From the NCBI RefSeq assembly GCF_009711265.1, contig NZ_WMII01000004.1, forward strand, positions 62,001 through 126,000: DNA of 64,000 nucleotides. Reading direction: 5' to 3'. The DNA comes from Paracoccus shanxieyensis (GTDB taxonomy: Bacteria; Pseudomonadota; Alphaproteobacteria; Rhodobacterales; Rhodobacteraceae). The notes under the pieces were generated by a model, which saw nothing but the letters and a program-made list of their open reading frames with translations, searched no databases and was not told where the DNA came from. This document shows, one piece after another, positions 1-64,000 of the stretch (positions are counted from its first letter, which is position 1; each line of letters starts with the position of its first letter). Made by a program: the position numbers and the translations under genes.

Positions 1-1
1 C

Positions 2-1870
2 GGTCGCTTCCCGGCCGAAGGGCTTGTGCCTTGCATCGTCAAGAAGGCCGACGCCAAGACCTCGGCCGTCGACGACTCGCTGGCCGAGAACCTGCTGCGC
101 CTCGCCCTGCATCCGCTCGACCAGTTCAAGGCGTTCAAGCGGATGTTCGACATGGGCATGTCGAAGGAGGAGATCGCCGACGCCTGGCGGACCACGCCGC
201 GCTACATCATGCAGCGTCTGCGCCTCGCCACCGTCGCGCCGACACTACACGATGCCTATGCGCGCAACGAGATGACGCTGGCGATGCTGGAAGCCTTCAC
301 CGTCAACCCCGACCACGAGCGCCAGCATCAGGTCTGGGAGCGCATCAGCACGTCGTGGCAGAAGGAGCCCTGGCAGATCCGCAATATGCTGACCGAGACC
401 ACGGTTCCGGCCGCCGATAAGCGCGCCCGCTTTATCGGCGTCGAAGCCTATGAGACAGCGGGCGGCCCGGTGCTGCGCGACCTCTTCTCCGAGGAAAACG
501 GCGGCTGGTTGCAGGACGTCACGCTCCTCGACCGCCTGGTCGACGAGAAGCTGCGCGCCATTGCCGACGAGATCGCCGGTCAAGGCTGGAAGTGGATCGA
601 CGCGGCGGTCGAGCTGCCCTACGGCCACACCAACGGCCTGCGCAAGCTGGCCGGTGTGACCCAGGAACTGACCGAAGAGGAGCGCGCCACGCGCGAGGCG
701 CTGCGCGACGAGTATGACGAACTCGAAGCCAAGTATGCCGAAGCCGACGACCTCCCCGATGAGGCCGATCAGCGTCTCGGGGAGATCGAGGCCGAGCTGG
801 AAGCCTTCGAGAACCGGCCCGTCACCTTCGCGCCGGAAGACATCGCCCGTGCCGGTGTTATCGTCAGTATCGGCCGCGAGGGCGAGTTGATCGTCAGCAG
901 CGGCTACGTCCGCCGCGAGGATGAGCAACCCGAGACGGTCGATGGCGAGGATGCCGGAGAGGGCGCGGACCCGTCCGACCCTGATGCCGTGCAGCGCGCC
1001 GTCATCACTGTCGGCGGCGAGCCGGTCCCGGACGCCGACGAGGAAGAGGACGATGCTGTCAAACCGCTGCCCGAGCGGCTGGTGACGGACCTGACCGCAT
1101 GGCGGACGCTGGCGCTGCGCAATGCGCTCGCCGAGAATCCGCACGTCGCCATGACGGCCCTGCTGCACAAGCTGGTTCTCGATACCTTCGAGCGCACGTC
1201 CACCTCGGGAACGAGCCTTTATGCCGCCGTGCGTCACATCTATCTCCCGGCCGATGCGACCGGGCTCGCGGACAGTGCCGCCGCGAAGATGATCGACGAA
1301 CGCGCGGACGCCTGGCGGGGCGACATTCCCTCCGGTGATGACGACAGGCTCTGGGGCTGGATCGACGGCCTCGACGATGCCAGCCGCCTGGCGCTGCTCG
1401 CCCATTGCGTCAGCTTCGGCGTCAACGCGCTCTATGAGCGGCCGAACCCCTATTCGGGGAATGGCATCTCGCAGCACGGTCTCGACCGCCGCATGGCCGA
1501 GGCCGAACGGCTGGCGCAGGCCACCGGCCTCGATCTTGTCGAAGCCGGCTGGAAACCCACGGTCGAGAACTACCTCGGCCGCGTGACCAAGACTCGCATC
1601 CTCGAAGCGGTGCGTGAAGGCGCCGGCGATCGCGCGGCCGATCTCATCGCGCATCTCAAGAAGGGCGACATGGCGAAGGAGGCCGAGCGGCTTCTGGCCG
1701 ATACCGGCTGGCTGCCGGAGCCGCTGCGCCCCACCGTGGACGCGCAGGCCGTGGATGGCTCAGCCGATCAGGACGAGAATGGCATGGCGTTGCCCGATTT
1801 CCTCGCCGGTGACGATGAGAACGCGGCCGATGCCGCCGACGATCCGGTGGCCTTGGTCGCCGCCGAGTGA
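2..1870 (+). CDS. parB: ParB-family partition protein, N-terminus outside the window
   Basis: DNA-binding partition protein of the ParB/Spo0J class, expected to bind centromere-like sites and work with the ParA ATPase encoded at 19500. The frame is open from base 2, so the true start is outside the window; 622 residues are visible. The visible part begins at the end of the ParB core domain, with the family's SLAEN motif near residue 26 and a helix-turn-helix at about residues 53-78 (SKEEIADAWRTT). An acidic, Glu-rich segment (about residues 225-370) and a long C-terminal region follow, so it is much longer than a chromosomal ParB and resembles the large ParB proteins of ICEs and plasmids. A strong terminator follows. 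Family assignment is firm; the role of the long C-terminus is unknown. Confidence 0.85.
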   Translation, partial: GRFPAEGLVPCIVKKADAKTSAVDDSLAENLLRLALHPLDQFKAFKRMFDMGMSKEEIADAWRTTPRYIMQRLRLATVAPTLHDAYARNEMTLAMLEAFTVNPDHERQHQVWERISTSWQKEPWQIRNMLTETTVPAADKRARFIGVEAYETAGGPVLRDLFSEENGGWLQDVTLLDRLVDEKLRAIADEIAGQGWKWIDAAVELPYGHTNGLRKLAGVTQELTEEERATREALRDEYDELEAKYAEADDLPDEADQRLGEIEAELEAFENRPVTFAPEDIARAGVIVSIGREGELIVSSGYVRREDEQPETVDGEDAGEGADPSDPDAVQRAVITVGGEPVPDADEEEDDAVKPLPERLVTDLTAWRTLALRNALAENPHVAMTALLHKLVLDTFERTSTSGTSLYAAVRHIYLPADATGLADSAAAKMIDERADAWRGDIPSGDDDRLWGWIDGLDDASRLALLAHCVSFGVNALYERPNPYSGNGISQHGLDRRMAEAERLAQATGLDLVEAGWKPTVENYLGRVTKTRILEAVREGAGDRAADLIAHLKKGDMAKEAERLLADTGWLPEPLRPTVDAQAVDGSADQDENGMALPDFLAGDDENAADAADDPVALVAAE

Positions 1871-1878
1871 CGCGCACC

Positions 1879-1950
1879 AGCGGGGCGGTCTCGGTCGCCC
1901 CGCTTACTCCCCACCCCATATAGGCTCGGCCCCGGCCGGGCCTTTTTTTT
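1879..1950 (+). terminator. Rho-independent terminator after parB
   Basis: Two hairpins follow the parB stop. The first has 9-bp arms (1879-1887 with 1896-1904). The second is GGCCC/GGGCC (1928-1932 with 1938-1942) followed directly by eight T residues (1943-1950), the classic intrinsic terminator form. Confidence 0.75.
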
Positions 1951-1964
1951 CAGGAGACAGGATC

Positions 1965-2294
1965 ATGCCATCCGACAACCATCCCAACCCCGGCCAGCCC
2001 ATTCCTCAGACTGTTCATGTCGCCCTTTATGAACATCGCTATGGAACCGATGTGCGCGCTTTTCTCGACAGCGAAGAGGCGATGCACTGGCGCACAGAGA
2101 TCGCCAAAGAATGGTGGACTGACGCCTTCGATGACGATCTGCCGCCCGACGACCAGATCGGCGACGTGTATTTCGAGCGCATGTTGGAGCGCGACGAGTT
2201 CTTTTGGACGAAGGCGTGTGAAATTAAACGCGATCCTCCTGATTCCACCGATCCGGACAGCCCCGTTCCAAGCGCCGATGGTGGTGGCGCATGA
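1965..2294 (+). CDS. Uncharacterised protein, 109 aa
   Basis: No family recognised. The start ATG at 1965 follows a good ribosome-binding site (CAGGAGACAGG) just after the parB terminator, so this begins a new transcription unit. The product is acidic and rich in Asp, Glu and Trp, with no membrane segment or signal peptide. Its stop overlaps the start of the next gene by four bases (ATGA), indicating translational coupling. It belongs to the run of small accessory genes between parB and the helicase gene. Small acidic proteins in ICE leading regions are sometimes anti-defence factors, but nothing here demonstrates that. Confidence 0.65.
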   Translation: MPSDNHPNPGQPIPQTVHVALYEHRYGTDVRAFLDSEEAMHWRTEIAKEWWTDAFDDDLPPDDQIGDVYFERMLERDEFFWTKACEIKRDPPDSTDPDSPVPSADGGGA

Positions 2295-2590
2295 TCATGA
2301 CGGTTGATGAAATCTTCGCTGACGACCGCCGCAACCCTCCCATGGAGCGATCGCTTCCGTGGGAGGAAACGCGCGGCGGCGTCACCGTCTTCGTGGAGCC
2401 GAAGCCTCATTGGGCCGAGGACATGCGCGCCTTCCGGCTCGATAGGTGCGAATATTGCCGCTATGCGGACTGGAGCGCGCACGGCGCCCGGACACGGTTC
2501 TACGGTCATATCGACACGTCCGGCGACGACGTGATGATGGAGGCTCGGGCAATTATCGCCCGCGAGATCGCCGATGGGCTATGGGACTGA
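2291..2590 (+). CDS. Uncharacterised protein, 99 aa
   Basis: No family recognised. It starts inside the stop of the preceding gene (ATGA overlap at 2291), so the two are probably co-translated. The sequence has a central CEYC motif (about residues 54-57), which could be a small metal-binding or redox pair, and aromatic residues around it. No signal peptide or membrane segment is visible. It ends at 2590 and is followed by about 430 bases with no convincing gene. Confidence 0.6.
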   Translation: MIMTVDEIFADDRRNPPMERSLPWEETRGGVTVFVEPKPHWAEDMRAFRLDRCEYCRYADWSAHGARTRFYGHIDTSGDDVMMEARAIIAREIADGLWD

Positions 2591-3017
2591 GCAGCCCTTA
2601 CGCCTGTGCCTGGCGCAGACCGGGCCATCGGGGTATCGCCGCGCAGCCAGCGACGGATCGAGGTCCAGCGTCACCATTGCGCCGTCAGCTTCTCGCAGCG
2701 GGACAGCGGATTCCATCTCCAGCCTGAAACACATCCTGAAGATCAGCCCGGCAACGAGGCTGGCGCGGCGGGGCATCTATGACGGGATTCCCGGCATCCT
2801 GTCAGAGGCGAAGCACCACCCCCGCTTCCATTCGCGAACCTTGGTCCGACCGTCTCTTTGTCAATCAACCCACGAGGGGTCGGCTTACGCGAGCGTGCCG
2901 CCCTCGCGGATTCGGACGAGCCGAACGCGCGAGGGTGATTGCAGATCCGGTCGGACACTTCGGGCGCCTGTCGCGCGGGGGATGGTCCCCCGCCTCCCAA
3001 GACAGGAGCCGGAACCC
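2591..3017 (+). other. Gene-free stretch with a 5'-leader hairpin
   Basis: No coding frame here looks real. Near its end is a perfect 8-bp hairpin, GCGGGGGA-TGG-TCCCCCGC (2975-2993), ending 24 bases before the next start codon. A hairpin with the same core, GGGA-TGG-TCCC, precedes ssb at 13564-13582. Confidence 0.45.
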
Positions 3018-3182
3018 ATGTCCTATGCAGATGCCACCGCCTTCGCCGCCAGCCTCGCCACCACGCTGATGGTTTCCATCGTCGTGTTTCAGGCCGGAGA
3101 TGGAACCCACTCCGCCATGCCGGCCGACGAGTTCGACGGCGACGAGGAGATGGTGAAGCTGGAACTCGATCCGTGGAGCTGA
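3018..3182 (+). CDS. Small uncharacterised protein, 54 aa
   Basis: Short gene supported by a Shine-Dalgarno (CAGGAG, about 8 bases before the ATG), an upstream leader hairpin and a terminator-like hairpin at the stop. The N-terminal half (about residues 8-26) is hydrophobic and could be a membrane-interacting helix. The C-terminal half is acidic (DEFDGDEEMVKLELD). No family recognised. Confidence 0.5.
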   Translation: MSYADATAFAASLATTLMVSIVVFQAGDGTHSAMPADEFDGDEEMVKLELDPWS

Positions 3183-3199
3183 GGCGCGAAAGCGCCTCA
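3180..3199 (+). terminator. GNRA-capped hairpin containing the stop codon
   Basis: Perfect 8-bp stem TGAGGCGC/GCGCCTCA with a GAAA tetraloop (3188-3191). The gene's TGA stop is the first three bases of the stem. There is no clear T tract, so it may stabilise the mRNA 3' end rather than terminate. Confidence 0.45.
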
Positions 3200-3357
3200 C
3201 TCCCAAGGCCCGGTGCCCAAGCGCAGTCGGGCCTTCTCCCGACAATCGCCGCCGATTGCCGCTTGCGTGCCGGACGGCATTGCGATCTCGACCCGCATCG
3301 GAAAGAACCGTCGGCGATCACGCCGATTTCGCTCCATCAAGATGAAAGCCATTCGCC

Positions 3358-3726
3358 ATGCTCAGCCATATTGTCGTTTCCATTCTGCTCTGCACGGCGT
3401 CATGCGAACCGGCCGAAATCCGCGTCTGGGACGGCGATTCCATTCGCTTGGGCACGACGCGGCAATCTGAGGCCGTCCGGATCTTCAACATCGACGCCCC
3501 CGAGATCGAGGGGCAATGCGCGTATGAAACCGACCTCGCGCTGCAATCGAAGATCAGGCTGGCCGAGCTTCTGAAAGGCCAGCGGATCGAAATCCTGCAC
3601 CAGGGAACCGACCGCTATGGCCGGACCCTGGCGGCGATCCGCGTCGAGGGACGAGACGTCGGAGACATTCTCGTCAGCGAGGGACTGGCCCGAACCTGGG
3701 CGGGACGCCGCGAACCGTGGTGCTGA
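3358..3726 (+). CDS. Thermonuclease-family (SNase-like) protein
   Basis: Calcium-dependent nuclease fold of the staphylococcal nuclease family, predicted to cleave DNA or RNA phosphodiester bonds. Family signatures are visible: WDGDS (about residues 24-28), RIFNIDAPE (about 41-49, including a catalytic Arg) and DRYGRTLA (about 86-93, second catalytic Arg). At 122 residues it is a minimal single-domain member. The first 16 residues are hydrophobic and end in ASC, consistent with export or lipid anchoring to the periplasm. Such small nucleases are common in alphaproteobacterial conjugative elements. Family is clear; the biological substrate is not. Confidence 0.8.
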   Translation: MLSHIVVSILLCTASCEPAEIRVWDGDSIRLGTTRQSEAVRIFNIDAPEIEGQCAYETDLALQSKIRLAELLKGQRIEILHQGTDRYGRTLAAIRVEGRDVGDILVSEGLARTWAGRREPWC

Positions 3727-3824
3727 TCCACCCCGACAACAGGAGAGTGAGAGGGTGGGTCGGTTGGCCGTGACGGGTTGCAGGTGGAAGAGAGGCTTCC
3801 GCCGCCCGTCGTGGAGCAAACCCC

Positions 3825-4382
3825 ATGACCCTTTCCCACCACCCCGGTTTTACCCTGGTCGGCGACGTCATCACGCGCGAGGTGTTGCCCCGGCTGCGCT
3901 ACGCCCAAAAGCTGCCGTTGCGCCTCTCCTGCATGGGCACGGCCGGTTACGAGGGCCTCGACGAGGCCGATGAATTCGACCGCACGGTCGTCATCGGTCA
4001 ATCCGCATCCGCCGAAGAAGCCATGATCCTTGCCAGCCAGCGCGTCGCGCGCGGCGACATTCGTGTCAGCGCGGACGACACGCTGCGCTTTCACCCGCGT
4101 ATCGTCGTCATTCAGGACGGCGATCTCGGCCTGGTTCTCGGTGGCGAGATCCGGGCAGGAATCGTCCTCTGGCAGCAGCCCGTCGTCTCCGACGTGGAGG
4201 CCCGCCGCATCATCACCGAAGCCAGCCGCTTGCGCGGGCTGGCCTTCGCCGCCTCCGGTCGGGTCGATCACAGCGCAGCCCGCGATCATCGTTATCGCGC
4301 CAGCCTGCTCGAGGCCCGACTGGTCGATCCCTACTGGCGCGAGACCGCGGCGGAGCTTCTCCATCTGCCCCAGGCCGCCTGA
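3825..4382 (+). CDS. Uncharacterised protein, 185 aa
   Basis: No family recognised. The ATG at 3825 follows GGAG at normal distance. The protein is soluble by composition, with alternating hydrophobic strands and acidic turns, and no signal peptide. Its start is about 100 bases after the thermonuclease gene and its stop is followed by a clear terminator, so it may form a two-gene unit with the nuclease. Confidence 0.6.
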   Translation: MTLSHHPGFTLVGDVITREVLPRLRYAQKLPLRLSCMGTAGYEGLDEADEFDRTVVIGQSASAEEAMILASQRVARGDIRVSADDTLRFHPRIVVIQDGDLGLVLGGEIRAGIVLWQQPVVSDVEARRIITEASRLRGLAFAASGRVDHSAARDHRYRASLLEARLVDPYWRETAAELLHLPQAA

Positions 4383-4401
4383 CACCTTCTTCCACATCTT
4401 C

Positions 4402-4430
4402 GCCCGGCCGCGCGCCGGGCTTTCTCGTTT
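4402..4430 (+). terminator. Intrinsic terminator
   Basis: GCCCGGC/GCCGGGC stem (4402-4408 with 4414-4420), five-base loop, then a T-rich tail (TTTCTCGTTT). Confidence 0.65.
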
Positions 4431-4442
4431 CAGGAGTCCGAC

Positions 4443-4859
4443 ATGGCTAACTATTTCACCCATTTCTCCTGCCTGCTCGACGTAGGCACCCCGGAAAACG
4501 CCGCCCGCGCGCTCGACCTCTACAACGCACTTTCAGAGGAAAACGCTGCCGAAGACCCTCCCTCGGAAGGATTCATTCTGTCGATCCAGCCTGAGCATGG
4601 CGGCACCCAGCTCTGGATGCGCGACGATGAGACCGGCGATCCCGAGCATGTGATCCAGTTCGTAAAACGCTGCGCGGCCGCGTTCGGCCTGTCGGGCCTC
4701 TGGGGCTTCCAGTATGCGACCGCCTGCTCGCAAGCCAGGGTCAACGCCTTCGGTGGTGGCGCGCATGCCCTCGATCTCGCCACCGGCGAGACCGTGGACT
4801 GGATCTATAGCGGCAGCTGGCTGGAGATCGTCCTGGACGGAGGTGATCCCTATGCCTGA
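4443..4859 (+). CDS. Uncharacterised protein, 138 aa
   Basis: No family recognised. A Shine-Dalgarno (CAGGAG) precedes the ATG and the gene sits immediately after a terminator, so it opens a new unit. The product is acidic with several aromatic residues and no membrane segment. It overlaps the next gene by eight bases, which argues that both are real and translated together. Confidence 0.65.
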   Translation: MANYFTHFSCLLDVGTPENAARALDLYNALSEENAAEDPPSEGFILSIQPEHGGTQLWMRDDETGDPEHVIQFVKRCAAAFGLSGLWGFQYATACSQARVNAFGGGAHALDLATGETVDWIYSGSWLEIVLDGGDPYA

Positions 4860-5496
4860 GATCATCGAAACCACGGTCTATCGGCTCGACGAGCTTTCCG
4901 ACACGGCGAAGGACAAGGCCCGCGCCTGGTATCGCGAAGGCGGGTTCGACTACGACTGGTATGATGCGGTCTATGAGGATTTCCAGCGGATCGCGGAAAT
5001 CCTCGGCATCCGCTTCAAGACCCGCACCGTGCGCCTGTATGGCGGCGGCTCGCGGCGGGAGCCGCGCATCTTCTTCTCAGGCTTCTGGTCACAAGGCGAT
5101 GGCGCTTGTTGGGAAGGGTTCTACTCCTATGGGAAGAACGCCTCGGCCGAGATTCGATCCCATGCACCGCAGGATACGGCCCTGCACGGTATCGCCGATG
5201 CCCTTCAGGCAATCCAGCGACGCAATTTCTACCAGCTTCGCGCCGAGGCCAGCCATCGTGGTCGCTACTACCATGAGTATTGCATGGCGATTTCCGTCGA
5301 ACGCGACAGCCAGACATATCAGGACATGACCGCCGATGCCGAGGAGATCGTGATTGAGGCGCTGCGCGATCTGGCCCGTTGGCTCTACCGCCAGCTTGAG
5401 CGCGAATACGACTACCTCTCCTCGGATGAGGCGGTGGATGAGACCATCACCGCCAACGAATATACCTTCACCAAAGCCGGACGCCGTTTTGGCTGA
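4852..5496 (+). CDS. Uncharacterised protein, 214 aa
   Basis: No family confidently recognised. The start at 4852 lies inside the preceding gene and is preceded by GGAGGTG. The protein is Tyr- and Arg-rich with a repeated pattern of aromatic and acidic residues and an amphipathic helical C-terminal third (about residues 155-200). No signal peptide. Proteins of this kind occur in phages and conjugative elements, but I could not name a function. Confidence 0.6.
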   Translation: MPEIIETTVYRLDELSDTAKDKARAWYREGGFDYDWYDAVYEDFQRIAEILGIRFKTRTVRLYGGGSRREPRIFFSGFWSQGDGACWEGFYSYGKNASAEIRSHAPQDTALHGIADALQAIQRRNFYQLRAEASHRGRYYHEYCMAISVERDSQTYQDMTADAEEIVIEALRDLARWLYRQLEREYDYLSSDEAVDETITANEYTFTKAGRRFG

Positions 5497-5501
5497 CCCC
5501 G

Positions 5502-5533
5502 ACAAGCGCTCCGCCTCTCGGCCGGGCGCTTGT
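5502..5533 (+). terminator. Terminator-like hairpin
   Basis: ACAAGCGC/GCGCTTGT stem (5502-5509 with 5526-5533), 16-base loop, followed by TTC. It separates the small-gene pair from the large helicase gene; the remaining bases to 5654 hold only the leader of that gene. Confidence 0.5.
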
Positions 5534-5654
5534 TTCATGCCTGCTTACGCCACGGCTTGAGAGGGAGAGAGCGACCGGAAGGGATTTGAGCCGGTGCGGT
5601 CGAGAGAGAGCGCCGTGCGGCTCGGTCCTATTCCGCTCTCCCAAGGAATCTCCG

Positions 5655-8600
5655 ATGAACATGATCTCTGCTTCCGCGGCGGCCTCCGCCGCCGCGCCGC
5701 TTCCACTCGACCATGACGCCGAGACGGCTGCTTCCACCTTCACCGCTGCCGGTTTCCTGCTGCCGCATCTCGAACGCGGTCAGCGTGTCGATGCCGCAAC
5801 CCTGCGCGGCGCCATGGAAGCGGCCTTCGGCGCTTCCGATGCCACCGGCGCCTGGAACTGGAAGACCGCCTATGATGCCTGCGAGGCGGCGACCGTCCTC
5901 TTCCTGCGCAAATACGGCGCTGCGCTTTTCCGCAGAGCCGGGTCATCGGCGGCTATCCTGCCGCAGCTCGGCAAGATCGCCGGGCTCCTGCCGACGCATA
6001 CACGCCGGTCGGAGGAAGCCCAGACCTTCCAGCAGTTCTCCACCCCGATCCCGCTTGGCTTTGCGGCGGTGACGGCGGCGGCGATCACTCCTGCCGACCG
6101 GGTGCTGGAGCCCTCGGCCGGCACCGGGCTCCTCGCCATTCTGGCCGAGATCGCCGGCGGCACGCTGCTCCTCAACGAACTCGCCGAGATGCGCGCCGGC
6201 CTGCTTTCCTCTCTCTTTCCGGCCCTCTCCGTGACCCGCTTCGACGCCGCCCAGATCGACGATCACCTCGATCCCGGCCTGGTCCCGACCGTCGTGCTGA
6301 TGAACCCGCCGTTCTCGGTCATGGTGAATGTCGAGGGCCGCATGGCCGATGCCGCCTTCCGCCATGTCGCCTCGGCGCTGGCGCGCCTTGCGCCCGGCGG
6401 GCGGCTTGTGACCATCACCGGGGCGAGCTTCGCCGCCGACAATCCGGCATGGACCGCCTCCTGGACCCGGCTGCAGGAGCGCGGCCGCGTCACCTTTTCC
6501 GCCGCAGTCGATGGGTCGGTCTATGCCAAGCATGGCACCACGATCCCAACCCGGCTGACCGTCATCGACAAGCTGCCCGCCGACGACCCTGCGGTGTTTC
6601 CGACAGCAATCGGAGTCGCGCCGGACGTGGCGACGCTGATGGGCTGGCTGGCGGATCAGTTGCCCGCGCGGCTGCCGGTCGATCCCGGCGTTGCCGTGCC
6701 GATCGCGCGGCCTGCCGTCCCCCGCACCGTGCGCGGCTATGTCAACCGAACGGCGAGGGCTGCGCCCGCCGCGCCGCTGGCCGAGCCGGAGGGGGTGCCG
6801 CTCGCCTATGAGACCGTCGATTGGGCACCGGCCGAAGACGGCCGCCTCTCCGATGCGATCTATGAGGAATACGGTCTCCAGACCATCCGCATCGCCGGCG
6901 CGCAGGCGCATCCGACCCAGCTCGTGCAATCGGCGTCGATGGCGAGCATCGCGCCGCCGAAGCCGAGCTACCGGCCGATGCTGCCAGCCGACATTCTCGG
7001 CAAGCTGTCCGAGGCGCAACTGGAAACCGTGATCTATGCCGGCGAGGCCCATACGGGCTTCCTCGCCGGGGCCTGGACGGTCGATGACACGCTCGACAGC
7101 CTGTCCGCCGCGCCGGAGGAGGCCGAGGGTGCCATCCGTTTCCGCCAAGGGTTCATGGTCGGCGACGGCACTGGTGTCGGCAAGGGCCGGGAATCCGCTG
7201 CCATCATCCTCGACAACTGGATGCAAGGGCGGCGTAAGGCGGTCTGGATATCGAAGTCGGACAAGCTGCTGGAGGACGCCCAAAGGGACTGGAGCGCCCT
7301 CGGCATGGAGCGGCTGCTGGTCACGCCGCTGTCGCGCTTCCTACAAGGCAAGCCGATCACTCTGGGCGAAGGCCTCCTATTTTTAACCTATGCCACGCTG
7401 CGCTCCGACGACCGCGGCGAAAGGGTTTCGCGCGTCAAACAGATCGTCGAATGGTTGGGCTCCGACTTCGATGGGGTCATCATCTTCGACGAGGCGCATG
7501 CCATGGCCAACGCCGCCGGCGGCAAGGGAGAACGCGGTGATGTCGCCGCCAGCCAGCAGGGTCGCGCCGGGCTGCGCCTCCAGCATGCCCTGCCGCAGGC
7601 CCGCGTCGTCTATGTCTCGGCCACCGGCGCCACCACCGTCCACAACCTCGCCTATGCGCAGCGCCTGGGCCTCTGGGGCGGCGAGGATTTCCCGTTCTCG
7701 ACCAGGGCGGAATTCGTCGAGGCGATCGAGGCCGGTGGCGTCGCGGCAATGGAGGTGCTGGCCCGCGACCTGCGCGCCCTCGGCCTCTACACCGCCCGTT
7801 CGCTGTCATTCAAAGGCGTGGAATACGAGCTGCTCGACCATGAGCTGACCCCGGAGCAGATCCGCATCTACGACAGCTACGCCGATGCCTTCGCCATCAT
7901 CCACAACAACCTGGATGCCGCGATGCAGGCCGCCAACATCACCGGCGGCGACGGCGGCTCCGGCACGCTGAACCGGCAGGCCAAATCCGCCGCCCGCTCG
8001 GCCTTCGAGAGCGCCAAGCAGCGCTTTTTCGGGCACCTGCTCACGTCGATGAAAACCCCGACGCTGATCCGCTCGATCACCAGCGATCTGGAGGCGGGCC
8101 ATTCCTCCGTCATCCAGATCGTTTCGACCGGCGAGGCGCTGATGGAACGGAGGCTCGCCGAGATCCCCACCGAGGAATGGGGCGACCTGAAAATGGACCT
8201 GTCGCCGCGCGAATATGTCCTCGACTACCTCGCCCATTCCTTCCCGGTCCAGCTCTACGAGCCGTTCACGGATTCGGAGGGCAACCTGTCGTCTCGCCCG
8301 GTCTATCGCGACGGCCAGCCAGTCGAAAGCCGGGAGGCCGTGGCGCGGCGCGACGAGATGATCGCAAGCCTCGCCAGCCTGCCGCCGGTCCCCGGCGCGC
8401 TCGACCAGATCATCCAGCATTTCGGCACTGACACCGTGGCCGAGGTCACTGGCCGCTCGCGCCGGATCGTTCGCAAGCGCAGCGTGACCATCGACCGGCT
8501 GGTCGTGGAGAATCGCGCCGGTTCGGCCAATCTCGCCGAGACCCAGGCGTTCATGGATGATGGCAAGCGTGTGCTGGTGTTCAGCGACGCCGGCGGCACC

Positions 8601-10004
8601 GGGCGCAGCTACCACGCCGAACTCTCGGCGAAGAACACCCGGCTGCGCGTCCACTATCTCCTCGAAGCGGGCTGGAAGGCCGATGCCGCCATCCAAGGGC
8701 TTGGCCGCACGCACCGCACCAATCAGGCGCAACCGCCGCTGTTCCGGCCGATCTCGACCAATGTGAAAGCCGAGAAGCGATTTCTCTCGACCATCGCCCG
8801 CCGCCTCGACACCTTGGGTGCGATCACGCGCGGCCAGCGCCAGACCGGCGGTCAGGGCCTGTTCCGCCCGGAAGACAATCTGGAGAGCCACTACGCCCGC
8901 GACGCGCTGCGCCAGCTCTATCTCCTGCTGGTGCGGGGCAAGGTCGAGGGATGCAGCTTGGAGCGGTTCGAGGCCGCAACGGGGCTGAAGCTGATGGACT
9001 CGAACGGCATCAAGGATGATTTGCCGGCGATCACCACGTTTCTCAACCGTTTGCTCGCCCTGACCATTGAGCTTCAGGGCGTGCTGTTCACCGCCTTCGA
9101 GCAGCTTCTGACCGCGCGGATTGAGGGCGCCATCGCCTCGGGCACCTATGATGCCGGACTGGAGACGCTGCGCGCCGAAAGCTTCGTGGTGGCGGACCGG
9201 CAGGTGATCTACACCCATCCGCGCACCGGGGCCGAGACCAGCCTGCTGACTATCACCGAACGCAAGCGCAACCGGCCGGTGACGCTCGACGCCGCCTTGG
9301 CCGAACTCGATGATCCGCGTGCGAAGCTGCTGATCAACGAGCGCTCGGGTCGCGCGGCGGTGCAGATCCCCAGCACGAGCGTCATGCTGGATGATGGCGA
9401 GATCGAGCGCCGCGTCCGCCTGATCCGGCCGATGGAGGCCCATAACGTCCCGGTCAGAATGATGGGCGAAACCCATTGGGTCGAGGCCGACCGGGACGTC
9501 TTCGCATCGGCTTGGGAGGCCGAGGTTGCAGAAGTGCCGGAGTTTGCCGACAGCACCCTGCATATGGTCACGGGCTTGTTGCTGCCGATCTGGAAGCGGT
9601 TGCCCAATGACTCCACCCGCGTCTATCGGCTCCAGTCTGACGCCGGCGAGCGCATCATCGGCCGGAAGGTCTCTCCAGCCTGGGCCGCGAACGCGACCAA
9701 GACCGGAACCGCATCGGTCACGCCGGATGATGCCTTTGCGGCGCTGATGGAAGGTCGGACGATCCTCGATCTCGCCGAGGGCCTTCAGCTTCGGCGGGTC
9801 TGCGTCATGGGCGCGAACCGGATCGAACTCTCCGGCTTTACCGACATGATGCGTCAGCGCCTCTCGGCCTATGGCCTCTTCCACGAAATCATCTCATGGA
9901 AGCTGCGCATGTTCGTTCCAGTCGATGGGACTGGCCCTGCCGTTCTCGGCAAGGTTCTCGACCGCTGGCCGGTCGAGCGCATCGGCGAGCGGGAGGCAGC
10001 ATGA
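5655..10004 (+). CDS. Fused DNA methylase / strawberry-notch helicase, 1449 aa
   Basis: Two-part DNA-processing enzyme. The N-terminal third is a class I SAM-dependent methyltransferase: motif I VLEPSAGTG near residue 149 and motif IV NPPFS near 217, the N6-adenine type. The rest is a superfamily 2 ATPase of the strawberry-notch type: Walker A GDGTGVGKG near 503, Walker B DEAH near 612, SAT near 655, and a C-terminal helicase part with GRTHRTNQ near 1017. I chose ATG 5655, because the upstream extension has no family similarity. The stop overlaps the Toprim gene start (ATGA). Homologues are frequent in alphaproteobacterial ICEs and plasmids. Their role is not established; DNA protection, repair or element replication are all possible. 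Confidence 0.8.
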   Translation: MNMISASAAASAAAPLPLDHDAETAASTFTAAGFLLPHLERGQRVDAATLRGAMEAAFGASDATGAWNWKTAYDACEAATVLFLRKYGAALFRRAGSSAAILPQLGKIAGLLPTHTRRSEEAQTFQQFSTPIPLGFAAVTAAAITPADRVLEPSAGTGLLAILAEIAGGTLLLNELAEMRAGLLSSLFPALSVTRFDAAQIDDHLDPGLVPTVVLMNPPFSVMVNVEGRMADAAFRHVASALARLAPGGRLVTITGASFAADNPAWTASWTRLQERGRVTFSAAVDGSVYAKHGTTIPTRLTVIDKLPADDPAVFPTAIGVAPDVATLMGWLADQLPARLPVDPGVAVPIARPAVPRTVRGYVNRTARAAPAAPLAEPEGVPLAYETVDWAPAEDGRLSDAIYEEYGLQTIRIAGAQAHPTQLVQSASMASIAPPKPSYRPMLPADILGKLSEAQLETVIYAGEAHTGFLAGAWTVDDTLDSLSAAPEEAEGAIRFRQGFMVGDGTGVGKGRESAAIILDNWMQGRRKAVWISKSDKLLEDAQRDWSALGMERLLVTPLSRFLQGKPITLGEGLLFLTYATLRSDDRGERVSRVKQIVEWLGSDFDGVIIFDEAHAMANAAGGKGERGDVAASQQGRAGLRLQHALPQARVVYVSATGATTVHNLAYAQRLGLWGGEDFPFSTRAEFVEAIEAGGVAAMEVLARDLRALGLYTARSLSFKGVEYELLDHELTPEQIRIYDSYADAFAIIHNNLDAAMQAANITGGDGGSGTLNRQAKSAARSAFESAKQRFFGHLLTSMKTPTLIRSITSDLEAGHSSVIQIVSTGEALMERRLAEIPTEEWGDLKMDLSPREYVLDYLAHSFPVQLYEPFTDSEGNLSSRPVYRDGQPVESREAVARRDEMIASLASLPPVPGALDQIIQHFGTDTVAEVTGRSRRIVRKRSVTIDRLVVENRAGSANLAETQAFMDDGKRVLVFSDAGGTGRSYHAELSAKNTRLRVHYLLEAGWKADAAIQGLGRTHRTNQAQPPLFRPISTNVKAEKRFLSTIARRLDTLGAITRGQRQTGGQGLFRPEDNLESHYARDALRQLYLLLVRGKVEGCSLERFEAATGLKLMDSNGIKDDLPAITTFLNRLLALTIELQGVLFTAFEQLLTARIEGAIASGTYDAGLETLRAESFVVADRQVIYTHPRTGAETSLLTITERKRNRPVTLDAALAELDDPRAKLLINERSGRAAVQIPSTSVMLDDGEIERRVRLIRPMEAHNVPVRMMGETHWVEADRDVFASAWEAEVAEVPEFADSTLHMVTGLLLPIWKRLPNDSTRVYRLQSDAGERIIGRKVSPAWAANATKTGTASVTPDDAFAALMEGRTILDLAEGLQLRRVCVMGANRIELSGFTDMMRQRLSAYGLFHEIISWKLRMFVPVDGTGPAVLGKVLDRWPVERIGEREAA

Positions 10005-11047
10005 TGCCCCGTCACGATGTCTCGGAACTGGCGATCCGTCTCGGTCGGGAGGCCGAGGCGGTCTGCCGCCATTATCTGTCGTCCGGCCAGCGCGCCGGAC
10101 GATACTGGCTGGTCGGCGATGTGCAAAACACGCCTGGGCGATCCATGTTTGTCCGCCTCACCGGGCCTGAATCCGGCAAGGGCGCGGCGGGGAAGTGGAC
10201 CGACATGGCCACTGGGGAGCATGGCGATCTGCTCGACATCATCCGGCAATCGCTTGGCCTCGTCGACTTCAAGGACGTGGCCGAGGAAGCGCGCCGTTTC
10301 CTCGCTCTCCCGCATCCCGAACCGGAGAAGACGAAGACGCCGACCGGCAGCACGTCCAGCGTGGCGTCCGGTTCGCCTGAAGCGTCTCGCCGCCTCTTCG
10401 CCATGGCGCAGCCGATCGGCGGCACGCTTGCGGAGATCTACCTGCGCGGGCGGGCGATCACCCGCCTCTCGGGCACCGCCGCGCTGCGCTACCATCCCCG
10501 GTGCTATTACAGGCCCGATGAGCATTCGCCCACCGAGATCAGGCCGGCACTCGTCGCCGCCGTCACCGATCTCTCCGGCCACCAGACCGGCGCGCATCGC
10601 ACCTGGCTCGCCCCGGACGGTTCCGGCAAGGCACCTGTCGAAACACCGCGGCGGGCGATGGGCGACCTTCTCGGCCACGCAGTCCGCTTCGACACTGCCG
10701 CTGAGGTTCTCGTAGCCGGCGAGGGCATCGAGACCGTGCTGTCGCCCCGTCAGGTTCTGCCCCACATGCCGATGCTGGCGGCGCTTTCAGCCGCTCACCT
10801 CGCTGCCATCCTGTTCCCGCCGTCCCTGCGCCGGCTCTATGTCCTGCGCGATCGCGACCCGGCCGGGGACGGCGCAAGAGACAGCCTCGCCTCCAGAGCA
10901 GCGAGCTTCGGGATCGAGGCGGTCACGCTCACGCCGGTCGAGGGCGACTTCAACGATGATCTGCGACGCCGTGGCGCCGATGCCCTCAGGGCGGCCCTGA
11001 AGGATCAGCTTCATCCCGAGGACATCCGCCGTTTCATGGAGCGGTGA
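10001..11047 (+). CDS. Toprim-domain (primase-like) protein, 348 aa
   Basis: Nucleic-acid enzyme with a C-terminal Toprim domain, the metal-binding catalytic fold of DnaG primases and topoisomerases. The conserved Glu lies in VLVAGEGIETVLS (about residue 240) and the DxD pair in VLRDRDPAGD (about residue 284). The N-terminal region (about residues 1-110) resembles the domain that precedes Toprim in element-borne primase-like proteins. The gene starts within the stop of the helicase gene, so both are probably made as a unit. It may prime replication of transferred single-stranded DNA (inference). Confidence 0.75.
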   Translation: MMPRHDVSELAIRLGREAEAVCRHYLSSGQRAGRYWLVGDVQNTPGRSMFVRLTGPESGKGAAGKWTDMATGEHGDLLDIIRQSLGLVDFKDVAEEARRFLALPHPEPEKTKTPTGSTSSVASGSPEASRRLFAMAQPIGGTLAEIYLRGRAITRLSGTAALRYHPRCYYRPDEHSPTEIRPALVAAVTDLSGHQTGAHRTWLAPDGSGKAPVETPRRAMGDLLGHAVRFDTAAEVLVAGEGIETVLSPRQVLPHMPMLAALSAAHLAAILFPPSLRRLYVLRDRDPAGDGARDSLASRAASFGIEAVTLTPVEGDFNDDLRRRGADALRAALKDQLHPEDIRRFMER

Positions 11048-11202
11048 GGATGTAATCGTTCTCGGAGGCGCGGCCCAACTCGTCGCCTGCCGGTTTCGTT
11101 CGCTGGCCATCGGCAGGCGCATCCTTCGTCGGAGAGGCCCGCACCCACGGCCTTCTGAGAGGGCGATCGGCGCACAAACGGGCCGGGCAGGCAATGGCCG
11201 CT

Positions 11203-11269
11203 TTCGGACTATTTTCCGCCGGCGGGGACGAGCCCCGCCTTTGCATCGCGAAAGTCAAAATAGTCCGAA
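11203..11269. promoter_or_regulatory. Nested inverted repeat in the gap before the DUF2493 gene
   Basis: In the 337-base gap 11048-11384, perfect 13-bp arms TTCGGACTATTTT (11203-11215) and AAAATAGTCCGAA (11257-11269) enclose a second perfect hairpin, GGCGGGG/CCCCGCC (11221-11227 with 11233-11239). The half-site GACTAT also occurs in the palindrome before the XRE gene (16320-16334), so both may be bound by the same repressor. Nothing else is recognised in the gap. Confidence 0.45.
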
Positions 11270-11384
11270 CCCGGCCATCGAGGCCCTCGCGGAGTGGGCG
11301 AGGGCTGCCAACCCGTCCCGCCCGTGCGCGTCGACGCCTGCGAAGGCCGCGATGGGCGCGGTCTCCAGACAAAGGACGCTCCCG

Positions 11385-12320
11385 ATGACGAACGAAACCT
11401 ATTCCGCAGGCGACGAGCCGGTCCACACCTCCTCCCAGACCGATCACGCCCTCACCGAACTCCAGCTCTACGGCTGGCGTCCTTTCCAGGACGAACCCGA
11501 TCCCAGGCCGCTGCCCGAAGGCAATACCGTCGCCAGTGCCGTCACCGACATCTTCGACGCCCTCGTCGCGACGCTCGGCGACACCCGCTTAGAGCCCGAT
11601 CTCGAAGAGCTGCTCTGGGGGACGGTCAATCTCTTTCACCGCGCCGCCAGCCGGGTGGAACGCGATCTCGACGACAACGAGCAGGCGCAGCGCCGGATGC
11701 AGCGGGAACAGGACGGCAGCGAGGTGAAGTCGGTCGAACTCGAACGCCTCACGGCAGAGGGACAGACCCTCATCGAACGGCGCAACAGCATGGAACTCTT
11801 CCGCGATCTCGCCGCCGAGGCTTTCGAACACCACACCGGCAGCGCCTGGCGGCCGCGCAGCGGCTCGATGGTCAACCATCGCAACCTGACCGCCGCGATG
11901 ATCGACAGCCGCGACTTCCTTGCCGCGAAACGCCGCGCCGAGACCGAGGTGATGCTGCCTGCCGGTCCCAAGGTGGCCGTGACCGGCGGCGCCGGTTTCA
12001 ACGATCACCGGCTGATCTGGGGGCGGCTCGATCAGGTCCATGCCAAGCACCCGGAGATGGTCTTGCTGCACGGCGGCACCCCGAAAGGCGCGGAACTGAT
12101 CGCCTCCCGCTGGGCAGACCACCGCAAGGTGCCGCAGGTCGCCTTCCGGCCCGACTGGACGAAGCACGGCAAGGCCGCACCCTTCAAGCGCAACGACGCG
12201 ATGCTGGATGTGCTGCCGGTTGGCATCCTCGTCTTCCCCGGCACCGGGATTCAGGAGAATCTCGCCGACAAGGCCCGCAAGCTCGGCATCCCGGTCATGA
12301 AGTTCGACGGCGGCGCGTAA
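11385..12320 (+). CDS. DUF2493 (SLOG-fold) protein, 311 aa
   Basis: Contains a C-terminal DUF2493 domain of the SLOG superfamily (Rossmann-like, predicted nucleotide-derivative binding). Signature segments are VAVTGGAGFND (about residue 196), LLHGGTPKGAE (about 227) and the KRNDAMLD segment (about 265). SLOG proteins are proposed to sense or process nucleotides in conflict systems; the specific role of this ICE-borne type is unknown. The N-terminal half is helical and charged. ATG 11385 was chosen because the family's usual start lies here. The stop codon is inside the loop of a strong hairpin. Confidence 0.75.
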   Translation: MTNETYSAGDEPVHTSSQTDHALTELQLYGWRPFQDEPDPRPLPEGNTVASAVTDIFDALVATLGDTRLEPDLEELLWGTVNLFHRAASRVERDLDDNEQAQRRMQREQDGSEVKSVELERLTAEGQTLIERRNSMELFRDLAAEAFEHHTGSAWRPRSGSMVNHRNLTAAMIDSRDFLAAKRRAETEVMLPAGPKVAVTGGAGFNDHRLIWGRLDQVHAKHPEMVLLHGGTPKGAELIASRWADHRKVPQVAFRPDWTKHGKAAPFKRNDAMLDVLPVGILVFPGTGIQENLADKARKLGIPVMKFDGGA

Positions 12321-12349
12321 GCGCCGCCGTTCGGCGGCTTTCAGCCGCC
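12307..12349 (+). terminator. Tandem hairpins, first with the stop codon in its loop
   Basis: Perfect 10-bp stem ACGGCGGCGC/GCGCCGCCGT (12307-12316 with 12321-12330) with a GTAA tetraloop; the TAA stop of the DUF2493 gene lies in the loop. A second hairpin GGCGGCT/AGCCGCC follows (12333-12349). There is no long T tract. Confidence 0.5.
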
Positions 12350-12480
12350 AAACCTTGACAGGAAGCGAGGTCGAGCCTCTATTGGAGCATCCTTGTAGAA
12401 CCGGCGAAGCAGAATAGTCGCAGGCGGAGCGCATCTCCCGGCAGCCTGTCGTGATCCTCAACCGTTCGCTGGAGGTTTCC

Positions 12481-12897
12481 ATGACGTTGATCCTGCTCGC
12501 CATCTCTTTGACCATCACGGCCTGCGTGATCGCCTACAATCTCGCGATCTACGCTTTGCCCGTCATGTCGGCCATTACTGCCGCGCAATACGCGTGGGGC
12601 GCGGGAGCCGGCGTCCTGATGTCCGGTTTCGCTGCGCTCGGTGCGGCCCTGCTGTCCATCGTCTTGGTGATCGCGGTCCTGGGCTTTGCCAAGAACCCTG
12701 TTCTTCGCCTCATCGCGCTTGCCCTCTTCGCGGTGCCCGCCGTCATAGCTGGCTACGCGCTCGTCTATGGCGTCACGAAGAACGCCATAGACTCGACCCT
12801 CGCGCTCAACCTTCTGGGCGGCGTGGGCGGCCTGGTCATCGGCGTCTCGGCCATCATCAATCTGAACGCGCTCGGCGAGTCGGTGTTCTCGCGCTGA
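12481..12897 (+). CDS. Small inner-membrane protein with four TM segments, 138 aa
   Basis: Very hydrophobic protein with about four transmembrane helices (roughly residues 4-24, 43-66, 73-93 and 108-130) and almost no soluble part. The ATG at 12481 follows GGAGG at seven bases. No family recognised. It stands alone between the DUF2493 gene and the decayed ssb copy. Small membrane proteins of conjugative elements include exclusion factors and stress-response proteins, but there is no sequence evidence to choose. Confidence 0.6.
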   Translation: MTLILLAISLTITACVIAYNLAIYALPVMSAITAAQYAWGAGAGVLMSGFAALGAALLSIVLVIAVLGFAKNPVLRLIALALFAVPAVIAGYALVYGVTKNAIDSTLALNLLGGVGGLVIGVSAIINLNALGESVFSR

Positions 12898-12966
12898 GCC
12901 GGCGTGCGCGATCCCGCAGTCTCATGGAAACCCGACGGCTGGACCACCGGGCTCCGGGCTTCCTGC

Positions 12967-13361
12967 TCAGAATGGGAAATCATGTCATCGCGGTCACGCT
13001 GCCGTCTTTCTCGACCTGCTTTGCCCGGCTCTGGAAGCCGGTCATCGGCGTGAATCCCGCTGACGCCGTGCAGTCGATGGCCAGCCGCATCCTTCCACTT
13101 CATTTCGTGAACACAGCCGCAATCACCTTCAAACCCTTGCCGCAATACTGCCGGACCTGACCTCGTGCCATTGATGCAGGTGATGCGATGCCGGTTCCGC
13201 GCTCCAGACCCGATAGCCCTTCTCGTCACGGGCCACACAGCCTTCCAGCGGGGCGTGAACATGACGGGGAAGTGGGTTAGATCGGGATGCCCGGTGGCAT
13301 GGATACGGGTTCCAAGGGCCAGCACGCTGCTGCTACCGGCAGGGATGCCAGTTCTGCTGCG
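12967..13361 (-). pseudogene. Decayed inverted copy of ssb
   Basis: The minus strand here reads as a diverged copy of the intact ssb gene at 13603-14004. Matching segments in order include the start region (CAGAAC...ATCC...GCCGG), GTGACGAGAAGGGCTATCGG, CGCATCACCTGC, AAGTGGAAGGATGCG, GAGCCGGGC and the end GATGACAT...TTCTGAGC. Even the bases after the stop resemble those after ssb. It lacks the start ATG, and the SSB reading frame is interrupted by small indels, so it is unlikely to make SSB. An old inverted duplication, or capture of an ssb from a related element, would explain it. Confidence 0.7.
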
Positions 13362-13563
13362 CGTCCCCGATTGGCTCTCGAAGGCACCAATCCCTCCGAC
13401 TGACTGATCCCCTAAGTCCGTTCGGTTTCCACCAGCAACCCCGGCGGCTCCGGACCGTGTTGCCGCGCGAGCGCGGCTGCCCGCCCCACTCCGGGCCTTA
13501 GGGGCGAGCTGCCGCAAGGGCGGCAGTTGCGGGAGTCTCCCGACGGCCTTGGCCGGGTCTCGT

Positions 13564-13582
13564 CGGAGGGATGGTCCCTCCG
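13564..13582 (+). promoter_or_regulatory. Leader hairpin before ssb
   Basis: CGGAGGGA-TGG-TCCCTCCG, perfect 8-bp stem ending 20 bases before the ssb ATG and next to its ribosome-binding region. The same core (GGGA-TGG-TCCC) lies before the 54-aa gene at 3018. It could be a shared operator or a translational control element. Confidence 0.4.
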
Positions 13583-13602
13583 AGGAGCAACGGAGACTTA
13601 CA

Positions 13603-14004
13603 ATGCAGAACATCGTCATCCTCGCCGGCAACATCGGTCAGGCCCCCGAAACCCGCACCACCCAGGGCGGCACCTCGATCACCCACTTCAGCCTCGCCAC
13701 GTCGCGCCCCAAATACTCGGAAGGCCGCGTGGTCCGTGACGAGAAGGGCTATCGGGTTCAGGACACGGAATGGCACCGCATCACCTGCTTCAACGGCCTC
13801 GGCAAGACGGTCCAGCAGTATTGCGACACGGGCATGAAGGTTCTGGTTCGCGGCCGCATCCACTACACGAAGTGGAAGGATGCGGAGGGCAACGACCGCT
13901 ACGGCTGCGAGATCATCGCCGAGACCGTCGATTTCCTGAGCCGGGCGAAGCAGACCGAGAACGACGACGGCAAGTTCATCGACGACGATGACATCCCGTT
14001 CTGA
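13603..14004 (+). CDS. ssb: Single-stranded DNA-binding protein
   Basis: Coats single-stranded DNA during replication, repair and conjugative entry. It is a 133-residue OB-fold protein with the SSB opening (MQNIVILAGNIGQAPETR), the WHRITCFN segment near residue 56 and the acidic C-terminal tip DDDDIPF that recruits partner proteins. It is slightly shorter than chromosomal SSB because the disordered linker is short. It is preceded by a hairpin leader and followed by a very strong GNRA-capped hairpin. An element-borne ssb fits a role in the recipient cell after transfer. Confidence 0.95.
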   Translation: MQNIVILAGNIGQAPETRTTQGGTSITHFSLATSRPKYSEGRVVRDEKGYRVQDTEWHRITCFNGLGKTVQQYCDTGMKVLVRGRIHYTKWKDAEGNDRYGCEIIAETVDFLSRAKQTENDDGKFIDDDDIPF

Positions 14005-14017
14005 GCGGGAAGCCAGA

Positions 14018-14043
14018 GGCCCGGCGGCGCAAGCCGCCGGGCC
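14018..14043 (+). terminator. Terminator hairpin after ssb
   Basis: Perfect 11-bp stem GGCCCGGCGGC/GCCGCCGGGCC (14018-14028 with 14033-14043), GCAA tetraloop, followed by TTCC. Confidence 0.65.
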
Positions 14044-14139
14044 TTCCATGTTTACGGTGGGTCGCGCCCGCCGGCTCAGCGCAAGATTCCCCACCGGAAC
14101 GCCATGCGCCTTCGCGCCCGGCGCTCCGATTTCCTTGCC

Positions 14140-14192
14140 GGAGCATCGGATCATTTCCAAAAACAGGAAACCACTTTTTGGTCCGATGCTCC
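14140..14192. repeat. RIME-like palindromic intergenic element
   Basis: 53-bp element with perfect 11-bp terminal arms GGAGCATCGGA (14140-14150) and TCCGATGCTCC (14182-14192), plus inner complementary pieces CCAAAAA/TTTTTGG. Size, arm sequence and inner poly-A/poly-T blocks match the general form of the Rhizobium intergenic mosaic elements (RIME) as I know them. This suggests passage through Rhizobiales. Confidence 0.55.
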
Positions 14193-14198
14193 CCGAAT

Positions 14199-14557
14199 GA
14201 GTAGGGGGCAAGCCGCCCCTCTCAAACTCGCCCCATGAAGGTGCAGGGCTACGCCCCGCCCCCTCCAACTCCCTACCCATGGAGGGGAGACCCCTCCAAA
14301 CCTCCCCTTTGGCGTTGCGCTGAATAATGTCGCGACCCCTGGTCGGGGCCGCGGGCTCCTCTCTCTCTGACTTCGGATCATGCACCAGCCACTCCGGCGT
14401 CAAGGACTTCGCGGTCCCCCAATTTTCAGCCGACGCCCAAGAACATCGTCAGAAAATCGGCTCCACCACTCGCCGCCGCTGGCGGTCGGCTTACGCGATC
14501 CCTGACCCCTCGCGGCAACAGTGCAGGCTCCTCCCGTCAGAACGAAAGGAGAAACAA
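14199..14557 (+). repeat. Leader repeat, copy 1
   Basis: About 360 bp of untranslated DNA leading directly to the ATG at 14558 and closely matching 15199-15559; 14360-14410 is identical to 15361-15411 (51 bases). It contains GC-rich complementary blocks such as GGTCGGGGCC, an AGCCGA/TCGGCT pair and a Shine-Dalgarno (AAAGGAG) at its end. It fills the rest of the gap 14005-14557. Several overlapping frames exist but look like repeat-derived artefacts. Confidence 0.75.
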
Positions 14558-15112
14558 ATGTCTGATCTCGATTTCCTCAATCTCTCAAGAAAGCTTGGCC
14601 GCATCAGAACCAGGGTGCGCAAGAACTACTTCAGGTGCGACACTCGCTTTTCGCAGTCCCTCCATGAAAAGCTGCTTCTTGCCCTCAACGGCCATCTCAA
14701 GACTTGCCGCGAGGGCGCAAAGGTCCAGCGGCGGCTACGGAACGAAAGCGATCCGACGGTGCGCGAGTCCCTTGAACAGACCCTCGGCGACTGCATGGGC
14801 GATCTCGAATCCGGCGGCCGGGGGTTCTATCCTTGGCATCTGCTGGATGCCGTCGATGGTGACCCGGACTTCGGCGGATACCACCACCCCGTTGCGGCCA
14901 TGTGGTGCAATGGCCCGATCCCGGAATGGATGACCGTCGAGGACAAGCATCTGTCCGGCCTTGGTCCCATCCTCCGGCAGATCGCTGCCCAGACAGGTAT
15001 CCGCTTCACCACCTATCTCTGCGATGCCAGCATTGGCCCCGATGGCGCGGGGCAACTCGACCCCGAGATCTACGAGCGCCCGGTCAGCAACTTCCGATAC
15101 CGATACCGATAG
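14558..15112 (+). CDS. Uncharacterised protein, 184 aa (first leader-repeat gene)
   Basis: No family recognised. The ATG follows AAAGGAG at about eight bases at the end of leader copy 1. The N-terminal third is basic and helical (RKLGRIRTRVRKN). The rest is mixed, with Trp and Gly-rich turns and an Arg/Tyr C-terminal tail. No signal peptide. It is followed by a GNRA-capped terminator and then by leader copy 2, so leader, gene and hairpin form a self-contained unit of about 950 bp. Confidence 0.6.
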   Translation: MSDLDFLNLSRKLGRIRTRVRKNYFRCDTRFSQSLHEKLLLALNGHLKTCREGAKVQRRLRNESDPTVRESLEQTLGDCMGDLESGGRGFYPWHLLDAVDGDPDFGGYHHPVAAMWCNGPIPEWMTVEDKHLSGLGPILRQIAAQTGIRFTTYLCDASIGPDGAGQLDPEIYERPVSNFRYRYR

Positions 15113-15115
15113 CGA

Positions 15116-15149
15116 GGTGGCGGGCGGCGGAAGCCGCTCGCCACCTTTT
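15116..15149 (+). terminator. Intrinsic terminator with GGAA loop
   Basis: 13-bp stem with one G-T wobble (15116-15128 with 15133-15145), GGAA tetraloop, then TTTT. Confidence 0.7.
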
Positions 15150-15198
15150 CCCCTGTCGTAATAGCCATACCGACCGGATCGACCGCTCGGCAGGGCTT

Positions 15199-15559
15199 AT
15201 GAAAGGGGGGCAAGCCGCCCCTCTCAAACTCACCCCATGAAGGTGCAGGGCAAAGCCCCGCCCCCTCAAACTCCCCCACCCATGGAGGGGAAACCCCTCC
15301 AAACCTCCCCTTCGGTTCCACCGAATATTGTCGCGGCCCCTAGTCGGGGCCGCGGGCTCTTCTCTCTCTGACTTCGGATCATGCACCAGCCACTCCGGCG
15401 TCAAGGACTTCACGGTCCCCCCAATTTTCAGCCGATACCCAAGGGCATCGTCAGAAAATCGGCTCCCCCGCTCGCCGCCGCTGGCGGTCGCTGCGCGATC
15501 CCTGACCCCTCGCGGCTACGGTGCCCGACCCTCCCGTCAGCGAGAGAAAGGAGCATGAC
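15199..15559 (+). repeat. Leader repeat, copy 2
   Basis: Second copy of the leader at 14199-14557, offset by about 1,002 bp and ending at the ATG at 15560. It carries a perfect GCGGCCCC/GGGGCCGC hairpin (about 15333-15353) at the place where copy 1 has a weaker one. Similarity to copy 3 extends further upstream, to about 15160 (GGATCGACCG region). Confidence 0.75.
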
Positions 15560-15934
15560 ATGACCGAACAAAAGATCATCCGTATCGACGGGGGCAGCGC
15601 CGAATACTGGCGCGATCGCAAGCAGGCTTTCGGGCTTATCCGCGATGCCGAGCTTGCCGCAAAGCGTCTGGCCGAGGCGCCGATGTATCTGCACGGCGGC
15701 TACGACGAGGATGGCGACGTTATCCCCATCGAAAACCTCGGTCCCCACGACGATATGGAGGACGCGATCTGGGCCATCGAGGCCGATCCGACTGCGGTGA
15801 GCATCCTCGTTGCGCAGGGGCGCACGAGCATCGGCGGTCACGAGATCGGGGCTGTGGTTCGCGGTTTCGAACCGGACTACGGGCACATCGAGGACCCGGA
15901 GAGCAATCCGCTCTGGGGACCGGATACCGACTGA
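15560..15934 (+). CDS. Uncharacterised protein, 124 aa (second leader-repeat gene)
   Basis: No family recognised and no visible similarity to the other leader-repeat gene product. The ATG at 15560 follows GAAAGGAG; another ATG at 15555 reads into a stop after two codons. The product is strongly acidic (many Asp and Glu in the second half) with no signal peptide or membrane segment. Small acidic proteins can mimic DNA, but that is only a possibility. A GNRA-capped hairpin follows the stop. Confidence 0.6.
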   Translation: MTEQKIIRIDGGSAEYWRDRKQAFGLIRDAELAAKRLAEAPMYLHGGYDEDGDVIPIENLGPHDDMEDAIWAIEADPTAVSILVAQGRTSIGGHEIGAVVRGFEPDYGHIEDPESNPLWGPDTD

Positions 15935-15940
15935 CCCTTC

Positions 15941-15975
15941 GACGAGAGGCGGCGAAAGCCGCCTCTCGTCTTTGC
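15941..15975 (+). terminator. Perfect 13-bp terminator hairpin with GAAA loop
   Basis: GACGAGAGGCGGC (15941-15953) pairs fully with 15958-15970 around a GAAA tetraloop, followed by TTTGC. Confidence 0.7.
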
Positions 15976-16010
15976 TTCGTCGTCAAAGCCCTGCCGGCCG
16001 GATCGACCGG

Positions 16011-16075
16011 CCCGCAGGGCTGATGAAAGGGGCACGCCCCTCTCAACGCTCTCCCATGAAGGAAGGGGCAAGCCC
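16011..16075 (+). repeat. Leader repeat, partial copy 3
   Basis: Resembles the start of leader copies 1 and 2 (AGGGCTGATGAAAGG, CGCCCCTCTC, CCCATGAAGG). Upstream similarity to copy 2 begins near 15990. After about 65 bases it changes into other GC-rich hairpin sequence (to about 16200). The gap 15935-16377 otherwise holds only the XRE operator. Confidence 0.5.
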
Positions 16076-16319
16076 CCTCCTTCAAACATCCTCCCCAAGG
16101 GAAGGGCTGAAGCCCCTCCCTTGAACCCTCCCATGGGAAGGAGGCGACGGTTCCCTCGCCCTCCTTCCCAAACCCATCCTCCTCTCCCTGGGCCAGGCCA
16201 TTCTGGCCGCGCCGATACGCTGTCGTATGTCCGACCGAATCAGATGGCTGCCTATCCCGCCACTGCGAGGTTGATCACGACGATTCCAGCCGAATTTCGA
16301 GTGGAATTTGAAGGCAGAG

Positions 16320-16334
16320 CGACTATTATAGTCG
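16320..16334. promoter_or_regulatory. Palindromic operator before the XRE gene
   Basis: CGACTAT-T-ATAGTCG, a perfect 7-bp inverted repeat around one base, 43 bases before the XRE start codon. Short symmetrical sites at this position are typical autoregulatory operators of small XRE repressors. Confidence 0.5.
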
Positions 16335-16377
16335 TAGTTCTGGAGTGCGTGCAGGTCTCGGTGGGAGGTGATCATGT

Positions 16378-16626
16378 ATGATCACCGCTCGCCAATCACG
16401 GGCCGCACGCGCGTTGCTGGGTTGGACACAGGAGACGCTCGCTGACAAGGCCCAGGTCGCATTGACCGCACTCAAACGCCTCGAATCCCAAAATGGGCTT
16501 GAGGTGTTCGAGACGACTCGCGATCAGGTTCGCCGCGCTCTCGAAGCGGCCGGCATCGTTTTCCTGTCAACGGATAAGGGCGAAGGCGTCTTGCTCCTGC
16601 ACGAGCGGAGCCCGACGCCGGGTTAG
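16378..16626 (+). CDS. XRE-family transcriptional regulator, 82 aa
   Basis: Small helix-turn-helix DNA-binding protein. The HTH spans about residues 9-37 (RALLGWTQETLADKAQVA, with the typical LxWxQExLA pattern). There is no ligand domain. The palindrome 43 bases upstream is a good candidate for self-repression. It sits directly before a DUF2285 gene and the split activator. In the Mesorhizobium ICEMlSymR7A, a small XRE-type protein (QseC) controls the antiactivator QseM; this gene could play that part, although here it is co-directional with its neighbour. Family assignment is firm, the analogy is inference. Confidence 0.8.
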   Translation: MITARQSRAARALLGWTQETLADKAQVALTALKRLESQNGLEVFETTRDQVRRALEAAGIVFLSTDKGEGVLLLHERSPTPG

Positions 16627-16665
16627 CGTCGTGGCCTGCGCATTGACCCGTTGCCCATAAAAAGA

Positions 16666-17001
16666 ATGGCTATCTCCCGCCGGAGATGGTTAACAAATAC
16701 GTTATCCGATCGTGAGCGACTGATGGGACAAGCGACACAGACATTTCTTGACGAACCACCGTCCAGCCAAACGCTGACACCATATGATCGAGAACACATG
16801 AAGCTCTATATGCGCCTGCTCGACGCAGCGCGCGATGGCGCCGACTGGCGCGAAGCGGTTCGAATCCTCTTCAATCTCGATCCAGAGCGTGATCCCGAGC
16901 GTAGCCGCCGCGTTCATGACGCGCATCTCGCACGAGCGCGTTGGATGACCGAGCGCGGCTATCGCGAACTGGTCCGCGAAAGTCAGCACCGAACATCATA
17001 G
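16666..17001 (+). CDS. DUF2285-type protein, QseM-like antiactivator candidate
   Basis: Protein of about 111 residues ending in a DUF2285-like HTH region (YDREHMKLYMRLLDAARDG through MTERGYRELV), similar in layout to the C-terminus of the split activator gene just downstream. In ICEMlSymR7A, QseM is a small protein of this type that binds and blocks FseA and TraR. The start is uncertain: ATG 16666 was chosen, but TTG 16651 or ATG 16726 are possible and none has a strong ribosome-binding site. Position between an XRE gene and the split FseA-like gene supports the antiactivator reading. Confidence 0.6.
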   Translation: MAISRRRWLTNTLSDRERLMGQATQTFLDEPPSSQTLTPYDREHMKLYMRLLDAARDGADWREAVRILFNLDPERDPERSRRVHDAHLARARWMTERGYRELVRESQHRTS

Positions 17002-17111
17002 CGATGCGCGGGACGCATCACCTGTTGATCCCGACCCAGCTTCCTCAATTCAACCCGAACGGGAATCGTAGAGTCTCTCCAACTTCCTGAGCTGTGACGT
17101 GGGAGGCTCCG

Positions 17112-17336
17112 ATGACACCCAACGCATCTACCTGGCGTTCTTCGGCAGACTACGAGCATCTGGATGTGCTGACGCCATCCGATCTGGCTTGGGAGTGGCT
17201 CCGCCGCAACGATGCCTATGACGCTGATTTTGAGGCATCGGCCTCTGGCCAGGGAGATCCCGAACCGCTGACCGAACGAATCCGGCAGCGGTGGGGACTC
17301 CGATTTCCCCGTCGATCCGCTGGCTGCGCCACCTGA
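17112..17336 (+). CDS. FseA-like activator, N-terminal frame (DUF6499)
   Basis: Encodes the DUF6499-like N-terminal domain (TWRSSADYEHLDVLTPSD, then LAWEWLRRNDAYDADF). It stops after 74 residues if read in frame. Related proteins continue from WGLRFP straight into a DUF2285 region, and exactly that continuation is present in the +1 frame from 17311. In ICEMlSymR7A, msi172 and msi171 are joined in this way by programmed +1 ribosomal frameshifting to make FseA, the activator of the excisionase gene rdfS. Here the two halves, the order and an rdfS-like gene 142 bases downstream are all present. Confidence 0.7.
   Translation: MTPNASTWRSSADYEHLDVLTPSDLAWEWLRRNDAYDADFEASASGQGDPEPLTERIRQRWGLRFPRRSAGCAT
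17301..17313 (+). other. Candidate +1 frameshift site
   Basis: The join between the two frames falls at TTT-CCC-C-GTC, a run of four C (17307-17310). Skipping one base here turns WGLRFP-R into WGLRFP-V and opens 191 further codons. It could be a programmed slip site or an ordinary one-base insertion in a homopolymer. Confidence 0.55.
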
Positions 17337-17886
17337 CGCCAAGGTATTATGGCTTCCGCAGGAGGACACGAGCGTCGTCATACTGGCGAACGCGCCATCG
17401 GAATTTGACGAGCAAATCGGTCTCGCAGCTACCGTGATCTGGCGCGCCCATCCTCGCTCGCAACCTACGGATGAGGACTACCGGCTCGATATTGGCAACG
17501 GACAGCATCTGCAGATCCTCGACTGCACGGCCGGCGACGACAGGATCGCCGTCGCCATCGTTCCGCTCGGCCTGGACGGCTTCGACCGGATCGAAGCCGT
17601 CCGCCGCTTCCTCTCCGCCCTACATGGCCGCGCCATTCCTCCCGATACGCGGCTGACCCGGCAGCAGCGCATACGCCTGCGACGGATGCTTCGCGCCTTT
17701 GACGGACACAGGGCGGGCGCCACACAGCAGGAAATCGCGCAAGTCATCCTGAAGATCGGGCCGCTCGACCGCGATGAATGGCAGGCGTCTTCGGCCCGCC
17801 ACACGATCAAGGCGCTTCTGCGCGACGCCCATTCCATGGTCGCGGGCGGCTATCGAAAACTCCTGCGTCATCGTCGCCAACGCTAG
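17311..17886 (+). CDS. FseA-like activator, C-terminal frame (DUF2285)
   Basis: Second half of the split activator: about 191 codons after the shift, giving a fused protein of about 257 residues. The end is a clear DUF2285 domain: RQQRIRLRRMLRAFDGHRAG, a segment around DRDEWQASSARHTIK, and the final GGYRKLLRH. It has no good start codon or ribosome-binding site of its own (first candidate GTG at 17434), which supports expression by frameshift. The predicted role is activation of the excisionase-like gene at 18028. Confidence 0.65.
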   Translation, partial: VDPLAAPPDAKVLWLPQEDTSVVILANAPSEFDEQIGLAATVIWRAHPRSQPTDEDYRLDIGNGQHLQILDCTAGDDRIAVAIVPLGLDGFDRIEAVRRFLSALHGRAIPPDTRLTRQQRIRLRRMLRAFDGHRAGATQQEIAQVILKIGPLDRDEWQASSARHTIKALLRDAHSMVAGGYRKLLRHRRQR

Positions 17887-18027
17887 CGTAGTTCGACGCC
17901 TGGGCTGGTGGGCGATTTCGATACCCATCAACTTCGCCCTGCAACTCGCCGGCCTCCCTCCGCCACCGTGGTCGTTGTCCCGCCGCTGACTCGCAGTGGC
18001 CGTTCCCAACAGCCCGGAGGCCCGATC

Positions 18028-18309
18028 ATGCCACATGAACCCGTCGTTTTGCCGCCGCGCTTCCTGCGCACCAAGGAGGCTGCGGATTTTCTCAGCCTTT
18101 CGGCCCGGACGCTCGAAAAACACCGCACCTACGGGACCGGCCCTGCCTATCGCAAGCTCGGCGGCCGGGTTGTCTATGCCATCGACGATCTCGAAGCCTG
18201 GACCGAGCGCGGTGCGGTAACCTCCACCTCCGATCCCCGTGGCTCCGTGCTGCCCGCCAAGCGCCACGCCCTTCCGACCGGCCCGCAGGTCGGGCGCTCC
18301 GCCCGCTGA
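18028..18309 (+). CDS. Excisionase-like HTH protein (RdfS-like)
   Basis: 93-residue protein with a winged HTH of the AlpA/HTH_17 type: RFLRTKEAADFLSLSARTLE, GPAYRKLGGRVVYAIDDLEAW. Small proteins of this kind act as recombination directionality factors that help the integrase excise an element, or as simple transcription factors. The position right after the FseA-like gene matches FseA control of rdfS in ICEMlSymR7A. It is followed after 18 bases by repA, so the same promoter may drive excision, replication and transfer genes. Ribosome-binding site CGGAGG. Confidence 0.7.
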   Translation: MPHEPVVLPPRFLRTKEAADFLSLSARTLEKHRTYGTGPAYRKLGGRVVYAIDDLEAWTERGAVTSTSDPRGSVLPAKRHALPTGPQVGRSAR

Positions 18310-18327
18310 TCGCACCCAGTTCCCTTC

Positions 18328-19503
18328 ATGGTGGCGCGACGTCGATCCCTTTCCGAGCGCGGGCAGCTCGACCTGTTCAGGGCGCTCCCCGGCGACTTCG
18401 CGCCACGAGACGCGCAGGATCTCATGGCCTATCCCTTCTTCTCCCTCGGCAAGTCAAAACGTGTCGCGCCCATCGACTTCGCCGCCGGCAATGTGACGAT
18501 CCGGGTCGAGGCGGTCCCCGATCATGGCATGGCGACGATCTGGGATGCGGACATCCTGATCTGGGCCGCCAGCCAGATCGTCGAAGCCCGTGATACCGGG
18601 CTTCGGACGTCCCGGCTGATGGCCGCCACGCCTTACGAAATCCTCACCTATGTCGGGCGCGGCACGTCGCTGCGCGACTACCAGCGCCTGAAGGCCGCAC
18701 TCGACCGGCTGCAATCGACCACCATTTCCACCTCGATCCGGCAACCAGCTGAAGGCCGCCGGCATCGCTTCTCCTGGATCAACGAATGGCAGGAGCGCAC
18801 CGACCGCAACGGCCGCCCCGATGGTATCGAGATGATCGTGCCGGACTGGTTCTATCAGGCCGTCCTCGACGACGCGCTCGTGCTGACCATCGACCGGACC
18901 TATTTCGACCTGACCGGCGGACTCGACCGATGGCTCTACCGCCTAGTGCGTAAGCACGGCGGCCGCCAGCGTGAGGGTTGGCGCTTCGACTTCCGCCACC
19001 TCCATCAGAAGTCCGGCAGCATGTCGCCATTCAAACGCTTCGCTTTTGAGTTGCGCGACATCATCCGACGCCAGCCCTTGCCGGGCTACCGGCTCTTTCT
19101 GGAAGCCGAGATCGGCGGGCGCATGCTGCTCGCCTTCGAGCCGACACCGGCCTGTGGAAAACCTGTGAATGGCCTCGTGCTATCGGGAACCCGGACTATC
19201 GTGCTATCGGGAACCCAAGGCTCGTGCTATCGGGAACCGAAATCGGGCTTAACGCCCGAAGACCACTCGCAAAATCGCGCCCTTAACTTAGAGTCTAACA
19301 AAGACTCTAACCTTGAAGAGCGCGTGCGCGATGTGGAAAACCTCATCCGCGACACCGCCAGAAGCCTCAGCAGAGCCGCTAGGAACGGCGCATCTGCCAC
19401 GCCACGCGCTTCCCAGCCGGCCCCTCAGCCCGGCGGAACCGAGGCTTCCGAAGGTTCCGACACACCCCGCCTTCCTCTCGACTTGCCGGGAGGCGGCCAA
19501 TGA
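18328..19503 (+). CDS. repA: Replication initiator protein RepA, 391 aa
   Basis: Plasmid-type replication initiator of the RPA family, expected to bind iterons and open an origin. Conserved core blocks include DLMAYPFFSLGK (about residue 32), LTYVGRG, and SWINEWQERTDRNGRP (about 150). The C-terminal quarter is low-complexity, contains VLSGT repeats and is encoded by the three iterons described separately, so coding and origin functions overlap. Its stop overlaps parA (ATGA). Replication genes on ICEs maintain the excised circle. No truncation is evident. Confidence 0.85.
   Translation: MVARRRSLSERGQLDLFRALPGDFAPRDAQDLMAYPFFSLGKSKRVAPIDFAAGNVTIRVEAVPDHGMATIWDADILIWAASQIVEARDTGLRTSRLMAATPYEILTYVGRGTSLRDYQRLKAALDRLQSTTISTSIRQPAEGRRHRFSWINEWQERTDRNGRPDGIEMIVPDWFYQAVLDDALVLTIDRTYFDLTGGLDRWLYRLVRKHGGRQREGWRFDFRHLHQKSGSMSPFKRFAFELRDIIRRQPLPGYRLFLEAEIGGRMLLAFEPTPACGKPVNGLVLSGTRTIVLSGTQGSCYREPKSGLTPEDHSQNRALNLESNKDSNLEERVRDVENLIRDTARSLSRAARNGASATPRASQPAPQPGGTEASEGSDTPRLPLDLPGGGQ
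19153..19310. other. Candidate replication origin inside repA: three iterons
   Basis: Three identical 16-bp direct repeats CGTGCTATCGGGAACC start at 19176, 19200 and 19223, spaced 24 and 23 bp, close to two helical turns. Before them lies TGTGGAAAA (19153-19161), one mismatch from a DnaA box on the other strand. After them is a perfect 9-bp inverted repeat in AT-rich DNA, TTAGAGTCT/AGACTCTAA (19288-19296 with 19302-19310). This combination is typical of an iteron origin. Confidence 0.65.
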
Positions 19504-20153
19504 TCATCGCACTCCTCAACCAGAAGGGCGGTGTCGGCAAGACCACGCTGGCGCTGCATCTCGCCGGAGAACTGGCGCAGGGCGGAAAGCGCGTCACACT
19601 TCTCGATGCCGACCCGCAGGGTTCGGCGCTCGACTGGTCACAGCAACGCGCACGCGAGGGCCTGCCTCGACTGTTCGGCACCGTCGGCCTCGCACGGGAC
19701 ACACTGCACCGCGAGGCACCGGAGATCGCCCGCGATGTCGATCACGTCGTCATCGACGGACCGCCGCGTGTCGCCAGCCTCATGCGCTCCGCGCTCCTCG
19801 CCGCCGACCTGGTGCTGATCCCGGTGCAGCCGTCGCCCCTCGATGGCTGGGCCTCGGCCGAAATGCTGGCCCTCCTCGCAGAGGCCCGCATCTATCGGCC
19901 CCAACTCGTCGCCCGCTTCGCGCTCAACCGCTGCGGCGCGCGCACCGTCATCGCCCGCGAAACGGCCGAAAGCCTTGCAGATCACGACCCGCCCGTCCTT
20001 GCCACCACTGTCGGGCAGCGCGTCGTCTTCGCCGACGCTGCACAGTCAGGTCGTCTCGCAGGCGAGATCGACCGCCAATCTCCTGCCGCGCGTGAAGTCG
20101 CAGCGCTCACCGATGAGATTGCGCGGCTGGGCATCGGGAGGGTCGGCCAATGA
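19500..20153 (+). CDS. parA: ParA partition ATPase, 217 aa
   Basis: ATPase that drives partition of the circular form together with ParB. Deviant Walker A KGGVGKTT (about residues 9-16), Walker A' LLDADPQGSA (about 34-43) and Walker B HVVIDGPP (about 82-89) are intact. At 217 residues with no N-terminal HTH it is a short, type Ib-like ParA. Four-base overlaps with repA and the methyltransferase gene place it in a tight operon. parB lies about 18 kb upstream rather than adjacent; the RHH gene at 20890 could be a second partner. Confidence 0.9.
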   Translation: MIIALLNQKGGVGKTTLALHLAGELAQGGKRVTLLDADPQGSALDWSQQRAREGLPRLFGTVGLARDTLHREAPEIARDVDHVVIDGPPRVASLMRSALLAADLVLIPVQPSPLDGWASAEMLALLAEARIYRPQLVARFALNRCGARTVIARETAESLADHDPPVLATTVGQRVVFADAAQSGRLAGEIDRQSPAAREVAALTDEIARLGIGRVGQ

Positions 20154-20893
20154 CCATCCTGACCGGCGACTGCCGCGAAGAAATGCCCTGGCACGCTCCC
20201 TACGACATGATCCTCGCCGATCCGCCCTATGGCGACACCTCGCTCGCCTGGGACCGGCGCGTCGAGGGCTGGGTCGCGCTGGCGCGCGCCGCCCTCAAGC
20301 CGACCGGCTCGCTCTGGGTTTTCGGTTCACTTCGTTCCTTCATGGCGACCGCCGACCACTTCGCCAATGCGGGTCTGCGCATCGCGCAGGAGGTGATCTG
20401 GGAGAAGCAGAACGGCACCGGCTTTCACAATGATCGCTTCAAGCGGGTGCATGAGCTGGCCGTCCAGTTCTATCCGGCAGAGAACGCCTGGCGCGACATC
20501 TACAACGACGTCCAGACCACGCCCGACGCAACGGCCCGCACGGTGCGGCGCAAGCAGCGTCCACCCCATACCGGCCAGATCGACGCCGGCCATTACATTA
20601 GCCATGACGGCGGACCGCGCCTCATGCGCTCGGTCATCTACCTGCGCAACTGCCACGGCCGCGCCATCCATCCGACCGAGAAACCGTCGGCGCTCCTGGA
20701 AATCCTGATCCGCACGAGCTGCCCGGAAGGCGGACTTGTCGGTGACTGGTTCGCCGGTTCCGGCGCAGCCGGGGAAGCCTGTCGGCTTTCCGGCCGGAGC
20801 TATCTCGGCTGCGAGATCGACGCCGACATGGCCGATCTCGCCCGCGCCCGCATCGCCACCGTGCTGCCGTTCCATGACGGAGCCCCGTCATGA
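20150..20893 (+). CDS. Site-specific DNA methyltransferase, 247 aa
   Basis: SAM-dependent DNA methylase with catalytic motif DPPYGD near residue 24 and SAM-binding motif FAGSGAAGEA near residue 201. That order (catalytic before SAM motif) is the beta class, to which N6-adenine and N4-cytosine methylases such as CcrM belong. No restriction enzyme is adjacent, so it is an orphan that may protect the element from host restriction or mark its origin. It lies between parA and the RHH gene with ATGA overlaps at both ends, suggesting a built-in part of the maintenance operon. Confidence 0.85.
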   Translation: MTILTGDCREEMPWHAPYDMILADPPYGDTSLAWDRRVEGWVALARAALKPTGSLWVFGSLRSFMATADHFANAGLRIAQEVIWEKQNGTGFHNDRFKRVHELAVQFYPAENAWRDIYNDVQTTPDATARTVRRKQRPPHTGQIDAGHYISHDGGPRLMRSVIYLRNCHGRAIHPTEKPSALLEILIRTSCPEGGLVGDWFAGSGAAGEACRLSGRSYLGCEIDADMADLARARIATVLPFHDGAPS

Positions 20894-21144
20894 CGGCCGG
20901 CACGGACAAGCGCGGCTTCGCTACGCGCCCAGCCGATCCCGATGGCTGGATCAAGGCTGGCGATGGACGGCCAGCGCGCGATGGCGCCGCAGCCGCCCAT
21001 TCCGCCCGGCTGACGATCGACATCACGCCCGAGCTTCGCGGGCGGATCAAGATCGCCGCGTTCGGGCGCGGCACCACCGTCGCGGACATGCTGCGTGACC
21101 TGCTTGCGCGCGAGTTTCCCGACACAGCGGGAGACCGCCCATGA
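20890..21144 (+). CDS. RHH-like small DNA-binding protein, 84 aa
   Basis: Residues about 41-76 (RLTIDITPELRGRIKIAAF, then VADMLRDLLARE) have the strand-helix-helix pattern of ribbon-helix-helix proteins such as plasmid ParG/CopG types. The N-terminal 40 residues are flexible and charged. Located downstream of parA, it may be the centromere-binding partner of this ParA. Starts and ends with four-base overlaps to neighbouring genes. Confidence 0.65.
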   Translation: MTAGTDKRGFATRPADPDGWIKAGDGRPARDGAAAAHSARLTIDITPELRGRIKIAAFGRGTTVADMLRDLLAREFPDTAGDRP

Positions 21145-21626
21145 TCGGTATCGATGCCCATGATGGCGATCTGACCCGCGTGGAACTGACCTGGGTGGAG
21201 GGCAGGACCGAATACTGGATCAGGTTCGGCCATGAGGCGGGAACGCAGATCCTCGACCGCAACCGGCGCGTCGTTTCTTTCGGTCCTGGTTCGGTGTTCG
21301 CGTTCGTCCGCTGGGCGGCGAACGACCACGGCACGATCATTTCGCGCCTCGACATCCTGCGCGCGGTTGCGCCGGGCGAATCCTATCAGACGCTGCCCTT
21401 CGTCCGTCCGGGCGGCGAAATCCTGCTGAAGATCGAAGGCTGGCCGAAGGTTGAGGCCGTCCTTCGCCATGTCGACGGGATCGAGGCCATTGGCGTCGAT
21501 CCCGCCCAGGTCGATCCCGATCACTGGCGGCATGTCGCCCACTGGATGAACGCAGGCGAAGCGCCGCGTCCTTACACCGCCGAGCGCCATCAGGCATGGC
21601 TCCGGCGCCGGGAGATCGCCCCATGA
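21141..21626 (+). CDS. DUF2840-family protein, 161 aa
   Basis: Matches the DUF2840 proteins found just upstream of traF in alphaproteobacterial conjugative elements. Recognisable parts are TWVEGRTEYWIRFG (about residues 17-30) and the RWAANDHGTIISRLDILRAV segment. It is soluble, without signal peptide. Its function is unknown; conserved linkage to parA and traF suggests a transfer or maintenance role. Four-base overlaps at both ends. Confidence 0.75.
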   Translation: MIGIDAHDGDLTRVELTWVEGRTEYWIRFGHEAGTQILDRNRRVVSFGPGSVFAFVRWAANDHGTIISRLDILRAVAPGESYQTLPFVRPGGEILLKIEGWPKVEAVLRHVDGIEAIGVDPAQVDPDHWRHVAHWMNAGEAPRPYTAERHQAWLRRREIAP

Positions 21627-22168
21627 CGCGCTTTCGCTATGTCATGGTGACGGCGGCGGCCACGCTGGGGATCGCCATCGCCGGATTCGTTCCGACCGCG
21701 CCAAGGCTGCTCTGGAACGCATCGGCCAGCGTGCCGATCGGGTTCTACACCGTCGCGCCCGCTGATCGGATCGAGATGCCCGATCTGGTCGCCGTCATGC
21801 CACCTGAGCCGTTCGCGTCCTACATGGTGGACCGCGGCTACGTCGCGCGCGACGTGCCGCTTCTGAAGCGCGTGATCGGCCTGCCCGGACAGCGCGTCTG
21901 CCGCGCCGGCCGCGCCATCGCCGTCGATGGTGTTCCGCTCGGCGAAGCACGCGACCGCGACAGCCTCGGCCGAGACCTGCCGGTCTGGCAGGGCTGCCGC
22001 GTCATCGCCGAGGGCGAAGTCTTCCTGATGAACCCGGACGTCGGCGACAGCCTCGACGGCCGCTATTTCGGCCCGTTCCCCGCCTCGGCGGTGATCGGCC
22101 GCGCGATCCCGCTTTTCACCGACGAAGACGGCGATGGCCGCTTTGTCTGGCGCGCGCCGATGCGGTGA
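21623..22168 (+). CDS. traF: TraF, S26-family signal peptidase for conjugative pilin
   Basis: Inner-membrane serine protease that processes and cyclises the TrbC pilin in RP4-type systems. One N-terminal TM segment (about residues 7-26) is followed by the catalytic Ser region SASVPIGFY (about 33-41) and the general-base Lys in PLLKRVIGLPG (about 78-88). At 181 residues it has the normal length. It is the last gene of the overlapping operon that begins at repA. Its expected substrate is the TrbC pilin at 32274. Confidence 0.88.
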   Translation: MTRFRYVMVTAAATLGIAIAGFVPTAPRLLWNASASVPIGFYTVAPADRIEMPDLVAVMPPEPFASYMVDRGYVARDVPLLKRVIGLPGQRVCRAGRAIAVDGVPLGEARDRDSLGRDLPVWQGCRVIAEGEVFLMNPDVGDSLDGRYFGPFPASAVIGRAIPLFTDEDGDGRFVWRAPMR

Positions 22169-22236
22169 CGGCGCGTCCGCTGCGGGGCGTGCGAACGGCC
22201 CGCGTCTTCTCCACCGCATAGCAAAGGAAACCTCCC

Positions 22237-22572
22237 ATGGCACAGATCGGCCAATTTACCCGCACCCCGTCCGGCTATTCCGGGCATGTCCGCACCCTCA
22301 CGCTCGACGCGGAGTTGACCTTCGTTCCAGCAGAGAACGCCGAGGCGGAGAATGCGCCCGCCTACCGCATCCACCTCGGCGACGAGGACGGACCGGAAGT
22401 CGGCGCGGGCTGGAAACATTCCGGGGAACGCGCCGGGCCGTTCGTTTCGGTCCTGCTCGACGATCCCGTCTTCCAGCAGCCGATCCGCGCCCGCCTGTTC
22501 CAGGCGGACGAGGACGGACGCGACTGGGGCTTGCACTGGACCCGCCAAAAGAAGCGCGACGAGCAGGAATGA
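22237..22572 (+). CDS. DUF736-family protein, 111 aa
   Basis: Small soluble protein of the DUF736 family, common in Rhizobiales and Sphingomonadales plasmids and ICEs. Typical features are the opening IGQFTRTPSGYSGHVRTL, a central PAYRIHL and a Trp near the end. Function unknown; it is always linked to conjugation genes. The start follows AAAGGAAA. The stop overlaps the lytic transglycosylase start (ATGA). Confidence 0.8.
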   Translation: MAQIGQFTRTPSGYSGHVRTLTLDAELTFVPAENAEAENAPAYRIHLGDEDGPEVGAGWKHSGERAGPFVSVLLDDPVFQQPIRARLFQADEDGRDWGLHWTRQKKRDEQE

Positions 22573-23339
22573 CCATGCTCATCTCCTGCATTCGTCTCGC
22601 CTCCGGGAGATGCGGCGTCCGCCGCCGCATCATCCTCTCTCTTCTTTCCGGCCTGTTCGTTTCAGCCATCACCACGCCGCCCGTCCTAGCCCAAGCTGCG
22701 ATGCCCGGTCATGTGGTTGCCGCGCATCCGCACGACGCCCACATTGCGGAAGCCTCGCAACGCTTCGGCATCCCGACGACATGGATCATCGCCGTGATGC
22801 GCACTGAGAGCGCGGGCGACGTGCGCGCAATTTCGTCCGCCGGTGCGATGGGACTGATGCAGGTCATGCCCGACACCTGGGCGGATCTGCGCATCCGCCA
22901 TGCTCTCGGCCGCGACCCCTTCGAGCCGCGCGACAACATCCTCGCGGGCACGGCCTATCTCCGCGAGATGTGGGATCGCTACGGCAATGTGGCCGCGATG
23001 CTCGCGGCCTACAATGCCGGTCCCGGCCGTTACGACGAATACCGCGCGACGGCTCGTCCGCTTCCGGCCGAGACACGCGCCTACGTCGCCGCGCTGACAC
23101 CGATCCTGCTCGGCGAGCGACCGTCGGGGGGCAGCTCGTCGGTTGTTCCACCGCTCGATTGGCGCGAGGCGGCGATCTTCGTGGCGGGAGAAATCGGCGC
23201 TACCGCTTCCGATCCGGCTTCACCCGACCCCACGCCTCGCGACGCCCCTTCATTCGTCCCGGCAGCACCGGAAACGCTCACGGCCTTGCAGCCGGAGGGG
23301 CTGTTCGTCGCTCGCAGTGCCGGTGAGGACCAGCCATGA
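22569..23339 (+). CDS. Lytic transglycosylase (VirB1/TrbN-like), 256 aa
   Basis: Periplasmic muramidase that opens peptidoglycan for the mating channel. An N-terminal signal peptide (about residues 1-40, ending VLAQA) is followed by an SLT domain. The catalytic Glu is in MRTESAGD (about residue 77), then SSAGAMGLMQVMPDTW and YNAGPGRYDEY. The C-terminal 70 residues are Pro-rich and probably disordered. It is co-translated with the DUF736 gene and lies just upstream of the putative transfer-origin region. Confidence 0.88.
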   Translation: MTMLISCIRLASGRCGVRRRIILSLLSGLFVSAITTPPVLAQAAMPGHVVAAHPHDAHIAEASQRFGIPTTWIIAVMRTESAGDVRAISSAGAMGLMQVMPDTWADLRIRHALGRDPFEPRDNILAGTAYLREMWDRYGNVAAMLAAYNAGPGRYDEYRATARPLPAETRAYVAALTPILLGERPSGGSSSVVPPLDWREAAIFVAGEIGATASDPASPDPTPRDAPSFVPAAPETLTALQPEGLFVARSAGEDQP

Positions 23340-23442
23340 GCGGCTCCGTGCGGTTTCGCATCCTGTCGACCGCTGGCGTGTCATGGAGGGCGCGGGGGGT
23401 GGCGGCAGGCACCACGACCGGAAGATGGCAGGATAAAAGCGC

Positions 23443-23571
23443 GCACGGTGCGGCTCGGTCGGTCGGTTGTTTTTGTTCATGTTTTCGGCGCGTTCCGCAC
23501 CGTGCCGCGCATTCGCGCACCGTGCGCCTCGCGCCCATCCTCCTGAATTTCCTTACTGTCTTGCACCGTGC
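23443..23571. promoter_or_regulatory. Four pseudo-palindromes before the relaxase gene (candidate oriT/operators)
   Basis: GCACGGTGC at 23443-23451 and GCACCGTGC at 23497-23505, 23517-23525 and 23563-23571: four copies of GCAC(C/G)GTGC in 129 bp, plus a one-mismatch copy near 23343. The last copy overlaps the relaxase translation start region. Intergenic DNA beside a relaxase gene commonly holds the transfer origin. Confidence 0.45.
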
Positions 23572-23582
23572 GGGGCTGTGTC

Positions 23583-25322
23583 ATGTCCGATGAACACGAG
23601 TTCCGCATAAGGCCGGGGCGCATCCGCTCGACCCGCGCTCAGCAGACCCGGCCCTTCATCGCGCAGGCGCTCGCCGCCGCGAAGAAGGCCGGCGGTGGCG
23701 TCTCTCGATCCGGCCGCGTGACTTCCGGCAATCGCTCCCGCTTCGGGCGCGGCCAGCGCGCCAGCGTCCAGGCCAATCGTCTCATCACCACCCGCACACG
23801 CGGCGCCGTCGTCAAGGCGCGCGTGGTGCGCAACATGGCATGGTCCGCGCCGCTCGGAACGCATCTCGATTATCTCCGCCGTGACGGCGTGACCCGAGAT
23901 GGCGAGAAGGCACGGCTGTTCGGGCCGGGAACGGAGGATGCCGATGGTCGCGCCTTCGCGGAGCGGTGCGGCGATGACCGGCATCATTTCCGGTTCATCG
24001 TCTCGCCCGACGACGCGCCGGATATTTCCGACCTCCGATCATTCACGCGCGATCTTGTCGGCCAGATGGAAAAGGATCTCGGGACGCGCCTCGACTGGGT
24101 GGCGGTCGATCACTGGAACACCGCGCATCCGCATGTCCATCTGATCGTGCGCGGTGTTCGCGACGATGGGCAGGACCTCGTGATCTCCCGCGACTACATC
24201 AAGGAGGGGATGCGGGACCGGGCGCGCGATCTCATCACCCAGGAGCTGGGGCCGCGCACCGATCTCGACATTCACCGTGCGCTAGAGGCCCAGATCGAGG
24301 CGGAACGCTGGACCCAGCTCGACCGGCAGCTTGTCCGTGATGCGGGAAAATCCGGCATCGTCGATCTTGCCCCGCTCGCCAGCCGACCGCAGGACGAGTT
24401 CCATACGCTGAAGGTCGGGCGGCTGCGCACCCTCGAAATCCTCGGCGTCGCCGGGCAGATCGGCCATTCGCAATGGTTCATCAAGCCCGAGGCCGAGACG
24501 GTCTTGCGCGAACTCGGCGAGCGCGGCGACATCATCAAGCGCATGCACCGTGCCCTGATCGCGCGCGGCATCGAACGCGGCTCGGCCAGCTATGTCCTCG
24601 CCGGCGAAAGCCTCGACGTTCCCGTCATCGGCCGCCTGGTCGAGCGCGGCCTTGACGACGAGTTGAAGGGCACGGCCTATGCCGTCGTCGATGGCGTCGA
24701 CGGACGCACCCACCACATCAAGCTCCCTCATCTCGATGCCGCCGGTGACAGCCCGCCCGGCTCAATCGTCGAGTTGCGCGCCTATGAAGATGCGCAAGGT
24801 GCGCGCCGCGTCGCGCTCGCTGTCCGCTCCGATCTTGATCTCGGTGCGCAGGTGGGGGCCTCGGGCGCGACCTGGCTCGACCGCCAGGCCATCGCCCGCG
24901 AGCCGGTTCCTCTCTCGGATAGCGGCTTCGGCGCCGAGGTCCGTCAGGCACTGGACGAGCGGGCGGAGCATCTGATCGGCGAGGATCTCGCGGAGCGGCA
25001 AGGCGGGCGCGTCGTCTTCGCTCGCCGGCTATTGAACACGCTGCGCAGGCGCGAACTCGACAGTCTCGGCGAGAAGCTCGCGGCCGAGACCGGCATGTCC
25101 TTCGAGCGCGCCGCCAGCGGCGAATATGTCGCCGGCTCCTATCGCCAGCGCTTCGCGCTCGCCTCAGGCCGCTTCGCCATGATCGACGATGGCCTCGGCT
25201 TCCAGCTCGTGCCCTGGTCGCCCTCCATTGAGAAGCAGATCGGCCGTCACGTCTCCGGCATCGCCCGCGACGACGGCGGTGTCGATTGGGACTTCGGGCG
25301 CAAGCGCGGCCTCGGCCTCTGA
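23583..25322 (+). CDS. DUF3363 / VirD2-type relaxase, 579 aa
   Basis: Conjugative relaxase that nicks oriT and pilots the strand into the recipient. It carries a three-His metal motif in HPHVHLIVRG (about residue 181), a preceding HLDYLRRDG (about 95) whose Tyr is a candidate nicking residue, and the DUF3363 region beyond about residue 215. The N-terminal 80 residues are very basic. The start ATG 23583 was chosen over an upstream in-frame GTG. It is followed closely by traG, the usual relaxase-coupling protein order. Confidence 0.85.
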   Translation: MSDEHEFRIRPGRIRSTRAQQTRPFIAQALAAAKKAGGGVSRSGRVTSGNRSRFGRGQRASVQANRLITTRTRGAVVKARVVRNMAWSAPLGTHLDYLRRDGVTRDGEKARLFGPGTEDADGRAFAERCGDDRHHFRFIVSPDDAPDISDLRSFTRDLVGQMEKDLGTRLDWVAVDHWNTAHPHVHLIVRGVRDDGQDLVISRDYIKEGMRDRARDLITQELGPRTDLDIHRALEAQIEAERWTQLDRQLVRDAGKSGIVDLAPLASRPQDEFHTLKVGRLRTLEILGVAGQIGHSQWFIKPEAETVLRELGERGDIIKRMHRALIARGIERGSASYVLAGESLDVPVIGRLVERGLDDELKGTAYAVVDGVDGRTHHIKLPHLDAAGDSPPGSIVELRAYEDAQGARRVALAVRSDLDLGAQVGASGATWLDRQAIAREPVPLSDSGFGAEVRQALDERAEHLIGEDLAERQGGRVVFARRLLNTLRRRELDSLGEKLAAETGMSFERAASGEYVAGSYRQRFALASGRFAMIDDGLGFQLVPWSPSIEKQIGRHVSGIARDDGGVDWDFGRKRGLGL

Positions 25323-25347
25323 CCTCAATCGGAAAGGAACCAACCCC

Positions 25348-27333
25348 ATGTCCGCCACCAAGATCCTCTGGGGACAGATCAGCGTCGTCTTCCTCATCAT
25401 CCTCGCCACCACCTGGGGCGCCACCCAATATGTCGCCTGGAGCCTTGCCTATCAGGCGCAACTCGGGCCGCCCTGGTTCGAGCTGTTCGGCACCCCGATC
25501 TACTATCCGCCCGCACTCTTCTGGTGGTGGTATTTCTATGAAGCCTATGCGCCGCCGATCTTCGCCAAGGGCGGGATCATCGCGGCCTCGGGCGGCTTCA
25601 TCGCCATCGCGGTCGCCATCGGCATGTCAGTCTGGCGCGCGCGCGAGGCGAAGAACGTCGCCACCTATGGCTCGGCGCGATGGGCGGAGAAACCCGAGGT
25701 GAAGGCGGCCGGCCTGCTCGATCCCGATGGTGTCGTCCTTGGCCGGTATGATCGCGAGTATCTGCGCCATGATGGACCGGAGCATGTGCTGTGCTTTGCC
25801 CCGACACGTTCGGGCAAGGGCGTCGGCCTGGTGGTGCCGACGCTGTTGACCTGGCCCGGCTCGGCCATCGTCCACGACATCAAGGGCGAGAACTGGCAGC
25901 TTACCTCGGGTTTCCGGGCACGCCATGGCCGCGTGCTGCTCTTCGACCCAACCAACCCAAAGTCCTCGGCCTACAATCCGCTGCTCGAGGTGCGCCGCGG
26001 CGAGTGGGAGGTGCGCGACGTCCAGAACATTGCCGACATCCTCGTCGACCCCGAAGGCTCGTTGGACAAAAGGAATCACTGGGAAAAAACCAGCCATTCG
26101 CTCCTCGTCGGCGCCATCCTTCATGTCCTCTATGCGGAGCCCGACAAGACCCTCGCCGGCGTGGCACGATTCCTCTCCGATCCGAAGCGCCCGGTGGATT
26201 CCACCCTGCGCGCCATGATGGAAACCGCGCATCTCGGTGACGCAGGACCGCACCCCGTCATCGCCAGCGCCGCGCGGGAGCTGCGCAACAAATCCGAGAA
26301 CGAGCGGTCCGGCGTGTTGTCGACGGCGATGTCGTTTCTCGGCCTCTATCGAGATCCGGTCGTGGCCGAGGTCACGCGCCGCTCAGACTGGCGCATCAGC
26401 GACATTGTGGGAGGCGATCAGCCGACCACGCTCTACCTCGTCGTGCCGCCCTCCGACATCAACCGCACCAAGCCCTTGATGCGACTGCTGCTGAATCAGG
26501 TCGGCCGCCGCCTGACCGAGGATCTGCAGGCGAACACGGGGCGGCATCGGCTGCTCTTGATGCTCGACGAGTTTCCGGCGTTGGGCAGGCTCGACTTCTT
26601 CGAGACGGCCCTGGCCTTCATGGCGGGCTATGGTCTCAAGAGCTTCCTGATCGCGCAGTCGCTGAACCAGATCGAGAAAGCCTATGGCCCGAACAACTCT
26701 ATCCTCGACAACTGCCATGTGCGGGTGAGCTTTGCGACGAATGACGAACGCACCGCCAAGCGAGTCTCGGACGCGCTCGGCACTGCTACCGAGATGAAGG
26801 CGATGAAGAACTACGCCGGGCACCGGCTGTCGCCCTGGCTCGGGCACCTCATGGTTTCGCGCTCGGAAACTGCCCGCCAGTTGCTGACGCCGGGCGAGAT
26901 CATGCAGCTTCCCCCGCATGAGGAGATCGTCATGGTGGCGGGCATCCCCCCGATCCGGGCGACGAAGGCGCGCTACTACGAGGACGCCCGGTTTCGCGAG
27001 CGTGTTCTGTCACCACCTGAATTGCAGCGCCCTGAGGGAGCCCGGCCCGACGACTGGACCACGCTTCCGCTCCCGGCGCGGCCGGAAGCCGCCGTGGATG
27101 AGGACAACCCCACGACGGATGACGAGGATACGACCGAATCCGAACGCCGCTTGCAGCCAGAACTCAGCCGGGTGAAGCCGGTGGAGAAGAAAAAGCCCAT
27201 CGAGAACGAGTTTGAGTTCGCCCCGCCCGATGATGTCGACGAGGAGGCTGTCCAGAACCGGCGGATGATCCGGCAGGTCCAGGGGATTGCCCGGCAGGTT
27301 GCCATGGACCCGAACGACGGCATGGACCTATAG
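25348..27333 (+). CDS. traG: TraG/VirD4 type IV coupling protein, 661 aa
   Basis: Inner-membrane ATPase that hands the relaxase-DNA complex to the secretion channel. Two N-terminal membrane segments (about residues 8-30 and 72-95) precede a Walker A PTRSGKGVG near 150 and Walker B LLMLDEFPALG near 406. The C-terminal tail is acidic and low-complexity (about 570-640), then ends in a basic helix. Length is normal. It lies 25 bases after the relaxase gene. Its partners are the Trb ATPases at 31279 and 32895. Confidence 0.92.
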   Translation: MSATKILWGQISVVFLIILATTWGATQYVAWSLAYQAQLGPPWFELFGTPIYYPPALFWWWYFYEAYAPPIFAKGGIIAASGGFIAIAVAIGMSVWRAREAKNVATYGSARWAEKPEVKAAGLLDPDGVVLGRYDREYLRHDGPEHVLCFAPTRSGKGVGLVVPTLLTWPGSAIVHDIKGENWQLTSGFRARHGRVLLFDPTNPKSSAYNPLLEVRRGEWEVRDVQNIADILVDPEGSLDKRNHWEKTSHSLLVGAILHVLYAEPDKTLAGVARFLSDPKRPVDSTLRAMMETAHLGDAGPHPVIASAARELRNKSENERSGVLSTAMSFLGLYRDPVVAEVTRRSDWRISDIVGGDQPTTLYLVVPPSDINRTKPLMRLLLNQVGRRLTEDLQANTGRHRLLLMLDEFPALGRLDFFETALAFMAGYGLKSFLIAQSLNQIEKAYGPNNSILDNCHVRVSFATNDERTAKRVSDALGTATEMKAMKNYAGHRLSPWLGHLMVSRSETARQLLTPGEIMQLPPHEEIVMVAGIPPIRATKARYYEDARFRERVLSPPELQRPEGARPDDWTTLPLPARPEAAVDEDNPTTDDEDTTESERRLQPELSRVKPVEKKKPIENEFEFAPPDDVDEEAVQNRRMIRQVQGIARQVAMDPNDGMDL

Positions 27334-27337
27334 GACC

Positions 27338-27766
27338 ATGATGCAACGCAAGAAGAAATCAAAGGTCACGATCTATCTCGATCCAGACCTCACTGCGGCG
27401 CTGGCCGACTTCGCCGCACGCCGGGATCGGTCGCAATCCATGATCGCCGAGGCTGCCATCGCATCCTTCGTGTCGCCGGATGATGCTGAGCGCCGCGAGG
27501 CGATCGTCGCCAAGCGACTCGACCAGATCGACCGCCGCATGACGCGGGTAGAGCGTGATGTCGGCATCGCCGTCGAGAGCCTGGCGGTATTCATTCGTTT
27601 CTGGCTGATGACGACGCCAGCCTTGCCCGAGCCGGCGGCAAAGGCGGCAAAGGCCAAATCGGCCGAGCGATACGAGGCGTTCATCACTGCGCTCGGCCGA
27701 CGCCTCGCACAGGGACCGAAGCTGCGGCAGGAGATTACCGAGGATGTAGCGGCAGCGGACGAATAG
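27338..27766 (+). CDS. CopG-like ribbon-helix-helix protein, 142 aa
   Basis: N-terminal RHH motif (KKSKVTIYLDPDLTAALADF, residues about 6-25, then RRDRSQSMIAEAAIASF) for DNA binding. This is followed by a helical region (about 55-130) that may oligomerise. It begins four bases after traG ends and is typically found between traG and trbB in Trb-type elements, where it is thought to regulate transfer genes. Here a 3.4-kb cargo insert separates it from trbB. Confidence 0.8.
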   Translation: MMQRKKKSKVTIYLDPDLTAALADFAARRDRSQSMIAEAAIASFVSPDDAERREAIVAKRLDQIDRRMTRVERDVGIAVESLAVFIRFWLMTTPALPEPAAKAAKAKSAERYEAFITALGRRLAQGPKLRQEITEDVAAADE

Positions 27767-27867
27767 ATCGTCAGGCGGAGTGCTTGCATTAATGCCGATC
27801 CCGTAAACTGCTTTTTCGCGGCGATGGCGCGACGGAGGCGAACGCTACAACTATCGCAAAACCGTTC

Positions 27868-28428
27868 TTAGGGCACGATCCAGCGTCCTTCCCAGCCGTG
27901 GAGCCCTTGCCTAAAGCTGCATCGCCTGTGCGGCTCCGAGGAAAGATCCAATCGTTCCACATGGCTTATGACGATCTCGACCAGGCAGAACCGCGCATAG
28001 GCGGTCGCCGGATCGCTATCGTCGGTTTCCATTTCATTCGGCGAGGCCAGCACTGTCCCCGGCGGCAGTGCCGACCGAAAGAGGATATGTGTATGCGGGC
28101 GCAGCGCGTTCCAGAAGTCCCGCCGCCTCGTCTCGTCTTCGATGATCTCCGCCCGACCGTCGATGCGCAGTTGAACGACCCTCTCATTGTCGAAGCCGGC
28201 AAGCGATACGCACGGATTGGCCGTGATCTCCCGAACCTTGGGCGAACGCAGGTCGGTGATGAAGGACAGACTCGTAGATGCCTCGTTGAAGCTGCGCAGC
28301 ACGATGGTTCGGATCTTCGGCGCACCGTCCTCGCCGACGGTCGCGAGTTGCATCAGCGTAAAGGGCGTTCGCTGTTTGACCGCATCGGCCAGCACCAGCC
28401 AGACATCATGGAGCAATGCCTGCTTCAT
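27868..28428 (-). CDS. Pyridoxamine 5'-phosphate oxidase-like flavoprotein, 186 aa
   Basis: FMN-binding split-barrel protein related to PNPOx. The core KIRTIVLRSFNEASTSLSFI (about residues 33-52) and RSPKVREI are typical FMN-contact segments, and the C-terminal part ends in a GWEGRWIVP-like tail. Members oxidise pyridoxamine phosphate or reduce other substrates; vitamin B6 specificity cannot be asserted. It starts inside the stop of the EamA gene (ATGA), so it is the last gene of the leftward unit SDR-EamA-oxidase. Confidence 0.75.
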   Translation of the reverse strand: MKQALLHDVWLVLADAVKQRTPFTLMQLATVGEDGAPKIRTIVLRSFNEASTSLSFITDLRSPKVREITANPCVSLAGFDNERVVQLRIDGRAEIIEDETRRRDFWNALRPHTHILFRSALPPGTVLASPNEMETDDSDPATAYARFCLVEIVISHVERLDLSSEPHRRCSFRQGLHGWEGRWIVP

Positions 28429-29363
28429 GGTGCTTTTCCGGCAGGAGCAAGGCCGACACCGGCATCTGGCTCGACCTCCGGTGCCACCTTCCGCGACCCG
28501 AACTGAAGCAGAGCGACCCCCGCGAGGATGAGGCACATCGCCAGGTAGCCGATCAGCTGGATCGCCTCGCCGACGAACACGACGCCGATCACCAGGGCCA
28601 CGACCGGAGGAATGTAGGTAACGCTCGAAGCCGCCAGCGCACCGAGGTTTTCGACGATGTGATAATAGGCGACATAGGCAAGGCCGGTTCCGCAGAGGCC
28701 AAGACCGATGACAAGGCCGATCCAGGCCCGGTCGTCGGCGAAGACCGCGCCAATCCCCTCGACCGGGATCACCATGAACAGCAGAAGCATTGCGATGCCG
28801 ATCTGGTAGGTCGTCAAGGCGGCGGCTGGCAGCTTCAGCGGGTTGACGAATTTTCTGGCATAGACGAAGGAGCAACCGACGCTGAAGGTGCCCGCGATCA
28901 TCCAGGCGACCCCTGCCATCTCGATGTCGCCACCGACCGACCACGGCTGCGCGATCAGCAACACGCCGAGAAAGCCGAGGGCGACGCCGACCGCCTTTGT
29001 CGCCGTGATGCGTTCCTCGCGCAGGAAAAGGAAAGCGCAGACGAAGGTGAAGAGCGGGATCGCCCCGCTCAGCATTCCGGCGATGCTCGACGGCAGCAAG
29101 GCCGTGCCCTTGGCGAAGGCGAAATAGTAAAGCGCGGTCGCCACCAGCGCCATGACCGCGAAATGATGCACATGACGGGCATGGCTCCATCGCAGTTCGC
29201 CCCGAGACAGCGCGAACAGAAAAACAGGGAGGAAGCCGAAGACCACGCGCAGCAGCGTGATCTGAGCCGGCGTGATGTATTCCGCTGCCCATTTGACGAA
29301 GATGAAATTGCTTCCCCAGATGAATCCGAGGAAGCAGAAGGCAAGCCAGGCGGTTTTCTTCAT
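28425..29363 (-). CDS. EamA/DMT-family membrane exporter, 312 aa
   Basis: Drug/metabolite transporter-type protein with about ten transmembrane helices in two EamA repeats. The first repeat starts near FCFLGFIWGSNFIFVKW (about residue 8) and the second near residue 150. The substrate is unknown; related proteins export amino acids or small metabolites. The internal ATG at 29363 was chosen over an upstream extension because the first TM helix begins there. It is translationally coupled to the flavoprotein gene and lies five bases after the SDR gene. Confidence 0.8.
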   Translation of the reverse strand: MKKTAWLAFCFLGFIWGSNFIFVKWAAEYITPAQITLLRVVFGFLPVFLFALSRGELRWSHARHVHHFAVMALVATALYYFAFAKGTALLPSSIAGMLSGAIPLFTFVCAFLFLREERITATKAVGVALGFLGVLLIAQPWSVGGDIEMAGVAWMIAGTFSVGCSFVYARKFVNPLKLPAAALTTYQIGIAMLLLFMVIPVEGIGAVFADDRAWIGLVIGLGLCGTGLAYVAYYHIVENLGALAASSVTYIPPVVALVIGVVFVGEAIQLIGYLAMCLILAGVALLQFGSRKVAPEVEPDAGVGLAPAGKAP

Positions 29364-29367
29364 GGGC

Positions 29368-30072
29368 TTACACGGCGCGGGTGACGCCGCCGTCGACCCG
29401 GATATTCTGGCCAGTGATATAGGCCGCGCCATCGGAAGCGAGGAAGGCAACCGTCGCCGCGATTTCCTCGGAGGTGCCGTAACGCTTCAAAGGCACGCCG
29501 TCGCGGCGCTCCTCGGTCGCGGGGAGACTGTCGATCCAGCCGGGCAGCACGTTGTTCATGCGGATGTTGTCGGCCGCATAGGTATCGGCGAAGATCTTGG
29601 TGAAAGATGCGAGCCCGGCACGAGCAACGGCCGAGGTCGGGAACATCGCACTCGGCTCGAAGGCCCAGGCCGTCGAGATGTTGATAATGACGCCGCCCTT
29701 CTGCTTCTGCATGGTCGGAGCGACGAGCCGAGCCGGCCGCACGACGTTCAGGAAATAGGTGTCGAACCCTGCGTGCCAGTCCTCGTCGGTGATTTCGAGG
29801 ATCTGCTTGCGCGGGCCGTGGCCGGCGCTGTTGACCAGCACGTCGATACGTCCCCAACGCTCAAGGGTGCCGTCGACGAGGCGCTTCAAGTCGTCATTCG
29901 ACTGGTTCGAGCCCGTGACGCCGAAGCCCCCGAGTTCCTGTGCCAGTGCCTCACCCTTGCCAGAGGACGAGAGAACCGCGACCTTGAACCCATCTGCCGC
30001 CAGCCGGCGCGCAGCAGCCGCGCCCATTCCACTACCGCCAGCCGTGATGATTGCGATTTTTTCTACTGTCAT
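29368..30072 (-). CDS. Short-chain dehydrogenase/reductase-like protein with atypical active site, 234 aa
   Basis: Rossmann-fold SDR with the cofactor motif TAGGSGMG (about residues 10-17), NSAG at about 81-84 and the usual C-terminal GQNIRVDGG. The catalytic Ser region (NIST) is present, but the YxxxK motif is not: the aligned stretch reads FPTSAVARAG, with Ser and Arg where Tyr and Lys are expected. It may use another residue, or bind a ligand without classical catalysis. First gene of the leftward unit, divergent from a LysR gene. Confidence 0.75.
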   Translation of the reverse strand: MTVEKIAIITAGGSGMGAAAARRLAADGFKVAVLSSSGKGEALAQELGGFGVTGSNQSNDDLKRLVDGTLERWGRIDVLVNSAGHGPRKQILEITDEDWHAGFDTYFLNVVRPARLVAPTMQKQKGGVIINISTAWAFEPSAMFPTSAVARAGLASFTKIFADTYAADNIRMNNVLPGWIDSLPATEERRDGVPLKRYGTSEEIAATVAFLASDGAAYITGQNIRVDGGVTRAV

Positions 30073-30199
30073 ATCCGTGGCCTCTGAAAGAGAATTGATC
30101 GTGGAAGCCGCCTATACGGAGGCACTATGGATTGGTATCATCCTTTGAAACGGGATACGAACCAGTTCCACTCCCATCACTCTGTAGAAAATCTATCCT

Positions 30200-31087
30200 A
30201 TGCCGGAAGGTTTCCCTCGACTCCCCTCGCTCAACGGCCTGCGCGTATTCGAGGTCGTGACGCGGCATCTCAACTTCCGGCTCGCGGCCGAGGAGCTGGG
30301 CGTCACGCAAGGGGCGGTCGCGCAGCAGATTCGCGGGCTGGAAGCCGAACTCGGGCTGAAGCTGTTTGAGCGCCAGCCACGCACGCTGGCCTTGACGGAG
30401 GCGGGCCGCAGCTACGTTGCCAATATCCGCCGGGCGTTCGAGTTGATCGCCGAGGCGACCGAAATGCTGAAGCCGGAACCCAGGCACCTGACCATCAGCG
30501 TCACGCCGACCTTCGCATCACGCTGGCTGATCCCGCGCCTGCCAGATTTTACCGCCACACACCCGGATATAGACCTTCGTATCCTTGCCACGGATCGGCT
30601 TTCCAGCTTCCAGACGGATGCGGTCGACATCGCCGTGCGCTATGGGCGGCCACCCTTCGGGGCGGGCCTCAACACCGAACTCCTGTTCGAGCAGGTGATC
30701 GTCGCAGTTGCCAGCCCGCTTCTCCTCGAAAAGCTCGGTCCGCCCGACGAGGACGACAATCTCACGCGCTATGCGCTCCTACACGACGCACATAATTTCT
30801 GGCCACAGTTCCTCGAACGAGCCTATCCGGGTGGCGTGACCGCCTCAGCCAAGAACATTCGCTTCAACCAGACATCGCTCGCCGTTGACGCGGCTGTCGC
30901 CGGTCAGGGTCTGGCGTTAGCGAGCCTGTTCTTCGTGCAGGACGATATTGATGCAGGCCGCCTCGCGCGCCCCTTCGCGACGGAATTGCGCGTCGGTTCG
31001 GACTTCTACCTGGTTTCGCCGCGCAAGCCGCGCCACCCTGAACCGACAGCGGATGTGCGGAGCTGGCTCCTGACCGCCGCGCGATGA
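30200..31087 (+). CDS. LysR-family regulator (GcvA-like), 295 aa
   Basis: N-terminal winged HTH (LNGLRVFEVVTRHLNFRLAA, then GVTQGAVAQQIRGLE; residues about 10-53) and a C-terminal periplasmic-binding-like effector domain (about 95-290). It is divergent from the SDR-EamA-oxidase unit with 127 bases between, the classic LysR layout, so it probably controls that unit. A weak GTATC/GATAC dyad lies in the divergent region (about 30136-30158). Effector unknown. Confidence 0.85.
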   Translation: MPEGFPRLPSLNGLRVFEVVTRHLNFRLAAEELGVTQGAVAQQIRGLEAELGLKLFERQPRTLALTEAGRSYVANIRRAFELIAEATEMLKPEPRHLTISVTPTFASRWLIPRLPDFTATHPDIDLRILATDRLSSFQTDAVDIAVRYGRPPFGAGLNTELLFEQVIVAVASPLLLEKLGPPDEDDNLTRYALLHDAHNFWPQFLERAYPGGVTASAKNIRFNQTSLAVDAAVAGQGLALASLFFVQDDIDAGRLARPFATELRVGSDFYLVSPRKPRHPEPTADVRSWLLTAAR

Positions 31088-31278
31088 ACCGAATCACCTG
31101 ACAAGGACCAAGGCGCTGCTTTCAGGCTTGGTCCTAGATGGGGTCACCGCCGTTCTCCTGTATTTGCGCGCTACGCTACTACGACGGTCGAAACTTGTTG
31201 AAACGACCCGATTTGGGTCTCTTTTAGTCATCCCCATCCGGGGATCGTCTCTCGCCTCCCCGGTGGAACGGGGACGAG

Positions 31279-32277
31279 ATGGCAGGCATCAACCACAAAC
31301 AGGCAACGGTGGACCGCGGCGCGCGTATGCTCCGGACGGCGCTCGGGCCTGCCATCTCAACCTTGCTGCAAGACCCGTCTGTCGTCGAGGTCATGCTGAA
31401 TCCCGACGGGCGCATCTGGGTCGACCGGCTGTCCGAAGGGCTGGCCGATACCGGCGAGATCCTGTCCGCCGCCGATGGCGAGCGCATCGTGCGGCTGGTG
31501 GCCCACCATGTCGGCGTCGAAGTGCATGCGCGCAGCCCACGGGTCTCGGCGGAGCTGCCGGAATCGGGAGAGCGCTTCGAGGGGTTGCTGCCCCCGGTGG
31601 TGTCCTCGCCTGCCTTCGCCATCCGCAAACCCGCCGTCGCGGTGTTCACCCTCGATGACTATGTGGCGGCCGGCATCATGTCCGAGGATCAGGCAGAAGC
31701 ACTCCGCGCCGCCGTCCAGTCGCGCGCGAACATCCTGGTCGCGGGCGGCACGTCCACCGGCAAGACCACGCTGACCAATGCGCTGCTCGCCGAGGTGGCG
31801 AATACGCAGGATCGGGTCGTAATCATCGAGGATACCCGCGAGTTGCAATGCGCGGCGCCCAATCTGGTCGCCATGCGGACCAAGGATGGTGTCGCCACTC
31901 TGTCCGATCTGGTGCGCTCGTCCTTGCGCCTGCGCCCCGACCGTATCCCGATCGGTGAGGTCCGTGGGGCCGAAGCTCTGGACCTGCTCAAAGCCTGGGG
32001 CACCGGCCACCCCGGAGGGATCGGAACGATCCATGCCGGTTCCGGCATCGGCGCGCTGCGCCGCCTCGAACAACTCATCCAGGAAGCGGTCGTCACCGTG
32101 CCGCGCGCGATGATCGCGGAAACCATCGACCTTGTTGCCGTCCTCTCCGGGCGCGGTTCCGCCCGCCGCCTTGCCGAGCTTGCCCGCGTCGAGGGGCTCG
32201 GGCCGGACGGAGACTACCGAATTTCCTCAGCCTTTTCAGAACCCGACACCACTCACAACACTGGAGAACCTGCATGA
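31279..32277 (+). CDS. trbB: TrbB, VirB11-type secretion ATPase, 332 aa
   Basis: Hexameric cytoplasmic ATPase that powers pilus assembly and DNA transfer. Walker [10 protein letters not shown] near residue 155, Asp box IIEDTRELQ near 184, and the His box region [14 protein letters not shown] near 240 are intact. It is the first gene of the trb operon and overlaps trbC (ATGA). Start ATG 31279 follows GGGACGAG. Normal length for the family. Confidence 0.93.
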
Positions 32278-32603
32278 TCCGTCGTGCCTTCCGTATCCGC
32301 CACCATATCGCAACCGCATCGGCCTTCGCCTGGGTGAGCCTGATGACGTCCCCGGCCTGGGCCTCCGGCTCCTCCATGCCCTGGGAGGCGCCGCTGCAAT
32401 CCATCCTCGAATCCGTCGAAGGTCCAGTGGCGAAAATCGTGGCGGTGATCATCATCATCGTCACGGGCCTGACACTGGCCTTCGGCGATACCGGCGGCGG
32501 TTTCCGGCGGCTGATCCAGATCGTCTTCGGCATCTCCATCGCCTTCGCGGCATCGAGCTTCTTCCTGTCGTTCTTCAGCTTCGGCGGGGGGGCGCTGGTC
32601 TGA
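32274..32603 (+). CDS. trbC: TrbC, VirB2-type pilin precursor, 109 aa
   Basis: Major pilin of the mating pilus. A signal region (about residues 1-30, ending PAWAS) is followed by two hydrophobic helices (about 53-71 and 79-105) separated by a short turn, the VirB2/TrbC form. It is expected to be processed by TraF (21623). Overlaps both neighbours. Confidence 0.9.
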   Translation: MIRRAFRIRHHIATASAFAWVSLMTSPAWASGSSMPWEAPLQSILESVEGPVAKIVAVIIIIVTGLTLAFGDTGGGFRRLIQIVFGISIAFAASSFFLSFFSFGGGALV

Positions 32604-32884
32604 TGGCCGTGAGCTTCGAGGCCCTCGATACCGTGCCGGGCTTCGCGGTGCCGGTTCACCGCGCCCTGACCGAGCCGATCCTGCTCGGCGGGGCGCCCCG
32701 ATCCGTCGCGATCCTCAACGGCACGCTGGCTGGCGCCGTCGGCCTCGGCCTTCAGCTATGGCTTGCAGGCATCCTGATCTGGGCCGTCGGTCACATCGCC
32801 GCCGTCTGGGCCGCCAAACGCGATCCGCTCTTCGTCGAGGTCGCGCGCCGCCATCTTCGCATCCCCTGCCATCTTTCGGTGTGA
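32603..32884 (+). CDS. trbD: TrbD, VirB3-type channel protein, 93 aa
   Basis: Small inner-membrane protein of the VirB3 family, expected to associate with the TrbE ATPase. It opens with FAVPVHRALTEPILLGGAPR (about residues 14-33), a typical VirB3 segment, then one or two TM helices (about 35-68), then a basic tail. Its ATG shares a base with the trbC stop (TGATG). Confidence 0.9.
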   Translation: MAVSFEALDTVPGFAVPVHRALTEPILLGGAPRSVAILNGTLAGAVGLGLQLWLAGILIWAVGHIAAVWAAKRDPLFVEVARRHLRIPCHLSV

Positions 32885-32894
32885 GGCACGAGCC

Positions 32895-35405
32895 ATGATG
32901 AATCTCGCAGAATACCGTCGCACCGCCTCACGCCTTGCCGACTACCTTCCCTGGGTGGCGCTGGTCGGCTCCGGCGTCGTGCTGAACAAGGACGGCTCGT
33001 TCCAGCGCACGGCGAAGTTCCGTGGTCCCGATCTGGATTCCGCCGTCGCGGCCGAGCTGGTCGCGGTGGCCGGGCGGCTGAACAACGCCTTCCGCCGTCT
33101 CGGCTCCGGCTGGGCCATCTTTGTCGAAGCACAGCGGTCGGAAGCCGCAAGCTATCCCGCAAGCCGCTTCCCCGATCCGGCCTCGGCGCTGGTCGATGCC
33201 GAGCGGAAGGCCGATTTCGAGGAGGAGGGCAGCCATTTCGTCTCTGGCTACTTCCTGACCTTCCTGTGGCTCCCGCCCGCCGAAGATGCCGCACGTTCCG
33301 AGTCCTGGCTGTATGAAGGGCGCGAGACCTCGGGCGTGAACCCCTGGGAACTGGTGCGCGGCTTCATCGACCGCACCGACCGCGTGCTGGCGCTGCTCGA
33401 CGGCTTCATGCCCGAGTGCCGATGGCTCGATGACGCCGGCACGCTGACCTACCTCCACTCGACGATTTCGACCAACCGGCATCGCGTCCGCGTGCCCGAA
33501 ACTCCGGTCTATCTCGATGCGCTGCTGGCCGATCAGCCGCTGACCGGCGGCCTGGAACCCCGACTGGGCAATCAACATCTCCGGCTTCTGACGATCACCG
33601 GCTTTCCGGGCACCACCACACCCGGCCTGCTCGACGAGATGAACCGGCTGGCCTTTCCCTACCGATGGTCCACCCGCGCCATCCTTATGGACAAGACCGA
33701 CGCGACCCGGCTGCTGACGAAGATCAGGCGGCAATGGTTCGCCAAGCGCAAGAGCATCGCGGCGATCATCAAGGAGGTGATGACCAACGAGCAATCTGCG
33801 CTCGTGGATACCGATGCGGCGAACAAGGCCGCCGACGCGGACATGGCCTTGCAGGAACTCGGCGCCGACATGGCCGGGATGGCCTATGTCACGGCGACCG
33901 TCACCGTCTGGGACGAGGACGCCCGCCGCGCCGACGAAAAGCTGCGGCTGGTCGAAAAGATCATCCAGTCCCGCGATTTCAGCGTCATGGTCGAGACGGT
34001 CAATGCCGTCGACGCCTGGCTCGGCAGCCTGCCCGGACATGCCTATGCCAATGTCCGGCAGCCGCCGGTCTCGACGCTCAACCTTGCCCACATGGTCCCT
34101 TCGTCCGCCGTGTGGGCGGGGCCGGAACGCGACGATCATCTCGGCGCACCCCCACTGCTTTACGGCAGGACCGAGGGATCGACGCCGTTCCGGCTTTCCC
34201 TGCATGTGGGCGACGTGGGCCATACCCTCGTCGTCGGACCGACCGGCGCGGGCAAATCCGTGCTGCTGGCGCTGATGGCCTTGCAGTTTCGCCGCTATCC
34301 GCGCGCTCAGGTCTTTGCCTTCGATTTCGGGGGGTCCATCCGCGCCTGCGCCCTCGCCATGCAAGGGGACTGGCACGATCTTGGCGGCGAGCTGACCGAT
34401 GCGGCCGAGGCTTCCGTCTCGCTGCAACCGCTGGCTCGTATTCACCAGACCTCCGAGCGCGCCTGGGCTGCGGACTGGATCGTCGCGATCCTGATGCGCG
34501 AGAACATCCAGATCACCCCGGACGTCAAGGAACATATTTGGACGGCGCTGACTTCGCTTGCTTCCGCCCCGGTCGGCGAACGCACCATCACCGGCCTTGC
34601 CGTGCTGCTCCAGTCCAACGACCTGAAACAGGCGCTACGGCCTTATTGCGTCGGCGGCCCGTATGGTCGGCTGCTCGACGCCGAGAGCGAACATCTCGGT
34701 TCGGCCGATGTCCAGGCATTTGAAATCGAGGGCCTCGTCGGCACCGGCGCAGCGCCCGCCGTCCTCTCCTATCTCTTCCACCGCATCGGCGATCGGTTGG
34801 GTGGGCAACCTACGCTGCTGATCATCGACGAGGGCTGGCTTGCGCTGGACGACGAAGGGTTCGCGGACCAACTCAGAGAATGGCTCAAGACCCTGCGCAA
34901 GAAGAACGCCAGCGTCATCTTCGCCACGCAGTCGCTGTCCGACATCGACAATTCCGCCATTGCTCCGGCCATCATTGAAAGCTGCCCGACGCGACTCCTC
35001 TTGCCGAACGAGCGCGCCATCGAACCCCAGATCACCGCGATCTATCGCCGCTTTGGCCTCAATGATCGCCAGATCGAAATCCTGGCCAGGGCGACTCCGA
35101 AGCGGGACTACTACTGCCAGTCGCGGCGTGGCAACCGCCTGTTCGATCTTGGATTGTCGGAGGTCGGTCTGGCGCTCTGCGCCGCCTCGGCCAAATCCGA
35201 TCAGGCCCTGATCACCGAAATCCTCGCTGAACACGGTGGCGACGGGTTCCTCTCGGCCTGGCTCCGGGCACGCGACGTCGATTGGGCCGCCGATCTCATC
35301 CCGGACCTCACCAATCTCGCGACCGAAAGCGAGACCCTGCCGCCGACGGTCGCTGACCTCGGCGAAATCGAACTCATCCTGGAAGAAGAGGAGATTACCC
35401 CATGA
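32895..35405 (+). CDS. trbE: TrbE, VirB4-type secretion ATPase, 836 aa
   Basis: Largest ATPase of the channel, needed for pilus biogenesis and substrate transfer. N-terminal CagE/VirB4 domain, Walker A VVGPTGAGKS near residue 448, Walker B LLIIDEGWLALD near 642 and a downstream ATQS motif (about 676). Full length for the family. Separated from trbD by ten bases and overlapping trbJ by four. Confidence 0.93.
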   Translation: MMNLAEYRRTASRLADYLPWVALVGSGVVLNKDGSFQRTAKFRGPDLDSAVAAELVAVAGRLNNAFRRLGSGWAIFVEAQRSEAASYPASRFPDPASALVDAERKADFEEEGSHFVSGYFLTFLWLPPAEDAARSESWLYEGRETSGVNPWELVRGFIDRTDRVLALLDGFMPECRWLDDAGTLTYLHSTISTNRHRVRVPETPVYLDALLADQPLTGGLEPRLGNQHLRLLTITGFPGTTTPGLLDEMNRLAFPYRWSTRAILMDKTDATRLLTKIRRQWFAKRKSIAAIIKEVMTNEQSALVDTDAANKAADADMALQELGADMAGMAYVTATVTVWDEDARRADEKLRLVEKIIQSRDFSVMVETVNAVDAWLGSLPGHAYANVRQPPVSTLNLAHMVPSSAVWAGPERDDHLGAPPLLYGRTEGSTPFRLSLHVGDVGHTLVVGPTGAGKSVLLALMALQFRRYPRAQVFAFDFGGSIRACALAMQGDWHDLGGELTDAAEASVSLQPLARIHQTSERAWAADWIVAILMRENIQITPDVKEHIWTALTSLASAPVGERTITGLAVLLQSNDLKQALRPYCVGGPYGRLLDAESEHLGSADVQAFEIEGLVGTGAAPAVLSYLFHRIGDRLGGQPTLLIIDEGWLALDDEGFADQLREWLKTLRKKNASVIFATQSLSDIDNSAIAPAIIESCPTRLLLPNERAIEPQITAIYRRFGLNDRQIEILARATPKRDYYCQSRRGNRLFDLGLSEVGLALCAASAKSDQALITEILAEHGGDGFLSAWLRARDVDWAADLIPDLTNLATESETLPPTVADLGEIELILEEEEITP

Positions 35406-36181
35406 CGCGCACAATTCCCCGGCTCACCCGCATCGCCAGCGCTTCGGCGCTCGCCCTTGCGCTCACCGCACCGCTGGCGCTGACCCCGATGTTCACGACA
35501 CCGGCCCACGCCTTCTTCGGCATTGGGCGGATCGTCTATGACCCGACCAACCACGCGGAGAACCTGCTGACCGCCGCCCGCACTCTGGAACAGATCAACA
35601 ACCAGATCACCTCGCTCCAGAACGAGGCGCAGATGCTGATCAACCAGGCCCGCAACCTCGCGAGCCTGCCCTACAGTTCGCTTCAGGCGCTTCAGCAGAA
35701 CGTCCAACGCACCCAGCAGCTTCTCGGGCAGGCCCAGAACATCGCCTTCGATGTGCAGAACATCGACCAGATGTTCCAGCAGGATTATGGCAACCTTTCC
35801 CTCACGGCCACCGACCAGCAGCTCATTGCGGATGCCCGAACCCGCTGGGAAAATACCGTCGGGGGTCTTCAGGACGCGATGCGGGTGCAGGCGGGTGTCG
35901 TCGGCAATATCGACAGCAACCGCGCGGAGATGTCCGCGCTCGTCGGCGAAAGCCAAGGGGCGACCGGCGCGCTTCAGGCCACCCAAGCCGGCAATCAGCT
36001 TCTCGCCCTCCAGTCGCAGCAGCTTTCCGACCTGATCGCGGTCATCTCGGCCAACGGCCGGGCCGACGCCCTGATGGAAGCCGAACGCGCGACCGCCGCC
36101 GAACAGGGCCGCATCCAGCGCGAACGCTTCCTGACACCGGGCTCGGGCTACCAGCCCGGCAACGCCCAGATGTTCAACTGA
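35402..36181 (+). CDS. trbJ: TrbJ, VirB5-type pilus-associated protein, 259 aa
   Basis: Exported minor pilus component with a Sec signal peptide (about residues 1-37, ending PAHAF). The rest is almost entirely alpha-helical, Gln- and Asn-rich (LEQINNQITSLQNEAQML), consistent with the coiled-coil VirB5/TrbJ fold. It lies between trbE and the small exclusion-type gene, the conserved place. Confidence 0.9.
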   Translation: MTRTIPRLTRIASASALALALTAPLALTPMFTTPAHAFFGIGRIVYDPTNHAENLLTAARTLEQINNQITSLQNEAQMLINQARNLASLPYSSLQALQQNVQRTQQLLGQAQNIAFDVQNIDQMFQQDYGNLSLTATDQQLIADARTRWENTVGGLQDAMRVQAGVVGNIDSNRAEMSALVGESQGATGALQATQAGNQLLALQSQQLSDLIAVISANGRADALMEAERATAAEQGRIQRERFLTPGSGYQPGNAQMFN

Positions 36182-36198
36182 CGCCGGGGAGGCCCATC

Positions 36199-36486
36199 AT
36201 GGAGGGGAAGGTGCTGGCCCGGATCGCAGCCATCGTATTCGTAGCCGTCGCCATCACGGCGGCGATCATCGAGATGAACCGCGAGGATGTAGCCGGTCCG
36301 GCCCCTTCCGTTCCTTTGCAGACGCGACAGGTCGATCTCCTGCGCGAGGGGCAGCGTCGCTGTCAGGAAATGGGCGAGGCGGCGGCCAATGACGCCGAAT
36401 GCTTGGCGATCTGGGCCGAAACCCGCGACCGCTTCCTCGGACGGTCGCCCGCGCAGTCGACGCCTGGCCCGGATGGGGAGCGATAA
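36199..36486 (+). CDS. TrbK-alt-like entry-exclusion protein, 95 aa
   Basis: Small protein with one N-terminal TM segment (about residues 5-23) and a periplasmic part with two Cys (about 55 and 67), as in the proteins annotated as TrbK-alt at this position in Trb operons. Entry exclusion, which blocks uptake of a second copy, is the expected role by position; sequence evidence is modest. Confidence 0.7.
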   Translation: MEGKVLARIAAIVFVAVAITAAIIEMNREDVAGPAPSVPLQTRQVDLLREGQRRCQEMGEAAANDAECLAIWAETRDRFLGRSPAQSTPGPDGER

Positions 36487-36488
36487 TC

Positions 36489-37847
36489 ATGGGCGGAACG
36501 GGGGTCATCGACAATTTTCTCGGTATCTTCACCAGCTACATCGACTCGGGCTTTGGCCTGCTCGGCGGTGAAGTTGCCTTCATCGCGACGACGCTGATCG
36601 TCATAGACGTCACGCTCGCCGCCCTGTTTTGGGCCTGGGGCGCCGACGACGACATTCTCGCGCGCCTGGTGAAGAAGACGATCTTTGTCGGTGTCTTCGC
36701 CTATATCATTGGCAATTGGAACAGCCTCGCACGCATCGTCTTCGAGAGCTTCGCCGGGCTGGGCCTCATGGCTTCCGGCACAGGCTTTTCGGCCGCAGAT
36801 CTCCTGCGCCCCGGCCGCGTTGCCCAGATCGGTCTCGACGCCGGGCGGCCGCTGCTCGAATCCATCTCCAGTCTCATGGGCTGGATCGCCGTCTTTGAAA
36901 ACCTGGTGCAGATCCTCTGCCTGTTCTTCGCCTGGGCACTGGTTATCCTCGCCTTCTTTATTTTGGCAATCCAGCTCTTCGTCACCCTGATCGAGTTCAA
37001 GCTGACCACGCTTGCGGGCTTCGTGCTGATCCCCTTCGGCCTGTTCGGCAAGACCGCCTTCATGGCGGAACGGGTTCTGGGGAACGTCATCTCTTCCGGC
37101 ATCAAGGTGTTGGTCCTCGCCGTCATCATCGGCATCGGCTCGACACTCTTCGGCCAGTTCACCGCCGGCTTCGGCGGCGCGACCCCGACCATCGACGACG
37201 CCATGGCGATCGTGCTGGCAGCCCTTTCCCTTCTCGGCCTCGGCATCTTCGGCCCCGGCATCGCCACCGGCCTCGTCTCCGGCGGCCCGCAACTCAGTGC
37301 TGGCGCTGCCGTCGGGACTGGCCTCGCTGTCGGCGGTGCCGCGATCGCTGCCGGTGGTGCGACCATGCTCGCCGCGCGGGGGGGCGGTGCCACACTCTCG
37401 GGCGGTGCTGCACTTGCACGCGGCGGGGCCTCAGCCGCCGGCGCAGCATCGTCTGCCTATTCCCTCGGCTCCATGGGTGGGTCAGGCGCGGCGGGGGTCG
37501 CTTCCGGCCTTGGCGGTGTGGCGCGCGCCGCAGGCTCGGCTGCCATCTCGCCTTTGAAGCGCGCAGCCTCCCATGCCGCCGACAGCATGAAGTCCAGCTA
37601 TTCCGATGGCGCAAGGGCCGGATTTGCGGCGTCCGGCGGCAGTTCGTCCATGGGCACGGTCGGGGGCGCCCCGTCGCCCGAGCAATCACCTCCTTCAGCC
37701 GCTGATGGTCCACCGGCCTGGGCGCAGCAGATGCGCCGCAGCCGGGCGATGAGCCACGGCGTCACCGCTGCCGCCCATGCCGTCCGGTCCGGCGACAGCC
37801 ACGGTGGCGGCTCCTCAGTCAGCCTTTCCGAAAGTGACCGCACATGA
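36489..37847 (+). CDS. trbL: TrbL, VirB6-type membrane channel protein, 452 aa
   Basis: Polytopic inner-membrane protein with about six TM helices in the first 270 residues, lining the transfer path. The C-terminal third is Ala/Gly/Ser-rich and low-complexity, then ends in a charged tail, a normal TrbL feature. ATG 36489 lies two bases after the preceding gene; its stop overlaps trbF. Confidence 0.92.
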   Translation: MGGTGVIDNFLGIFTSYIDSGFGLLGGEVAFIATTLIVIDVTLAALFWAWGADDDILARLVKKTIFVGVFAYIIGNWNSLARIVFESFAGLGLMASGTGFSAADLLRPGRVAQIGLDAGRPLLESISSLMGWIAVFENLVQILCLFFAWALVILAFFILAIQLFVTLIEFKLTTLAGFVLIPFGLFGKTAFMAERVLGNVISSGIKVLVLAVIIGIGSTLFGQFTAGFGGATPTIDDAMAIVLAALSLLGLGIFGPGIATGLVSGGPQLSAGAAVGTGLAVGGAAIAAGGATMLAARGGGATLSGGAALARGGASAAGAASSAYSLGSMGGSGAAGVASGLGGVARAAGSAAISPLKRAASHAADSMKSSYSDGARAGFAASGGSSSMGTVGGAPSPEQSPPSAADGPPAWAQQMRRSRAMSHGVTAAAHAVRSGDSHGGGSSVSLSESDRT

Positions 37848-38533
37848 ACACCTTCAAACGACCGACGACCCATTACGGCAAGGTGCCGGAACCCGAAACG
37901 CCCTATCAGCGCGCCGCGCAAGTCTGGGACGACCGCATCGGCTCGGCCCGCGTGCAGGCGAGGAACTGGCGCTACATGGCGTTCGGTTCGCTGATCCTCT
38001 CGGTCGGGTTCGCCGGCGCTCTTGTCTGGCAATCTGCGCGCGGAACCGTCGTGCCCTGGGTCGTTCAAGTCGACAATCTCGGCCAGGCGCAGACCGTTGC
38101 CCCCGCTACCGCCGATTATCGGCCGACCGATCCGCAGATCGCATTCCATCTCGGCCGCTTCATCGAACAGGTCCGCTCGCTTCCGGCTGACCCGATCATT
38201 GTCCGTCAGAACTGGCTCAGGGCCTATGACTGGACCACGGATCGCGGCGCCGTGGCGCTCAACGACTACGCCCGCGCCAACGACCCGTTCACGCGCGTCG
38301 GCCGCCAGCAGGTCGCCGTCGAGGTGTCGAGCATCATCCGGGCGTCCCCGGACAGTTTCCGCGTAGCCTGGACCGAACGCCACTACGAAAACGGCCAGCT
38401 CTCCACCACCGAGCGATGGACCGCGATCCTCACCATCGTCATCCAGCCGCCGCGTGACGCCGAGCGCCTGCGCGCCAATCCCTTGGGAATCTATGTCAAC
38501 GCAATCAACTGGTCGCGGGAGATGAGTCAATGA
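37844..38533 (+). CDS. trbF: TrbF, VirB8-type assembly protein, 229 aa
   Basis: Bitopic inner-membrane scaffold protein: cytoplasmic N-terminus, one TM helix (about residues 44-63), and a periplasmic NTF2-like domain with the WTERHYENGQL segment. It starts in the trbL stop and ends in the trbG start. Full length. Confidence 0.92.
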   Translation: MNTFKRPTTHYGKVPEPETPYQRAAQVWDDRIGSARVQARNWRYMAFGSLILSVGFAGALVWQSARGTVVPWVVQVDNLGQAQTVAPATADYRPTDPQIAFHLGRFIEQVRSLPADPIIVRQNWLRAYDWTTDRGAVALNDYARANDPFTRVGRQQVAVEVSSIIRASPDSFRVAWTERHYENGQLSTTERWTAILTIVIQPPRDAERLRANPLGIYVNAINWSREMSQ

Positions 38534-39558
38534 TCCGCACGTCTTTGAGTGAACCCGCTTTTCCGGTTTTCCGTAAACTCGGTTTTCCGGCTTTGTTGCT
38601 TGCCGCGACCATGCTCGCTGGCTGCGCCACCAACCGGACACCGCAATTCAGCTACGACGCCGATGTCCCGCCTCTTCCGTCCGCGCAGGCTCCCATCACC
38701 GATGCACGCCCAAGGCCGCTGCATGTGCCGCCCACCTGGAATGTGGCGCGGGGCGGCGAGGCTGCCGGCACGGCCACCGGCCGCGTTGAGAACGCCAATG
38801 CCGCCGCCCGTGTCGAGCCGCGTCGCGAAGGCTATTACAATGCCATACAGATCTATCCCTGGTCGGAAGGTGCGCTCTACCAAGTCTATGCCGCCGTCGG
38901 ACAGATCACCACCATCGCGCTGGAGCCGGGCGAGAACCTGACCGGCGCGGGACCGATCGCCGCCGGCGACACGGCCAGGTGGGTGATCGGCGACACAGAG
39001 AGCGGAAGCGGTCCGACGCGCCGAGTGCATGTGCTGGTGAAGCCAACCCGGCCGGACATCTCGACCAACCTCGTCATCACCACCGACCGGCGCATCTACA
39101 TGATCGAACTTCGCGCCCGCGAAGCGCTCTATATGCCTGCCGTGGCATGGGCGTATCCGGCACCGCCGCCGGGCAGCCGAGCGACCGCGCCGTCGGTCCC
39201 CGTCATCCCGGCCGAGGCCGCGCGGAACTATCGCTACGCCTTGCAGGTGCAAGGCGACAGCCCGCCATGGCGTCCAGTCTCCGTCTTCGATGACGGCAGG
39301 CGCGTCTATGTCGTCTTCCCACGCGGCATCGTGCAGGGCGAGATGCCGCCCCTGTTCGTTCTCGGTTCCGACGGCGAACCGCAGATCGTCAATTCGCGCA
39401 TCCACCAAAATGTCCTGATCGTCGACAGGCTGTTCGGCGCGGCGGAACTGCGCCTTGGCAGCGGTGACCGCCAGCAGGTGGTCAGAATCGTCCGTATCGA
39501 GCAGAGACAGGCCGCTACCCAGTCGGCCGACGCGACCACGGGAGGATCGCCTTCATGA
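38530..39558 (+). CDS. trbG: TrbG, VirB9-type outer-membrane channel protein, 342 aa
   Basis: Outer-membrane core component. The N-terminal signal ends in a lipobox (MLAGC, Cys near residue 34), so it is probably a lipoprotein. The VirB9 beta domain follows, with YPWSEGALYQVYA, a region around ITTDRRIYMIELR and a C-terminal segment near RLFGAAELRLG. Overlaps trbF and trbI by four bases. Confidence 0.92.
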   Translation: MIRTSLSEPAFPVFRKLGFPALLLAATMLAGCATNRTPQFSYDADVPPLPSAQAPITDARPRPLHVPPTWNVARGGEAAGTATGRVENANAAARVEPRREGYYNAIQIYPWSEGALYQVYAAVGQITTIALEPGENLTGAGPIAAGDTARWVIGDTESGSGPTRRVHVLVKPTRPDISTNLVITTDRRIYMIELRAREALYMPAVAWAYPAPPPGSRATAPSVPVIPAEAARNYRYALQVQGDSPPWRPVSVFDDGRRVYVVFPRGIVQGEMPPLFVLGSDGEPQIVNSRIHQNVLIVDRLFGAAELRLGSGDRQQVVRIVRIEQRQAATQSADATTGGSPS

Positions 39559-40685
39559 GCGATACCAACACCGCCGCGCCCATGCGGTTGCGCGCCGAGC
39601 CGCCCCGCGTCACCCGCTTGTCCCGCAAGGTGCTGGCAGGCGTCGGCGCCGCCGCGCTTCTCGGCGTCGGGGGAGCGCTGATCTATGCGCTCCAGACCCG
39701 CGAGGCGGGGCCGGGAGGAGGCGAACTCTACTCAACCGAGAACCGTCCCACTGCGGATGGCCTCGCCGGTCTCCCGCGCGATTATACTGGCCCGATCCTG
39801 GGGCCGGCATTGCCGGGCGACCTTGGCCGGCCAATCCTCGATGCACAAAATCGGGGACAGCCGATCGTTCCGCCTGCCATCACAACCCCTGCCGTCGATC
39901 CCGAGGAGCAACGCCGCCTCGCGGAAGAAGAAGCCGCACGGTTGAGCAACGTATTTTTCCAGTCAGGCCCACGCACGGGAGGTCCGGCCGGAACAGCCAT
40001 GCCCGGACTGGCTGGGCTCACAGGACAACCGGACGGAACGGCGGGCCAGAATCGCCATACCGCTTTCCTCAACGGGCCGGTGGACCGGCAGACCGTCGCT
40101 CCGGATCGCGTCGCACCGCCGGCCTCGCCCTACATCCTTCAAGCCGGAGCCGTGATCCCGGCCGCGCTCATCACCGGCATCCGTTCCGACCTTCCGGGCC
40201 AGATCACCGCACAGGTGACGGAGAACGTCTATGACAGCCCCACCGGCTCGCTGCTCCTGATCCCGCAGGGAACGCGCATCATCGGCCAATATGATGATGG
40301 CGTGACCTTCGGCCAGCGCAGGGTGCTCTTGGTGTGGAATCGCCTGATCCTGCCGGGCGGACGCTCCATCGTGCTTGAGCGCCTGCCGGGCGCGGACGCC
40401 AGCGGCTATGCCGGCCTTGAGGACGGGATCGACTACCACTGGTGGGATCTGATGAAAGCGGCTGGCCTCTCCACGCTGCTCGCGGTCGGCGCGGAGCTGG
40501 CGACCAGCGACGAGGACCGGCTTATCCGGGCCATCCGCGACGGCGCACAGGATACCGTCAATCAGGCGGGCCAACAGATCGTGCAACGTCAGTTGCAGGT
40601 TGCCCCCACGCTGACCATCCGGCCGGGCTTCCCGGTCAGGATCATCGTGACCCGCGACCTTGTATTCGAGCCGGCAGGAGGTTGA
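39555..40685 (+). CDS. trbI: TrbI, VirB10-type channel protein, 376 aa
   Basis: Spans inner and outer membranes to transmit energy for channel opening. One N-terminal TM helix (about residues 27-46), a Pro-rich linker, then the VirB10 barrel domain (about 195-370) with AGAVIPAALITGI, a segment around GSLLLIPQGTRIIGQY and the closing region FPVRIIVTRDLVF. Last core gene of the operon; DUF2274 follows after two bases. Confidence 0.93.
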   Translation: MSDTNTAAPMRLRAEPPRVTRLSRKVLAGVGAAALLGVGGALIYALQTREAGPGGGELYSTENRPTADGLAGLPRDYTGPILGPALPGDLGRPILDAQNRGQPIVPPAITTPAVDPEEQRRLAEEEAARLSNVFFQSGPRTGGPAGTAMPGLAGLTGQPDGTAGQNRHTAFLNGPVDRQTVAPDRVAPPASPYILQAGAVIPAALITGIRSDLPGQITAQVTENVYDSPTGSLLLIPQGTRIIGQYDDGVTFGQRRVLLVWNRLILPGGRSIVLERLPGADASGYAGLEDGIDYHWWDLMKAAGLSTLLAVGAELATSDEDRLIRAIRDGAQDTVNQAGQQIVQRQLQVAPTLTIRPGFPVRIIVTRDLVFEPAGG

Positions 40686-40687
40686 TC

Positions 40688-40927
40688 ATGACCAAGCTGA
40701 GACTCGGCCCGCTGCCCGACGACAAGCCCGTCAAGGTGACGGTGGAGCTGCCCGCGCCGCTTCACCGCGATCTGGTCGCCTATGCCGAGGTGCTGGCCCG
40801 CGAGAGCGGCCAGCCCGTCGCCGATCCCGTCAGGCTCATTGTGCCGATGCTGGAGCGATTTATTGCGACAGATCGCGGCTTCGCAAAAGCACGTCGCTCG
40901 CCCCAATCTGCGAAGCCGCTTGCTTGA
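40688..40927 (+). CDS. DUF2274-family protein, 79 aa
   Basis: Small protein typical of the position after trbI in alphaproteobacterial elements. Recognisable blocks are LRLGPLPDDKPVKVTVELPA and HRDLVAYAEVLARE; it looks RHH-like (strand then two helices). It probably marks the end of the trb operon. Its last 68 bases overlap the convergent LysR gene, a likely scar of later insertion of the metal island. Confidence 0.8.
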   Translation: MTKLRLGPLPDDKPVKVTVELPAPLHRDLVAYAEVLARESGQPVADPVRLIVPMLERFIATDRGFAKARRSPQSAKPLA

Positions 40928-41843
40928 GCCTCATAGCCTTGGCAGACGCCGCCTTTGCCATGGAGAGCAACCTGCGGAACGCGGGATTGTCGTTCGCCGG
41001 GGACCAGACCGCCGAAAATGGAAGCACCTCGGCGGCGATGGGTCGGTATGTGATGCCTGGAAGCGCGGCCACCGTCATGGCCTCGCTCACTAGCGTCAGA
41101 CCCTGGCCGATCGCCACCAGCGGCAGCAGGTTATCCCGACCGACCGATTGAACCTGGATCTCGGGATGCCGGCCGAGGTCCGCCAACTCCCGCACCAGAT
41201 GGTCATGGATCTCCTGGCCCGGCGCGGCTTCGCTGACGATGAAGGGCTCATCGGCGAGATCTCCCCACATCACCTCGTCCAAAGCCGCCAGGGGGTGGAG
41301 ATCGGGCAGCACAACGAAAACCCGCTCGGACCACAGAGGCGCCCGGTCGCATCCAGGCCATTCCCGGTCGCCGGTCAGGAAGGCGACGTCGAGGCGGAAC
41401 TGGCGGATGGCCGCGACGTGTTCGGCAGGATCGCCGTCGATCAGTTCGATCCTGACGTCTTTATGAGACCGACCATAGCTTGCCAGCAGCTTTGTCAAAA
41501 AGCCCGAAGCGATGGACGAATAGATGCCGATCCGCACTCGTCCCTGCTCGGATCGTCCTGCGGCGGCAACTTCGTGAGCGCCTTCGTCTATCGTCTTGAT
41601 AGCCCGACGCGCGCGATGAAGGAAACGCTGCCCCGCAAAGGTCTGCGACACGCCCCATGCGTGCCGGTGAAAAAGGGACGCGCCCATCCTGTCTTCGAGA
41701 TCGGCGATGCAACGGCTGATTGCCGATTGCGATAGTCCTAACGAACTCCCTGCCTTTCGGAAGCTGCCATGTTCGGCAGCGGCTATGAAGTAGCGAAGGT
41801 GACGAAGCTCGATGGAGTCAGGGAACTTGGCGGTCTCCTTCAT
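40860..41843 (-). CDS. LysR-family regulator, 327 aa
   Basis: N-terminal HTH (ELRHLRYFIAAAEHGSF, then LGLSQSAISRCIADLE; residues about 12-53) and effector-binding domain (about 100-300). ATG 41843 gives a normal-sized protein; a GTG at 41921 would add 26 unlikely residues. The gene points left and its 3' end overlaps the DUF2274 gene in the opposite orientation. Targets are unknown; the large palindrome at 41964-42007 lies upstream of it. Confidence 0.8.
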   Translation of the reverse strand: MKETAKFPDSIELRHLRYFIAAAEHGSFRKAGSSLGLSQSAISRCIADLEDRMGASLFHRHAWGVSQTFAGQRFLHRARRAIKTIDEGAHEVAAAGRSEQGRVRIGIYSSIASGFLTKLLASYGRSHKDVRIELIDGDPAEHVAAIRQFRLDVAFLTGDREWPGCDRAPLWSERVFVVLPDLHPLAALDEVMWGDLADEPFIVSEAAPGQEIHDHLVRELADLGRHPEIQVQSVGRDNLLPLVAIGQGLTLVSEAMTVAALPGITYRPIAAEVLPFSAVWSPANDNPAFRRLLSMAKAASAKAMRLKQAASQIGASDVLLRSRDLSQ

Positions 41844-41963
41844 CCGAGGGCCGCCGTCCGGATCATATGCTCTCGGACCATAGGCAAGCCAACTGTCCCT
41901 CTCCGATTGTCGAGCATTCACGCGATGACGAGACGTATCGCGCGTAGCGGGTCATAGCCAGAT

Positions 41964-42007
41964 CATACAACATTTGAACACATAAACAACTGTTCAATAT
42001 TTGTATG
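41964..42007. promoter_or_regulatory. Large imperfect palindrome upstream of LysR
   Basis: CATACAACATTTGAACA (41964-41980) and TGTTCAATATTTGTATG (41991-42007) match at 14 of 17 positions around a ten-base centre. Within it, AACAACTGTTCAAT (41985-41998) resembles the ArsR-type site found at 42673 and 57728. It could be an operator for LysR or an ArsR protein. The surrounding gap (41922-42226) also contains a weak CueR-like half-site on the minus strand near 42122-42143. Confidence 0.4.
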
Positions 42008-42167
42008 AAAGAGGAAGATAATCGAGAGAGGCGATGCCACCGCCAGGTAAAGATGCCGAAGTCTCAAAACGAGCCCGTGGCGCTTGAGGATTGCGGTCGT
42101 GGCATGACGGATGCTTGCGGCTTACAACGGTGGCAAGGTCAAGCAGAAAGTTTCTGAATTTTGCCCC

Positions 42168-42198
42168 TTGACCTTCCAACGGTGGAAAGCCCCATTTT
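42168..42198 (+). promoter_or_regulatory. CueR-type promoter of the first HMA chaperone gene
   Basis: TTGACC (-35, 42168-42173), 19-base spacer containing the dyad TTCCA-ACGG-TGGAA, and a CATTTT -10-like hexamer (42193-42198). A long 19-base spacer with a central dyad is the hallmark of MerR/CueR-activated promoters. Confidence 0.55.
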
Positions 42199-42226
42199 CC
42201 AGAGGACTCAAATCAAGGAGCCCTCC

Positions 42227-42436
42227 ATGTATCTCTTCACCGTTCCCAACATGACATGCGGCGGTTGCGCCAAGTCGGTAACCAAGGCGCTGCAAATCGT
42301 CGATGCCGCCGCGAAGATCGAGACTGATCCGCCCAAGCGTGAGGTCCGTGTTGAATCATCCGCGACCGAGGCGGACCTGCGTGCCGTTCTCACCGAGGCG
42401 GGCTATCCGGCCGAAGGCGCCCCGGCAGCCGCCTGA
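42227..42436 (+). CDS. copZ: Heavy-metal-associated (HMA) copper chaperone, 69 aa
   Basis: Single HMA domain with the metal-binding motif MTCGGC (about residues 9-14) and a C-terminal GYPAEG. It is expected to bind Cu(I) and pass it to the ATPases or to a sensor. The start ATG 42227 follows AAGGAG. It stands alone with its own CueR-like promoter and a strong terminator. A second copy of the type is at 53003; the two share the [13 protein letters not shown] core, so they are paralogues. Confidence 0.85.
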   Translation: MYLFTVPNMTCGGCAKSVTKALQIVDAAAKIETDPPKREVRVESSATEADLRAVLTEAGYPAEGAPAAA

Positions 42437-42505
42437 TGCTACCTCCTGCCCACTGATCATGAGCGTCAAGCTGCTCCCGTAGGTGTCCCCCGGTTCATTG
42501 CAGTG

Positions 42506-42539
42506 TCAAAATGGGCAGTCCTCGGGCTGCCCATTTTGA
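42506..42539 (+). terminator. Strong terminator after the HMA gene
   Basis: Perfect 13-bp stem TCAAAATGGGCAG (42506-42518) with its complement (42527-42539), eight-base loop. Four T residues lie within the 3' arm. Confidence 0.7.
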
Positions 42540-42654
42540 TTTCTAGGATCAGCCAGATCTTCAACGTCGAAGGCGTCGGCATTGCCCTGTGCGCCGTCAC
42601 GACCCGTCGGTCCTAGAGGCTTCGGGCAGATGGCAAAAAAATTCGCACGGCTGG

Positions 42655-42689
42655 TTGACAAGCATACACTTTAACAACTATTCAAGTGT
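42655..42689 (+). promoter_or_regulatory. Promoter with ArsR/SmtB-type operator before the CDF gene
   Basis: TTGACA (-35, 42655-42660) followed 17 bases later by CTATTC as a possible -10. Overlapping it is AACAACTATTCAAG (42673-42686) inside the dyad ACACTT-N12-AAGTGT (42666-42689). The same 14 bases occur, inverted, before zntA (57728-57741). Repressor binding here would block the promoter. Confidence 0.6.
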
Positions 42690-42715
42690 TGACTTGATGC
42701 AACCGGAAACGAGCA

Positions 42716-43750
42716 ATGGCAAACTCATCACACTCCCACAGCGACCATGACGGTCACGACCACTCCAAGCACGACCATAACCACGGCGGCGGCCACGATC
42801 ATGGTCACGATCACGATCATGACCACTCGCATGTCCCGACAGTCACGAAGGACAACGAGCGCAAAATCCTCATTTCCTTTTTCATCATCTTCACCTTCAT
42901 GATCGTGGAGGCCGTCGGCGGCGTGATCTCGGGCTCGCTCGCGCTGCTTGCCGATGCCGGCCACATGCTGACCGACGCAATCGCGCTCGGCCTCGCCTAT
43001 GTCGCCTTCCGCCTCGGTCGGCGGGCCGCGGACGGCCAGCGCACCTTCGGCTATGCCCGCTTCGAGGTGATCGCCGGCCTGGTCAACGCTCTTACGTTGT
43101 TCGGCATCGTCGGCTTTATCGTCTATGAGGCTATCGAACGGTTCCAGGAGCCCCAGCCGGTCCTCGCTGGTTCGATGTTCGTCGTAGCCATCATCGGCAT
43201 GCTCGTGAACCTCTTCGTGCTTTGGTATCTGACGCGCGGAGATTCCGAACACGTCAACGTCAAGGGCGCTGTCCTGCACGTCATGGGCGACCTGCTCGGC
43301 TCGGTGGGTGCGATCGTCGCCGCTGTCGTCATCTGGTATACGGGTTGGACTCCTATCGACCCCATCCTGTCGGTATTCGTGTCTCTGCTGATCCTGCGCA
43401 GTGCATGGAGCCTGCTCAAGAACACTCTGCATATCCTGCTCGAAGGCGCACCTGACAACGCCGGCGCCGACAAGATCTCCGAGCATCTTCTCAAGACTGT
43501 TCCTGGTATCCAGAGCGTCAACCATATCCATGTCTGGTCGCTGACCTCCGGTCGTGTGCTGGCGACGCTTCAGGTGCAGCCGATGGAAGGCGTCGATGTT
43601 CGCAGCGTCATGAAACAGGTCGAGGCCGAACTGAAAACGAAGTTCAAAATCGAACACCCGACGATCGGCATCGACTGGGACGGAGTAGCCAGTTGCACCT
43701 TGGAGGAGCCGAACACCGCGGCGCTATCCCATGCGGGTCATTCGCACTGA
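42716..43750 (+). CDS. Cation diffusion facilitator (CzcD/ZitB-like), 344 aa
   Basis: Proton-coupled exporter of Zn(II) and similar ions. A His/Asp-rich N-terminus (about residues 5-40) precedes six TM helices with the transport-site motifs HMLTDA (about 82) and HVMGD (about 191), and a cytoplasmic C-terminal domain ends in HAGHSH. It is transcribed with the arsR gene 45 bases downstream, and the ArsR-type operator lies in its promoter. Substrate range (Zn, Cd, Co) cannot be fixed from sequence. Confidence 0.9.
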   Translation: MANSSHSHSDHDGHDHSKHDHNHGGGHDHGHDHDHDHSHVPTVTKDNERKILISFFIIFTFMIVEAVGGVISGSLALLADAGHMLTDAIALGLAYVAFRLGRRAADGQRTFGYARFEVIAGLVNALTLFGIVGFIVYEAIERFQEPQPVLAGSMFVVAIIGMLVNLFVLWYLTRGDSEHVNVKGAVLHVMGDLLGSVGAIVAAVVIWYTGWTPIDPILSVFVSLLILRSAWSLLKNTLHILLEGAPDNAGADKISEHLLKTVPGIQSVNHIHVWSLTSGRVLATLQVQPMEGVDVRSVMKQVEAELKTKFKIEHPTIGIDWDGVASCTLEEPNTAALSHAGHSH

Positions 43751-43795
43751 TCGGTCGCGCCTGATGGTTCACTCAGTTGATCGGGAAGGTTCGAC

Positions 43796-44140
43796 ATGAA
43801 TATCGCAGAAGCCCCTTCGTCCCAAGAGTTGAACTTTCTCGCTGAAACCTTCCGCCTGCTGGGTGATCCCAGCAGGCTGAAGATTCTCCTGCACTGCGAA
43901 GACGGTCCGAAATCCGTGACCGATATTTCCGAGGCGCTGGAGCTTTCGCAGTCGCTCGTCAGCCATCACCTGCGTCTTCTTCGTGGCGCGCGCCTGGTGA
44001 CCCGTGTTCGCCACTCGAAGCAAATGTTCTACGAGGTCACCGACAGGCATGTCGGTGACGTTCTGCTCGACATGCTCTCGCATGCGCGTGAGGAAAGGGA
44101 AGGCGACCCAAAACGCGACATCATCGGTCCTCGTTCTTGA
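43796..44140 (+). CDS. ArsR/SmtB-family metal repressor, 114 aa
   Basis: Winged-HTH metal sensor: FRLLGDPSRLKILLHC (about residues 18-33), recognition helix region LSQSLVSHHLRLLRGARL (about 50-67) and wing. Cys 33 and C-terminal His and Asp residues are possible ligands. It probably represses its own operon through the site at 42673-42686. It is a close paralogue of the ArsR at 57300, which sits beside zntA with the same operator, so cross-regulation is likely. Confidence 0.85.
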   Translation: MNIAEAPSSQELNFLAETFRLLGDPSRLKILLHCEDGPKSVTDISEALELSQSLVSHHLRLLRGARLVTRVRHSKQMFYEVTDRHVGDVLLDMLSHAREEREGDPKRDIIGPRS

Positions 44141-44164
44141 GCAGCCCTTCGCTGGCCTGTGACA

Positions 44165-46561
44165 CTAAATGTCGATCTTGGTAGTTCTCAATCGCAAAGC
44201 GTTGGCAATGACGCTGACCGAAGAGAGCGCCATGGCCAGTGCGGCAAGCGCCGGTGACAACAGCAGCCCCATCACGGGATACAGTAACCCGGCCGCCACC
44301 GGCACGCCTGCCGAGTTGTAGAAGAATGCGAAGAACAGGTTCTGCCGGATATTGCGCATTGTCGCTCCCGACAGGCGACGCGCCTTCACGATCCCCAATA
44401 GGTCACCGCCTAGCAGCGTGACTCCCGCGGATTCCATGGCGACATCCGTTCCTCCGCCCATCGCTATGCCGACATCGGCAGCCGCAAGCGCTGGGGCGTC
44501 ATTCACCCCATCGCCCGCCATGGCGACGATACGGCCTTCCTTGCGAAGACGTGTAACAACCTCGCTCTTGCGTTCTGGAAGCACCTCGGCCTCCACATCG
44601 GCGATGCCCAGCTCTTTTGCCACCGCCTGAGCCGTGAGCTTATTGTCACCAGTCATCATGACCACGCGGATGCCGTCCTTTCGGAGGGCTTCCAGCGCTG
44701 CCGGCGTAGTGGATCGTATGGGATCGGCCACGCCGATGGCGCCGACGGGCCGGCCGTCGATGGCGACCAAGACGGCGGTGGCCCCGCGTGAGCGAATGAC
44801 GTCCGCCTCGATCGCCGCTGCGCCCGGCTGAACGCCTTCCAGCTCCAAAAACTTGGCGCTACCGATCAGCACGCGCTGACCGGCGACGGTTCCCAAGACT
44901 CCCCGACCGACAGGAGAGTCGACGTCCGAGGGTTCCGACAGTGCGAGCTGCTTCTCCACCGCGGCACGGACAATAGCCTGTGCAATCGGATGTTCGCTCG
45001 CACGTTCAAGGCTCGCCGCGGCTTGAAGAAGTTCCGTCTCGCTCCGCCCATCGACCGGAACGATGGCCGTGACGGCCGGTTTCCCCTCCGTAAGCGTGCC
45101 GGTCTTGTCGACCACGAGGGTATCGATCTTCTCCAGCCTTTCGAGCGCCTCGGCGTTCTTGATCAGCAATCCGAGATTGGCGCCTTTGCCGACGCCAACC
45201 ATGATCGACATCGGCGTTGCAAGGCCAAGGGCGCATGGGCAGGCGATGATGAGAACAGAAACAGCCGCAATCAGGCCGTAACTCAACCGGGGTTCCGGGC
45301 CAAAAAGGGTCCAGGCCACAAAAGCGATCAAGGCGATAACGATGACCAGTGGAACGAACCAGCCGGACACCTGGTCTGCTAAGCGCTGGATCGGGGCGCG
45401 GGACCGCTGCGCCTGCGCCACCATCTGGACGATCTGCGAAAGCATGGTATCGCGACCAATGCGAGCCGCATCCATGACCAGAGCGCCAGATTGATTGATG
45501 GTCCCTGCGATGAGCTTTGCACCCGGCTCTTTCGTGACCGGCATCGATTCGCCGGTAATCATCGATTCATCGACGGCCGAACGCCCCTCCAGCACCGTCC
45601 CGTCCACCGGAACTTTCTCGCCCATGCGAACACGAAGCTTGTCGCCGACGGCAATATGCTCGACCGCCACCTCCTCGTCGGTGCCATCTGGCCGGATACG
45701 TCGGGCTGTCTTCGGAGCCAGGTCAAGAAGCGCGCGTATCGCGCCCGAGGTCTGTTCGCGCGCGCGTAGCTCCAGCACTTGGCCGAGCAGCGCCAGCACC
45801 GTGATCACCGCGGCCGCCTCGAAGTAAACCGCAACGGTGTCTCCCATCATCCGCGCCGTTTCCGGGAACAGGTCGGGGGCGAGCGTTGCCACCACGGAGT
45901 AAATCCAGGCAACGCCTACGCCCATCGCGATGAGCGTGAACATATTGAGCGATCGGTTCACCACGGACGCCCAGCCGCGCTGAAAGAACGGCCAGCCTGC
46001 CCACAGCACCACCGGCGTCGCCAGTATGAGTTGCAGCCAGTTGTTGATCTGGCCAGGAATGTAACGATGCAGGCCGAAAAGTTCGCTGCCCATCCCAAGG
46101 AAGACCACCGGAACAGAAAGGGCGGCACCCACCCAGAACCGTCGAGTCATGTTGACCAGTTCCGCACTGGGTCCGGTTTCGGCCGTCGGCATTTCGGGTT
46201 CCAGCGCCATCCCGCAGATCGGGCATGATCCTGGACCGACCTGACGGATCTGGGGGTGCATCGGACAGGTAAAGATCGTGCCCTCCGGCACTACCGCTGC
46301 CTGGGTCGGTTCCGATGGTCCAACATATTTGCCCGGATCGGCCATGAACTTGGTCTGGCAGTTCTCGGAGCAGAAATAATACGTCGCGCCCTGGTATTGG
46401 GCTCGGTGCTTAGCCGTTGTGGGATCCACGGACATCCCACAAACGGGGTCCTTCACAGTATCGCTTGCCTCCGCAGTCGCGGTGTGATGGCCCGATCCGC
46501 CACCGTGCCCCTTGTTATGGGCATGGGCGGCGCCTTGATGATGGTTATGGTCGTGAACCAT
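44165..46561 (-). CDS. Copper-type P1B ATPase with YHS domain (CopB/SilP-like), 798 aa
   Basis: ATP-driven metal exporter. Layout: His-rich N-terminus (1-30), YHS-type domain (about 37-80, VCGMSVDP and FCSENC), metal-binding domain with CPMHP and CPICGM (about 99-120), TM region with CPC near 440, DKTGT phosphorylation site near 483, TGDN and GDGVNDAP motifs, and final TM pair. It lacks HMA domains, unlike the copA gene product. It is the last gene of the leftward unit csoR-grx/MauE-DUF305-ATPase and converges with arsR, ending 24 bases from it. Confidence 0.9.
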   Translation of the reverse strand: MVHDHNHHQGAAHAHNKGHGGGSGHHTATAEASDTVKDPVCGMSVDPTTAKHRAQYQGATYYFCSENCQTKFMADPGKYVGPSEPTQAAVVPEGTIFTCPMHPQIRQVGPGSCPICGMALEPEMPTAETGPSAELVNMTRRFWVGAALSVPVVFLGMGSELFGLHRYIPGQINNWLQLILATPVVLWAGWPFFQRGWASVVNRSLNMFTLIAMGVGVAWIYSVVATLAPDLFPETARMMGDTVAVYFEAAAVITVLALLGQVLELRAREQTSGAIRALLDLAPKTARRIRPDGTDEEVAVEHIAVGDKLRVRMGEKVPVDGTVLEGRSAVDESMITGESMPVTKEPGAKLIAGTINQSGALVMDAARIGRDTMLSQIVQMVAQAQRSRAPIQRLADQVSGWFVPLVIVIALIAFVAWTLFGPEPRLSYGLIAAVSVLIIACPCALGLATPMSIMVGVGKGANLGLLIKNAEALERLEKIDTLVVDKTGTLTEGKPAVTAIVPVDGRSETELLQAAASLERASEHPIAQAIVRAAVEKQLALSEPSDVDSPVGRGVLGTVAGQRVLIGSAKFLELEGVQPGAAAIEADVIRSRGATAVLVAIDGRPVGAIGVADPIRSTTPAALEALRKDGIRVVMMTGDNKLTAQAVAKELGIADVEAEVLPERKSEVVTRLRKEGRIVAMAGDGVNDAPALAAADVGIAMGGGTDVAMESAGVTLLGGDLLGIVKARRLSGATMRNIRQNLFFAFFYNSAGVPVAAGLLYPVMGLLLSPALAALAMALSSVSVIANALRLRTTKIDI

Positions 46562-46626
46562 AGTAAGCCTCCGCTTCCCTTATCTACCCGCATGCAGGTT
46601 GCCACCGCATGCGAACCAAGCCCCGA

Positions 46627-47130
46627 CTAATCGTTCAGCCGGCCAGCAATCGCCTGCATTTGCTCGATCTCGCGACGCTGGGCGACCTCAATCTCTTCAC
46701 ACAACGCCAGAAGCTCGGCGTCCGACAGGTTGGCCTCTCTGCACATCAAGATGGCTCCCGAGTGATGCGGAATCATCGAGTCGATAAACTGGCGGTCATC
46801 GATCATGGCTTGGGATCGAGTCGCCCAAAATGATCCCAGGGTAAGGACGACAAAAAGCACATAGAGGACAATATTCACGCTGCGGTTCGGAAACATGCCC
46901 GGCATCGTCGCCAGCATGAAGATGCCCATCGGCGCCCACATGGTTATCGCCATGTAAAGCATGTTCAGATTGTTCCGGAAGTCACCCCAGCCGTCGATCA
47001 TCGAAAACATCACGACATACATCACGATGAGGCCGAGGATCATGTTGATCCAGAACATCAGATAGGGACGGCCATGGGAGCCGTGGCTATTCCCCGAATG
47101 CCCGCCATGAGCCGTGTGGTCGCTCGCCAT
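46627..47130 (-). CDS. Membrane-anchored DUF305 protein, 167 aa
   Basis: Begins with a His-rich stretch, then three hydrophobic segments (about residues 23-44, 56-77 and 85-105), then a C-terminal DUF305 part with the motif IDSMIPHHSGAILMC (about 115-129). DUF305 proteins have His/Met sites and occur in copper-resistance loci; copper binding at the membrane is the likely role. It sits between the copB-type ATPase and the glutaredoxin-MauE gene in one leftward unit. Confidence 0.8.
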   Translation of the reverse strand: MASDHTAHGGHSGNSHGSHGRPYLMFWINMILGLIVMYVVMFSMIDGWGDFRNNLNMLYMAITMWAPMGIFMLATMPGMFPNRSVNIVLYVLFVVLTLGSFWATRSQAMIDDRQFIDSMIPHHSGAILMCREANLSDAELLALCEEIEVAQRREIEQMQAIAGRLND

Positions 47131-47151
47131 TTGATCGTCCTTTCGCGGTTG

Positions 47152-47913
47152 TCAGTGTCCAATGCCCATCGGCTTGAAGATCATCCAGACCGCCATGCCG
47201 ATCATCATGAGGTTCTCGGTGAGCGACACGAAGCCGAGCGGCACGTTGCTGTCGCCACCGACGCAGGCGCATTTCAGCTCGCGCCTGTCGATATAGACCG
47301 CCTTGAACACCGAGACCGCGCCGATGCCGCCGATGAACAGCGCGACGGGGATCGACACCCACATCAGGGCACCGGAGATCATCAGGACGCCGGCGAGCGC
47401 CTCCGCGAAGGGATAGATGTAGGCATATCGGACCCATCGCTGCGCCAGAAGGTCGTAGTTCAGGAACATGGTCGCGAAGCCTTCCACGTCCTTCAGTTTC
47501 TGAAGGGCAAGAAGGCACATCGCGATGGCGATGAGCCATTCGGCGGCTTGGACCGTCGCGAGGTTCCCGAACGCCGCCCAACTCGCGGCCAAAGCCATTA
47601 GGGCAGCCATCGCGAACAGCGCGATCACCGGCTTGTAGGTAACGGCATCCTTGTCCTCGACCTTGCCGCCGAAGAACCGGACGAGATCATCGTAACCGCC
47701 GATCCGCTTGCCGCCTATGAAGGTCTGCGGCGTCGATTGAACATCATGCTTTGCCTTGAAGGCGTCCGTCTCCGCGCGGGTCGTCAGATGGTGATCGTCG
47801 ACCTCGTAGCCTTCCCGCTTGAGCAGATCGAGCGCTTTCAACCCGTAGGGGCAGGTATGGTTTTCCATCACCATTCTATGAAGTTCGGCGCGTTTGGCTG
47901 CATGGGTCGCCAT
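47152..47913 (-). CDS. Glutaredoxin-MauE/DoxX fusion membrane protein, 253 aa
   Basis: N-terminal glutaredoxin domain with active site CPYG (about residues 21-24), the cis-Pro segment STPQTFIGGKRIGGY (about 60-74), then four TM helices of the MauE/DoxX type (about 92-245). A second Cys pair, CACV, lies near residue 222. It would couple cytoplasmic thiol chemistry to the membrane, plausibly countering copper-induced disulfide stress. It is second in the csoR operon. The fusion is known from other metal loci but poorly characterised. Confidence 0.8.
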   Translation of the reverse strand: MATHAAKRAELHRMVMENHTCPYGLKALDLLKREGYEVDDHHLTTRAETDAFKAKHDVQSTPQTFIGGKRIGGYDDLVRFFGGKVEDKDAVTYKPVIALFAMAALMALAASWAAFGNLATVQAAEWLIAIAMCLLALQKLKDVEGFATMFLNYDLLAQRWVRYAYIYPFAEALAGVLMISGALMWVSIPVALFIGGIGAVSVFKAVYIDRRELKCACVGGDSNVPLGFVSLTENLMMIGMAVWMIFKPMGIGH

Positions 47914-47930
47914 AGTCTGATCCCTTCGAT

Positions 47931-48206
47931 CTAAAGTTTCGCTTTCGCGAACACCTCCACCAGTTCATTGAACTTGGCGCGCTGAAGGTCTGCATCGCCC
48001 GATGCGATCGCCTCCTCGACGCAGCAGGCGGCATGCGATCGCAACACCTGGTTCTCCACCTTGGAGAGCGCGGCTTTAACCGCGTGGATCTGGTTGAGAA
48101 TGTCGATGCAGTATCGCTCGTCCTCGACCATCTGGCCGACACCGCGAACCTGCCCGGCGATCCGGTTGAGCGACGCGATGATCTGCTTGGAATTTTTGTT
48201 GCACAT
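47931..48206 (-). CDS. csoR: CsoR/FrmR-family copper-sensing repressor, 91 aa
   Basis: All-helical DUF156-family repressor. Ligand positions of the Cu(I)-sensing CsoR class are present: Cys in DERYCIDIL (about residue 33), then His and Cys in LRSHAACCV (His about 58, Cys about 62). Copper binding would release the operator. ATG 48206 was chosen because the family's usual N-terminal start lies here; longer frames run into the promoter. First gene of the leftward unit; a palindrome typical of CsoR lies 6-26 bases upstream. Confidence 0.85.
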   Translation of the reverse strand: MCNKNSKQIIASLNRIAGQVRGVGQMVEDERYCIDILNQIHAVKAALSKVENQVLRSHAACCVEEAIASGDADLQRAKFNELVEVFAKAKL

Positions 48207-48211
48207 CCAGC

Positions 48212-48232
48212 TACCCCTACCCGGTATGGGTA
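48212..48232. promoter_or_regulatory. CsoR-type operator between csoR and the MFS gene
   Basis: TACCC-GGTAT-GGGTA (48218-48232) preceded by another TACCCC (48212-48217), followed by TATATATA. C-rich/G-rich dyads of this kind are typical CsoR/RcnR sites. Placed between divergent genes, it could control both. Confidence 0.5.
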
Positions 48233-48322
48233 TATATACGTTAGAGCAAAAGTTTGGTTCCCGCAAAACCCAAGAGTTTTGCCGGCATGTCAACGTCGAA
48301 GCAAATAATCGTGGGAGGTCCA

Positions 48323-49507
48323 ATGGACGATACGGTAACTGTCCGGCGCAACATCACCGTCCTTACTGCCGCGCAGGCGCTCGGAGGATCGAGCGCGCCG
48401 ATCGTCATGTCGCTCGGCGGCCTGGTCGGCCAGCAGCTTGCCGACAACCCCGCATGGGTGACGCTGCCGGTCAGTCTCTTCGGTCTCGGCCTCGCAATCG
48501 GCACGCTGCCCGCCGCCTTCGTCATGCGCGCCTGGGGGCGCCGTGGCGGTTATCTGTTCGGCGCGTTGTTCGGCCTCGCAGCGGGACTCATCGCGGCGTT
48601 TGGCATCTTCGTATCGTCGTTCCTACTGTTCTGCGTCGGCTGCTTTACCGCCGGTCTCTACGGTTCCTACGTCCAAAGCTATCGCTTCGCTGCCGCCGAT
48701 GCTGCCGAAGGCGCTTTGAAGGCACGAGCAATCTCCTGGGTGATGGTCGGTGGGCTGATCGCGGCTGTAATCGGTCCGCAGCTCGTCATCTGGACACGCG
48801 ATTCCTTCCCCGGCACCCCCTATGTCGGCAGCTTCCTCAGCCAGGCGGCGCTTCCGTTGTTGTCGATCCCGATTCTGTTGATGCTGCGCACGCCGCAATC
48901 CGCTTCGCAATCCGCGTCGGAAAGCTCCGGCCGTTCCCTGATCCAGATCCTGATGATGCCCCGCTACATGCTTGCCGTCGCGGCCGGCGTCGTCTCCTAC
49001 GGCCTCATGGCTTTCGTCATGACGGCCGCACCGATCGCGATGGTCAATACCGGCCATTCGGTCGACAGCGCAGCACTCGGAATCCAGTGGCATCTACTGG
49101 CGATGTTCGCGCCGAGCTTCGTCACCGGCCGCCTCATGACACGCTTCGGCAAGGAGCGTGTGACGGCGGCGGGGATGCTGCTCATCGCCGTCTCGGCCAT
49201 CGTCGCGCTGGCCGGGCTTGAGCTAATCAATTTCTGGGGGTCTCTGGCCATCATGGGCATCGGCTGGAATTTCAGCTTCATCGGAGCGACGGCGATGGTC
49301 ACAGACTGCCATACGCCGGGCGAGCGCGCCAAGGCGCAGGGCGCAAACGACTTCATGGTCTTCGGCACGACCGCCGCCGTCTCGTTTCTGGCAGGCAGCG
49401 TCCTGCACAACTCGGGCTGGGCGGCAATCAACTGGCTATTGTTTCCGCCGGTCGCCTTGATCCTCGTGCCGTTGCTCTGGCAAGCGGCACGCAAACCGCA
49501 AGCCTGA
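48323..49507 (+). CDS. MFS-family transporter, 394 aa
   Basis: Major facilitator protein with twelve predicted TM helices in two halves (break near residues 190-210). ATG 48323 is preceded by GTGGGAGG; an upstream in-frame start adds only operator-encoded residues. Substrate unknown. Being divergent from csoR and sharing its operator region, it may export a metal or metal complex, but general MFS drug or metabolite exporters look the same. Confidence 0.8.
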   Translation: MDDTVTVRRNITVLTAAQALGGSSAPIVMSLGGLVGQQLADNPAWVTLPVSLFGLGLAIGTLPAAFVMRAWGRRGGYLFGALFGLAAGLIAAFGIFVSSFLLFCVGCFTAGLYGSYVQSYRFAAADAAEGALKARAISWVMVGGLIAAVIGPQLVIWTRDSFPGTPYVGSFLSQAALPLLSIPILLMLRTPQSASQSASESSGRSLIQILMMPRYMLAVAAGVVSYGLMAFVMTAAPIAMVNTGHSVDSAALGIQWHLLAMFAPSFVTGRLMTRFGKERVTAAGMLLIAVSAIVALAGLELINFWGSLAIMGIGWNFSFIGATAMVTDCHTPGERAKAQGANDFMVFGTTAAVSFLAGSVLHNSGWAAINWLLFPPVALILVPLLWQAARKPQA

Positions 49508-49515
49508 AACGCAAT

Positions 49516-49538
49516 GTCCCCGCCATTTTGGCGGGGAC
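49516..49538. terminator. Bidirectional terminator between MFS and cueR genes
   Basis: Perfect 9-bp stem GTCCCCGCC/GGCGGGGAC (49516-49524 with 49530-49538) and five-base loop between convergent genes. Confidence 0.6.
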
Positions 49539-49597
49539 GCACCGGGTCAGGTCCTCGCTCTGCGCCCTCGCAGCCGAAAGGCTGCTTGGGCATGCGG

Positions 49598-50047
49598 TTA
49601 TTGCAGCGAGCGATTGACCGCGCCGGACCGAGGCCGGATCGAAAGATCTTCATCGTCCTGATCGGTCTCAAGGCGCTGTAGGATCGGGCAATGCGGCCGA
49701 TGATCCCCTTGGCAGGCGTTCACCAGCATGGTGAGCGTGTGGGCCATGTCCTGCATATCCGCGATCTTCCTCTCCAGCGCGTCGATATGGCCCTGCGCCA
49801 AGCGCTTCACTTCTGCGCTCTGTCGCGTCTCGTCGCGCCAGAGGTTGAGCAGGTCGCCGATCTCGGCCACCGAAAAACCGAGGTCGCGCGCGCGCCGGAT
49901 GAAGCGCAGCATGTGGACATCGGTAGCCGAATAATCGCGGTAGCCGGAGTCCTTCCGATCAGCAGCCGGGATGAGACCTGTCTGCTCGTAGTAGCGGATC
50001 ATCTTGGCCGAAACGCCCGATGCCTTTGCTGCCTGTCCGATGTTCAT
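49598..50047 (-). CDS. cueR: CueR-type MerR-family copper regulator, 149 aa
   Basis: MerR-family activator that senses Cu(I)-class ions. N-terminal HTH (MNIGQAAKASGVSAKMIRYY) and dimerisation helix are followed by the monovalent-metal loop Cys-x7-Cys in ACQGDHRPHCPI (about residues 112-120), the CueR/HmrR signature. Its likely targets are the promoters with TTGACC and 19-base spacers at 42168, 52879-52909, 52936 and perhaps 57038-57068. It lies directly downstream of copA, same strand. ATG 50047 matches the family start exactly. Confidence 0.88.
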   Translation of the reverse strand: MNIGQAAKASGVSAKMIRYYEQTGLIPAADRKDSGYRDYSATDVHMLRFIRRARDLGFSVAEIGDLLNLWRDETRQSAEVKRLAQGHIDALERKIADMQDMAHTLTMLVNACQGDHRPHCPILQRLETDQDDEDLSIRPRSGAVNRSLQ

Positions 50048-50069
50048 GAACAATCTCCCATATGTAAGG

Positions 50070-50099
50070 ACAGCCGACCCTAAATATAGGATCGGCTGT
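50070..50099. terminator. Hairpin between copA and cueR
   Basis: ACAGCCGACCCT (50070-50081) pairs with AGGATCGGCTGT (50088-50099), one mismatch in 12, six-base loop. It lies between the copA stop and the cueR start. No T tract, so it may be a terminator, attenuator or operator. Confidence 0.45.
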
Positions 50100-50108
50100 C
50101 TGGTTTCA

Positions 50109-52838
50109 TCAGCCCTGGACCTTGAAGGTCTTGAGCCGGAGCGCATTGCCGAGGACGAAGACGCTCGACAGGGCCATGGCGCCGGCGGCAAAGACCGGCG
50201 ACAAGAGGATGCCGTAGGCCGGATAGAGCGCACCCGCGGCGACCGGGATCAGGGCCGTGTTGTAGGCGAAGGCCCAGAACAGGTTCTGCCGGATATTGCC
50301 GATCGTCGCCTTGGACAGCGCGATGGCGTTCGGCACCCCGGTCAGGCTGCCCGACATCAGCACCACGTCCGCCGCCTCGATGGCGATGTCCGTGCCCGTG
50401 CCGATGGCGAGACCCACATCCGCCTCGGCCAGCGCCGGAGCGTCGTTGATGCCGTCGCCGACGAAGGCGACCTTGCCATGCTCGGCCTTGAGCCGGCGGA
50501 TCGAGTCGACCTTGCCGTCCGGCAGCACCTCCGCCACCACCTCGTCGATGCCCAGGCGAGCCGCGATGGCCTTGGCCGTGCGCTTGTTGTCGCCGGTGAT
50601 CATCGCGACCTTCAGGCCGAGGTCGTGCAGCGCCTTGATCGCCGCCGGCGTCGTCTCCTTGATCGGGTCGGCCACGGCGATGATCGTCGCCAGCTTGCCG
50701 TCGATCGCCGCATAGAGCGGCGACTTGCCCTCGTTGCCCAGACGTTCGGCAACCTGGGCGAAGCCCGCCACGTCATGGCCAAGCTCGACCATGTAGCGAT
50801 CCGCGCCGATCTCGATGCGCTTGCCGTCGACCACGGCCTTCACGCCGAAGCCGGTCACCGACTCGAAGTCCGACACGGCGGGCAGTGCAATGCCTTCCGC
50901 CTCGGCCGCATCCACGATGGCGCGGGCAATCGGGTGTTCCGACTTGGCTTCGACGGCTGCGACCAGGCCCAGCACCGTCGTCCGGTCGAAGCCGGCGGCC
51001 AGTTCGAGGTCGGTCAGCGCCGGCTTGCCTTCGGTCAGCGTGCCGGTCTTGTCGACGGCCACCACCTTGGCATCCTTCAGCAGTTGCAACGCTTCACCCT
51101 TGCGGAACAGCACGCCCAGCTCCGCGCCCCGGCCGGTGCCGACCATGATCGAGGTCGGCGTTGCCAGACCCATGGCGCAGGGGCAGGCGATGATCAGCAC
51201 GGCGACGGCATTGACCAGCGCGAAGGTCAACGCAGGCGACGGGCCGAAATAGAGCCATGCAGCGAAGGTGAGGGCGGCGACGGCGAAGACCGCCGGCACG
51301 AAATACATCGTCACCTTGTCGACCAGCGCCTGGATCGGCAGCTTCGACCCTTGTGCTTCCTCGACCATGCGGATGATCTGCGACAGCACCGTGTTGCCGC
51401 CGACCGCCGTGGCCCGGATCGCGAAGGCGCCCTTCTGGTTCACGGTTCCGGCCACGACCTCGCTGCCGCTCGTCTTGGACACCGGGATCGGTTCGCCGGT
51501 GATCATCGACTCGTCGACATAGCTTTCGCCCTCGATGACTTCACCATCGACCGGGATACGGTCGCCGGGGCGGACCTCCACGATGTCGCCGGACAGCACC
51601 GAATCGATCGGCAGATCGACCGTCTTGCCGTCGCGGCGGACACGCGCGGTCTTGGCCTGAAGTCCGACCAGCCGCTTGATCGCTTCCGAAGTGCGCCCCT
51701 TGGCGCGGGCCTCGAGCAACCGGCCGAGCAGGATCAGGGTGACGATAACCGCGGCGGCTTCATAATAGACGTTCACCGTCCCAGCGGGCAGGAAGCCCGG
51801 CGCGAAGGTCGCCACCAGCGAATAGAGGTAGGCGGCCAGCGAGCCGACGGCGACCAGCGAGTTCATGTCGGGAGCCAGCCGCCAGAGCGCCGGGAGGCCC
51901 TTGTCGTAGAAGCGGATGCCGGGCACGAACAGCACCAGCGTCGTCAGCACGAACTGAAGATACCAACTGTTCTGCATGCCGATGGTCGCGGCGATCATGT
52001 CGTGCGCGCCCGGAATGAGGTGCGACCCCATCTCCAGGATGAAGACCGGCGCGGTCAGAACCGCCGCGATGGTGAAATCGCGGGTCAGCTCACGGCGTTC
52101 GGCTTCCTTCTTCTCGGCGCGGTCATCGACCTCGGCCTGGCCCGCCCCGGTCGCCGCCGCGATCACCTTGGCCTCGTAGCCCGCGTTCGCGATTGCCGCG
52201 ACGATGGCCGCAGCATCGGCGGTTCCCTGGACGGTGGCCTTCTCGGTGGCGAGGTTGACGACGGCGTTGGTGACGCCCGGCACGGCCTTGAGCGCCTTTT
52301 CGACACGTCCCACGCAGGAGGCGCAGGTCATGCCCTCGATCGCGACCTCAAGCGAAGCCGGCGCCGGCGCGGTGAAACTTGCCGAAACCGCGTAGCCTGC
52401 GTCCTCCACGGCCTTCACGACGACCGCTCGGTCCACCGGGCCGCTCGTCGTGATGCTGGCTTTCTCGGTAGCGAGGTTGACCACGGCATTGGCAACGCCG
52501 GGGATGGCCTTGAGGGCCTTTTCCACCCGCCCCACACAAGAAGCGCAGGTCATGCCTTCGATCGGCACTTCAAGGAGGGCAGCTTTCGGCGCACTGAAGC
52601 TGGCCGGCACTTCATAGCCAGCATTTTCGACCGCCTTGACGAGCGCTATGCGATCAACCGTGTCGTTCGTCGTGATGCTGGCCTTCTCGGTCGCCAGATT
52701 GACGACCGCGTTGGCGACGCCGGGGACGGCCTTCAGGGCTCTCTCGACACGGCCGACGCAGGATGCGCAGGTCATGCCCTCGATAGGCAGGGAAATTGCT
52801 GCATTCATCTTGTCCGCAGCTCGAACAGGGGCATCCAT
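50109..52838 (-). CDS. copA: Copper-exporting P1B-1 ATPase CopA with three HMA domains, 909 aa
   Basis: Exports Cu(I) from the cytoplasm. Three N-terminal HMA domains each have GMTCASC (about residues 21, 95 and 169) and are nearly identical over about 30 residues following the motif, pointing to recent internal duplication. Then come the TM region with CPC near residue 550, DKTGT near 593, TGDNKRT and GDGINDAP motifs. Most relatives have one or two HMA domains. Strong Shine-Dalgarno (AAAGGAGG) before ATG 52838. Divergent from the HMA chaperone gene at 53003, each with its own CueR-type promoter. Confidence 0.95.
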
Positions 52839-52878
52839 TGCCGCCTCCTTTCTAAGTCAGAATTCGAGTTCGGACACT

Positions 52879-52909
52879 GATATGCTCCTTCCAACGATGG
52901 GAAGGTCAA
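52879..52909 (-). promoter_or_regulatory. CueR-type promoter of copA
   Basis: Minus strand: TTGACC (52909-52904), 19-base spacer, CATATC (52884-52879). The spacer region holds a perfect CCTTCC-N7-GGAAGG dyad (52887-52905), matching the known CueR box form. Confidence 0.75.
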
Positions 52910-52935
52910 GGGTAAAAATTCCTTTTCGTTTCCTC

Positions 52936-52966
52936 TTGACCTTACCATCGTTGGAAACCCCAACTT
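52936..52966 (+). promoter_or_regulatory. CueR-type promoter of the second HMA chaperone gene
   Basis: TTGACC (52936-52941), 19-base spacer with an imperfect CCTTACC...TTGGAAA dyad, and CAACTT (52961-52966). It diverges from the copA promoter. Confidence 0.6.
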
Positions 52967-53002
52967 GAGGACCATGAGAACCGAACCCAAAGGAGAAAGC
53001 TC

Positions 53003-53197
53003 ATGGAACTCAAGATCGAAGGCATGACCTGCGGCGGTTGCGCCAAGTCCGTCACCAAGGCGATCCAGTCGGTCGATCCGACCGCCAAGATCGATACCAA
53101 CCCCGCCCAGCGGATGGTCAAGGTCGAGACGACCGCAACCCCGGCAGCCCTTCGGCAGGTTCTCGAAGAGGCTGGCTATCCGGCGACCGTGAAGTGA
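53003..53197 (+). CDS. copZ: HMA copper chaperone, 64 aa
   Basis: Single HMA domain with MTCGGC (about residues 8-13), paralogue of the 42227 product. It probably delivers Cu(I) to CopA, whose gene is divergent. The start follows AAAGGAG. It is first of a rightward copper unit with the DUF305 gene (14 bases later). Confidence 0.88.
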
Positions 53198-53211
53198 ACA
53201 GGAGCAAGATC

Positions 53212-53604
53212 ATGCACAAGCTGACCCCGATTTTCATTGGCGGCGCACTCGCCATCAGCGCCGGCCTCGCCATCGCACAAAGCCAACTGAACACGGATAC
53301 CACCATGCAAGGCCACGACATGCCGGGGCATTCGATGCCGGCCTCCGACAACCCATCCACGCAGGCTTACATCGAAGCCAATAACCGTATGCACGCCGAC
53401 ATGACAGTCGACTTCACCGGCGACGCCGACATCGACTTCATGCGCGGCATGATCCCGCACCACCAGGGCGCGATCGACATGGCGCGGATCGTGCTGCAAT
53501 ACGGCACTGACCCCGAGGTCCGCAAACTCGCCGAGGAGGTGATCTCGGCCCAAGAAGGTGAGATCGCTATGATGCGGGAATGGCTCGCCGCGCGCGGCCA
53601 GTGA
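53212..53604 (+). CDS. Exported DUF305 protein (CopM-like), 130 aa
   Basis: Signal peptide (about residues 1-22, ending GLAIAQ), then a Met/His-rich segment ([13 protein letters not shown], about 32-44) and the DUF305 motif [16 protein letters not shown] (about 76-91). It should be periplasmic and bind copper through Met and His. It differs from the membrane-anchored DUF305 protein at 46627. Co-transcribed with the chaperone gene. Confidence 0.82.
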
Positions 53605-53610
53605 TTTTGA

Positions 53611-53666
53611 TATGTAGGAACCGCCGCGGTGCGTCAGCAATGATGCGCGGCGGCGGTTGCGACATA
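53611..53666. promoter_or_regulatory. Long inverted repeat after the DUF305 gene
   Basis: Arms of 17 bases with two mismatches (53611-53627 with 53650-53666), core AACCGCCGC/GCGGCGGTT. It could end the chaperone-DUF305 transcript or control the next gene. Confidence 0.45.
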
Positions 53667-53724
53667 TAAGATTCATCCAGCCAAGGATGCGCGGAATGTT
53701 GTCTGACAAGGAGTTTTGACGCCG

Positions 53725-54114
53725 ATGCGTCGTCTGTTCATCGCAGTGCTGATGATCTTCTCCTTCGTCACGGTGGCGTTGGCTGTGCCGGCGCACGGCG
53801 CCCGCATGGCCACCGTCTCCCAAACGATCGCCTCAAAACACGAAGCGCCGCATCGCACCGCATACTCCTCTCCCGAGGCATGTCAGGAAGATCGAATCTG
53901 TTCCGGAAGCGATGGCTTCTGCTACTTCGTATGCTCTGGCATGGGCTCTTGGTTCGTGTCTGACCAGCCCGGAAATGCGATTCAGCCTACCTCGGCGCGT
54001 TGGGCACTACCGGAGACGACGAACCTCGCCGGTCTCGGCCCCGAACGGAATGAACGCCCTCCCAATCCCAGTCTCGCTGAAAACCAGTGGCTGCATAAGC
54101 GCACGCCGATCTGA
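53725..54114 (+). CDS. Uncharacterised exported Cys-containing protein, 129 aa
   Basis: Signal peptide (about residues 1-26, ending VPAHGA), then a compact Cys cluster: four Cys in the segment CQEDRICSGSDGFCYFVCSG (about residues 54-73), and a Pro/Asn-rich C-terminus. No family recognised. The spacing of the Cys residues suggests metal binding or disulfides. It lies 36 bases before the multicopper oxidase gene on the same strand, so it may assist that enzyme or store copper in the periplasm (inference). ATG 53725 with AAGGAG 12 bases upstream. Confidence 0.6.
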   Translation: MRRLFIAVLMIFSFVTVALAVPAHGARMATVSQTIASKHEAPHRTAYSSPEACQEDRICSGSDGFCYFVCSGMGSWFVSDQPGNAIQPTSARWALPETTNLAGLGPERNERPPNPSLAENQWLHKRTPI

Positions 54115-54150
54115 ACTCAGAGGGAGCATAGTTCTCCCAGGAGACCGAAA

Positions 54151-55602
54151 ATGACACTTATTTCACGACGCGGCTTTCTTGCCGCAAGCGCTGCCACGTT
54201 GTCCACAGCAGCTCTACCGCGCTTTGCCATGGCGCAAAACGCCATATCGCTCAGCGCCGCGACACGGGTGCTGGACGTCAATGGACGCGCCGCCATAGTC
54301 TTCGGCTTGGAAGGCCCGAGTGGACAGGGATTGGTTCTCAATCCAGGCCAACGCTTTCGCGCCAGTCTTACCAATCGCCTGGATGTTCCGACCCTCATCC
54401 ATTGGCATGGCCAGATCCCGCCCAACGAGCAGGATGGCGTCCCGGATCTGCCACAGCCGATGCTGCAACCCGACGAAACGCGCTCCTATGACTACGAGCC
54501 GCTCCCCGGCACATACTGGATGCACGCGCACATCCCGCTCCAGGAGATGAACCTGCTCGCCGCGCCGCTGATCGTGCGCAGCGCCGAAGACGTGGCGGCC
54601 GACCGCCAGGAAGTCGTGATGTTTCTCCATGACTTCTCGTTCAAGGCGCCCGAAGAGGTCATGCAGGAGATCACCGGCGGGCACGGCGGCGGCCACGATA
54701 TGAGCGCCATGGGAGGCCACGCCGCCCCCGGCGCCTCGATGGACCATTCAGGCATGCAGATGGATATGTCCTCGATGCAGGGCATGGCCATGGATCTGAA
54801 TGACTACAATTGGGACGCCTACCTGACCAACGACCGCACCTTGTCCGACCCGGAGATCATCATGGTCGAGAAGGGCGGACGGGTAAAGCTGCGGGTGATC
54901 AACGGCGCCTCGGCCACTGTTTTCTGGATCGATACGGGTGGGCTGTCTGCGAGACTCGTGGCAGTCGACGGCCATGCCATCGCGGGCCTCGAAGGCAGTC
55001 GTTTCGGTATCGCCATGGGCCAACGCCTCGATCTGGATCTGGAGCTTGCCGGTGAAGGGGCGTGGCCCGTGCTTGCGTCGCGCGAGGGGTCGAAGGAGCG
55101 CACGGGGTTGATCCTCGCCACGCCCGGCGCGACCATTGAGAAGATCCCGGCGCTTGGCGAAGCGGATGCGCCTGCGTTCGACATCGACCTGTCGCAAGAG
55201 CTGAAGCTGCGCGCCTCGGACGGCCTTCCCTCGCGTGCGCCACAGCGCAGCCACATGGTTATGCTGGGCGGCTCGATGCAGCCCTATGTCTGGACCATCG
55301 ACGGCAAGGTCTGGGGAGATCACAAGCCCCTCCTTGCAAAGACGGGCGAGCGGGTCGAGATCATGTTTCACAATATGTCGATGATGGGGCATCCGATGCA
55401 TCTGCACGGCCATGTCTTCCAGGTCGTGGACATCAACGGCAAGCGCTTCGATGGGGCACGGCGCGACACCGTTTATGTTCCTCCGATGGCCATGGTGACC
55501 GTCGCGCTCGACGCCGGAGAGGCGGCGCGCTGGATGCTGCACTGCCATCATATGCCGCATCTCCAGACCGGCATGATGACCGAGCTCAGCATATCCGCCT
55601 GA
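54151..55602 (+). CDS. Multicopper oxidase (CueO/CopA-type), 483 aa
   Basis: Periplasmic oxidase that converts toxic Cu(I) to Cu(II) using oxygen. A twin-arginine signal (SRRGFLAA, residues 5-12) precedes three cupredoxin domains. All copper-ligand motifs are present: HWHG near residue 84, HAH near 124, HPMHLHGH near 413 and HCHHMPH near 467. A Met/His-rich insert (about residues 175-215) is typical of copper-resistance types. Shine-Dalgarno GGGAG is before the start. A terminator-like A tract and hairpin follow. Confidence 0.93.
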   Translation: MTLISRRGFLAASAATLSTAALPRFAMAQNAISLSAATRVLDVNGRAAIVFGLEGPSGQGLVLNPGQRFRASLTNRLDVPTLIHWHGQIPPNEQDGVPDLPQPMLQPDETRSYDYEPLPGTYWMHAHIPLQEMNLLAAPLIVRSAEDVAADRQEVVMFLHDFSFKAPEEVMQEITGGHGGGHDMSAMGGHAAPGASMDHSGMQMDMSSMQGMAMDLNDYNWDAYLTNDRTLSDPEIIMVEKGGRVKLRVINGASATVFWIDTGGLSARLVAVDGHAIAGLEGSRFGIAMGQRLDLDLELAGEGAWPVLASREGSKERTGLILATPGATIEKIPALGEADAPAFDIDLSQELKLRASDGLPSRAPQRSHMVMLGGSMQPYVWTIDGKVWGDHKPLLAKTGERVEIMFHNMSMMGHPMHLHGHVFQVVDINGKRFDGARRDTVYVPPMAMVTVALDAGEAARWMLHCHHMPHLQTGMMTELSISA

Positions 55603-55609
55603 AATGAAT

Positions 55610-55647
55610 GAAAAAAGCCTGCGCCGCGATTCCTCGCAGCGCAGGCT
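55610..55647 (-). terminator. Intrinsic terminator for the leftward ferredoxin reductase unit
   Basis: Stem AGCCTGCGC/GCGCAGGCT (55616-55624 with 55639-55647). Read leftward it is followed by a run of six T residues (55615-55610). It may also act rightward for the oxidase gene. Confidence 0.75.
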
Positions 55648-55674
55648 CTCGCCTGATTTCATTGAACGAGGCGA

Positions 55675-56694
55675 CTAGCCTTCCTGCCCTTCGGGCGTGA
55701 AGAAAACGTCGGCGTGCATGTCCTCGGGTCGCAGCCCGCGCGCAAATGCCATTGCCATCGCCGCATCAACCATCGGGGGCGGGCCTGCGACATAGGCTTT
55801 CCACCCGTCGAAGTCCGCGAGATCCTCGGCCACCGCGTCGGTCACGAACCCGTGCCGATGGGGGGCTACCTGTGTATCGGACAAGACAGCCGTAAAGCTG
55901 AGATTGTTGTGGCGGTCCGCCAGGGTCTCGAAATGCTCGACGAGATAGAGATCACGCGCGCCGCGTGCGCCGAAGTAGACATGGATCGGCTGCTTCATGC
56001 CGTGCGCAAGGGCTGTTTCCACGATCGACTTGATCGGCGCCAGACCGGAACCGCCGGCGATGCACAGGATCGGGCCGGAATGATGCTGGCGCAGATAGGA
56101 GGAGCCTAGTGGAAATTCGAGCGTCAGCTTGTCACCGGCCTTCAGTGCCTCATGGACGTGCTGCGAGGTGACGCCGCCCGGAACCTTGCGAATGTGAAAT
56201 TCGAGGCTGTCGTCGCCGTGACGATTGGCCATGGAGTAGCTGCGCGCGGGCACACCATCGAATCCGACCTGGGCATACTGTCCGGCCGTGAAGAGCAACG
56301 GGGAGCCATCCACAGGCGAGATTCGCACCAGTTTGATGTCGTGGGTAAGGTCATCGAGGCCGGACACGATGGCCTCCACCCGTCGAGGAGCCTCAACCGC
56401 ATCATCGTCATCGCTGCCAAGCCAGGCGACAGCCGCATCGGTCTGCGGCACCGCGCGGCATGCCAGGATCAGGCCGTCGGCCTTCTCTTCCTCGCTGAGG
56501 GCGAAGCGAGAATGCTGGAGCAGTTCCACCTCGCCCTCGATCAGACGTGACTTGCACGAGCCGCAGCGGCCGGAACGGCAGCCGTGGGGATAAGGTATGC
56601 CTGCGGCAAGTGCTGCGTCGAGGATGGTTTGTCCCTCCTGGACCTCCAGACTGACCCGTGCCTGCCGAATATCAACGAACCTGGTCGTCATCAT
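55675..56694 (-). CDS. 2Fe-2S ferredoxin-NAD(P)H reductase, 339 aa
   Basis: Electron-transfer flavoprotein: N-terminal plant-type 2Fe-2S domain with CRSGRCGSC (about residues 39-47) and a fourth Cys near 79, FAD domain with RSYSMAN (about 151-157), and NAD(P) domain with GGSGLAPIKS (about 214-223). This is the layout of oxygenase reductase components, but no oxygenase is adjacent. Its gene is coupled to a glutaredoxin gene (ATGA), so it may supply electrons for thiol or metal redox chemistry in the copper locus. Confidence 0.85.
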   Translation of the reverse strand: MMTTRFVDIRQARVSLEVQEGQTILDAALAAGIPYPHGCRSGRCGSCKSRLIEGEVELLQHSRFALSEEEKADGLILACRAVPQTDAAVAWLGSDDDDAVEAPRRVEAIVSGLDDLTHDIKLVRISPVDGSPLLFTAGQYAQVGFDGVPARSYSMANRHGDDSLEFHIRKVPGGVTSQHVHEALKAGDKLTLEFPLGSSYLRQHHSGPILCIAGGSGLAPIKSIVETALAHGMKQPIHVYFGARGARDLYLVEHFETLADRHNNLSFTAVLSDTQVAPHRHGFVTDAVAEDLADFDGWKAYVAGPPPMVDAAMAMAFARGLRPEDMHADVFFTPEGQEG

Positions 56695-56957
56695 GCACTC
56701 CCGGTCAAACCTAGAGCCTTGACGAGTCCCGGCTTCTGGCTTGGGAAGGTTCCGTAGAAAACTTCCGACCCTACGATTGTAATAGGAGCGACCCTGACAC
56801 CCGTGCGTGCCTGTGCCTCCTCGGCGATCTTGGGGTCGGTCAGGTCACGCTCCTCATAGGCGAGACCCTGCTGGGCCAGCCAACGCTTGAGTGCATGGCA
56901 GTCCGGGCAGGTCGGCGTCGTATAGATGAGGATGTGTGGCGTGTTGGCTTCTGGCAT
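56691..56957 (-). CDS. Glutaredoxin, 88 aa
   Basis: Small dithiol glutaredoxin with active site CPDC (about residues 17-20), a cis-Pro region VAPITIVGSEVFYG (about 56-69) and normal length. It reduces disulfides and mixed glutathione disulfides. First gene of the leftward unit with the ferredoxin reductase. A degenerate CueR-like promoter lies about 80-110 bases upstream. Confidence 0.85.
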   Translation of the reverse strand: MPEANTPHILIYTTPTCPDCHALKRWLAQQGLAYEERDLTDPKIAEEAQARTGVRVAPITIVGSEVFYGTFPSQKPGLVKALGLTGSA

Positions 56958-57299
56958 GTCCTTGCCCTTCTTGCTTTAGACGTGGATTGGCTTCCGGCAG
57001 ACCGTCAAACGGCCTCCCGGAAGAGTGGATTGCCGTCAGCGTGCGGCTTCCAGCGCTTGTAAGGTCAAGGCTGTTCTTGCTCCGGGGTCGAAATTTCCGA
57101 AGCGCAGGACGACATCAGCAGATGAAGACTGACGTGGTGCCGGCTACGATCGCTCCGACTCGCTGATCGGGAAGTATCGGGCCTGTTGCGCATTGAGATC
57201 GCGCAGCCTTCCGGTAGATTGGACGAGACAAATCGACGTGGCCGACACGTTGCCATCAAACGGGCGTGAACCGCCTCAAGACACAGGTGAAAATCGCTG
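56958..57299. promoter_or_regulatory. Gene-free stretch with a degenerate CueR-like site
   Basis: On the minus strand, TTGACC (57068-57063) and 19 bases later CACGCT (57043-57038), with a CCTTAC...GGAAGC dyad between. It points at the glutaredoxin-reductase unit. The -10 is poor. No gene was recognised in this stretch. Confidence 0.35.
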
Positions 57300-57692
57300 A
57301 TGACTGCCGGTAAACCGAAACTACGGGTCGAAAAGCAGGCCGAGGCCGCAACCCCGAGCGCAACAGAGACACGCAGCCACCTCGACCATTCCTCGCTCTC
57401 GCAGAACGAGGTGACGATCCTGGCGGAAACCTTCCGGCTTCTCGGCGATCCTTCACGGCTGAAAATCCTCCTGAGCTGCATGCCCGGTCCGATTTCGGTC
57501 GGCGAGATCGCGGAGAAAATCGACCTGTCCCTATCCCTGGTCAGCCATCATCTGCGCCTGCTGCGCGGTGCCCGTCTCGTCAAGGGCGAGCGCCAGGCCA
57601 AGCAGATCTTTTACGAGATCGCCGACGAGCATGTCCGTCAGGTTCTCCACGACATGGCGACGCACATCTCCGAGGATCACGCCGAGGAGTGA
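57300..57692 (+). CDS. ArsR/SmtB-family metal repressor, 130 aa
   Basis: Winged-HTH metal sensor, paralogue of the 43796 product (shared FRLLGDPSRLKILL and SLVSHHLRLLRGARLV) with a 25-residue N-terminal extension. Cys at about residue 60 and His/Glu/Asp residues in the C-terminus are candidate ligands. It lies upstream of zntA with the shared 14-bp operator between them, so repression of zntA relieved by Zn, Cd or Pb is likely. Confidence 0.85.
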   Translation: MTAGKPKLRVEKQAEAATPSATETRSHLDHSSLSQNEVTILAETFRLLGDPSRLKILLSCMPGPISVGEIAEKIDLSLSLVSHHLRLLRGARLVKGERQAKQIFYEIADEHVRQVLHDMATHISEDHAEE

Positions 57693-57727
57693 TCTGAAAC
57701 CGCGAAAGCCGATACTATCAACATACG

Positions 57728-57741
57728 CTTGAATAGTTGTT
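57728..57741 (-). promoter_or_regulatory. ArsR/SmtB-type operator before zntA
   Basis: CTTGAATAGTTGTT is the exact reverse complement of AACAACTATTCAAG at 42673-42686. It lies 79 bases before the zntA start codon. Confidence 0.65.
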
Positions 57742-57819
57742 CAATCGTGGTATTGACTCCTTTCGTGGCCATGCGGGGCCTGCGCACGCGCCCACCGCGT
57801 GGTGAGAAAGGAGATCGGA

Positions 57820-60471
57820 ATGACAACGGGACTTTCAGCACCTAGCGGCGGTGAGCGCTTGGGCTTTCGCGTCGAGGGCATGGATTGCGCAAGTTGCGTC
57901 GGCAAGATCGAGACTGCACTGAACCGTCTGGGAGGCATCACTGACGTTACCGTCAATTTTGCCACCGAGACGCTGCAGCTTTCCCGCGATACGGCCAGCA
58001 CAACGACGTCGAACGACATCGCCAGGAAGATCCGCGCGCTCGGCTTCGATGTGACCGAGCTACCGCCCGCCGTCATTCCATCGACGCCCGCCCGGCATTC
58101 CGAAGCGCACAGCGGGCATGACCACAGCGGCTGCTCCGGTGAGCATGATCATGGGCACGATCACCACCATGCGCATCATCATGATCACAGCGACTGCGGT
58201 GGCCACGATCATGGTCAGCTCGCGCAAACGCCGGTCTCGCGCACAGATCCGACATCTCCGCCCAATGTCTCGATGCGGGTCGAGGGCATGGATTGCGCGA
58301 GTTGCGTCGGCAAGATCGAAGTCGCACTTGCAAGAATGCCCGATGTTTCCGACATTCGCGTGAACTTCACGACCGAAATGCTTGAACTCAACTTGGTTCC
58401 CGGCTCGGGCACCAAGGTTGCCGACATCGAAAGGACCATCAAGAGCCTCGGCTTCGGGGTATCCAACACACGCGAACTTTCGTCTTCGTCCGACGTCGCC
58501 GTGGACGTTGCGCCCGCGCCAGCCATGCGCAATCAACGCTGGTGGCAGACTCGCAAGGGCAAGCACGTCATCGGCCTCGGTCTGCTGATGGGCTCGGCCT
58601 ACCTCATCGCCCAGTTTATCCCCCTCTATGCAGAGTGGATCTTTGCACTCGCCGTCGTCGCAGGCGTCCTGCCGTTCGCCCGCAAGGCGTTTGCTCTCGC
58701 GACGTCAGGGTCGCCATTCTCGATTGAGACACTGATGAGCGTGGCCGCGATCGGCGCCTTGGTGATCGGCGAGGCCGAAGAGGCGGCTGCGGTGGTGTTC
58801 CTGTTCGCGGTCGGCGAGTTGCTTGAAAGCGTTGCAGCCGGACGCGCTCGCGCTGGCATAAAGGCCCTTGCGTCGCTGGTGCCAAAGACCGCAATTCTGC
58901 TTGATCCCAGCGGCGCTCAGCGCAGCGTCCCGGCGACTTCCTTGCGCGTGAACGACCTTGTTCTTGTGCGGCCCGGCGACCGAGTGCCGGCCGACGGACA
59001 GATCGTCCAAGGCACTTCCAGCCTCGACGAATCGCCCATCACCGGAGAATCGGTCCCGCGCGCCAAAGCCAAGGGCGAGAGCATTTATGCTGGGTCCATC
59101 AATGTCGATGGCGTTCTCAAGGTTCGCGTCGAAAAGGCCGCTGCCGACAACACGATCTCGCGCATCATCCAGCTCGTCGAGCAGGCTCAGTCCGCCAAGG
59201 CTCCTACCGCACGTTTCATCGAGAATTTCAGCCGCTACTATACCCCGGCCGTGATGCTGATCGCTGCGCTGATCGTCATCGTGCCGCCACTGGCGATGGG
59301 CGGCGATTGGGACACCTGGATCTATCGCGGTCTCGCGCTCTTGCTGATCGCATGTCCCTGCGCGCTCGTTCTCTCGACGCCTGCGGCGATCGCCTCGGGC
59401 CTTGCCGTCGGCACCCGCCGCGGCCTGCTGATCAAGGGCGGCAACGCCCTCGAAACCATCGGCAAGGTGAATGCTATCGCCTTCGACAAGACAGGGACGC
59501 TTACTGAGGGCAAGCCGCGCGTCACCGAAACGGTGGCCTTCGGCAAGAACGAGGAGAAGGACGTCATCGCATTGGCGGCAGCGGTCGAGACGGGTTCCAG
59601 CCATCCGCTTGCCAAGGCGATCATCAACCGAGCAGAGGCTTCCGGCATAGCGGTCCCTCCGGCGCAGGACGCCTCTGCGACGGCCGGGAAGGCAGTCCAT
59701 GCCACGGTCGTCGGGCGCCGCCTTGCCGTCGGCTCCCCGAGCCATGCCGCGAACGTGGTAGTGATCGGTAAGCACGAGCAGAGCGCAATCGAAGGGCTCG
59801 AAGATCGCGGCAACACCGTTGCCGTCCTCTTTGATGAGGGGACGCGGGAAGCAATCGGCCTGATCGCCTTGCGCGACGAACCGCGGCGAGACGCGCCCGA
59901 GGGGATTGCCCGGCTCAAAGCGATGGGCGTTCGTTCCGTGATGCTGACCGGCGACAATCGGCGCACCGCTCAGGCGATCGCCAAGGGTCTTGGTATCGAA
60001 TGGAGCGCCGAGCTTCTGCCGCAGGACAAGCTCGATCTCGTGAACGAGATGAAACGAACGACCAAGGTGGCTATGGTCGGTGATGGAATCAACGATGCCC
60101 CTGCGCTCGCAACCGCCGATGTCGGGATCGCCATGGGCGGCGGAACCGACGTGGCAATCGAGACGGCGGACGCCGCCCTGCTGAAGAGCCGAGTGACGGA
60201 TGTTGCCCATCTTGTGGCGCTGTCCCGTGCGACAATGGCCAACATCCATCAGAACGTCGTCTTCGCTTTGGCGCTGAAGGGCCTGTTTCTCGTTACCAGC
60301 GTCCTAGGGATCACCGGCCTCTGGATCGCAGTCCTCGCCGATACCGGCGCCACCGCGATCGTGACGCTGAATGCGCTCCGGCTCTTGCGCTTCAAGGGGG
60401 CGAAGTCGACCGACGACGAACGTGACGACGGCACGTCTTCACGCCCCCTGATACCAGCCGAGAGCTACTGA
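57820..60471 (+). CDS. zntA: Zn/Cd/Pb-type P1B ATPase with two HMA domains, 883 aa
   Basis: Exports divalent soft metals. Two HMA domains with GMDCASC (about residues 21 and 157; the Asp in GMDC favours Zn/Cd/Pb) flank a His-rich linker (about 90-137). Then come TM helices with CPC near 511, DKTGT near 555, TGDNRRT and GDGINDAP motifs, and a C-terminal tail of about 25 residues. ATG 57820 follows AAAGGAG. ArsR repressor gene upstream, MerR gene downstream. Confidence 0.92.
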   Translation: MTTGLSAPSGGERLGFRVEGMDCASCVGKIETALNRLGGITDVTVNFATETLQLSRDTASTTTSNDIARKIRALGFDVTELPPAVIPSTPARHSEAHSGHDHSGCSGEHDHGHDHHHAHHHDHSDCGGHDHGQLAQTPVSRTDPTSPPNVSMRVEGMDCASCVGKIEVALARMPDVSDIRVNFTTEMLELNLVPGSGTKVADIERTIKSLGFGVSNTRELSSSSDVAVDVAPAPAMRNQRWWQTRKGKHVIGLGLLMGSAYLIAQFIPLYAEWIFALAVVAGVLPFARKAFALATSGSPFSIETLMSVAAIGALVIGEAEEAAAVVFLFAVGELLESVAAGRARAGIKALASLVPKTAILLDPSGAQRSVPATSLRVNDLVLVRPGDRVPADGQIVQGTSSLDESPITGESVPRAKAKGESIYAGSINVDGVLKVRVEKAAADNTISRIIQLVEQAQSAKAPTARFIENFSRYYTPAVMLIAALIVIVPPLAMGGDWDTWIYRGLALLLIACPCALVLSTPAAIASGLAVGTRRGLLIKGGNALETIGKVNAIAFDKTGTLTEGKPRVTETVAFGKNEEKDVIALAAAVETGSSHPLAKAIINRAEASGIAVPPAQDASATAGKAVHATVVGRRLAVGSPSHAANVVVIGKHEQSAIEGLEDRGNTVAVLFDEGTREAIGLIALRDEPRRDAPEGIARLKAMGVRSVMLTGDNRRTAQAIAKGLGIEWSAELLPQDKLDLVNEMKRTTKVAMVGDGINDAPALATADVGIAMGGGTDVAIETADAALLKSRVTDVAHLVALSRATMANIHQNVVFALALKGLFLVTSVLGITGLWIAVLADTGATAIVTLNALRLLRFKGAKSTDDERDDGTSSRPLIPAESY

Positions 60472-60488
60472 TCCCTCCCGTCGAAGAA

Positions 60489-60517
60489 GCCGTCCGTCAA
60501 ACTTGACGGGCGGCTTT
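60489..60517 (+). terminator. Terminator after zntA
   Basis: GCCGTCCGTCAA (60489-60500) pairs with TTGACGGGCGGC (60503-60514) with one wobble, followed by TTT; the innermost pairs would open to form the loop. Confidence 0.6.
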
Positions 60518-60608
60518 GCCCGGCCGGAACCAATCGTAGCAACGGCGAACATCGCGCTCGGAAAACCCATTCATGAACTGGCACCACCCTTCAGAAAGGA
60601 CAACAGCC

Positions 60609-61019
60609 ATGGACCTGGGCATCGGCAAACTCTCCCAGATCACGGGGGTCAAGATTCCAACGATCCGCTATTACGAGCAGATCGGTCTCTTGCCCGAGGG
60701 CTTGCGAAACAAGGGCAATCAGAGACGCTACGATCATGATGCGGTCAAACGATTACTGTTCATTCGCCGGGCGCGGGATCTCGGGTTTGACATCGATGCG
60801 ATCAGGGATCTGCTTCATCTAGCCGACGTCTCGGCCTCGCGTTCGCCCGAGGCACTCCGTATCGCAAAACAGCAGCTCGCTTCCGTCGAGGAGAAGATCG
60901 CTCAACTGGAAGACCTTGAAAAGGTGATCAAGCGGGTCGCCGAAGGCGAGAGCGATGGGGACGACGCGCCCTATTGCTGCAGCACGGCGACAGATCATGC
61001 GGATAAGCCCCTCCACTAG
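60609..61019 (+). CDS. MerR-family regulator, 136 aa
   Basis: N-terminal MerR HTH (IGKLSQITGVKIPTIRYYEQ, residues about 4-23) and a dimer helix. The CueR Cys-x7-Cys loop is absent; instead there is a C-terminal YCCSTATDH, closer to the Cys-rich tails of ZntR/CadR/PbrR-type sensors of divalent metals. ATG 60609 with GAAAGGA upstream. Placed after zntA, it may give that gene a second, activating control layer besides ArsR. Confidence 0.8.
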   Translation: MDLGIGKLSQITGVKIPTIRYYEQIGLLPEGLRNKGNQRRYDHDAVKRLLFIRRARDLGFDIDAIRDLLHLADVSASRSPEALRIAKQQLASVEEKIAQLEDLEKVIKRVAEGESDGDDAPYCCSTATDHADKPLH

Positions 61020-61038
61020 CCTCGAAACGACAGGAGGT

Positions 61039-62319
61039 ATGGAGTTGAGATACCTTTATTCCAATCTGGAAAGGAGCCAGAGCTGCGTCGTCGTGGGGGC
61101 GGGACCGGCCGGCCTGATGCTCGGACTCCTTCTGGCCCGATCCGGGGTCGACGTAACGGTCATCGAGAAGCACCAGGACTTCCTGCGCGATTTTCGTGGA
61201 GATACCATCCATCCTTCGACACTCGAAGCAATGCACGAGCTTGGCTATCTCGACGAACTTCTCACGCTTCCCCATCAGAAAGCCTATCAGCTCCACGCTG
61301 AGATCGAAGGACGCAAGGTCACGATCGCAGACTTCTCCAAACTGCCGACGCGCGCCAAGTTCATCGCCTTCATGCCCCAATGGGATTTCCTGAATTTTCT
61401 GGCACGGAAGGCAGCGGGATTTCCGCGCTTCCGCTTGCTGATGTCGACCGAGATAACGTCGCTCCGTTGGGAAGCAGGTCGAGTTGTCGGCGTGAATGCT
61501 CGCCAGAGCGACCGCAATCTGGTTCTTGATGCCGATCTCGTAATCGGTGCCGACGGACGCAATTCCGCCACCCGCAAGGCTGCGGGACTTGAGGTTCAGA
61601 GCTTTGGCACGGCCACAGATATTCTATGGATGAAGGTCTCGAAAAAGGCCGGCGATCCCCAGCAAGCGATGAGCCATGCCGGCCCGCGACAGGGGCTGGT
61701 TCTGATCGACCGAGGCGACTACTGGCAGTGCGGCTACGTCATCACCAAGGGGACCGTCGACGCGCTGAAGGACGGCGGAATTGGTGCGCTTCGCGCAAGG
61801 ATCGCTGAGGTCGCACCTTTGCCTGCGGACCGCTTCAAGGAGATCCGCTCTTGGGATGACGTGCATCTGCTGAGCGTTCGGATCGACCGCCTGAAGACGT
61901 GGTGGAAACCCGGCCTGTTGTTTATCGGGGATGCCGCACACGCCATGTCGCTGATTGGCGGCGTTGGTGTGAACCTCGCTATTCAGGACGCTATAGCGAC
62001 GGCCAACCTACTGGCTGAAGCCTTGCGCGAAGGACGAATGAAAACGCGCTTGCTGGAGGCCGTGCAGCGCCGACGCGCCTTTCCAACCAGAGCGACCCAA
62101 AAACTACAACTGATGATGCGCAGCCGAAAGCGTGCGGGTGAGGCAGACAGCGCACGAAGTCCGAAGCCTCCTCTCTTCATGCGCCTGATTGCCCGGTCGC
62201 CACTGTTGCCCCGGCTGACCGGCCGCCTCATCGGACTTGGCTTTCGTCCCGAGCATGTTCGCACACAGCTAGTCGATTGGTCCTGTTCGCTCAGGAAGTC
62301 TGCGGCTCCGCCCCGATAA
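61039..62319 (+). CDS. FAD-dependent monooxygenase-like protein, 426 aa
   Basis: Class A flavin oxidoreductase: GxGxxG in VVVGAGPAGLMLGLLLARSG (about residues 16-35), the DG motif VIGADGRNSATRKAAG (about 166-181) and the GD motif FIGDAAHAMSLIGGVG (about 295-310). Members hydroxylate aromatic or antibiotic substrates; the substrate here is unknown. Start ATG 61039 has GGAGG only one base away, so ATG 60997 is possible. It is the last gene before the tRNA boundary. Confidence 0.8.
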   Translation: MELRYLYSNLERSQSCVVVGAGPAGLMLGLLLARSGVDVTVIEKHQDFLRDFRGDTIHPSTLEAMHELGYLDELLTLPHQKAYQLHAEIEGRKVTIADFSKLPTRAKFIAFMPQWDFLNFLARKAAGFPRFRLLMSTEITSLRWEAGRVVGVNARQSDRNLVLDADLVIGADGRNSATRKAAGLEVQSFGTATDILWMKVSKKAGDPQQAMSHAGPRQGLVLIDRGDYWQCGYVITKGTVDALKDGGIGALRARIAEVAPLPADRFKEIRSWDDVHLLSVRIDRLKTWWKPGLLFIGDAAHAMSLIGGVGVNLAIQDAIATANLLAEALREGRMKTRLLEAVQRRRAFPTRATQKLQLMMRSRKRAGEADSARSPKPPLFMRLIARSPLLPRLTGRLIGLGFRPEHVRTQLVDWSCSLRKSAAPPR

Positions 62320-62502
62320 AACTATGGAGCAGGTGCTTGACCTAGGCACCTTGGCCGATGTCACCTTCACCGTAGAGACTAGCTTGCGAGAAAGGGATTA
62401 TCGTTCGCTGGTGAATTTCCCGCTGACATTCTCGCCATCCGCCGCAGCACGGGAGATTCTCTGCCCGTTTCGAAGAACCAGCAATCAACGATTAGGGGAG
62501 AA

Positions 62503-62579
62503 TGGCGCACCCATCAGGATTCGAACCTGAGGCCTCCACCTTCGGAGGGTGGCGCTCTATCCAGCTGAGCTATGGGTGC
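62503..62579 (-). tRNA. tRNA-Arg (anticodon CCG)
   Basis: Complete 77-nt cloverleaf on the minus strand with encoded CCA (62503-62505). Acceptor arms GCACCCA/TGGGTGC, D-arm stem GCTC/GAGC, anticodon stem CCACC/GGTGG with loop CTCCGAA (anticodon CCG), T-arm TCAGG/CCTGA with TTCGAAT. All stems pair without mismatch. Confidence 0.95.
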
Positions 62580-62700
62580 CTACTGCTTACGCAGTGCTTA
62601 CGCGGTTTTCGAGCGAGTGTTAACCCCAAAAATCGAAGCCCGCAAGTTACTGTTTTACTTCTACTTTTTTACTCACTCGTTCACATTGCCGGACTTGACA

Positions 62701-62745
<45 letters not shown>

Positions 62746-62792
62746 AGCGTGGCGATTGCATAGCCGCTAACGGGCGGCTCTGCAATGGGGCA

Positions 62793-64000
62793 TCAGGCGA
62801 AAAGCTCACGACAGAAGGTCAGGCCGTCGATCAGGGCATCGACCTCGGCGCGGGTGTTGTACATCGCGAAGCTGGCGCGGGCCGTGGCCGATACGCCAAA
62901 GAAATCCAGCAGCGGCATGGCGCAATGCGTCCCTGCCCTGACCGCGATGCCGCGCTTGTCAAGGATGGTCGAGATGTCATGGGCATGCGCCCCCTGCATC
63001 GTCAGCGAAAAGATCGCGCCCTTATCCGCCGCATCGCCCTGAACCGAAATCCAGTTCAGGCTGCGCAGCCGGTCGCGGGCATAATCACGGATGTCACGCT
63101 CATGCGCGGCGACATTTTCCATGCCCAGTTCCATCAGATAGTCCAGCGCGACACCAAGGCCGATCTGATTGACGATGCCGGGCGTGCCCGCCTCGAAGCG
63201 CAGGGGCGGATCGGCATAGTCCACGGTGTCGCGGCTGACGGTGCGGATCATGTCGCCGCCGCCCATGAAGGGCCGCATCTGCGCCTGACGTTCGCGCGAA
63301 ATCCAGATCGCGCCCGATCCAGAGGGGCCATACAGCTTGTGGCCGGTGATGGAGTAGAAATCGACGCCCAAAGCCGCGACATCGACCGGCATATGCACCG
63401 CCCCCTGCGAGCCGTCGACCAGAACCGGCACATCGGTCCCGCGCGCAATCGCCGCGACATCGACCACGGTGCCGGTGACATTCGACATATGCGTGACGGC
63501 GATCAGCTTTGTCTTAGGCCCGACGGCGGCCAGCAGCTTTTCGGGCGGCAGGCTGCCATCCGGCTCGGGCTCGACCCATTTCAAGACGACGCCCTGACGT
63601 TCGCGCAGAAAATGCCACGGCACGATATTGGCGTGATGCTCCAGCACCGACAGCACGATTTCATCCCCGGCCTGCAGGCGCGGCGCGGCCCAGGCATAGG
63701 ACACCAGATTGATGCCCTCGGTCGCGCCCGAGGTGAAGATCACCTCATCCTCATGCGGGGCGTTCAGGAAGCGGGCGATGATGGCCCGCACGCGCTCATA
63801 ATTCTCGGTCGCGAGGTTCGACAGGAAATGCAGCCCGCGATGCACATTGGCATATTCGCTGGCATAGGCGCGGGTCACGGCCTCGATCACCTGCTGCGGC
63901 TTTTGCGACGACGCGCCGCTGTCCAGATAGACCAGAGGGCGGCCGTTCACCTGCCGCGACAGGATCGGGAAATCCGCGCGGACCTTGTCGACATCGAAGC
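62793..64000 (-). CDS. sufS: SufS-type cysteine desulfurase, N-terminal end outside the window
   Basis: PLP enzyme that takes sulfur from cysteine for Fe-S cluster assembly. 401 residues are visible, beginning FDVDKVRADFPIL, so only a few N-terminal residues are missing. The PLP Lys lies in SITGHKLYGPSG and the catalytic Cys in RAGTHCAMPL, the short-loop group II (SufS/CsdA) form. No Suf partner is visible in the window. Its codon and base composition, and its housekeeping role, mark the chromosome side of the junction. Confidence 0.92.
   Translation of the reverse strand, partial: FDVDKVRADFPILSRQVNGRPLVYLDSGASSQKPQQVIEAVTRAYASEYANVHRGLHFLSNLATENYERVRAIIARFLNAPHEDEVIFTSGATEGINLVSYAWAAPRLQAGDEIVLSVLEHHANIVPWHFLRERQGVVLKWVEPEPDGSLPPEKLLAAVGPKTKLIAVTHMSNVTGTVVDVAAIARGTDVPVLVDGSQGAVHMPVDVAALGVDFYSITGHKLYGPSGSGAIWISRERQAQMRPFMGGGDMIRTVSRDTVDYADPPLRFEAGTPGIVNQIGLGVALDYLMELGMENVAAHERDIRDYARDRLRSLNWISVQGDAADKGAIFSLTMQGAHAHDISTILDKRGIAVRAGTHCAMPLLDFFGVSATARASFAMYNTRAEVDALIDGLTFCRELFA

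Follow-up and report, generated by a model that had tools for sequence, protein, structure and literature searches.

The genes and sites described below, up to and including traF, all lie on the forward (+) strand of the window, by which we mean the whole 64,000-nucleotide stretch of Paracoccus shanxieyensis DNA that was analysed. The regulatory block begins with a gene for an XRE-type regulator (16378-16626), which is QseC-like by position only and whose match to HTH_3 (E 1.6e-4, 22 bits) falls just under the 23-bit cut-off. It is followed by a gene for a lone DUF2285 protein (16723-17001), a predicted QseM-like antiactivator that matches both RovC_DNA-bd/DUF2285 (E 1.5e-8) and the solved structure of QseM (PDB 7uqt, E 1.2e-19). 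A DUF6499 frame (17112-17336; PF20109, Trans_reg_dom/DUF6499, E 1.7e-24) then runs through TTT CCC CGT at 17304-17312 and ends in a TGA at 17334-17336, and a second frame, in the +1 phase and open from 17311 to 17886, holds a middle part and DUF2285 (PF10074, E 7.9e-33); we read the two as the first and second halves of an FseA-like activator. The last gene of the block encodes a predicted RdfS-like excisionase (18028-18309) with matches to HTH_17 (E 1.1e-9) and to RdfS itself (PDB 8dgl, E 3e-10), a winged HTH protein whose gene lies upstream of traF and a relaxase gene, as expected of RdfS. These identities and their order were computed directly from the sequence and from Pfam matches, and they agree with the original prediction at the coordinates it gives; translating 17112-17886 with a +1 step at the joint also reproduces its read-through product of 257 aa.

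The arrangement resembles that of FseA (msi172-msi171) on ICEMlSymR7A of Mesorhizobium japonicum R7A, in which DUF6499 and DUF2285 likewise occupy two frames joined by a +1 shift, with an SD-like UGGGG at WGL ahead of the joint, as described in a passage of PMC10359603. The order of DUF6499 before DUF2285 that is typical of FseA is present here (PF20109, PF10074), and the AWEFLRRN-like FseA motif occurs as AWEWLRRN, with Trp replacing Phe34. A lone DUF2285 antiactivator (QseM in R7A, predicted here) and an RdfS-like HTH gene are also common to the two systems, although, unlike in R7A, the XRE, QseM-like, FseA-like and RdfS-like genes of the window form one co-directional block. The frameshift switch is of a known type, of which this is another member; the same passage of PMC10359603 counts 4709 FseA homologues, ∼61% of them with the halves in separate frames and the +1 site conserved.

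Conservation of the phase and the joint

Related loci were found by similarity to the second half of the window's gene, the best 80 of the 95 found being kept and the first half then sought in each. With the window added, and with the copy in G001, the nearest genome examined, left out, this set comprises 81 loci; collapsing identical second halves leaves 62 distinct loci, which are related and so do not count as independent events. All 81 loci (the window and the best 80 of 95) show the same +1 phase at one site, which is far beyond chance. The phase that the original prediction had proposed to compare with relatives is conserved, and the gene is split in every one of the 81, with none of these close relatives in the single uninterrupted frame that would have marked the split as an ordinary indel or sequencing error. 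Purifying selection acts on both halves (median pN/pS 0.29 and 0.41, with 61 comparisons each), and the residues after the joint are conserved in the alignment as xDPxxxPPxAxVxWLP. The tail of the zero frame beyond the joint varies from 1 to 58 codons in the window and best-80-of-95 set. Among plasmids, 49 records match, 39 of them covering at least 80% of the fusion, and 38 of these 39 match in two pieces; the single one-piece record, pBAL398.2, has a stop in its DUF6499 frame.

The frameshift site of the window (17292-17310) reads TGG-GGA-CTC-CGA-TTT-CCC-C and opens with an SD-like G run. Across the 62 distinct loci (the window and the best 80 of 95) the TGG is followed by GGG in 47, GGA in 6, GGT in 5 and AGG in 4, giving TGG-GG or TGG-AG in all 62, comparable to the UGGGGG-like sequence at WGL; the next codon is TTG in 49, CTG in 6, TTA in 5, and CTC and GTG in 1 each. 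CGA and UUU then follow in 62 of 62, where the approximate background in the same genes is ∼101 UUU among 381 Phe codons and ∼199 CGA among 1743 Arg codons. The codon after UUU is CCC in 55 loci, CGC in 6 and CCU in 1, so that the phase and CGA-UUU-C are shared by all 62. The sequence TTT-CCC-C-GTC, at which the original prediction had joined the frames, is indeed there, but taking its C run as the joint holds only in part: the comparison with relatives shows that the base after CCC may be G, C, T or A, which rules the run out as a conserved signal.

Where the ribosome would slip

From 299 genomes sampled evenly across the phylum, 27 of which have DUF6499, we took 30 more distant loci. In 19 of these the two halves stand in different phases and the first frame contains a stop (one being the G001 copy of the window); the rest comprise 5 in one frame (phase 0), 4 in which the second half was not found and 2 unclear cases. 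Leaving the window's copy aside, 18 loci are split; the joint can be read in 15 of them, and 14 of the 15 carry UUU-C, the exception (L096) carrying UGU-C. In some, the codon after UUU is CGC, CGU, CGG or CAC. The joints of plasmid records, some of them close relatives, have UUU-C in 10 of 10, with CCC, CGC or CGG following UUU, and UUU-C is absent from both of the distant one-frame homologues whose joint could be read (L104 and L105). The codon before UUU is CAG, CAT, TGC, ACG, TCT or CGG in distant loci and plasmids outside the window's clade, and among the sequences compared the invariant CGA is limited to that clade.

Given that CGA-UUU-C is invariant in the window's clade and the C run is not, the data favour sliding of tRNA-Phe from UUU to UUC, and we infer that this movement would account for all of the readable split joints among the distant loci and plasmids except one. 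The closest rival to this step places the slip on tRNA-Pro, moving from CCC to CCN, and leaves the remaining model unchanged. CCC follows UUU in 55 of the 62 distinct loci (the window and the best 80 of 95), and, as every CCN encodes proline, the product would be the same; however, in 7 of the 62 this codon is CGC or CCU, and in distant loci and plasmids UUU-C persists with CGC, CGU, CGG or CAC as the second codon, from which the tRNA could not re-pair after a slide of one base. We regard a tRNA-Pro slip as unlikely. The UUU-C rule for a tRNA-Phe slip narrows the slip site and may be a new, if small, detail. UUU-C also stands at the +1 slip site of PA-X (UCC_UUU_CGU; PMC3498833), a parallel in the site alone, since PA-X is an unrelated gene read by a eukaryotic ribosome.

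A second alternative does without slippage, the second half being a separate protein that starts internally by means of the SD-like G run, so that two polypeptides are made. There is a ribosome-binding-like G run ahead of the joint, annotations give the second gene its own start codon, and GTG stands at the joint in 9 of the 62 distinct loci (the window and the best 80 of 95). The other 53, however, have no ATG, GTG or TTG in the +1 frame within the interval of -4 to +2 codons around the joint, and still the protein sequence is conserved from the joint onward; initiation, moreover, would require neither the fixed UUU nor the fixed CGA. We therefore reject an internal start, for which the start codon near the joint is not conserved, as very improbable. 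Least credible of all is a sequencing error or recent one-base indel in an ordinary fused gene, which could draw on the four-C run at the window's joint and on the one-frame distant homologues (5 of 30 loci in phase 0) but which we reject for the family in view of the identical phase in 81 of 81 loci (the window and the best 80 of 95), the purifying selection on both halves, the presence of TTTCCCC in only 17 of the 62 distinct loci of that set, and the identical joint sequence in five other assemblies (L003-L007), which lies within 99.95-100% identical DNA and argues against an error in the base count.

Partner regulators and the candidate FseA box

The genes around the split fseA-like gene are conserved with it. 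In the best-80-of-95 set the XRE gene is present in 77 of 79 loci and the lone DUF2285 gene in 79 of 79. Where the original prediction had noted a palindrome belonging to the XRE gene, we find two: CGACTA-N3-TAGTCG upstream of the gene (16320-16334), exact in 45 of the 59 loci of the best-80-of-95 set in which the XRE gene was located, and GGTGATCAT-GT-ATGATCACC (16367-16386), which covers the ribosome-binding region and overlaps the start codon and is exact in 47 of the same 59. The mRNA could also fold at the latter, with an 8-bp stem.

For the lone DUF2285 protein, the equivalents of QseM Arg28 and Asp31, located by way of a tag offset inferred to be 11, are kept in 62 of 62 distinct loci (the window and the best 80 of 95); their replacement abolished the activity of QseM, according to a passage of PMC10359603. 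By a count of charges in the sequence, the window protein does not have the overall negative charge of QseM, its net charge being 0 and that of its domain +2, compared with +12 for the FseA domain, and we therefore call it QseM-like. Over the 62 distinct loci of the same set, the median net charge is -3 for the lone DUF2285 protein (range -6 to 2) and +10 for the FseA domain.

Upstream of rdfS, pattern and position point to a candidate FseA-box-like inverted repeat, GGCGAT-N16-TTCGCC (17911-17938). The published FseA box is described in a passage of PMC10359603 as a pair of inverted hexamers, separated by 15 or 16 bp, whose central bases are conserved, and the repeat of the window, with its inverted hexamers, central CG and 16-bp spacing, is likened to it by architecture. 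A 16-bp spacer is also described for R7A; the candidate stands 90-95 nt ahead of the start codon of rdfS, compared with 62-67 in the logo published in PMC10359603. As a raw pattern count, GGCGA[AT]-N15/16-TTCGCC occurs upstream of rdfS in 47 of 60 loci of the best-80-of-95 set, the exact pattern being absent from the other 13, and the consensus of the same stretch also contains other perfect 6-bp inverted repeats with spacings of 5 or 7 bp. The FseA/QseM/RdfS identity that the original prediction had proposed is thus supported by the family matches, the relatives of solved structure, the conserved +1 phase and this candidate FseA-box-like repeat.

The genes after rdfS, the element and the proposed switch

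Beyond rdfS lie genes for a replication initiator protein A (18328-19503; PF10134, E 1.3e-91), a ParA-family ATPase (19500-20153; AAA_31, E 1.5e-22) that overlaps repA at an ATGA, a DNA methylase (20150-20893; N6_N4_Mtase, E 7.7e-34), a ribbon-helix-helix protein (20890-21144; RHH_10, E 2.1e-6), a DUF2840 protein (21141-21626; E 3.9e-75) and a TraF-like S26 peptidase (21596-22168; Peptidase_S26, E 2.7e-30). A relaxase follows downstream, with DUF3363 and Relaxase matches and a score of 593 bits to the RlxS model, under its cut-off of 850. The operon of R7A is rdfS-traF-msi107 (in passages of PMC11963761 and PMC5882170), and the window differs from it in having repA, parA, the methylase, RHH and DUF2840 genes between rdfS and traF. 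The series repA-parA-methylase-traF given by the original prediction therefore captured a real insertion with respect to R7A but omitted the RHH and DUF2840 genes between methylase and traF.

The description of this arrangement as unlike the model holds against R7A, but among relatives it is usual, with RepA after rdfS in 72 of 78 loci and ParA in 60 of 70 (best-80-of-95 set), and it has been published. A passage of PMC8627217 reports that all other identified Mesorhizobium ICEs carry, between rdfS and traF, a DUF2840 gene and a putative initiator of the Rep_3 superfamily, that both genes were lost from the symbiosis ICEs, and that the same arrangement occurs on distant ICEs and plasmids; that passage names neither parA nor methylase, and its initiator corresponds by position to the RPA-type gene here. 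Hence the arrangement with a replication gene in this block is already known, and we do not claim it as new. On plasmids, Haematobacter pOT1-2 keeps the order XRE, DUF2285, DUF6499, DUF2285, HTH, RepA and ParA but, unlike the window, has no methylase after parA. In Mesorhizobium pMLb the HTH gene is followed by RepA, DUF2840 and S26 peptidase as in the window, but parA is missing from this place, and ∼4.5 kb separate the HTH gene from the DUF6499/DUF2285 pair that precedes it.

A tyrosine integrase (Phage_integrase, E 4e-17) lies ∼7.9-6.5 kb to the left of the window and adjoins an imperfect repeat of the 3' part of tRNA-Arg (86% over 49 nt), the matching part being within the tRNA-Arg at 62503-62579. 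G001 (contig C1) carries the 3.9-kb block with 100% identity; flanked as it is by the integrase and the tRNA-Arg repeats, the block is probably part of an ICE of some 70 kb; conjugation genes match the TraG and TrbE models above cut-off. A search of G001, the nearest genome examined and not the window's own assembly, found no LuxR-type receptor (PF03472), for which an E. coli control matched, and no match to LuxI (PF00765), for which the control had no match either. Given that no such receptor was found in this genome, the input is probably not that of the R7A model (TraR/TraI, LuxR/LuxI). The absence of the receptor from this nearest carrier may be a new observation, again a small one, and such carriers might allow the frameshift and the antiactivator to be examined independently of quorum sensing.

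We interpret the locus as an ICEMlSymR7A-related transfer-control module in which the two frames are one fseA, expressed by +1 programmed ribosomal frameshifting, and put the probability of this full model at about 0.92. The SD-like G run would slow the ribosome at CGA-UUU-CCC, where the P-site tRNA-Phe could slide from UUU to UUC and so yield the 257-aa activator. This FseA would bind the inverted repeat at 17911-17938 and turn on rdfS (18028), with the closely packed genes that follow, repA-parA-methylase-RHH-DUF2840-traF, carrying the activation onward; expression as a single transcript is suggested by the gap of only 18 bases after rdfS and by the ATGA overlaps between later genes. The lone DUF2285 protein (16723) is predicted to block FseA by binding its DUF6499 half, the XRE protein may set the amount of it that is made, and the FseA-like activator would start excision of the element. 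We would give only even odds to the broader proposal that the slip is a group-wide single-tRNA event (P-site tRNA-Phe from UUU to UUC, an SD-like stall and a clade-specific E-site CGA), coupled here to a quorum-sensing-free switch, made up of the frameshift, the QseM-like protein and the XRE regulator, that would activate excision, replication, partition and transfer together, in a single operon. To a known translational switch the window adds what looks like a clean copy that has spread recently.

Several further features of the element were observed. A complete tRNA-Arg(CCG) stands at its right end with a 5'-half-like copy just beyond (62503-62746), and 3'-half-like copies lie further left (C1:151220-151268 and C1:175944-175997 of G001); there are apparently tandem elements at one tRNA-Arg site, and the element perhaps brings its own complete tRNA gene. 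The cargo at 42716-60471 (a cation efflux protein, three P-type ATPases with metal-binding or YHS domains, a multicopper oxidase and two DUF305 proteins) looks like a set for copper or heavy-metal handling. The 8.57 kb at 13311-21883 recur with 99.95-99.98% identity in Paracoccus sediminis, P. aurantiacus, Gemmobacter serpentinus and an Erythrobacter MAG; another MAG has a 4.26-kb piece of them at 100% identity. This near-identity may reflect recent spread or, for the MAGs, a binning error. Upstream of the regulatory block, direct repeats of ∼340 bp at 14204-14540 and 15206-15540 are 90% identical.
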